A DNA stretch of 29,804 bases, from positions 1 to 29,804 of IMG/VR virus record IMGVR_UViG_3300048924_000239, one strand, 5' to 3'. Numbering within the stretch: position 1 is the first letter of the stretch; each line of letters begins with the position of its first letter. Position numbers and translations under genes: made by a program. Under the pieces are notes generated by a model. That model saw only the letters and a list, made by a program, of their open reading frames with translations. It did not search any database and had not been told where the DNA came from. This document shows, piece by piece, positions 1 through 29,804 of this stretch. This DNA comes from a virus.

Positions 1-228
1 AAAACGCGCTTTGTTTTTGCACTAAGTCGTTTATGCCTGCCAGTTGACAGCCGCCCAGGTTCAGGTATGCATATATGGGTATCAAACGGACTAACGGCGG
101 ACACACATATGCACAATGCAAATGGGACCCAGCTTGACCGTGCGGGTCGATTTGTCTTCCTGAGCTTTTACAGCTTCGTTTTTATTTGGCTGGCAGCTCA
201 GGGAATCAAAGCAATCATTTCGATGTAA
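1..228 (+). CDS. Partial ORF open at the left edge, hydrophobic C-terminus
   Basis: The plus-strand frame is open from the first base to TAA at 226-228 and gives 75 residues with no start in view. The last 27 residues are strongly hydrophobic (RFVFLSFYSFVFIWLAA) and would form one membrane segment. Internal ATG codons at 67 and 109 could also start a short one-segment peptide of 53 or 39 residues, but neither has a convincing ribosome-binding site. Its 3' end overlaps the 3' end of the minus-strand membrane-protein gene by 14 bases. I recognise no family. Base composition is clearly less GC-rich than the virion genes, so an open frame of this length could be chance. Confidence 0.3.
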   Translation, partial: KTRFVFALSRLCLPVDSRPGSGMHIWVSNGLTADTHMHNANGTQLDRAGRFVFLSFYSFVFIWLAAQGIKAIISM

Positions 229-856
229 AAAAAAACCAAAATGCTGCTTGGGCAACCACGGCTGCAGCCATGAAGATGAATCCGGACATCCTGATAAGTC
301 CAGAAGTCTTGCCTCGCAGAGCAGCGTCAACAGCACGCACCCACCCGAAGCGTAAGAGTAAAAGCCCCAAAGTACAGCTTATCCACGGATACAGACCTGG
401 GACGGGATGGGAAGCGACGTAACCGATATAGCCGAATGAGAGCGCAAGAACGGAATAAAAGTAGTACCTGAAAACCGCGAGCTGCATGACATTGTCGAGC
501 TTATTGTGCTCAGCCAACAGCCCAAGGCCGACGATGAGGGCGCCCTCAGCCGGCGATGCAAAAGAAAGGTACTCGTATGCATCCTTTCTAGTCGCATACT
601 CAAAATAGCTGAGTGCGACATAGGCAACCTGTGTTGAGCCCACCAATATCATCAGCGAGACCAGAAAGCCCTTCAACACCTCCCTGTTTTCAAGCTCAGC
701 CTTACTTATCTGCTTCCACTTCAAGTATGGCAACGTCTGGACATTTTCTTTCATAGACCAATAAAAACTCATAGCTAGAAGAAAGAATGCTACTGCTGAA
801 ATCAGCAGCGAAAGGTGCAAGGTTACGGCCACCCAATCCACGGATTCTTTGATCAT
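215..856 (-). CDS. Multi-pass membrane protein of unknown function, coupled to integrase
   Basis: This is a 213-residue protein with five or six hydrophobic segments, at about residues 9-32, 58-82, 98-112 (weak), 124-146, 151-171 and 186-209. It ends in a short aromatic, basic tail. I choose the ATG at 856 because its bases form ATGA with the integrase stop codon; a GTG four codons upstream is possible but would lie inside the integrase gene. The overlap implies shared mRNA and translational coupling with the integrase, so it is probably made when the integrase is made. Base composition is less GC-rich than the late genes, as is common for cargo genes. No catalytic motif is visible. Superinfection exclusion or another lysogenic-conversion role is a guess from position only. 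Confidence 0.7.
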   Translation of the reverse strand: MIKESVDWVAVTLHLSLLISAVAFFLLAMSFYWSMKENVQTLPYLKWKQISKAELENREVLKGFLVSLMILVGSTQVAYVALSYFEYATRKDAYEYLSFASPAEGALIVGLGLLAEHNKLDNVMQLAVFRYYFYSVLALSFGYIGYVASHPVPGLYPWISCTLGLLLLRFGWVRAVDAALRGKTSGLIRMSGFIFMAAAVVAQAAFWFFFTSK

Positions 857-2262
857 GGCGACCGCCACTCCATCTTTGACACTTCCACCAGCAACTCCCG
901 CATCGTTGGCCGCCGGCTGTAAGCCCCGTGATGTTCGTCCCCCAACTCATGCCCGACATAGGCGGCACGCAGCTCTGACGACACCCCTGCTGTCTGCAGC
1001 CCCTGAACAACGGACTTTCGCAGGGAGTGGAAACCGAACTTGCCCTTTTCCGGCAACGCCAGGCTTTTCTCCACATGCCGGGTGAATGCTTTCGACAGCC
1101 AGTTGCCGGCGCCGTTGACGCCATCGAGCTTCACTTTCGGGAACAACCTTGTTTGCCCCGATGCTTTTAGCGTTGCGACCCTGTCCAACAATCCACGCTC
1201 AATCAGCGCAGGATGGATGGGAATGGTGCGGATAGAGGCGTCATTCTTGACGCTCTGCCCGATGCCCTCGTTCGTGATTCGAATCGAAGGGATGCCGTCC
1301 TGAACGACAAAGTCAGTCAACGCCAACTGCCCGACCTCCGCCACGCGGGCGCCGGTGTAGAGACCAATCCATGCACCCCACTGTGCTGCCTCACTCAAGC
1401 CTTCGAGGGCTTCGGGTGAAAAGAGAATCCGGATTTGGTCGATGCTAAAAGCTTTGAAGCCAAGCACACGGCGGGCGCGTTTTTCCTTCGTCCGGAATAC
1501 GACCTGCCCCGCAGCCGGATTGTCGTCTTTCGCAAATGCCGGATACAGGCCGCGCGCCTTGGCCCAGTCGAAAAAGCCTCTGAGATAGCCGCACTTGTTC
1601 GATATCGTCGGTGTCTGGAGACCCGATGCGCGGAGCGCCTCGACCCACCTTCCGACATCAAGCCGTCCCGCCTCGTGCAAAGGGTTCTTCTCACCGTAGT
1701 GTTTTGCAAAGCCTTCGACGGCTGCGGCTTTGATTGTGAGTGTCTTCCGCAACGTGTTCGGCTTGATGTCGGCCAACCACTGCGCCACCACCTTGCCGAT
1801 GGGGTAAGTCGGAATGTTGCTGGCAGGGAGCGAAGGCACCGGAACCGTAGTCCGGGCTTCCCGCATGATTTTCTGGATGTAAGGCTCGGACAGCATGGGC
1901 CCGATTTTCGACACCGCATCCATGGCATCCACATGGTCTGGGCCGGGCTCGGCTTGCAGCTGGAAGGTGCCATCCGGCTTGATGGTGAGCGTGTATTTTT
2001 CGCTGTCCTCGGCGGACGTGATGGCAGTCGCCACCGACGGAATCCTTTCCCCTGACACGTGCATTCCCCTTGCTCGTCTGATGGCCTGAGCATACGCGTC
2101 GGCCATCCCCAGCGCGAGACGCTGGGCAACCAGGGGGTCACGGGTTCGAAGGGACCTTTTGAGGAACCGGCATCCGAAGACACGGATGAGGTCAGCCGGG
2201 ACACGCTGGCGGAAATGCCAGGTGCCGGAGGGTGCCAGGAACAGGTAGTGATTGAGCTTCAT
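853..2262 (-). CDS. int: Phage tyrosine recombinase (site-specific integrase)
   Basis: This 469-residue integrase cuts and joins DNA at att sites through a covalent 3'-phosphotyrosine. The N-terminus (MKLNHYLFLAPSGTWHFRQR) resembles the small N-terminal domain of many phage integrases of the DUF6538 type. A core-binding domain follows at about 125-250 and the catalytic domain at about 275-460. The visible catalytic set is Arg306 in TGAR, His412 and Arg415 in FHSLR, His438 in VGHE and the nucleophile Tyr448 in GAYSRR, so the enzyme looks intact. The frame stays open upstream through the tRNA fragment, but the ATG at 2262 has GAGG five bases upstream and a family-like N-terminus, so I take it as the start. 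The stop overlaps the membrane-protein start (ATGA). It reads away from the tRNA-Ser fragment, which fits an integrase that targets that gene. Confidence 0.95.
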   Translation of the reverse strand: MKLNHYLFLAPSGTWHFRQRVPADLIRVFGCRFLKRSLRTRDPLVAQRLALGMADAYAQAIRRARGMHVSGERIPSVATAITSAEDSEKYTLTIKPDGTFQLQAEPGPDHVDAMDAVSKIGPMLSEPYIQKIMREARTTVPVPSLPASNIPTYPIGKVVAQWLADIKPNTLRKTLTIKAAAVEGFAKHYGEKNPLHEAGRLDVGRWVEALRASGLQTPTISNKCGYLRGFFDWAKARGLYPAFAKDDNPAAGQVVFRTKEKRARRVLGFKAFSIDQIRILFSPEALEGLSEAAQWGAWIGLYTGARVAEVGQLALTDFVVQDGIPSIRITNEGIGQSVKNDASIRTIPIHPALIERGLLDRVATLKASGQTRLFPKVKLDGVNGAGNWLSKAFTRHVEKSLALPEKGKFGFHSLRKSVVQGLQTAGVSSELRAAYVGHELGDEHHGAYSRRPTMRELLVEVSKMEWRSP

Positions 2263-2272
2263 CGGGGCCTCG

Positions 2273-2294
2273 TGTGACCCGATTTGTGACCCGA
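2273..2294. repeat. Two 10-bp direct repeats, candidate integrase arm-type sites
   Basis: TGTGACCCGA occurs at 2273-2282 and again at 2285-2294, with a 12-bp pitch. The pair is framed by GCCTCG at 2267-2272 and its inverse CGAGGC at 2292-2297. Short direct repeats beside the core are the usual form of arm-type sites of tyrosine integrases. The repeats lie 11-32 bases upstream of the integrase ATG, so bound integrase could also limit its own synthesis. Partial matches (GTAACCCG, CAACCCG) occur near 2470 and 2493 on the other side of the core. The role is inferred. Confidence 0.45.
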
Positions 2295-2310
2295 GGCTTT
2301 TTTCTCCGCC

Positions 2311-2340
2311 CACAAAAAAACCCGCTTTTGGCGGGCTTTT
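2311..2340. terminator. Bidirectional intrinsic terminator between tRNA fragment and integrase
   Basis: CCCGC at 2321-2325 pairs with GCGGG at 2331-2335 around a 5-base loop. A run of seven A lies on one side and four T on the other, so both strands give a GC hairpin followed by U. On the minus strand it sits just past the tRNA 3' end, as host tRNA terminators do. It would separate late-operon or tRNA transcription from the integrase, which must then have its own promoter close to its start. Confidence 0.75.
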
Positions 2341-2347
2341 CTGCGAA

Positions 2348-2411
<64 letters not shown>

Positions 2412-2413
2412 TA

Positions 2414-2440
2414 CACAACGGCTCAACCGCGCCGTTTGTG
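2414..2440. repeat. Inverted repeat abutting the tRNA fragment
   Basis: CACAACGGC at 2414-2422 is complementary to GCCGTTTGTG at 2431-2440, apart from one bulged base, around an 8-base loop. It begins three bases from the end of the tRNA-Ser identity block, where the tRNA D-arm would be. It may be a protein-binding or structural part of the attachment site, or a decayed D-arm. The sequence does not settle this. Confidence 0.35.
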
Positions 2441-2580
2441 GAGCAATCTTTTTAGGCAAGACCCCCGCGTAACCCGTTGTTGGCACGAGAAGCAACCCGG
2501 CAATTTTAGGCATCCCAGGCCGGCCGAATCGCCCCATGAGACACGCCTGCGCAACGCTTCCCCGACCCCGAGGAGGCACC

Positions 2581-2805
2581 ATGCGCCAGCGATTCAACCG
2601 ACCCCAAACCAGTGCACAGATCCGCGCCGCTGCCGACCGCAAGCTGCTCGAAGAATCCCGCCCATGCCTCAAGCACAACGTCTACTACCAGACGCATCGA
2701 CGCATGGGCGGCCGAATCGTGAAGGGTCCCGGCTGCGAGAAGTGCCAAGAGGAGCGCCTGGCCGAGTGGAAGGCCCGCGAGGCGTCTGACGCCAACAAGT
2801 TATGA
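2581..2805 (+). CDS. Small basic protein with a zinc-ribbon-like Cys/His pattern
   Basis: This 74-residue, Arg/Lys-rich protein is the only clear plus-strand gene. The ATG at 2581 has an excellent ribosome-binding site (AGGAGG, five bases of spacing), so I prefer it to the upstream in-frame ATG at 2536. Cysteine and histidine appear as a CxxH near residue 30 and a CxxC (GCEKCQ) near residue 55, a spacing that could hold one zinc ion. The C-terminus is charged and probably helical. It lies between the attachment site and the end of the late operon, and its last six bases overlap the convergent gene. It could be a small regulator or recombination accessory factor. No family is recognised. Confidence 0.6.
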   Translation: MRQRFNRPQTSAQIRAAADRKLLEESRPCLKHNVYYQTHRRMGGRIVKGPGCEKCQEERLAEWKAREASDANKL

Positions 2806-3141
2806 CCGATCGTCGCTGCCTTTGGGCTTCCTTGGCGGCAGCACGTTCCCTTCGTGCGGAAAGGGCTTTCGGCCGACCCACGTCGTCGTATCCGGAGCGT
2901 GGTGTTTCAACCATCGCTCGACGAACCTCTTCGCCCGAGCCTCGTTCCCCGCGTAGCAGTGCAAACCGGCGGTACCGGGCCCGTTCGGCAGAACCTGAGC
3001 AAGCCACCTACCGTCTGCATGGGCCGTCTGTGTAACGTAGCCGACGATCGCCCCATCGATCTGGGCGAAGGAAGGCGCGAACTCCAGGGCGGGTGGCATC
3101 CAGGTGATAGTCATCGGAACAGGATAGATGGAGCGCGGCAC
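2800..3141 (-). CDS. Hypothetical phage protein, last gene of the late operon
   Basis: This is a 113-residue soluble protein with no membrane segment or signal peptide. The middle (GYVTQTAHADGRWLAQV, then an ARAKRFVERWLKHH helix) suggests three strands followed by a helix, a pattern seen in many small phage proteins of unknown role. The start is taken as the GTG at 3141 because AGGAG stands seven bases upstream; the internal ATG at 3114 has no such site. It begins 26 bases after the methylase stop and is probably on the same mRNA. The C-terminus is Pro/Lys/Asp-rich. I do not recognise a function. Confidence 0.6.
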   Translation of the reverse strand: MPRSIYPVPMTITWMPPALEFAPSFAQIDGAIVGYVTQTAHADGRWLAQVLPNGPGTAGLHCYAGNEARAKRFVERWLKHHAPDTTTWVGRKPFPHEGNVLPPRKPKGSDDRS

Positions 3142-3167
3142 GCTGGCACTCCTGCGCCAGCCAGTGG

Positions 3168-3962
3168 TTAGAACAGCCCTGCCGGCTCGGCCACGACATC
3201 CCAGCTGAAGATCAGGACCTCGCTGACGGCCTTCTCCCGACCGCCGCCGCCCACGGTGTACGTGTGCTCGGCCTGCTCGATGTGGAACGCTTTGAACAGC
3301 TCACGAATGGCCGGATGATCGTTCAGGGTCACGATTGCTTTGCCCTTGAGCTCGCCGAGGCGCTTTGCCAGGGCTTCGTACTGTTCCCACCCGAAGTCGA
3401 CGCCATACCCCTCCGTCTCCCAGTACGGAGGGTCCATGAAGAACAGCGTGTGCGCGCGGTCGTACTTGTCGACACACGCTGCCCAGGACAGGTGCTCGAT
3501 ATATGCGTTGGCCAGGCGTAAGTGGGCGGCGGAGAGGGTCTCCTCGATCCGGAGGAGGTTCAGCCCCGGCGGCGTGGTCGTGGCGGTGCCATAGCTCTGC
3601 CCTTCGATCTTGCCTCCGAAGGCGCTCTGCTGCAGGTAGTAGAAGCGGGCCGCACGCTGGATGTCGGTCAACGTCTCCGGCCTGGTCATCTTCAGCCACT
3701 CGAACACCTTCCGGCTGCTGAGCGCCCACTTGAATTGGCGTACGAACTCTTCGAGGTGGTTCTGCACGACCCGGTACAGGTTGATGAGATCCCCGTTGAT
3801 GTCGTTAAGTACCTCGACGTCGGTCGGTTGCTTCAGGAAGTAGAGCGCGGCGCCGCCGGCGAACGGCTCGACGTAGCACGAGTGATCGGGCGGAAAGAAC
3901 TTGAAGATACGGTCTGCCAGGCGGCGTTTGCCACCCAGCCAAGGAACGATCGGCTGTGCCAT
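3168..3962 (-). CDS. dam: D12-class DNA adenine-N6 methyltransferase (Dam-like)
   Basis: This 264-residue enzyme would move a methyl group from S-adenosylmethionine to adenine N6 in DNA. The D12 family layout is complete: PWLGGKRRL at residues 7-15, the SAM-binding VEPFAGGAAL at 31-40, and the catalytic DPPY at about 177-180. A variable target-recognition part lies between. Length is usual for phage Dam proteins. The ATG has GGAG seven bases upstream. No restriction enzyme gene is adjacent, so it looks like an orphan methylase that protects or marks phage DNA late in infection; GATC as its target is likely for the family but not shown here. It follows the giant polyvalent gene after a 156-bp gap that holds a strong RNA hairpin. 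Confidence 0.93.
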   Translation of the reverse strand: MAQPIVPWLGGKRRLADRIFKFFPPDHSCYVEPFAGGAALYFLKQPTDVEVLNDINGDLINLYRVVQNHLEEFVRQFKWALSSRKVFEWLKMTRPETLTDIQRAARFYYLQQSAFGGKIEGQSYGTATTTPPGLNLLRIEETLSAAHLRLANAYIEHLSWAACVDKYDRAHTLFFMDPPYWETEGYGVDFGWEQYEALAKRLGELKGKAIVTLNDHPAIRELFKAFHIEQAEHTYTVGGGGREKAVSEVLIFSWDVVAEPAGLF

Positions 3963-3992
3963 CTATGTCTCCACCAATGAAAACGTCCTTCA

Positions 3993-4008
3993 CGCGGAAC
4001 CTTCCGCG
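3993..4008. repeat. 16-bp palindrome upstream of the methylase
   Basis: CGCGGAA at 3993-3999 and TTCCGCG at 4002-4008 are perfect inverse copies separated by CC. It lies about 30 bases before the methylase start and just downstream, in the sense of transcription, of the larger hairpin at 4022-4072. It may be an operator or a second RNA hairpin. No U-run follows, so a simple intrinsic terminator is unlikely. Confidence 0.45.
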
Positions 4009-4021
4009 CGCGCTTATGGCG

Positions 4022-4072
4022 CGGCCGGTGGCCTAGTTCCGTGTGATATCCACCGAACCAGGCCACCAGCCG
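4022..4072 (-). promoter_or_regulatory. 18-bp RNA hairpin between polyvalent gene and methylase
   Basis: Arms at 4022-4039 and 4055-4072 are inverse copies with two mismatches and a 15-base loop. Read as minus-strand RNA, both mismatches become G-U pairs, so the stem is continuous over 18 bp; as plus-strand RNA they would be A-C mismatches. This favours a structure selected in the late transcript. It follows the polyvalent stop codon by about 50 bases. Without a following U-run it may be an RNase or processing site, a 3' stabiliser or an attenuator that lowers methylase expression. Confidence 0.55.
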
Positions 4073-4118
4073 CGCAATACGTTGTTTTCGTTACCCCCTG
4101 TAGGGCGGACGAAATGGC

Positions 4119-7100
4119 CTAGTTCGTTGCCGCGCCTCCCACTTCAGCTCGGATCCGAGGCGCCAGCTTCCTGTTGAGCTGGATCCCGTTCTCGGCTTGT
4201 ACCGACTGCTGGGCGCGCCGGCGCAGGGAGGACTGCAGGTTCCCCATGCCGATCGAGATCTCCGGATACTTCTGGTTGAAGGCCCGGATCTTTGCCAGCG
4301 ACTCCGTCCGCTGCCCGCTGTCGCCGCTGTTGGTCGCCATGGCGAACGCATTCATGAGCGACTGGCGGCGATCCTGCACAGACTGCTGGTAACCCATCAT
4401 CGCGCTGTTGATGCGCTGCTGCTCCGCGATCTTCGTGGGCTGGAAGCCCAACGCCTGGATCAGCTTCTCCGGACCGGACACGTCCGGAACGATGGGATCG
4501 CCACGCAGGTTGTTCACACCCTCCTTGGCGAAGCGAACCGACTTCATCGCGTTCTTGATGAAGGTCGGCATCATCGTCTCGACACCTCGCTCCGTGTGGC
4601 CCTGGCTGACCATGTTCGAGCCGACAAACAGGTTCTTCGTCAGCCCGCCGATCGGGCCGGCCATGGATTCCAGGAACTGGTCGTAGGCCGGGCCGCCCTC
4701 GAGCTGCCGATCGGGCTCACGGAACCACAGGTCGCTGGTACCGACGCGCCCAGAGATATTCGCACCGAGCTGGTCGACGACGCCGTCGGCGATCACCGAC
4801 GCAGCGGTCTTTCCAAGGTGATCGCTGAGCCAGGCGCGGAACTCCGTATTGAAGTCCCACGGCGTGTCGTCGTCGCCCGTGGCAGCGTGGTACGCATTCG
4901 CGCCGGCGGACAGAAGGTTGTTGATGGGCGTGCCCATGATGCCGGCGAACAGGCTGGTCATACCCAGCACGCCTGTCAGCGTTCGACGGGCCACGCGGCG
5001 AACTTCCGGCGTTTCGCCTCTGAGCGACTGCTCGAGGTTTCGATAGAGCACCCAGCTCATGCCCAGGGCGTAGTTCTTGAACTGGAACAGGACCTTCTGC
5101 ACGTTGCCCTGCATCCACCGGGACCGGTTCGCATTCGAGTAGTCGAAGTGCGTGCCGTTCACGATCTCGTCGGCGTACTTGATCGCTTCGTTGAAGCTCT
5201 TCCCATCCTTCGTGGCCAGGCGGAACGCGGCGATGCCGGCGGACTCTCGGTTGATCACCTCGGCCTTCTGGAACATGTAGCCCATCGCCGTCATGACTTT
5301 GGCGTAGGCCGGGTTCATCTTGAGCGCGTCGCCCTCGGCGATGCCTCCCAGGCTGTGGGTCGCCGTACGCGCAAACGTACCGTTCGCCTCGAGCGTGTCG
5401 AAGGCCCGACGTTCGTCGTCCGTGGTCAGCACCTTGCGGATGTTGCCAAACGTACGCATGGCATCCCGGGTAGCGGATCCCATCTCGCGCATCGCAGCCG
5501 GCCAGCCGTGGCGTGCGCCAAGGACCGGTAGCGTGACCATTGCCCCCTGCGAGAGATTGACCAGGGCGGACGCCGGCGAGGCGCTGAGGTAGTAGGCAAA
5601 CCCGACCGAGTTGATCATGGTCGCTAGCTTCGAGTTGGTCGGGTTCATGATCCACTGGTGGCGCTTGGCCAACTCACCGACCAGCGCGTCGGCGTGCGCG
5701 GCTTGGCCAACACCCATCAGCGGCCGATTACCTTCCACCGTCGCCCGCATGTGTTCCATGGAGTCCTCCAGCTGGTATCCGTAACGGGCCCGGGCGATCT
5801 GGTGGGCGCCGTGGAGGACGTTGCTGGCGAAGATCCGCGGCACGTTGTCGGTGTAGCCGGCCACGTTGCTGCGGTGGATCCCGCTCTTGCGCAGAGACAA
5901 CTCCGGCAGCGTCCGCAGGAACATCTGGTGAATGTCGTCCAGGACTTTGTCCGGCGCGCCGCCCTGCCGCAGCATGCCCGTCAGCTGGCCCATGAAGGTG
6001 CCGGTTACGGGCTTCTGGGTCTCGTAGTCCTTATTCTGCCGTCCGGTCGCTTCGATGGTGTGGCCAGCCGCCTGCAATTGCTTCTCGGCACGCTGCGCTT
6101 TGTAGGCATCCTCGTACTTCGTGAAGTGGTACTCGCCGCCCTCCCCGTCTTCGCCAGGCAGGCGCGAGGCGATCCAGTAGTCGCCGAAGCGCGCCAACGG
6201 GAAGTACACGCCGCCGACCTTGTTGTCGGCGAAGTTGGTGCGGACCATTTCCGCGGCCGCGCGCTTGTTCTGCTCGGGGATATCCAGAGCCTGGATGCGC
6301 GCCAGCGTCGCCTCCTCGAGGCGCTCGGACGTCTCGCGGTAGTGGTCGCGCATCATGGTGAACATCTCTTTCGCCTTGGGCGACAGGGCGTTCCACTTGG
6401 CGACCTGCTCCGGGTACTTCAGCTCGCGCGCCTTCTCGCGCGCCGGCAGCTTCCGGAGATCCTTGATCTGGTCGAGGAGCGCCGTCTTGTCGTCGCCGGC
6501 ACGGCCACGCATCTGCTCCTGCAGCGTCTTGATCCGCTGCTTGCGAAGATCTTCGGTCCATGGCGTTTGCTCGCCGCGGTCATCCCGCATGAGCAGCCGC
6601 TCATAGTCGCTCGTCGGGTCGACGGTGACTTGAGTGACCTCATGCATGAACTTGAACAGGCTCTTGGCCTCGTCCGTGAGCTTGCCCGCCCAGCCAGCCG
6701 GGCCGTGCTCGAACGACCACTTGTTCAGCCGGTCCGCCTTGGCGGCACCCTCCATCGTCATGGTGTTGCGATCGGCATCCATGCGCTGGAAGGTGTCAGC
6801 GTAGAAATCAGCGTGCCGCTTTAGCACCTTCGTATCGCTGGCCAGTTCCAGCACGTGACGTAGCTGCAGTGCACCCAGAAGATGCGGCTCGGCATCCAGC
6901 AACTTGCCCTTCGCCCATTCCTTCGCACGCTGGAACGCGCCATCGTCGAGCTTGGGCATGACCTCGTTCATCGACTCGATCGAGGCGGAGGCTTTGCTGA
7001 AGGGTCGACGCGTGGTGCCTGGCTCTTCGCGTTCGCCGCGGTCGTCCAGGGAAAAGTCAGAGCGGGGCTTCGGCGGCCCGTCCTTTACTGGGCCGGCTTC

Positions 7101-10100
7101 TTCCCGCCCGCCGGGCCCAGGTGCTGGAGCTCCGGATCGATCGCCAGCTGCTCCCTCGCCCACTTCGCGGAGGCCTGGGATTCGGCGCGCAAGGACTCTA
7201 TCTCGGAGGGCGTCAGGCGATAGCCTGCCTCCGTCGTAGGTGAGGATGGTTCGGGCTTCGGATTCGGTGAGGCCGTCGAAGCCATGGCCGAACTTCCGAC
7301 GCCACCAACCTTCGATGCGGCTGAAGCGGTCACGTACGTTGCCAAGAGTGGTGGGATCCAGGGCAAGCTTGCGCGAGTACTCCTTGCCGGTCAAGGACGT
7401 AGCCAGCACCACGTTGCCGCCTTCACGCTCAATGTGGGTCTTCAGCTGCGCCAGGGTCCCGCCCTGAGTGAGGGTATCGTCCAAAAGGACATAGTCCTTA
7501 CCGGGCGTCACCTTGCCCTCGAACGTGGGCTGGTTGGCCAACCGGTGCATCGCATCTCCAGCACCGCGCCCGACCTTTTCGGCCTGGATCATCCCGTGGT
7601 CGACCTCGAGGCCGAGCCGCTTGCCCAGCACCTCCGCAGCCATGACCGGGATCCGGTTGTTTCCCGTCGCCTCCCTGGCCACCACCGGCACGATCGTGGG
7701 CTCGCTCCCTTCCGGGATCGCTGCCTTCACGCGGTCAGCGAAGTCCTTCGTCACGGTGTCTCGCGCCAGACGGAGTGCAGCCGCATCGTCGCCCGCCTTG
7801 GCAGCCGCGTAGTCCGGGTGTTCGCGGACGGTCCCGAGCTTGTGGCCGAGGACAACGTCGGGGAAGTCCTCGGACCAACCGTCGCGAGAGAACGACATCG
7901 TCGACTGGCGCTCGACGCGCTCCTCGTACGATTCGCCACGTTCCAGGTACTCGCTCGAGCGCGCCAACAGCTGACGAAGCTCCGCAGGAAGCAGCTTTAG
8001 GTTCGGCATGATCCGGCGAAGGAACGCCTGGACCGCGCTGACGACACGGTCGATCAGCCCATTGCGCACCCCACGTTCTGCCATGACGGCGATCGTCTCG
8101 CGAGCGAACGTGGCACTGTCGACATCGCCATATCGCCGACGAACCTCGCCCAGGATGTCCTGCATCTGCTTGCCGCCGGCGCCGTCCTTTTCGAGACGCA
8201 GCACGGAGGTCTCGATCTTCTTCCAGGCATCGGCGCCGAGCTCGCGATTCACCACGCGATCGATACCGAAGTGGCCAACGGCTTCGTGCGCCAGCGTGCG
8301 CGAGAGGCTCGCGCGGCCGGCAGCGTCATCGGCATGGGCGCTCGCCACCAGCCAAATGGTCTTGCCGTCGTGGAATCCACTGGCCCGCTTGTAGCTCGGA
8401 TCCGGCTCTCCGGTGACGGGGTCGACCTTCGCCGAATGCGGCAGTTGTTCTGGCGTGGCCACCACTTCGACGTTGGGGATGTCGTCGCCGTGCCAAGCCT
8501 TCGTCGCTTCCCTGGCCACCTCAGTCATGCGCTCAGCATGTTCGTTCTGCGCCGGCGTGGCCGCGTCGCCCTCCGAGCGTGACCCGGCGCCGTCCCGGAA
8601 GCGAACGATCTGCTCGCTTCGTGGAACGTCCTGCGTCTCGGTTGGCGGCGTGTTCCTGCGGTCCTCCGCCGTCATGTCCAGCCGACGCTGCGTGTCACGC
8701 GCCTCGACTTCGCCCGCGAGACGTCGGTACTTCTCGGACGCGGCGCTGCGCACGCTCTCCTCAGACTGCAGGCGAGCGCCGTTAAGCTCGTCGTCGACCC
8801 TTCGGCGCTCGACCTCGAGGCTCTGAACGCGCGCGGTATCTCCAACCTCCTGCGCGTTCTTCTGCATCTGCTCGATCGTCTCCTTGCGAGACAGCAGGGC
8901 TTCACGCTGGCGCAGGAGTGGCTCTGCGAACTCCGCCGAGCTTCCGCCCCTGGCGAAGCCCTCCCTCTCTTGGATGGCGTGCTGGAGCTCGTGCAACAGC
9001 ACCGACTTGAACGAGCGATTCCCGGTCTTCGGATAGTCCCCCGGCGGGCGCATCATTACCTGGTTGCGGTTGGGATCGTATGCGCCCCAATGCGTCATCT
9101 CACCATTGATCTTGAGTGGCACCTTAGCCAATTCGGGGTATGCCCTGAAGAGATCCGGGTGATTGAGCACGTCGCCCACCGTCGCGGTCGCCGCCTTTGC
9201 GGCTGCGGCTGTGCTGGCGCGGGTTGCTTCAGTCGCGGCAGCATTTCCTTCCTGGTCGCCCGCGGTTCGTGCTGCCAGCGCCCTGTCGCTCGCTTCTGTA
9301 GCCTCGCGAAGGTGTGTTGCTTCATCGGCGATCGACGAGTTCACGGTCGCTTTGCTGTCGTCGATCTCGAAGCGCCACTTGCCGTCAGCGCCCCTGTGCC
9401 AGCCGGTCTCAGCGTGCGTGTCTTCTACGGAGCCCATTCGATGGCCAAAGCGATCCGGGACGGTGTCGAAGCCCTCGCGCTCACGGTCGCGGGCGCGATC
9501 GAGGGCATCGTGGTCGGCCGTACGCGCGGACTCGCCGGCGAAGCTGAAGTCCCTCGCGACGGCTGCTTTCCTTGTCTTTGGCTGCGTCGCTTCTTTCGCC
9601 GCCACCTCCGGCTTGCCAAGGACCGCGCGAAGATCCCTCGATGTCGGCGCTGTGGAATGCGTCCGTTGCTCACCCTGACGCGCCGGAAGCTCCGAGCCGT
9701 CGTCACGAACCGAGTGAACAGTGACATTCCACCGACCGTCATTCCAGTTGAAGGCATCGATTTTCTGCTTTCCGGCATAGCCAGGCCGGACCTCGCCAGG
9801 CTTGAAGTACGCCTCGAGCGTCTCCCTCGCATGCGGCACGTACTCCAGCTTTCCGCCGGCGACGCGCACGCGAGCACCGTTCGTGGCGATGCCGCCGCGA
9901 CGAGCTGCAACTGCTGGCGCCTTCGGTACCGGCGGAGGTACCGCTGCGGCGGGCTTCTCCGTCTTCGCCGGCATCACCGGTGCCTCCACCGCCGGGCTCT
10001 TCGTATCTCCATCCTTGAGCCAGGCCTTGAACTGGTCCATGGTGAAGTCCCGCACCGGGCCGACCTTCCAGCCCTTGTCGAAGTTGCTCCGGTAGGCAGT

Positions 10101-13100
10101 GAGAGCATCGCGCTTGCTGGCGAAGCCCATCATCGCCTTGTGCTCGTCGAACTTTCCCGTGTCCTGGTGGATCTGGTCGACGACGAACACGCGGCGCGCT
10201 TCAGGCTTCGGCCCAACGTATACGTCGACGTGATCGCCATCGGCACCGACCGTGCCGCGCACGTAGCCGTAGTGGTCGCTCATCGTGTGGGACCAGGGCT
10301 TCCCGCCTGCGTCGACACCGCTACGTACAGATCCGCGTGGATTCTCGATGCTGACGTCTAGGCCGTGGATCTGCACGTGGCCCTTCTTGTAGTTGCCGGC
10401 TTCTTTCTGTGCCACCGTGGGTTCGGGGCGATCGTTGTGTGGCGAGGTAGCAGCCTCTGCAGCAGCGACATCGACGGGATGTTCCGGGGCTGCCTCCGCA
10501 CGTGCTGCGATCGGCTTTGCCGCCGGCGCATTGGTAGACTCGGTGCCGGCGGCGTTGCGTTCGTTGCGCGCCGTCGCATCCCTCACCGCAACACGTGCGT
10601 TCGCGATCGCCTCCTGCGCGTAAGGAAGGATCCCTGCAGGGAGCGGCGTCTTCTCGCCGGCGTCGTTCACGAGCCGATGAACCATCTTGTCGCCCGCGCG
10701 CTGGCTCTCGACGCGGGTGAACCCGTCTGCCACGCGACTGTCGACAAACCGCTTACCGGTCATCTCACCGTCAGTCGTCTTTACGCGCACGCCGTCAGCA
10801 CGCTTCGCCGCGGCCGTCGGCTCCGGAATCACCGCACGGGTGCCAGCTGCATCACCCCGTTCCAAGGCCGTCGCAGGCACTCGGGCAGGCGCCTCTGGAA
10901 CGCGATCCGCTGCATTTGTTCCGCTTTCTGGCTCTTTTGTTCCGGCTTCGACCGGTTTTGTTCCACTTTGCGGCGGATTTGTTCCATCCTCGCCATCGCT
11001 CGACGCCACCGAGGTAGGCGCCACGTTCTCTTGAATCGGTGCGTCGTTGCTATCTGCGGCGGGAGGTGCGCCAGCTCCATCCGGCTGGTCGGTCGCGTCG
11101 GCACGAGGCTGGGACTCGGCGGCTACACCCCCTGCGTCAACAGAATCGGGCGGCGTGTCAACGCTTCCCTGGGTTTCGTCAACGCTACCGGCTGGTTTGT
11201 CACCACTCGGCGTCGCCTCCACGTCAGCGGATGCAGCCGAAGGCTTTTCACCCAGTGCAGCGGACAGGCGGTCGCGCGACGCATCGAGGCCAGCATTCAT
11301 ATCGCGCTCGATGTCGTCGAACGATCGTTGCGGATCCTGGCCAGCTTCCTTTCCTGCGCCAGCACGCGCGTCCATCTCGGCGTCGAATCCAGGGTCTGCA
11401 GCGGTGGACGCGGCCTGCGGTTCGGCTGCTGCCCGCTCGCTCGCAGCGATCGCGTCCAGCGCCTGCCGTTGTGCAGGCTGGCGCGCACGTCTCACGTCGC
11501 CAGCGTCGACGCCCCATGCCTGCGCGAGCGCATTGGTGTTGATGCGGAGGTGGCCGGCCGCATCGTATTGAGCCTGCATCTGTTGGGCGACAGCACCGAC
11601 CAGGTCATCCTTGGTAGGCACGCCGACTTCGCCCGTCTCGGGGTTCACCCACGGTGGAATGATCGGATCGATCGGTCCCGGCGTCGTGCTGGCGGAGCCG
11701 GGCGATGTCGGTCGCGTATCCGCGGCGACAGGGACAGGTGAGGTCTCCTCGGATACTGGGGCCCGCTCGGCGCGGGCCAATGCCGGCGCGACGCGATCAC
11801 CGTCTGCCGACGCCGCGCGTGTAAGGGTGGCCGCCTCGGTGAGTGAGCCAGGCGTGGGACGATGAAGGCCGCCCACGCCGCCGAATACAGCACCAGGCAG
11901 CGCACCGGCGCCGAATGTCGCTAGCGAGTCCGCCAGCGGATCCCGATTCTCACCCGTCGCACTGTTGGACGCCGCGGTCTGAGCGGCACTCTGACCGACC
12001 GCGATAGCGCCTTGGACTGGCGCCTCAAGTGCCGCACCGGCGCCAGCACGGCGCAATGCGCTCTCGCCGACTACCTTGGCCAACGTGCCTTGCGCCTCGT
12101 GCAGTAACGGTGCCGTGGTGATGGCGCCCGCGGCGGTGGCCACCGGCAACGTCGTGGCGAACACACGACTGCGCACCTGGTCGGCTAGCGCACTGCGCGC
12201 ATCCTCCGGCTTCATCCCGCGTGCAATCATCGAGCTATACGCCGGCAGCTTCTGCAGGTCGGCATCCGACATCTGCTGAACACGCTGAGACTCGCCCTGG
12301 GCCGCGTCTTCCGCGCCCTGCACACCGCCGGTAACCGCGCCAGCGGCAACCGATGCACGACCGCTACGAGTGAGTGCAGCCTGGGCGATCTGCTGCGCCT
12401 CCGGTGCCAGTTCGGCGACCTTGCCCGCCCGTACGGCGGCGAGGATATCGGCGGTCATTCCCGGAGCACGCGATAGGGCCCTCGCGGCAGTCGCTTCGCT
12501 GCCCAGCAACATGGGCGCCAGGTTGCCGACCATGTCGGCGCCCTTCAGCGTCCAGTTCATCGGAGACGATGCGCCTTCGCCGAAGCTCCAGGTCTTAGGG
12601 TCAAGCAGCTTGCCCTCAACCAGCGGAGCCTCTTGCGCCGCCTTGGCCTTGTCGCTTTCGGTACCCTTGATCCAGTCACCCGCTTTCTCGATTGGCGACC
12701 CGATGAGGTCGCCGACCGCTGTTCCAGGGCGCTTGATCCACTGGGGTGTGTCGTCGCTCATAAGCGAGCGCGAGATAATGCTCGTCGGGTTGAGCGTGTC
12801 GGAGGCCTCGCCCACGCCGCGTAGCGTTGCGCCGACGCCATGGACGACGCCACCTACGAGCGCTTTCGGGATGTCCAGCAGCCCGTAGCCGTCGTCCTTC
12901 GGCGCGGGCTTCGGCGTGTCGGCCGCCGGCGCGTCGTAGGAGAAGCCGGCCGGTGCCGCGGGACGCGTGAGAACGCTCGGACCTGCCGGCGCCGACGATG
13001 CCATGGCGGTGGGCGTCGGCCGCGTCAACGTCGGCGTGGCCGCTGGCGCATTGGGCGTGACAGCTGCCGCGGGTGCCGGGTCGTCGTCGTGCTGGTAGTC

Positions 13101-13145
13101 GAACCCCGGCGGCGGTGCCGGGCGCGCAGCATTCAGTCCATCCAT
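4119..13145 (-). CDS. Giant phage polyvalent protein (pyrophosphatase-like, zincin, PRTase and LPD38-like regions)
   Basis: This 3,008-residue protein is probably packaged and ejected with the DNA. Regions in order are: a Pro/Ala-rich start; Ala/Gly-rich hydrophobic stretches (about 75-430) able to enter membrane; a disordered acidic linker with heptapeptide repeats (about 440-880); an inorganic-pyrophosphatase-like domain (NYKKGHV at 918, GDHVDVYVGP, ending near 1046); a zincin-like LPD23-type region with HELQH at 1385-1389 and GEVEAR near 1479; a second zincin-like region with HEAVGHFG at 1620; a phosphoribosyltransferase motif (VLLDDTLTQGGT, Asp1889-Asp1890); and a long conserved C-terminus (about 2080-3008) resembling LPD38. 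This mix matches the polyvalent proteins described by Iyer and colleagues, thought to act on the host at entry. I place the start at 13145, where ATG overlaps the preceding TAA and GGAGGG lies seven bases upstream. No lysozyme or transglycosylase motif is visible. Confidence 0.9.
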   Translation of the reverse strand: MDGLNAARPAPPPGFDYQHDDDPAPAAAVTPNAPAATPTLTRPTPTAMASSAPAGPSVLTRPAAPAGFSYDAPAADTPKPAPKDDGYGLLDIPKALVGGVVHGVGATLRGVGEASDTLNPTSIISRSLMSDDTPQWIKRPGTAVGDLIGSPIEKAGDWIKGTESDKAKAAQEAPLVEGKLLDPKTWSFGEGASSPMNWTLKGADMVGNLAPMLLGSEATAARALSRAPGMTADILAAVRAGKVAELAPEAQQIAQAALTRSGRASVAAGAVTGGVQGAEDAAQGESQRVQQMSDADLQKLPAYSSMIARGMKPEDARSALADQVRSRVFATTLPVATAAGAITTAPLLHEAQGTLAKVVGESALRRAGAGAALEAPVQGAIAVGQSAAQTAASNSATGENRDPLADSLATFGAGALPGAVFGGVGGLHRPTPGSLTEAATLTRAASADGDRVAPALARAERAPVSEETSPVPVAADTRPTSPGSASTTPGPIDPIIPPWVNPETGEVGVPTKDDLVGAVAQQMQAQYDAAGHLRINTNALAQAWGVDAGDVRRARQPAQRQALDAIAASERAAAEPQAASTAADPGFDAEMDARAGAGKEAGQDPQRSFDDIERDMNAGLDASRDRLSAALGEKPSAASADVEATPSGDKPAGSVDETQGSVDTPPDSVDAGGVAAESQPRADATDQPDGAGAPPAADSNDAPIQENVAPTSVASSDGEDGTNPPQSGTKPVEAGTKEPESGTNAADRVPEAPARVPATALERGDAAGTRAVIPEPTAAAKRADGVRVKTTDGEMTGKRFVDSRVADGFTRVESQRAGDKMVHRLVNDAGEKTPLPAGILPYAQEAIANARVAVRDATARNERNAAGTESTNAPAAKPIAARAEAAPEHPVDVAAAEAATSPHNDRPEPTVAQKEAGNYKKGHVQIHGLDVSIENPRGSVRSGVDAGGKPWSHTMSDHYGYVRGTVGADGDHVDVYVGPKPEARRVFVVDQIHQDTGKFDEHKAMMGFASKRDALTAYRSNFDKGWKVGPVRDFTMDQFKAWLKDGDTKSPAVEAPVMPAKTEKPAAAVPPPVPKAPAVAARRGGIATNGARVRVAGGKLEYVPHARETLEAYFKPGEVRPGYAGKQKIDAFNWNDGRWNVTVHSVRDDGSELPARQGEQRTHSTAPTSRDLRAVLGKPEVAAKEATQPKTRKAAVARDFSFAGESARTADHDALDRARDREREGFDTVPDRFGHRMGSVEDTHAETGWHRGADGKWRFEIDDSKATVNSSIADEATHLREATEASDRALAARTAGDQEGNAAATEATRASTAAAAKAATATVGDVLNHPDLFRAYPELAKVPLKINGEMTHWGAYDPNRNQVMMRPPGDYPKTGNRSFKSVLLHELQHAIQEREGFARGGSSAEFAEPLLRQREALLSRKETIEQMQKNAQEVGDTARVQSLEVERRRVDDELNGARLQSEESVRSAASEKYRRLAGEVEARDTQRRLDMTAEDRRNTPPTETQDVPRSEQIVRFRDGAGSRSEGDAATPAQNEHAERMTEVAREATKAWHGDDIPNVEVVATPEQLPHSAKVDPVTGEPDPSYKRASGFHDGKTIWLVASAHADDAAGRASLSRTLAHEAVGHFGIDRVVNRELGADAWKKIETSVLRLEKDGAGGKQMQDILGEVRRRYGDVDSATFARETIAVMAERGVRNGLIDRVVSAVQAFLRRIMPNLKLLPAELRQLLARSSEYLERGESYEERVERQSTMSFSRDGWSEDFPDVVLGHKLGTVREHPDYAAAKAGDDAAALRLARDTVTKDFADRVKAAIPEGSEPTIVPVVAREATGNNRIPVMAAEVLGKRLGLEVDHGMIQAEKVGRGAGDAMHRLANQPTFEGKVTPGKDYVLLDDTLTQGGTLAQLKTHIEREGGNVVLATSLTGKEYSRKLALDPTTLGNVRDRFSRIEGWWRRKFGHGFDGLTESEARTILTYDGGRLSPDALRDRVLARRIPGLREVGEGAAGDRSGAPAPGPGGREEAGPVKDGPPKPRSDFSLDDRGEREEPGTTRRPFSKASASIESMNEVMPKLDDGAFQRAKEWAKGKLLDAEPHLLGALQLRHVLELASDTKVLKRHADFYADTFQRMDADRNTMTMEGAAKADRLNKWSFEHGPAGWAGKLTDEAKSLFKFMHEVTQVTVDPTSDYERLLMRDDRGEQTPWTEDLRKQRIKTLQEQMRGRAGDDKTALLDQIKDLRKLPAREKARELKYPEQVAKWNALSPKAKEMFTMMRDHYRETSERLEEATLARIQALDIPEQNKRAAAEMVRTNFADNKVGGVYFPLARFGDYWIASRLPGEDGEGGEYHFTKYEDAYKAQRAEKQLQAAGHTIEATGRQNKDYETQKPVTGTFMGQLTGMLRQGGAPDKVLDDIHQMFLRTLPELSLRKSGIHRSNVAGYTDNVPRIFASNVLHGAHQIARARYGYQLEDSMEHMRATVEGNRPLMGVGQAAHADALVGELAKRHQWIMNPTNSKLATMINSVGFAYYLSASPASALVNLSQGAMVTLPVLGARHGWPAAMREMGSATRDAMRTFGNIRKVLTTDDERRAFDTLEANGTFARTATHSLGGIAEGDALKMNPAYAKVMTAMGYMFQKAEVINRESAGIAAFRLATKDGKSFNEAIKYADEIVNGTHFDYSNANRSRWMQGNVQKVLFQFKNYALGMSWVLYRNLEQSLRGETPEVRRVARRTLTGVLGMTSLFAGIMGTPINNLLSAGANAYHAATGDDDTPWDFNTEFRAWLSDHLGKTAASVIADGVVDQLGANISGRVGTSDLWFREPDRQLEGGPAYDQFLESMAGPIGGLTKNLFVGSNMVSQGHTERGVETMMPTFIKNAMKSVRFAKEGVNNLRGDPIVPDVSGPEKLIQALGFQPTKIAEQQRINSAMMGYQQSVQDRRQSLMNAFAMATNSGDSGQRTESLAKIRAFNQKYPEISIGMGNLQSSLRRRAQQSVQAENGIQLNRKLAPRIRAEVGGAATN
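10915..10985 (-). repeat. Four-copy 21-bp periodic repeat inside the polyvalent gene
   Basis: TTTGTTCC occurs at 10915, 10936, 10957 and 10978, exactly 21 bp apart. It encodes Gly-Thr-Asn/Lys at the head of each heptapeptide (GTNPPQS, GTKPVEA, GTKEPES, GTNAADR). The rest of each unit has diverged. It sits in the disordered linker before the pyrophosphatase-like domain. Confidence 0.75.
11136..11183 (-). repeat. Three-copy 21-bp periodic repeat inside the polyvalent gene
   Basis: GTCAAC occurs at 11136, 11157 and 11178, again 21 bp apart. It encodes Ser-Val-Asp at the start of heptapeptides GSVDETQ, GSVDTPP and DSVDAGG. It has the same period as the neighbouring GT repeat but an unrelated motif. 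Confidence 0.7.
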
Positions 13146-14737
13146 TACAGCGCCCTCCACGACCCGTTGAGAAAGACCATCTGCTCGCCCGACTTCTGGT
13201 TGGTTACCAGTGGCAAACCGATCGCTCGCGCCTGCAGGCCGCGCCAGTCAGCGATCTGCTTGGGGCTGACTGGCGTGCGCTCGGCTTCCGGTAGGAGTGC
13301 CTGGGCTTTGGTGTGCTCTTCCATCTGCGACTGGACGCCCTTGCCCAACTGGTCGAGTAGGTCGTTCTCGCGACGGGTGCCCCAATCGTCGCGGGTAATG
13401 GCCGTGCGCGCGGGCGTGCCGTCCGGGAGGCGCGTGGGCGTGACCACTCCGTTCCCACCGATCTGAGCGATGGTCCCGTCTGCAAGCGTGGTCTGCGGAA
13501 GCTGCCGCGTGAGGACGGCGCGCGCCGTCTCCAGTGCGCCCTGCTGCAGACCGTACTGTCCGCGTAGGTTTTCAAGATCGAGTGCGCCAGCACGCTGGGC
13601 CGCACTATTGGCGGCCTCGTTGTCGCCAGCGGCTGCCTGCTCACCCGCACGCAGACTGCCGGCGAGCTGCGCTCCGAGAGCGCCAGCTGCAGCGCGACGA
13701 AGACGCGGCGTGCCTGCGTACTCAACATCCTTCTGCAGGTTGCTGGCCACGGTGCCTGCGGAACTCCGCCAGTCACCGCTGGCGATCGCGTCGCGGTCGG
13801 AAGCGGCGAACTGCGCCGCACTCGGTCGGCTACCCGTGACGGGCACGGCCGTCGGCTGGCGCAGGGTTGCCGCCTGCTCCGAGGTGGGCGTATATCCGAG
13901 GACGTCGCTGGCCAACGGGGCCTTAGGAGCGGGAGCCGTTTGCAGCCGTGCCCCGAGGCCCTTGATGGTCTCGTCAGTCATCGTGCGGGGGATGCTCCCT
14001 GCGACGCCGGGAATCCCGCTGCTGCCGTCGCTGAAGGTCGGTACGCCATTGACCATCGCTCCGTACGGAAGACGCTTGCCGTCGACGGCAAGCGCACCTC
14101 CGTATACATCGCTCGGGAGGTCACCCTTCGAAGTGCCAAGCGCCGAACCCGACACGCCTGCCAGCGATGGCCGCTGTAGCGTCGCGCTCGCTACGCTCGG
14201 ATCCACAGGGCCGCGGGCAGGCGCGGTGGTATCGACGCTACCCGCAACGCCGGCGAACGATGCATTGGCTCCGCCTGCGCCGGCGGTGGTACCGGGTCCC
14301 CCGAAGGGCCTCGACAGAGGCGCAGCCGAAACGCCCGGGAGCGGGTTGCCCGAGTCCGGCGCTTCCGGGTTTCCGGCAATGCCGTTGTAGACGTCGCGCG
14401 CGATAGGCGCGCCATATCGGACAGGCGACGTGATGGCGTTGACGATACCGGTACCGACGTTGCGGCCGGAGTTCAGCAGGTCAACACCCCCGTTGATGAC
14501 GTCGCGACCCTCGCCGCCAATGGCGCGACCGACACGCGTTCCCACCGACGCGTCGGCCAGCGCGCCGATCGAGCGGGCGTCTGACGCCTGGGCGCCGCCG
14601 AATACCAAGGGCGCTCGCGTAAGCGTGGGTGCCGCCGCATCTGTTGGCACCGCGGGCCCGGGCGGCACACTGGCGCCGGCGGTGACGTCGTCGTCGGTCA
14701 GAGGGCTGGGACGGCGGAGGAGCGAGGTCGTGGCCAT
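13145..14737 (-). CDS. Ala/Gly-rich virion-associated protein, possibly ejected
   Basis: This 530-residue protein, of unrecognised family, is rich in Ala, Gly, Pro, Ser and Thr. Residues 1-180 look extended, with a GRAIGGEGRDVINGGVDLLNS segment that resembles the amphipathic Gly/Ala stretches of the giant protein. The middle is low-complexity, and a helical part (about 340-500) contains DLENLRGQYGLQQGALETAR. Its stop TAA overlaps the ATG of the polyvalent gene, and it follows the coiled-coil gene by 14 bases, so the three are probably made together. A partner or internal core protein of the polyvalent factor is my inference. The N-terminal style (PTLTRAPLVF, SLLRRPSPL) recurs in the polyvalent protein's first 60 residues (PTLTRPTPT, VLTRPAAPA), perhaps a shared packaging signal. 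The ribosome-binding site is weak (GGGA). Confidence 0.75.
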   Translation of the reverse strand: MATTSLLRRPSPLTDDDVTAGASVPPGPAVPTDAAAPTLTRAPLVFGGAQASDARSIGALADASVGTRVGRAIGGEGRDVINGGVDLLNSGRNVGTGIVNAITSPVRYGAPIARDVYNGIAGNPEAPDSGNPLPGVSAAPLSRPFGGPGTTAGAGGANASFAGVAGSVDTTAPARGPVDPSVASATLQRPSLAGVSGSALGTSKGDLPSDVYGGALAVDGKRLPYGAMVNGVPTFSDGSSGIPGVAGSIPRTMTDETIKGLGARLQTAPAPKAPLASDVLGYTPTSEQAATLRQPTAVPVTGSRPSAAQFAASDRDAIASGDWRSSAGTVASNLQKDVEYAGTPRLRRAAAGALGAQLAGSLRAGEQAAAGDNEAANSAAQRAGALDLENLRGQYGLQQGALETARAVLTRQLPQTTLADGTIAQIGGNGVVTPTRLPDGTPARTAITRDDWGTRRENDLLDQLGKGVQSQMEEHTKAQALLPEAERTPVSPKQIADWRGLQARAIGLPLVTNQKSGEQMVFLNGSWRAL

Positions 14738-14751
14738 GGCGAGTTCCCGGG

Positions 14752-16680
14752 TCAGGAGGAGGAAGAATCGTCGTCGTTGCTGTTGAGCGAATTGCTGACG
14801 CTGTAGCTGTTGCTGGCGCTGAGGCTGGCGCTGCCGCTCCCGGAGATCGAGGCAGCGACATGCGTCGCGCTCATGGCACCGGCCGCAAGCTGGCTGGCCA
14901 TGCCGCCGGCCGCTTGAATCGCACCCAGAAGGATCCGGGCCTGCTCGATCATTCGCTGCATGCGTGAGTCGAACTGACGCGAGAGCACCTCGAAGTACGC
15001 CACGTTGTTCCGGGCGTTGGCCTCGGTCGCGCGCACGGCCACCTCACCCTTCTGCGCTTCGAAGTTAGCCTGCGCGGAATAGCGACCGGTATCTGCTGCA
15101 AAGGTCGAAACGGACGCCTGCAGCTGGGACACACCAGCCTGCACGCGCTCGCGCTCCGCCTGCAGGAGGCCGAGGAACTTCGATGTACCAGTCTCGATCG
15201 CGCGCAGCCGTGCCTGCACGGTCTGAATCTTCACGTTGTTGCCGGTCTCGTAGGCCTGCACCGTGGATGCGAACGCGCGGGCTTCCGCCTCGAGGATGTT
15301 GGCCTTCGACGACTCGCCGGCCACCTGGGTGGCGTAGGCATCGAAGCGGGTCTTCTCCGCGGTGATCTTCTCGGACCAGGCCTGCACGTCGACGCGGTAC
15401 ATGTCGATCTTGCCGCGCTCGAGGTCGGCCGCGACCCGGACTGCGTCGACCTTCGCCTTGAAGATCTCGACGGTGGTGCTGAGCGCCTGCAGGCGGGCGG
15501 TGTAGATCCGCACGGTCGCCTCGTTCACACCACTCTTCAGCTGCTCGGCTTCAATCTCCGCCTTGAAGATCTCCAGCTTTGACAGCTCCGCCTGGACCTT
15601 TGTCTGAAACACACGCACCAACGTGTCGACCGACTGCATCTGTGCGTTGAAGCCGGCCACACGGAGGTTGTAGCGATCGAACTCAACCTGCACACGCTGC
15701 CGCGCCAGCTCGAAGCTGCGGCGCGCCATGTTGTCAAACTGGTTGATCAGCACCGTCTCCAGGGCGATGCCTTGCTGCACGGCCTGGCGAAGGTTCTCGA
15801 TCTGCCACTCGGCCGCCTTGGTAAAGACGTCACGACTGAGCGAATTGACCGCCAGTTGATTCGCCTCGCGTACGGCGTTGACCTGTGCCACGAGCATGCC
15901 TGGGGGCATCGAGAAGCCGCGGCCGGCGTAATCGTCGAAGGCATCCTGCGTCGCCTTGTGCGCGGTCATGTCCTCGCGCTCGCGCGCGGCACCGAATAGC
16001 GCGTTCTGGACGATCGTGGGCATGGCGAAGTCGCCTGCCAGCATGGCGCGAACCGTCGTGGCCACGTCGTTGAGGACGGTAGGGCTGTAGGTCGGCTCCG
16101 CCCAGTCCAGCCCGAGAGCCGGTACCGGATCATCGAACGTCGGCACGAGCGCGTCGAACGTCGGCAACGTGATCGTGGGCCGGTCCGGAATATCGATCGT
16201 CAGCAGTTGATCGACCGCCGGCATTGTCGTGTCCGGCGCGTCCGGCAGCACGACCGCGGCGATGTCCGGCCGCTCAGGGGCGCCGGAATAGTCGATCGGC
16301 GCGGGCGCATCTGGGATGTTGATCGAGATGATGCTCGGATCCCACGTCGGGGGCGCATCCGTACCGATCCCATCGATGAGGGACTGGAAGTCCTCGAACG
16401 CCGGCGCGATGAAGTCCGGCACCCGGCCGAAGAGCTGAGCACTGGGTAACGTGACGTCACCGATATCGCCGCCGGTGACGACCAGAGGCTTGAGGTCAGG
16501 CGGGGTCCCCTCCTGCGGCATCTGCACGTTCGCAAGCTTCGTCAGCTCGTCGTACGTGGTGTTCAGCGCAGTGTCCGCGCGCGCGTTCATCTGCGCGACC
16601 TGGTCCTGCACGATGCTGTACGGCCGGTCGTAAACGTCCGATGGAATGCTGACGATAGGGATGAGTACTGGGTCGGCCAT
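14752..16680 (-). CDS. Long coiled-coil virion protein with Ser-rich tail
   Basis: This is a 642-residue protein. Residues 1-70 are helical, about 70-210 are Pro/Asp-rich and extended (repeated IPDAP/LPDAP motifs), and about 220-590 are almost entirely helical with heptad character and many Ala, Glu, Gln and Arg. A short Ala/Gly hydrophobic patch (AAGGMASQLAAGAM) follows. The last 36 residues are almost only Ser, Asn, Ala and Asp and end in DDDSSSS. The start at 16680 is ATG overlapping the upstream TAA, with GGAGAG in place; an in-frame start farther upstream would overlap the previous gene. The helical rod suggests an internal core, hub or tail-length role, but there is no tape-measure family match I can claim. 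Confidence 0.8.
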   Translation of the reverse strand: MADPVLIPIVSIPSDVYDRPYSIVQDQVAQMNARADTALNTTYDELTKLANVQMPQEGTPPDLKPLVVTGGDIGDVTLPSAQLFGRVPDFIAPAFEDFQSLIDGIGTDAPPTWDPSIISINIPDAPAPIDYSGAPERPDIAAVVLPDAPDTTMPAVDQLLTIDIPDRPTITLPTFDALVPTFDDPVPALGLDWAEPTYSPTVLNDVATTVRAMLAGDFAMPTIVQNALFGAAREREDMTAHKATQDAFDDYAGRGFSMPPGMLVAQVNAVREANQLAVNSLSRDVFTKAAEWQIENLRQAVQQGIALETVLINQFDNMARRSFELARQRVQVEFDRYNLRVAGFNAQMQSVDTLVRVFQTKVQAELSKLEIFKAEIEAEQLKSGVNEATVRIYTARLQALSTTVEIFKAKVDAVRVAADLERGKIDMYRVDVQAWSEKITAEKTRFDAYATQVAGESSKANILEAEARAFASTVQAYETGNNVKIQTVQARLRAIETGTSKFLGLLQAERERVQAGVSQLQASVSTFAADTGRYSAQANFEAQKGEVAVRATEANARNNVAYFEVLSRQFDSRMQRMIEQARILLGAIQAAGGMASQLAAGAMSATHVAASISGSGSASLSASNSYSVSNSLNSNDDDSSSS

Positions 16681-17840
16681 TACACTCTCCGGGAACCTTG
16701 GTCGATGGCCCACAAGAGGCTGCCCGCCGTGCGGAAGTCAGCGCCCTCCAGGTTGAATATCTCGAACTGCCACATGAGCGACTTCACGCCGCGGCCGTAC
16801 TTCACGCGCATCGGGCCGAGCTCGTCGTTGCGACGCTCCTCGAACGTGTACGTATGGGCATGCCGCTGGCCACCAGCGGTGTCGAACACGCGGGCGCCCA
16901 TGAGGCCATCGGTTTTCATGGTGCCGTAGAGGTAGCCGCCGCGGCGCAAGCTGGCCTCCGGGCCACCAGAACGCTGGTCCGTGAGGAGTGAGGCATCGAT
17001 CGCGACACCGGCGTCGTCCGCACCGTCGATGGCGTAGAGACCCGCCGGGCCCGCCCCGTAAAGGCTTCCATCGATCGCCGCAAGCGAGTTGAGGTCGAAG
17101 CCGCTGTAGCGGCTTCCGGCCCAGGTGTCGGTGTTAGCGGTCCATGCGCCGCCGCCAGCGGGAAGGAGCGCGAGATCTTCGATGACGAGCTCGTCGCGAA
17201 CGATCACGACGCTGTGCAGTGCCACCGCAGCGGAGTCACGGACACGCAGGGCGTCGGCGACTAGGATCTGCTTGCTGCCTTCCAGAATCGGCCCGTCAGA
17301 AACTGTGAGCGCATCGCCGAGGGTAAACGAACGTCCGAAGGTGTATCCGTCGCCGGCCCGAAGTGCGTCGCGAGCCGCGAGTGAGACAGCGACGGTCGCG
17401 CGGTCCCTCACGGTCAACGCATCGCGCGCAGCAAGGGTGATGTTGACCTGCGGTTGTGCGGCGCTGGTTACCCTCAGCCGGTCAGAAGCGACCATACCAA
17501 GGACGACGGTCACGGCATCTGACACGACGAGCGAGTCCACGACTGTCTCGTTGAAACCCATAGATGCCCGATCGCGGACAACGAGGGCGTCGGCGGCCGC
17601 GGCACGCATGGTCAACGTTACGTCTGCGGCTGATGCCACTTGCAACGCGTCGGCCGCGCCGATCGTCACCTGGAAGGTGGCACCATCACTCACCCGCAGG
17701 GTGTCACCCACCGACATCGCGCGGTTGAACACGAAGCCATCCGAGGCTTGCAGATGGTCGGCTACGACAATGGAGAAGCCGAGGGACGCCGCATCGCTGA
17801 CGTGCAGCTGGTCCTCGATCACGATGCATTGATCAGCCAT
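16680..17840 (-). CDS. Tail protein with about twelve 18-residue repeats
   Basis: This is a 386-residue protein. The first 225 or so residues are about twelve units of 18-20 residues with the pattern x-x-D-x-L-x-V-x-D-x-A, for example VADALRVRDSAAV, VVDSLVVSDAVTV and GDALTVSDGP. The alternation of hydrophobic and turn residues and the constant Asp/Leu/Val positions suggest a beta-solenoid or similar stacked structure. The last 160 residues are non-repetitive and end in a well-formed domain (MRVKYGRGVKSLMWQFEIFN). It overlaps the preceding gene by eight bases and the next by one (TAATG). A structural or fibre-like role is likely, but the exact place in the tail is unknown. Confidence 0.8.
   Translation of the reverse strand: MADQCIVIEDQLHVSDAASLGFSIVVADHLQASDGFVFNRAMSVGDTLRVSDGATFQVTIGAADALQVASAADVTLTMRAAAADALVVRDRASMGFNETVVDSLVVSDAVTVVLGMVASDRLRVTSAAQPQVNITLAARDALTVRDRATVAVSLAARDALRAGDGYTFGRSFTLGDALTVSDGPILEGSKQILVADALRVRDSAAVALHSVVIVRDELVIEDLALLPAGGGAWTANTDTWAGSRYSGFDLNSLAAIDGSLYGAGPAGLYAIDGADDAGVAIDASLLTDQRSGGPEASLRRGGYLYGTMKTDGLMGARVFDTAGGQRHAHTYTFEERRNDELGPMRVKYGRGVKSLMWQFEIFNLEGADFRTAGSLLWAIDQGSRRV
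17125..17840 (-). repeat. Diverged about 54-bp coding repeats (tail repeat protein)
   Basis: This DNA encodes the run of 18-20 residue units in the tail repeat protein. Copies are diverged at nucleotide level but keep GAC/GAT for the two Asp positions and GCG/CTC-rich words such as GACGCGCTG around them. About twelve units can be read. Confidence 0.65.
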
Positions 17841-20409
17841 TGATCACCCCGATGTAGGTGAGGAATCCGGTTTCCATGCCGGGCCATTGCGGACCGCCGA
17901 CGATTGCCAGCCCACCGTTGAGGTTCGTGCTGTAACGGGCAACAGAGCCGGTGCCACAGGCATTTGCGGTGCTCTCGATGTATTGGTTCGAGCTCTCACC
18001 GTCGCCGCTGTCGGGCGATGGAATGCTCCACTCACCGAACGAGAGGCTGTTCACAGCAGCGGTGCGAACGGCGCCAAAGCCGTTCGAACTGATCAAATAG
18101 ACGTCGTAGTGGCCTGTCGGTCCGGTTTGCTCGTTGACGGGTGCCGGCAGCGGAGGCGGCGGGATCGAGTAGAGCTTCGCGTCGATGTTGTCGCCGCCGA
18201 AGGCCCACGGCCCAGAGTCCGCGATGTCGCGGCACGGGCCGGAGCTGTCGTACAGAGGCGAGCTGGGATCCGCCGTGCGGTACTCATTCGGCCCGTACCC
18301 ATTGACGTCTTGCAGATGTAGTGGCCGCCACGGGTCGTTGGGCTCGCCGGAGCCGACGTACGTCCCGTAATACCCCGGAAAGTTGCGCTTGTAGGTGCAG
18401 TACCAGGGGTCGGCCAGCTCCTGATAGGCCGAGGACACGGTATGGGCGGTGGCCTGGCTCGACCGTTGCACGGCGTAGAACACGGCCTCGCGGTCGTAGA
18501 ACGGCACCGCAATGCCAGTGCCAAGGCTAGGCGACGTCACGGATCGGATGTCCGTGGTCAGCCGAAACCGCTTGATCCGGGCGGCAGATCCCCGGGAAGG
18601 ATTCACGATATCGTCGTTCGCCTCGATCCTGCAGTAGCCGAGGTCGATGCCTTTGATCGATGCGTCCAGCGTGGAACCCGCAAGCTCGGCGCGATCGTCC
18701 AGGTCGTTGGTGTAGAACATCGGCGGGACCGCGACCGAGCCACCATCCGCGTGCTGCGACCACTGGCCGATGTACATGCACGCCTCGAAGTTATCCGTCG
18801 AACCGCCGGGAATCGACCCAGAGTCACGGAAGAACTTCACCCACTTGAGCTCGTCGCCGGCGAAGAACACATGCACCGTCGTGTCACAGCGCTTCGGCTC
18901 GGCGGCCGTCTCGCTTGCCGGCTTCATGCTGTGCGCGACCAGGAGACCGAGAGAGGCGTCGGGCCACCGAGCAACGGTACCGGTCTCGATCTTGGCCCGG
19001 GGTGGGTACCACAGTGTGCCCTCGCTGACCGACGACAGATGACCTGACGCCGGCGCCAAAGGGTCAAGCACCAGGCCGTCGACGTAGGTGAGTGCGTCGG
19101 CGGTGCCGTACCGGGCCAGCTCGCCGACAGCGTGATCAAGCTGGTCCGCGTCGAGACGCGCAAGCTTCCAGATGGCAGCGTCCCGAATTTCCGTCGACGA
19201 GGACGTGCGGAAGGCTCGTGCCAGCGCGTCCAGCGCGCCAGCTGGCTTCACCTGGCGCACGGCTCCAATGCTGATCGGAATCATGAAGTGGACGCCACGC
19301 TGCACGTCGTCGTCGCCGTAACGCCATGCCGTGTTATGCGCCTCATCCCCCTGACGGTTGAATGCCCAGCCCATCGACTGGCTGTAAGCGGTGTGCGCAT
19401 AGAAGGGCTGAAGGTCGTCGTGCGCCACCAGGCGCAGGATCCGCCCTGCCCGGATCCACGCCGGCAGTTGCTCGGACGGCGGAAAGGCTTCGCCAGTTGG
19501 GAACCCGCCGAACTGGTCGAGAAGGGTCAGGCCGTCGACATCATCGGCTTTTTCCAGGCGCTGCCGGAACGCGGCCGTTGTGGTCTCTGGGTGCACCGGC
19601 AACGGCATCGCGATGACGCCCTGGGTGATCCCGATCTCGACGAGCCACAACTGTCCGTCGGCGCCGCGAGCGATGCCGTGGGTTCGGGTGAAGTGCCAGT
19701 CGTAGCGGATCTGAAGACCCGCCTTCAGGATCTGCTTGTCGTACGCTGTCAACGGCTGGACGCGCGGCTGATTCCTATGCTTCGGCGGTTCGTCGTAGAC
19801 GCTGAACGAATGACCCTTTCGCAGCGTGCTGCGCGCGAAGCCCATGAGTGCCTGAACCAGCGTCCGCATGGTCCCGGAGTACATCGTCGGCTTCAGCCGG
19901 GTGTACTGGGAGTACACCCGCGTGCCGTTTTCTTGCTGATTGGCCAGGTCGCCGGCGAACACGCTGTATGGTTCGACCGCCAGCCGTCGGACCGGCTGAT
20001 AGTTTGCAGAGAGGCCATACCGCTTAGCGCAGCTCATCGTTGGATGAAAGGTGGCCAGAGTCTTGTAGGCGGCGATCGGCGGATCGGCCGGGACGTCCTG
20101 GATGAAGCCATTCTGCACGGCACCCGACAAGAAGTCGGGGATGCCGACCGGCGTGGCGATATCCTCGAGGAGCGTCTCGTCCCCGTCACCGACGACGATG
20201 TGCACCGCATTGATTCCACCGGCGAGGCTGACGTACGCGTACGCGCCGTCGTCGAACCGTTCCTGGGCGGAAAGCTGGGCCAGATGCCCCAGGCGCCGAC
20301 GTTCCTGTGTCTTCCGAAGTAGCGCCAGCGCCGCGGGCACATACAGTTGCCCGCGGCGCTGATCGCCGGTCACGGAGATACGAGCGACATCGTCGTCCGG
20401 CGTCCGCAT
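17833..20409 (-). CDS. Large phage structural protein of unknown function
   Basis: This 858-residue protein has no signal peptide or membrane segment. The N-terminal 60 residues are basic and helical (LRKTQERRRLGHLAQLSAQ). The body is rich in aromatic residues and Gly with mixed strands, as in tail baseplate, nozzle or fibre-associated proteins. The centre (about 390-460) has a helical stretch (DALARAFRTSSSTEIRDAAIWKLARL). The C-terminal 150 residues hold several Cys and a Pro run (PPPPLPAPV) before a Gly/Ser/Asn-rich end. One base separates its ATG from the upstream stop, and its end overlaps the next start by eight bases. I do not recognise a named family; its position makes it a virion protein. 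Confidence 0.75.
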   Translation of the reverse strand: MRTPDDDVARISVTGDQRRGQLYVPAALALLRKTQERRRLGHLAQLSAQERFDDGAYAYVSLAGGINAVHIVVGDGDETLLEDIATPVGIPDFLSGAVQNGFIQDVPADPPIAAYKTLATFHPTMSCAKRYGLSANYQPVRRLAVEPYSVFAGDLANQQENGTRVYSQYTRLKPTMYSGTMRTLVQALMGFARSTLRKGHSFSVYDEPPKHRNQPRVQPLTAYDKQILKAGLQIRYDWHFTRTHGIARGADGQLWLVEIGITQGVIAMPLPVHPETTTAAFRQRLEKADDVDGLTLLDQFGGFPTGEAFPPSEQLPAWIRAGRILRLVAHDDLQPFYAHTAYSQSMGWAFNRQGDEAHNTAWRYGDDDVQRGVHFMIPISIGAVRQVKPAGALDALARAFRTSSSTEIRDAAIWKLARLDADQLDHAVGELARYGTADALTYVDGLVLDPLAPASGHLSSVSEGTLWYPPRAKIETGTVARWPDASLGLLVAHSMKPASETAAEPKRCDTTVHVFFAGDELKWVKFFRDSGSIPGGSTDNFEACMYIGQWSQHADGGSVAVPPMFYTNDLDDRAELAGSTLDASIKGIDLGYCRIEANDDIVNPSRGSAARIKRFRLTTDIRSVTSPSLGTGIAVPFYDREAVFYAVQRSSQATAHTVSSAYQELADPWYCTYKRNFPGYYGTYVGSGEPNDPWRPLHLQDVNGYGPNEYRTADPSSPLYDSSGPCRDIADSGPWAFGGDNIDAKLYSIPPPPLPAPVNEQTGPTGHYDVYLISSNGFGAVRTAAVNSLSFGEWSIPSPDSGDGESSNQYIESTANACGTGSVARYSTNLNGGLAIVGGPQWPGMETGFLTYIGVING

Positions 20410-20410
20410 G

Positions 20411-21046
20411 TCAGTCGGTCAGGCTGACCTGGTAGCCGAGCGTGATCGTCTCGCCATTGAACGCAGTACGCGCGTTGTCGAACTTCGTGGCCGACATCAA
20501 TACACCGGCAGTGCTCCCGCGCCCGTTATCGCTCAGCAGGCCGCAGCCGGTGACCGTGACGCTGGCTGCGCTGGCGAACGTGAAGGTCGCTTTGTTCGCA
20601 TCACTGGACACCACGCCGGCAACCGGAGCACCGGGCACCCATTGCGGCCTCGTAGCGCTCGTGTAGCCCTCGGAGGTACTGACGATCTCGCCCTGGGTCG
20701 CGGCGAAGCTCGCCGCCGTCAGCCCGTCACCAGGCACGGCAGCGCCGTTGGTGAGGCCAAGATAGAACTTCGGAATCTTGGCCGTATCCGTAAAAGTGAT
20801 GGCCAGAATGGTGGCGATACCTTGGCCCGGGACCAAGTTTGGATCCCAGGTAAAGTCACTCTCGCGTTCATTCAGTCGGTGAAAGTAGCTCCCCGCTGCA
20901 TGGAGTGCGTCGTCGATGATGAGCCCGGCGGCCGTGACCCTGTACTTACCACCCAGGAGGCACTTGGCGAAGTGGAGCCGATAGCGCTCGATCTCGCGAC
21001 TGACGCGGCGCGCGGGGACATGGATGAGCTGGAGTGGGTTGCGCAT
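20411..21046 (-). CDS. Phage structural protein, tail or decoration-like
   Basis: This is a 211-residue protein. About 50 N-terminal residues are basic and helical (RRVSREIERYRLHFAKCLLGG), followed by a beta-rich domain (ITFTDTAKIPKFYLGLT to the end). The arrangement 'fylgLtn … insert … Ftf … NnG … L' resembles the 137-residue protein at 28148-28561, and I infer a shared fold. I choose the ATG at 21046: GAGGAAGG stands six bases upstream, while the earlier in-frame start would put a 10-bp inverted repeat inside the gene. That repeat (21047-21084 area) can pair across the ribosome-binding site and start codon, which could hold translation down. The TGA stop lies one base before the next ATG. 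Confidence 0.75.
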   Translation of the reverse strand: MRNPLQLIHVPARRVSREIERYRLHFAKCLLGGKYRVTAAGLIIDDALHAAGSYFHRLNERESDFTWDPNLVPGQGIATILAITFTDTAKIPKFYLGLTNGAAVPGDGLTAASFAATQGEIVSTSEGYTSATRPQWVPGAPVAGVVSSDANKATFTFASAASVTVTGCGLLSDNGRGSTAGVLMSATKFDNARTAFNGETITLGYQVSLTD

Positions 21047-21138
21047 GAGTGCCTTCCTCGTGAGGATGAAGGGCACTCATGCGCCACGTGACGTAGTACG
21101 CCGCACTAGGCGGCGGTTTGTCCGCTACGTGAGTGTAG
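21047..21138 (-). promoter_or_regulatory. Three stacked hairpins between nozzle-like gene and 211-residue gene
   Basis: Read on the minus strand, CCGCTAC/GTAGCGG (7 bp) spans the upstream stop codon, CGCCGC/GCGGCG (6 bp) follows, and CATGAGTGCC/GGCACTCATG (10 bp) encloses the ribosome-binding site and start of the next gene. No U-run follows the first two. The segment includes GGCGCATGAGTGCC, which recurs before the gene starting at 28561. It may set the ratio of two virion proteins or mark a processing or promoter site. Confidence 0.5.
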
Positions 21139-22312
21139 CGGTGACGCGCCGGGAAAGCGCGCAGATTGAAGCGGTGCCGGAGGCCTCGATCGATAAGCGA
21201 TCGCCTTGCGGCTCGATGAGGCTTCCGTCGTCGCAGCCAAGGACAAATCCGTTGCCGGCGATCCAGATGGCAACACGTCGACCAGCCTGCTGATAGGTCG
21301 CTGGAAGCTGATTGCCGTCGATGTACGCCACGCCGCCCGTGGCCGGTGGAAGCGCGCCCTTGCGCTCGAGCGTCCATTCACCAGGGCGGCCGCCTCGAAG
21401 GAACTGCACGCCAAGCCGTGTACCGACGTACAGGCCGCCCTCGACAGCTGCGACCATGGTGATCCGGTTCGCAAACTGCACGAAGCCGTGCCGCGGCGAG
21501 TGCAGGCCCGGGTTCATGGGCTGGCTCATGATCAGCGTCCGGCCTCTCGCTACAAGGAGCAGGCCACGCCACGCGGTGATGAAGCTACCCCCTGGCAGAC
21601 GCGCAAGGAACTGGGTGGTGGCCTGGCGCCCGAGCTGGCCCTGTCCAACGAGGAACGTCGGCAGGCCAAGTGGCACGTCGGCGCAGTGATACAGCACAGC
21701 GCCATTGGGCTCGGTGCGGTACACCCTCGCCATGTCCGCGTCGGCGACGACGTCGAGCGGTCCCAAAGCAATGCCCTGCCCGTCTGCCAGCGTCAACGTA
21801 CGCGCAGCCGACAGCGCCCCCTCCTGCCCTTCGCGCACGTATGCGATGGCCACTGAATACCGGCCCGCGACCAGGCCGCCGACCGCGTTGGCCGCAAGGT
21901 CAGGGAATGGGCCATCGGGAGGCGCCAGCGGCCGCACTTGGTCGCCCACGATCTCAAACACGCCCAGGCGCTGGCTACCGACCGTCCTATCGTCGAGGTC
22001 GGCGAAGGAACACGGCTCGTCGGAAGGCAGGTCGCCCAGCGCGGTGGCGCCAGCAACGGTGAGACGGTAAAGGATCGATCTCGCGACGCCGAACGTCCCA
22101 CGCAAACCGGTCCACACGCTATGCAGCCCGGGCAGTGGAACCACGAGCCGGAGGCCTCGGCGGCGCTGCGCGTCACCGCTGCGGTCGATGTCGACATTCA
22201 ACGCGTCCACCAGCGCTATCGGGCGGCCCTTGTCGTCCGAGCGGACGGACGTCGGATCCGAGACGTTGTCGATACCGAGAGGCCAAGGACCGATCGCGAC
22301 GGGCTTCTTCAT
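21125..22312 (-). CDS. Beta-rich tail protein, nozzle or stabilisation-like
   Basis: This is a 395-residue protein. The N-terminus (MKKPVAIGPWPLGIDNVSD, then LVDALNVDIDRSGDAQRRRG) follows a pattern common to phage proteins that form or plug the tail tube: a GPWPxGIDN motif, then an 'AlNVDIDrsG..rrRrGlr' block, then HSVWTG. Repeated short strands separated by Gly, with LYVGTRLGVQFL and LLLVARGRTLIMS units, suggest a beta-propeller. The family resembles P22 gp10 or T7 gp12-type nozzle parts in style, but I cannot show homology. The start at 22312 forms ATGA with the upstream stop and has GAGG upstream; a longer reading to 22390 has an Arg-rich, unlikely N-terminus and lies inside the neighbour. 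Confidence 0.75.
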   Translation of the reverse strand: MKKPVAIGPWPLGIDNVSDPTSVRSDDKGRPIALVDALNVDIDRSGDAQRRRGLRLVVPLPGLHSVWTGLRGTFGVARSILYRLTVAGATALGDLPSDEPCSFADLDDRTVGSQRLGVFEIVGDQVRPLAPPDGPFPDLAANAVGGLVAGRYSVAIAYVREGQEGALSAARTLTLADGQGIALGPLDVVADADMARVYRTEPNGAVLYHCADVPLGLPTFLVGQGQLGRQATTQFLARLPGGSFITAWRGLLLVARGRTLIMSQPMNPGLHSPRHGFVQFANRITMVAAVEGGLYVGTRLGVQFLRGGRPGEWTLERKGALPPATGGVAYIDGNQLPATYQQAGRRVAIWIAGNGFVLGCDDGSLIEPQGDRLSIEASGTASICALSRRVTATLT

Positions 22313-25300
22313 GTGCTGACCTCGAGCTTGGGTTGACCGAAGACGCCGGCGGCGCCCTCGTGAACTGCAATAGCGCGGTTTCCGCACCAACTGGCCACCA
22401 GCGTCGGCGCGCCGATCTCGCCCTCATCGATGCCGGCGGGCCCCACCGGCATTCCCATGCGAGGTGAACCAACGGCCCCAGCCATGCCCGTCGGGCGCAC
22501 GACACTGCCGATGACTGCCCTACCGTATGCCGCCAGGTCGTCGCCGTACGGCTTCACCTTGCCCGCCTCCCAGCGCTGCAGGTCACCGAAGACGCCGTCT
22601 TCGAATCCATCCGGATTGATCCGTGAAACCGGTGCCACCGCGACGCGTCCCATCCCCGGTGGTTCCATGCTGGCTGGCGCGATGCCGTGTCGCCCGAGCG
22701 AGGCCCACGGGGCGCCCATCACCGAGGTGGAGCCCACGGAAACGTCGGTGATGCGCAACTGCTTGGTGACCCGCATGCGGTCACGGAACGAACCCGGGCT
22801 GTCGGCCGCCACCGCCTCAGACTGCCATCCAGCTGGATCGAGGTAGCGGATGAAGTTGCTTACCCATGGGGTGCCGAAGTTGGACTGGTCGATCCCGATG
22901 AAGGGAAATGGCGCATACGCGTTGCTGATCCAGCTCGACGTGCGTGGCCACGCGGGCGCCGCCGGTGGACTGATCTGGAAGGCGTTGAACCCCGTCACGA
23001 GCAGCTGGCGATTGAAGAGCTGCACATCTTGTCGCGGCATCGTCGCAGCGTCGAAGCCAATAGGACGGATCGTGCGAGGGCCAAGGTCCTCCGCGTGATT
23101 GACCGCGTAGCTGCCGAATACGGACATGTCGAAGCCGTAGAGGCCAACGTCCCCGCCGCCGTTCAATGTCGGGAAGCCCAGCTTCTGGAACGTAGATCCC
23201 TGGGCACGGATGTAGAGCGGTCGCTGTACCAGGCCTGGCGCTCCAAACGACCCATGCGACGAGCCAGTGAGCCGGACTTCGCGATCGCGGTGCGTGACCA
23301 CTGCGCTCCCGAAAACGGGACGTTCCGGGTGCTCGTCGCCGAACATGGCCTGGTCCATCTGCTGCCCTTGCTCCTGCCAGTATCCCGTTGTGTAGGGGTA
23401 ACCCTGTGGCGCCCAGATGTAGCGCGGCCCGACGTCGGCCAGAGGGTCGTTAGCGGGAGCCTCGATCCCTGCAGGAAACACGAATCGAGTGCCGTTGAAC
23501 GTCGGGATGCCGCACTGGACACCAGTCACATCGTTGTATGGCGGCGTAATACCCTTGACGAGAATCCCGTTGTTGACGAACTGAGGGGTTCCGAATACCA
23601 AGGCGTCCTGGCCAGACGCGTAAAGCACGTTGATCTGCACGCCGGGTACGCCCATGGCGCTGGTGTTGGTCCCGGTCGGTGCAACGATTTGCTGCGAGGG
23701 TGGATCCGGGGTGACATTGCGCACTTGGTGTAGCTGCGAGATGGGTAGCGGGCCCACGCCGTTGGGTACAACGGTAATGCGACGGTCCTTGACCACGTGA
23801 CGGCCGAACGTCTCGCCGCCGAACGACTGGAATGCATAGTGTTCGAACTGGTTGTGGATGGCAGACGCGCCGAACATGGTCGCCGTCCACCCGAAGATGG
23901 GCAGCTCTGGCGTAACGTTGCGCACACGGCCCTCGCCGAAAGCATTTGCAGGCGGGAGCGCGGAACGCGGTGCAATGATCGTGAAGTGTTGCTCGACCGT
24001 GGGTACGCCGGCGCCGCCAGCCGCGAAGCCAGGCACGCGAACGAAGCGGATCCAGTTCTCGACGTCGACGTTGCCTAACGGCGGAGGCCCGGGAAGAGAG
24101 AACGGACTGACAGTGCGGATGGCGAAGTCGACCATCTGTAGTCCAAACGCAGACTGGTCGGCGCCGACGATCCGCAGGGTCTGCAGGTTGCTCCACACCC
24201 TCGACGGCTTGCCCATCGTCCCGGAATCGATCCCGGAGGGGGCTAGCACCCTGGCGCCGTTATAGACGATCGTACCGACATTGCTTCCCCAGATCGTCGT
24301 CTCGGTACCGACGAACGCGATGGCACGAATCGCTGGCGCCACCAGGTTGTCGCCCCACAGCGTGAAGTCAATGAAAGATGGCGTCGCTACGATCCTTGCC
24401 GCGTTGCGGAGGTCTGGCGTGCCATACCTGCCGGCGGCCAGTCCGTCCGGCCGCGGCGTCTGGTTACGATTCATGACCAGGTTGAAGTCACCGAAGACAC
24501 CACCATCGCCTGGCGTCACATCGAACTGCTGTTCGATGATCTGCTTCAGGTTGTAGATCTGGGTGCGACCGAACTGCTCGGCCGACGTCGGTCCGCCGCC
24601 AATCCACCCTGGAGGAGCGACAAACTGCTTGGCCAGCCGAAGCGTTGTGTCGCCCCACACGGTTCCACGGATGCCGAGGTCCTGCATATCCACGATGAAG
24701 CGGGGGCGGAAGAACTCGGCCTGACCAAACACCTCGCCACCGAATCCTCCCAGGAAGACGTCGTGCTGGAAGTCCATGAGCGGCAGGCCCCATAGCGTGG
24801 CAACGAACCACGCGGGGAAGATCTCGCGGACTTGGAACCATACGACCGGCGACGGAGGTACAGGCGGATCGACGCCAAGGCCTGCCATGTCCACAATACG
24901 GACGCCGCCCGACATCGTTGCTGTCCCGAACTGACTCGCGTCGGCGATCGTCAACCCGGTGAGCCGGCGCGTCCCCAGGCTTACCCAAGGGATGCCGGAG
25001 GCAAAGGCGTCGATCGCACCCAGACGAACCTCTTGGCTGAGGTTATAGAGAAGGGCCTGGCCGAACTCGCCGGGCGGAATGCCTCGCACGAGAAGACTCT
25101 TTGTGAAGACCAGGTTCCCGCTGACGAGGCCAGAGGCCCAGCCCGACGGGAAGATCTCTGCGGTCGCATTGCGGAGCACAGCCGCGCCGAAGATGCTGCT
25201 ATCGAGCCCGACGGCAAAGAGGCTGCCAGGCGTCCCACCGAACCGAAAGGCTACGTCGCCGCCGCCGGGGATGACGTATGGCGTACCCGAAGCAAAGGGG

Positions 25301-25341
25301 AAAGCGACTTTATCCCCGGTGGGTGGCACATAGATGGCCAT
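22309..25341 (-). CDS. Large FG-repeat tail fibre or spike-like protein
   Basis: This 1,010-residue protein is built almost entirely of imperfect units with a 'xxFGxxxVxN … I/V…G' signature. Clear copies include SIFGAAVLRN, GEFGQALLYN, SQFGTATMSG, EQFGRTQIYN, TMFGASAIHN, LVFGTPQFVNN, PVFGSAVVTH, SVFGSYAVNH and GVFGQPKLEV. Units alternate with Pro/Gly turns (GIPWVSLG, GTPWVSNF). The N-terminus (VPPTGDKVAFPFASGTPYVIPGGGDVAFRFG) is a duplicated 'V-A-F-x-F' element common at the start of phage fibre-like proteins. Gly, Pro and aromatic content is high and no enzymatic motif is seen. A receptor-binding or tail-shaft role is likely. It starts three bases after the upstream stop and overlaps the next gene as ATGA. 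Confidence 0.8.
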   Translation of the reverse strand: MAIYVPPTGDKVAFPFASGTPYVIPGGGDVAFRFGGTPGSLFAVGLDSSIFGAAVLRNATAEIFPSGWASGLVSGNLVFTKSLLVRGIPPGEFGQALLYNLSQEVRLGAIDAFASGIPWVSLGTRRLTGLTIADASQFGTATMSGGVRIVDMAGLGVDPPVPPSPVVWFQVREIFPAWFVATLWGLPLMDFQHDVFLGGFGGEVFGQAEFFRPRFIVDMQDLGIRGTVWGDTTLRLAKQFVAPPGWIGGGPTSAEQFGRTQIYNLKQIIEQQFDVTPGDGGVFGDFNLVMNRNQTPRPDGLAAGRYGTPDLRNAARIVATPSFIDFTLWGDNLVAPAIRAIAFVGTETTIWGSNVGTIVYNGARVLAPSGIDSGTMGKPSRVWSNLQTLRIVGADQSAFGLQMVDFAIRTVSPFSLPGPPPLGNVDVENWIRFVRVPGFAAGGAGVPTVEQHFTIIAPRSALPPANAFGEGRVRNVTPELPIFGWTATMFGASAIHNQFEHYAFQSFGGETFGRHVVKDRRITVVPNGVGPLPISQLHQVRNVTPDPPSQQIVAPTGTNTSAMGVPGVQINVLYASGQDALVFGTPQFVNNGILVKGITPPYNDVTGVQCGIPTFNGTRFVFPAGIEAPANDPLADVGPRYIWAPQGYPYTTGYWQEQGQQMDQAMFGDEHPERPVFGSAVVTHRDREVRLTGSSHGSFGAPGLVQRPLYIRAQGSTFQKLGFPTLNGGGDVGLYGFDMSVFGSYAVNHAEDLGPRTIRPIGFDAATMPRQDVQLFNRQLLVTGFNAFQISPPAAPAWPRTSSWISNAYAPFPFIGIDQSNFGTPWVSNFIRYLDPAGWQSEAVAADSPGSFRDRMRVTKQLRITDVSVGSTSVMGAPWASLGRHGIAPASMEPPGMGRVAVAPVSRINPDGFEDGVFGDLQRWEAGKVKPYGDDLAAYGRAVIGSVVRPTGMAGAVGSPRMGMPVGPAGIDEGEIGAPTLVASWCGNRAIAVHEGAAGVFGQPKLEVST

Positions 25342-25344
25342 GGT

Positions 25345-26442
25345 CTAGACCGTGAAGGTGCGCGTTTCGTGGTAGCTCCACGTCGCTGGAGATGTCGTCC
25401 ACGAGCCCGCCGTGTGCCACGTGCTTCCGTCGTTGCTCTTTTCCAGTGAGAAGACGACGGGAGCGTTCGTTGCCGGAACGCCGGGGTTGTCATGGTTACC
25501 AGCGGTTATGGTGATTTCGACGACGGCTACGCTCGACGTGAAATGGTACCCAATGATCTGTGGGAACCCGAAGGCTCCCTGTGCTGCCCAGCGTGAACTT
25601 ATGCTTCCATCGAAGGCAAATGCAGCGGCAAACGTCGATGAAAAGTCGGAGCTCGAAAAGGCAGAACCGCCAACACAAAGGTTGGGGCCGCCGGAAGTAT
25701 CTCGCATGACCAGTTCCGTAACGGAGCCATTATTGTCCCCGTTGACAGAAGCAATGTTGAGCCGCCAGAAGCTGTACTTATCGGTGAGCGTGATCTCCTG
25801 CGCACTCGACGTCGCCGTCTGCCCGTCGCTCGACTCAACCGAAACAGTGAAATCGTACGTTGCGGGGGCCGAAGGCATGACACCAGAAAGGATTACGCTG
25901 TCGCGTACGATTGATAGCGACGCACCCAACGGAAGCGACCCGCTTGCAACCAAGGGGTTGCTGTATGGAGGCACCCCTCCGTCGATCGATAGACTGCTGG
26001 AATACGCCTGACTGACGGATGAGGTAGCGAGGAAGCTCCCCGTCACAACCAGCGGGCTGATCGCTGCCGTAACTCGCGCGGCAATGATGTCGTTCTCCGT
26101 ATCGCTGCTCCCACGTGCGATCACATCGAACACGCGATTTAAGCTCAGACCGTCAAACCGGTACGTGCCGTCCGACGCCGATGTCGTTGTGGCAACGATG
26201 TATCCAGTCGCCCGGTCGAACAACGCAATGTCCCGCACAGTACCCGTACCGTTGAAGGTGACGAGACCATCAGGCGCGGTGCCTCCGATATAGCCTAAAC
26301 CGCTCCATGGCGGCACTGCGCGGTAGGTCTCGTTGTACGTCGTCATCCGCCTGTTCCGTGGCCAGCCCACAAGCGAGGCGGCAAGCCATAGCCTGCCTGT
26401 GATGGCATTGGCGAGTGGTGCAGCAATAACTCCTGTAGGCAC
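25345..26442 (-). CDS. Modular adhesion-like tail protein
   Basis: This 365-residue protein has three recognisable parts. The N-terminal part (about 60-115) looks like a carboxypeptidase-regulatory or SdrD-type beta-sandwich (GTVRDIALFDRATGYIV, SDGTYRFDGL). The middle (about 130-220) resembles a putative-Ig He_PIG domain (GGVPPYS, LPLGASLS, ATYDFTVSVESSDGQTA). The C-terminus (about 222-365) resembles a discoidin/F5-8-type carbohydrate-binding fold (YSFWRLNIASVN, FAFDGSISSRWAA, FSLEKSNDGSTWHTAG). Such parts bind sugars or proteins on surfaces, so it may take part in receptor recognition. The GTG start at 26442 has GGGAG six bases upstream; an ATG at codon 33 is the alternative. Its Thr/Ser-rich composition and lower GC than neighbours suggest it was exchanged between phages. 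Confidence 0.75.
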   Translation of the reverse strand: MPTGVIAAPLANAITGRLWLAASLVGWPRNRRMTTYNETYRAVPPWSGLGYIGGTAPDGLVTFNGTGTVRDIALFDRATGYIVATTTSASDGTYRFDGLSLNRVFDVIARGSSDTENDIIAARVTAAISPLVVTGSFLATSSVSQAYSSSLSIDGGVPPYSNPLVASGSLPLGASLSIVRDSVILSGVMPSAPATYDFTVSVESSDGQTATSSAQEITLTDKYSFWRLNIASVNGDNNGSVTELVMRDTSGGPNLCVGGSAFSSSDFSSTFAAAFAFDGSISSRWAAQGAFGFPQIIGYHFTSSVAVVEITITAGNHDNPGVPATNAPVVFSLEKSNDGSTWHTAGSWTTSPATWSYHETRTFTV

Positions 26443-26445
26443 GGC

Positions 26446-27351
26446 TTACTCCCAAAGCATTCCCATATTCAGAAACGAAACCGCCGTTCCGTCCATCAGA
26501 TCGCCGAAACCATCGTTACCCGTGTTCATGTAATTGCGCGGCGTGATGCCGACAAGCGCTACCGAATACTCGGAAAATGCGGCTACCTCAGCTTGGACGG
26601 TGGAAGCGACGCCGAACACCGGACGCATCTTGGGGATGCACAGGTATGAGCTGAATGCTTGATAGTTCGCCGGCGAATCGTCCGTGAGGGATGAGCTATA
26701 AGGGCCCGGCTGAAAGGTGTGGTGGTATGTTGCCGACGAGGTGATATTCAGATTTCTATTGAAAAGATACATAGCCGGGCAGCGCTGGCTGTAGTCCTTG
26801 AAGATCAGGAAGAACCCATCACCTGTAGGCTCGCCAGAGTCGTCGACTGTGCGCGTCACTATGAATCGACAGAGGGACTGCGAGCTGTTTCCGCTACCTG
26901 GCGAGAGGATGCCCATAAAACACATAACCCCGACGAATCCATCGACGCGACAGCAACGTGAGACTCCGACCGTAGTAGGGTTGATATTGTTGCTGTTGTC
27001 GTGCGAAAGCGGGCCGATTTTCAGGCCGGTGATGCTGCCAGAGCCGTTGGTTCCCGTCCCTACAGTCAGCCAAGTGTTCGGCCGACCGAGTCCGGCGCCG
27101 AGGCCATACTCAATCTTTATTCGGATGGGGTAAGTCGCGTCGAGGGAATCAGCCATCGCGTAGATCTCGTATCCGGCAACACTGTTGTTACCGGGCACGC
27201 TCACCGTAGACCAGTTGACCTGCCCTGAGTCGGCCGTCTGCACAAGGCCAACCGCCTGGAGGTGATCCGATATCGTCTTGCCCCACTGGCGGAAGTGCGC
27301 GTCCGTATCATTCCCGGCGTAAACATCAGTGTTTGAGCTCGAGGTAGTCAT
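26446..27351 (-). CDS. Phage tail protein of a widespread unnamed family
   Basis: This is a 301-residue protein. The N-terminus (DAHFRQWGKTISDHLQAVGL, then a GQVNW block, then YPIRIKIEYG) is a pattern I associate with phage tail proteins found next to fibre genes; I know no function for it. The centre holds paired cysteines (SRCCRVDG) and aromatic strands (GFFLIFKDYSQR). Lower GC and rich Ser/Asn content match the next gene, so the two may have been acquired together. The ATG at 27351 forms ATGA with the upstream stop and has only a weak GAGAG site, so translation is probably coupled. The stop is three bases before the next start. Confidence 0.75.
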   Translation of the reverse strand: MTTSSSNTDVYAGNDTDAHFRQWGKTISDHLQAVGLVQTADSGQVNWSTVSVPGNNSVAGYEIYAMADSLDATYPIRIKIEYGLGAGLGRPNTWLTVGTGTNGSGSITGLKIGPLSHDNSNNINPTTVGVSRCCRVDGFVGVMCFMGILSPGSGNSSQSLCRFIVTRTVDDSGEPTGDGFFLIFKDYSQRCPAMYLFNRNLNITSSATYHHTFQPGPYSSSLTDDSPANYQAFSSYLCIPKMRPVFGVASTVQAEVAAFSEYSVALVGITPRNYMNTGNDGFGDLMDGTAVSFLNMGMLWE

Positions 27352-27770
27352 GGCTTTGCTCTCGCCCCGAACGGATCCTCATCCTTCCAGTATCCCTTCG
27401 CGGTCCACCACTCGACGTACGATGCGATGAAGGCGTCCTCGCCCATGCGGCCGATCGCAGCGATACCCCTTTCTGTGGCGTACTTCACGCTGTTGATCTG
27501 CGCTTCGTTAGGTTCGGCTTGCTCGATGAACATCTGGAAGGGCGGATGCTCGGGTAGCCGTGCCATGCGATCGCGCGCCGACTTCTGCATGGCTGCAACC
27601 GACGTGAAGTCCGTCCCAGCCGGCGAGAAACTTTGAGTCGGCGGCTTCTCGGCAGGCATGACCTGATCAGCAGCTGGCGAGGTCAGCCCAGGCATCGTCG
27701 GGGAGATCTCCGCCGTTGCTGCCGATGGCGAGGGATCCGCCGGGTCGGATGCTTCAGTCTCTTCAGCCAC
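27348..27770 (-). CDS. Hypothetical phage protein with disordered N-terminus
   Basis: This is a 140-residue protein. Residues 1-50 are Pro/Ser/Ala/Glu-rich and probably disordered. Residues 60-130 form a compact helical part with several Trp and aromatic residues (FIASYVEWWTAKGYWKDEDPFG). The start is GTG at 27770 with GGAGGG nearby, overlapping the upstream gene by eight bases; its own end overlaps the next start as ATGA. Small helical proteins at this place in phage operons are often tail-assembly chaperones or fibre adaptors, but no sequence feature proves that here. Confidence 0.7.
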   Translation of the reverse strand: MAEETEASDPADPSPSAATAEISPTMPGLTSPAADQVMPAEKPPTQSFSPAGTDFTSVAAMQKSARDRMARLPEHPPFQMFIEQAEPNEAQINSVKYATERGIAAIGRMGEDAFIASYVEWWTAKGYWKDEDPFGARAKP

Positions 27771-28140
27771 GATGCTTCCCTCCGAACAGGCGGCGTGTGC
27801 CGGTCACCAACGTTTCCAGGGCGGGCGGTTCGCCAGCGTGTCGCGGCGTGTATCGACCCTGCGTGGTCTCCAACTGCTGGGCCATGAATGCACGCACGGC
27901 CTCGACAGCGGTCAGGGGGGCCTGCAGCGCGGACATTGCCACGTCCGCAGCTGCGGCAACGTCCGGCTTGACCTCACCCTTTGCGATCTCCGAGAGCAGG
28001 CCGCTGTACATGGTCTGCCACATCTGGACCTGGTTCTGGAGGGTGCGGGCCTGGTTGACCCAGAAGTCCCGCTCCAGGATGAGGGCGTCGCGTTCCATCT
28101 GCGCCAAGCCGGGCTGCGCCGGCACCGCTTTCCGCTTCAT
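27763..28140 (-). CDS. Small helical coiled-coil phage protein
   Basis: This is a 125-residue, mostly helical protein. Residues 12-70 (MERDALILERDFWVNQARTL and onward) form a strong amphipathic helix, followed by an Ala-rich helix (VAAAADVAMSALQAPLTAVE) and a Gly/Arg tail. The start at 28140 has GAGGTG four bases upstream; an ATG 12 codons earlier would overlap the previous gene by 29 bases and lacks a site. Its end overlaps the next gene by eight bases. It may be an assembly or scaffolding-type factor; function unknown. Confidence 0.7.
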   Translation of the reverse strand: MKRKAVPAQPGLAQMERDALILERDFWVNQARTLQNQVQMWQTMYSGLLSEIAKGEVKPDVAAAADVAMSALQAPLTAVEAVRAFMAQQLETTQGRYTPRHAGEPPALETLVTGTRRLFGGKHRG

Positions 28141-28147
28141 GAACACC

Positions 28148-28561
28148 TCAGAGTTTGAAGATCTTGTTAGTGCCATTGTCCCAGGTGCAGATGATGTCGC
28201 CGCCGTTGGGCGTGATCGGCAAACCGGTGGCCGTGTCGATGAACGCGATCAGCGGCGACGTGCCCTCGGTACCGGTGTCCTTGAAGATCACCAGGGCCTC
28301 GATCGACGCGCCGGTCACGGCACTGAATGTGATGTCCGCAGCGTCTGCCGCGCCGCCCGTTGTGGTCTTGCTGGTAAGCGCGACGCCGCTAGACGTGCCG
28401 ATGCGCGCCGATGTTGGGATATCCGAGAGGAATCTGTGGGTGGTGAAGTTGGGCGAGTACGAGCCCGTGTCGACCAGGATCACTTTGAAGGTGTCAGTCA
28501 ACCAGTTGAACTGCGCTTCGAGGAAGCCCTGGCGACCAAAGTCGTAGAGGGTATTTGACAT
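28148..28561 (-). CDS. Small beta-rich tail or decoration protein
   Basis: This is a 137-residue protein. The pattern 'LYDFGRQGFLEAQFNW … FKVILVDTGSY … RFLSDIP … ALTSKTTTGGAADAADITFS … ALVIFKDTG … LIAFIDTATGLPITPNGGDI … WDNGTNKIFKL' is a compact beta-sandwich typical of phage tail or head-decoration proteins. Many phages carry a relative of it near the head-tail joint. I see the same general order of strands in the 211-residue protein at 20411-21046. ATG at 28561 with GGAG upstream. It begins a new block after a 64-bp gap that carries a 14-base motif shared with the gap before that 211-residue gene. Confidence 0.8.
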   Translation of the reverse strand: MSNTLYDFGRQGFLEAQFNWLTDTFKVILVDTGSYSPNFTTHRFLSDIPTSARIGTSSGVALTSKTTTGGAADAADITFSAVTGASIEALVIFKDTGTEGTSPLIAFIDTATGLPITPNGGDIICTWDNGTNKIFKL

Positions 28562-28625
28562 GGGTATCGCTCCGGTTTCGGGGCGGCACTCATGCGCCGT
28601 ATGGTTGAGCTGGCCAGCGCCAGCG
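28562..28625 (-). promoter_or_regulatory. Intergenic segment with shared motif GGCGCATGAGTGCC
   Basis: The 64-bp gap follows the adaptor stop codon. On the minus strand it holds a GC-rich GCTGG/CCAGC hairpin right after the stop, then GGCGCATGAGTGCC at 28588-28601. The same 14 bases stand before the gene starting at 21046. In both cases the motif lies within about 40 bases of a start codon and follows a hairpin. No standard -10/-35 pair is seen. Confidence 0.35.
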
Positions 28626-29312
28626 CTAGAAGGTCTGGACGTGCCTTACGCGCGGAGGGCTGTCCGCCCACCGCGCCATTTCCATGAGTGACGGCCTGGT
28701 GCCGAACCGCTGCTCGAAGAGACTAAGGTGCGTGCCGGACGCGTCCTCAGCGTTGGCGTCGGCATCTTTCTTCAGGTACGCCTCGTGCGCCACCCAGTGC
28801 CGAAGTTCCTCAATATCCGGGATATCTATCACGGGCTTGTCGGTGGACGCGACGAGGAGTTCGTCGCCGCGCGGAACGCGCCAGGCCCGAAGATGCAATG
28901 TCATCGCCCGATCGGGCTTCGGCCACAGCTGTATCGACTTCTGGGCCAGATCCATGACCATGAAGTGCGGCGTGCCGGTCTCATCACGCGCTTCGTCCCA
29001 GCCCGGGTAGAGACGGTCCATGTCATACGAGGCAACCGCGTGGAGCTTGTGCGTCGATCCGACGATGGATCCATTCCGCGGCACCAGGATGGAGCTATCG
29101 AACTTGAGCCGGCCGCCTGCAGCTGGGTCGACCGCTATGACGCACGTGGCCGGATCATCAACCGAATCGACGCGGAGCAGGCGCGCGCGGATGCATGCCT
29201 CGCGCACGGCATTGTTGAGATACCGCGTGAGCGCGTCGTCGCTCCACAGCTGAGGCTCAGCCTCGTCGTCGAGCATCTCGCGGATCACGGCAATGAACTC
29301 GGCGAGCGTCAT
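28626..29312 (-). CDS. Head-to-tail adaptor-like protein (P22 gp4/T7 gp8 type)
   Basis: This is a 228-residue protein. The N-terminal helix pair (MTLAEFIAVIREMLDDE, then WSDDALTRYLNNAVREACIR) is the usual opening of podovirus adaptor or neck proteins that ring the portal. A beta-rich middle with Pro/Gly turns (VIAVDPAAGG, ILVPRNGSIVG, MDLAQKSIQLWPKPD) and a final helical region (HWVAHEAYLKKDADANAED, then SLFEQRFG) follow; this order is also common in the group. Position downstream of the head genes and upstream of the tail genes fits. The exact family name is not certain without a profile search. Confidence 0.72.
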   Translation of the reverse strand: MTLAEFIAVIREMLDDEAEPQLWSDDALTRYLNNAVREACIRARLLRVDSVDDPATCVIAVDPAAGGRLKFDSSILVPRNGSIVGSTHKLHAVASYDMDRLYPGWDEARDETGTPHFMVMDLAQKSIQLWPKPDRAMTLHLRAWRVPRGDELLVASTDKPVIDIPDIEELRHWVAHEAYLKKDADANAEDASGTHLSLFEQRFGTRPSLMEMARWADSPPRVRHVQTF

Positions 29313-29315
29313 CGA

Positions 29316-29804
29316 TTAGGCCTGGCCGGACTGACCGGACGCAGCGATGCCCATGAGCGTGCTCTCGAGCAGCTGCTGGACGTTCTTCCGGGGCTTATCG
29401 GACCGGGCCTCGAGGTCCTGGGCGGCCTTCACCACATCGGCGTGCGAAACCTTGCCGACGTTCGTGGAGATGTCACCGGCGGTGCCCTTGAGCAGCTCGG
29501 TGGCCTCAGCGAGTATCTCAGGGTTCCAGGGAAGGGGTGCCGACGACGCGCCGGAAGCGGCGGGCTCAGCACCCGGAGCCGGCGTAGGCGCAGGCGGTAC
29601 CGGCGGCGGCTCGACAGGCGCGCGTTGGAGCGTCGGCTGCGGCTCGAACTCTTCACCGTAGCGGTAGAAGTCACCACTGCCCATGAAGGTCTCGGCATGG
29701 CTGCCGTTCTTCACCTCGGCAACGTAGTGGGTTTCTTCGTTGCGATCCTTCACGGGACCGAACACGTACAGGCGGCCATGAACGGTGACACGGCGCGGGT
29801 TGCC
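29316..29804 (-). CDS. 5'-truncated head-associated phage protein
   Basis: The frame is open from the right edge to TAA at 29316-29318 and gives 162 residues; the start lies outside the window. A GTG at 29765 is possible, but the residues before it (RRVTVHGRLYV) look like real coding sequence that runs on. The first 60 visible residues form a small beta domain; about 65-105 is a Pro/Ala-rich linker (VEPPPVPPAPTPAPGAEP); the C-terminus is helical (AEATELLKGTAGDI, AAQDLEARSDKPRKNVQQLL). It directly precedes the adaptor gene by three bases. In related layouts this place is filled by a capsid-associated or scaffold-like protein, but I cannot tell which. Confidence 0.6.
   Translation of the reverse strand, partial: GNPRRVTVHGRLYVFGPVKDRNEETHYVAEVKNGSHAETFMGSGDFYRYGEEFEPQPTLQRAPVEPPPVPPAPTPAPGAEPAASGASSAPLPWNPEILAEATELLKGTAGDISTNVGKVSHADVVKAAQDLEARSDKPRKNVQQLLESTLMGIAASGQSGQA

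Follow-up and report, generated by a model that had tools for sequence, protein, structure and literature searches.

A giant phage protein with an N4-like N-terminal module and pyrophosphatase-like, zincin-like, and phosphoribosyltransferase domains

Results

Genes and features of the locus

The window, which is the whole stretch of DNA that we analyzed, is a complete IMG/VR record of 29,804 bases, and a near-identity DNA search in phage records left it unmatched. On its minus strand lies a giant gene whose coordinates and length of 3,008 residues had been given correctly in a first-pass annotation; across the same interval, 4119-13145, the plus strand is interrupted by stops. An in-frame GTG at 13160 extends the gene to 4119..13160 (minus strand) and the protein to 3,013 aa. 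Residue numbers below follow the 3,013-aa frame, from which those of the first-pass annotation differ by minus 5. The features are as follows.

853-2376, minus strand: integrase, adjoining a tRNA piece at 2348-2415
3168-3962, minus strand: D12-type DNA adenine methyltransferase, flanked by attP and the giant gene
4119..13145, minus strand: giant polyvalent/ejection-type protein (ATG 13145, stop 4119, 3,008 aa)
4146..6923, minus strand: C-terminal LPD39/PLxRFG module, residues 2080-3005 (Pfam LPD39, 6e-16)
7197..7898, minus strand: phosphoribosyltransferase (PRTase) domain, residues 1755-1988, with the PRPP loop D1894-D1895-TLTQGGT1902 (profile and structure matches)
7956..8480, minus strand: second zincin-like domain, HExxxH type (HEAVGH 1625-1630, distal E1688; motif conservation, model, and profiles)
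8598..9206, minus strand: first zincin-like domain (HELQH 1390-1394; distal GE-VEAR, E1484/E1486; conservation among relatives and profile matches)
9339..9548, minus strand: LPD23 domain, residues 1205-1274 (Pfam 1e-15)
10014..10412, minus strand: InPase domain (PF18823), residues 917-1049 (Pfam E 5.8e-56)
11841..12890, minus strand: N-terminal, putative delivery module, about residues 91-440 (recurrence and homology to the N4 NTD)
13145..14737, minus strand: upstream late gene, 530 aa (position of H66 gp59; beside the giant gene in relatives L003 and L092)
14752..16713, minus strand: upstream late gene, 653 aa (orthologue of H66 gp58, 41%)
16680..25341, minus strand: upstream structural genes
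21125-22390, minus strand: head closure Hc3, within the block collinear with H66

The upstream genes follow the order of Pseudomonas phage H66: 21125-22390, 20411-21076, 17833-20409, 16680-17840, and 14752-16713 are collinear orthologues of its gp54-gp58, and the place of gp60 is taken by the giant gene. The H66 record annotates gp60 as an MS-verified virion part, an annotation note that is known from the record only; the AH14a paper (PMC4936722) contains no virion evidence for such a protein. The 530-aa protein (13145..14737) is a candidate second ejection protein. Both this gene and 14752-16713 were tried as relatives of N4 gp51 and were rejected (0.5% and 0.6%, respectively). The product of 16680-17840, the H66 gp57 orthologue, has an N-terminal half made of repeated units of the type ADALxVxDxA.

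The 68 bp at 2348-2415 agree at every position with the 3' part of tRNA-Ser(CGA) in Pseudoxanthomonas gei, where the gene is complete, and a 56-base pattern inside this piece is also exact in Arenimonas oryziterrae and in a Pseudoxanthomonas MAG. The tRNA piece and the adjacent integrase gene mark this as an attP, and hence the phage as temperate, with hosts that are probably Lysobacteraceae. The phage is probably short-tailed (H66/F116-like). The integrase ORF start reads through the tRNA piece, such that the true start probably lies further in. In L003 and L004, which are close relatives, different genes occupy the position of the methyltransferase; the one at L003:16165-16860 has an SRAP/YedK-like start.

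Within the giant protein, Pfam reports InPase (917-1049), LPD23 (1205-1274), LPD39 (2080-2321), and a weak PRTase match (0.03). Chance is excluded for the domains because of the E values of InPase (5.8e-56), LPD23 (1e-15), LPD39 (6e-16), and the PRTase profile (7.6e-6), together with dN/dS values of 0.04-0.09. As in the polyvalent proteins defined by Iyer et al. 2017 (PMC5512222), unrelated activities (InPase, PRTase-like, zincin-like, and LPD domains) are joined in one chain, the gene sits among late/virion genes, and the PRTase carries its catalytic DD motif. The family is therefore a known one, as the first-pass annotation had said, and the motifs named there are all present (H1390-E-L-Q-H1394, H1625-E-A-V-G-H1630, and D1894-D1895-TLTQGGT).

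The N-terminal module is related to the N4 virion RNA polymerase

When the N-module profile was compared with all PDB sequences, the sole match was the N4 virion RNA polymerase (vRNAP), at residues 240-439 (E 1.3e-16). Consistent with this, hhalign gave 97.5% over 172 columns with the N4 vRNAP NTD, against 0.4% for an N4 gp51 control. Residues ~238-430 of the giant protein align with N4 residues 264-439. The profile matched none of 200 locally shuffled N4 NTDs, nor the reversed protein, nor other ORFs. Further, a reciprocal single-sequence search from N4 retrieved the same N-terminal region of the relatives (1.6e-14), and the PHROGs vRNAP family phrog_2206 matched residues 156-679 only, by means of its own N-terminal part. 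The window module is only mildly hydrophobic, as is the N4 NTD, with mildly hydrophobic stretches at matching places in both. Judged by these alignments, the N module (about 91-440) is homologous to the NTD of coliphage N4 vRNAP. No T7-like single-subunit RNA polymerase domain was matched by Pfam in the giant protein.

The N4 gp50-NTD inserts in nanodiscs, and its proposed role is to hold the ejected protein to the inner membrane (PMC12633501); the homology thereby lends support to the earlier description of a membrane-active-looking N-terminus. The module is N-terminal in 21 of 74 nonredundant giant phage proteins, and its start always falls within the first 12% of the chain. According to Iyer et al. 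2017 (PMC5512222), queries with the N-terminal region and the polymerase domain of N4 brought up nothing but the polymerase module of related phages, and relative to that paper the N4-NTD link appears to be new; we found no paper describing it, in a literature search that had little reach into subscription papers.

The C-terminal module recurs at the extreme C-terminus

The C-terminus had been called LPD38-like, an assignment that Pfam replaces with LPD39 at 2080-2321, LPD38 being unreported up to E 1. The module contains a PLxRFG motif (PLARFGDYW) and occupies the extreme C-terminus in all 18 nonredundant proteins that have it; it is probably needed, we infer, for packaging into the capsid. 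Both end modules were detected in just 6 of the 74 nonredundant giant proteins at the thresholds used. Against the C2 domain of N4, hhalign gave 0.7%, which is no detectable relation, with a remote similarity being possible. The AlphaFold model of the C module was poor (mean pLDDT 63) and had no usable match in the PDB (best E 0.63), and its BFVD matches were phage proteins of the same kind only. Among its PHROGs families is the 'DarB-like antirestriction' phrog_10089; a DarB function was rejected, as the alignment reflects the shared C-terminus.

Conserved catalytic motifs in the central domains

The InPase domain bears the DGDxxD motif of type I inorganic pyrophosphatases (D974-G-D976-H-V-D979), plus D995, D1005/E1006, and K1008. 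All of these outer positions are conserved, as are D974 and D979, and each of 16 nonredundant relatives retains D974, D979, E1006, and K1008. Moreover, with a ten-relative profile, the stretch HYGY..GT.GADGDHVDV aligns with E. coli Ppa (hhalign 71%; control 0.4%). Among solved structures, the domain also has a match in 9b41 (E 6e-32), where it corresponds to the C-terminal part of a phage portal chain. Chain L of this PDB entry is the gp19 portal, the C-terminal part of which is of the same InPase family, and its structure is deposited.

An LPD23 domain, overlooked in the first-pass annotation, precedes the HELQH region. LPD23 and the HExQH domain go together in about 70 loci, and LPD23 nearly always comes first. 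Among 37 relatives, the invariant residues of the first zincin include H-E-x-Q-H-x-x-Q and a distal G-E-x-E-x-R; 23 of the 37 match the 'putative metallopeptidase' DUF6782 (best 3.5e-10), and there are also matches to Peptidase_M78 (5e-5). The nearest solved chain is IrrE, a weak match (0.22). Standalone LPD23 plus HExQH zincin proteins of ~340-440 aa occur in loci L036-L041, L046-L048, L051, L007, L018, and L024, where their genes adjoin portal, head closure Hc3, tail, and DNA-ejection genes.

The HEAVGH region is of the HEXXXH type, a zincin MPTase variant described by Iyer et al. 2017 (PMC5512222). Of 25 nonredundant relatives, 23-25 retain its H, E, and H and the distal E; for E1688 the figure is 24. 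Because a joint MAFFT alignment had set HExxxH fragments on the HExQH column, this domain and the PRTase were folded without the first zincin. In the resulting second-zincin model (mean pLDDT 77, PRTase included), a helix and three short strands precede the motif helix, and E1688 lies on a helix that follows it. This predicted secondary structure is as expected for a zincin core, which offers support rather than proof. The second-zincin profile aligns with the first zincin (44%) and with the HExxH C1 domain of N4 vRNAP (hhalign 60%). The matches listed in the fold search included no zincin structures, as PRTase chains filled the listing. The earlier claim of two zincin-like regions thus holds at the level of motifs, HEXXH and HEXXXH each being accompanied by a distal Glu; a zincin fold is a tentative assignment for both regions, and the weaker one for the second.

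For the PRTase domain, a profile search of the PDB found adenine PRTases (E 7.6e-6). The best structural match of the model was Helicobacter pylori ComFC (7p0h; Z 12.8, rmsd 3.4, 157 residues), ahead of APRT, which followed at Z 9.3. Single-protein hhalign comparisons ranked E. coli YhgH, the ComFC homologue, first (82.7%), followed by Apt (75.0%), Hpt (29%), and PyrE (18%), the unrelated SlmA control giving 0.2%; the alignments to YhgH and Apt span mainly the PRPP loop. The fold that had been proposed is thereby supported. Both nucleotide-metabolism-like domains of the first-pass annotation, InPase and PRTase, hold at the level of sequence. The N-terminal four-cysteine zinc finger of ComFC is not in the domain, there being zero cysteines in residues 1745-1990, and TIGR00201 scored 13 bits against a cut-off of 234. 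Outside the PRPP loop, before and after the core, H1781, K1788, S1929, R1943, E1950, and E1968 are invariant and likely form, by their conservation, a family-specific substrate site. Single-sequence patterns revealed no relatives of this PRTase in GTDB genomes.

Cargo exchange and selection among relatives

Across 80 PRTase loci, the protein that carries the domain is mostly ~2,900 aa long; the HExxxH zincin is its usual companion, and InPase a frequent one. Related domain sets are present in most of these loci. The combination to which the first-pass annotation had drawn attention is not supported as special: InPase, HExxxH zincin, PRTase, and C module recur together in many phages, and InPase is no commoner with the PRTase, since among proteins with the C module it is present in 5 of 11 that contain a PRTase and in 4 of 7 that lack one. 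The cargo differs among relatives: L092, with 60% identity in the C module, reads InPase-LPD3-zincin-PRTase-ART; L086 reads InPase-LPD5-LPD1-zincin-PBECR2; and L093 reads zincin-ART.

In comparisons with close relatives, dN/dS was 0.04-0.09 in the enzymatic domains and 0.2-0.56 in the linkers, and on these ratios every domain is under purifying selection. The catalytic residues of InPase, the HExxxH zincin, and the PRTase are conserved in 16-36 nonredundant relatives, distant ones among them. Synonymous divergence from L003/L004 drops sharply, from ~1.2 to 0.4-0.5, over the block of second zincin and PRTase (window 6984-8570, with linker), which suggests recombination at module borders. The block itself looks recently exchanged between phages.

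Discussion

A probable ejected virion protein with exchangeable cargo

The sequence of the window provides the domains, their intact catalytic motifs, purifying selection, synteny with H66, and the N4 homology of the N module. We consider it probable that the giant protein is an ejected virion protein, built as a delivery end, cargo, and a second delivery end, with an N4-type N module and exchangeable enzymes. From its sequence, it would very probably be packed in the virion and shot into the host along with the DNA. The 'entry package' of the first-pass annotation accordingly remains the best reading, given (i) the virion annotation of H66 gp60 in a syntenic block and (ii) the N module homologous to the N4 NTD. 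The N4-like front end suggests a common delivery module whose enzyme cargo can be exchanged, and the giant protein looks like an N4-type ejected protein with the polymerase swapped for other cargo and with a different C-terminal module.

We infer packaging, ejection, and membrane insertion for the window copy, as well as all of the catalytic activities and their targets, along the following lines. The LPD39/PLxRFG module would serve capsid packaging, and the N module, common to N4 vRNAP, would insert into the inner membrane, or associate with it, as the protein is ejected. Between these ends, the cargo would comprise an InPase-type pyrophosphatase, the LPD23-coupled HExQH zincin, the HExxxH zincin, and a PRTase nearest to ComFC. 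After ejection, the chain may be held at the membrane through its N module, where the zincins might cleave host or envelope proteins and/or their own chain, and where PRPP, nucleotides, or pyrophosphate could, at the site of DNA entry, be the substrates of the PRTase and InPase. That host proteins and PRPP, pyrophosphate, or alarmone signals may be the targets is a fair hypothesis. Iyer et al. 2017 favor zincin autoprocessing and DNA-entry or nucleotide roles for the PRTase (PMC5512222).

That general logic supports an alternative, to which we give slightly less than even weight, namely that the zincins are processing proteases rather than effectors against host proteins, and divide the 3,008-aa chain into separate active units, whether ahead of packaging, inside the capsid, or once in the cell. 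P1 DdrB is cut before packaging, and the window zincins sit between other modules, with linkers that evolve fast (dN/dS 0.2-0.56). However, N4 vRNAP, which has an HExxH domain, is packaged uncut, and processing leaves the need for two different zincins per chain unexplained. Further, the standalone LPD23-zincin proteins have no fused cargo to free, which argues that freeing such cargo is not the sole role of the first zincin.

The PRTase may likewise be ComFC-like in function, binding nucleotides or PRPP and aiding DNA passage or handling at the inner membrane, without acting on host pools or signals. We regard this as possible, with some doubt. Its structural and hhalign preference for ComFC and YhgH over APRT and Apt argues for such a role, as do a ComFC-like arginine noted by Iyer et al. 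(PMC5512222) and the finding that the T165A mutation in the PRPP loop of ComFC blocks DNA transport into the cytoplasm (PMC9005727). The missing zinc finger, the low TIGR00201 score, and alignments confined mainly to the PRPP loop speak against it. In a broader form, which we put forward only tentatively, the N4 NTD would be a widespread delivery/membrane-anchor module for unrelated cargo (polymerase, pyrophosphatase, proteases, PRTase, ART, and RNase), and the ComFC-like PRTase of the polymerase-less window protein would aid DNA across the inner membrane.

It is unlikely that InPase and the PRTase are a coupled pair, in which InPase would clear the pyrophosphate that the PRTase makes and so push nucleotide synthesis forward. 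The window and many relatives have the two domains intact, and the chemistry is consistent with textbook PRTase reactions, but the two show no association among C-module proteins (5/11 vs 4/7), and some PRTase proteins, of 433-558 aa, have no detected InPase (Mcat8). Least probable is that the chain is mainly a structural ejection scaffold with enzymatic domains that are decorative or of small benefit. The delivery modules are indeed the most constant parts and the cargo is freely swapped, yet catalytic residues are conserved throughout 16-36 nonredundant relatives and the cargo evolves at dN/dS of only 0.04-0.09.

For the reading as an ejected protein with exchangeable cargo, the N4-NTD homology supplies a concrete, testable delivery module for the host entry of polyvalent giant proteins, to which the nanodisc and ejection assays of N4 become applicable. 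If the module is general, sequence would predict which giant phage proteins are injected, and these proteins could be seen as natural vehicles for swappable enzymes that act during the first minutes of infection.

Comparison with known systems

The giant protein shares with N4 vRNAP gp50 (PMC12633501) its size class (about 3,000-3,500 aa), a homologous N-terminal module, a zincin-like domain, and the position of the last gene of the structural block. It differs in having no detected RNA polymerase, a different C-terminal module, and the additional InPase, LPD23, and PRTase, and the genes upstream of it are not detectably gp51. With H66 gp60, a PLxRFG domain protein of the F116 group, it shares the position in a collinear block, for which gp60 has the virion annotation. 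The two match in the LPD23-zincin region (35-59% identity in pieces) and in the C module (26%), but not in the N module; moreover, gp60 is 3,787 aa long, with a methyltransferase and LPD3, and no InPase, PRTase, or HExxxH zincin was detected in it. ComFC/YhgH has in common with the window PRTase the fold, the PRPP loop, and the best structural match, whereas the latter lacks the zinc finger, has extra conserved segments at its N- and C-terminal sides, and lies within a giant chain. The likeness of the giant protein to the polyvalent proteins of Iyer et al. 2017 (PMC5512222) comprises a large multidomain protein in a late-gene block, InPase, zincin-like MPTases of the HEXXH/HEXXXH types, the PRTase DD, and LPDs. 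The kind of protein is itself known; what goes beyond the literature consulted is an N4-type delivery module on a polymerase-less protein.
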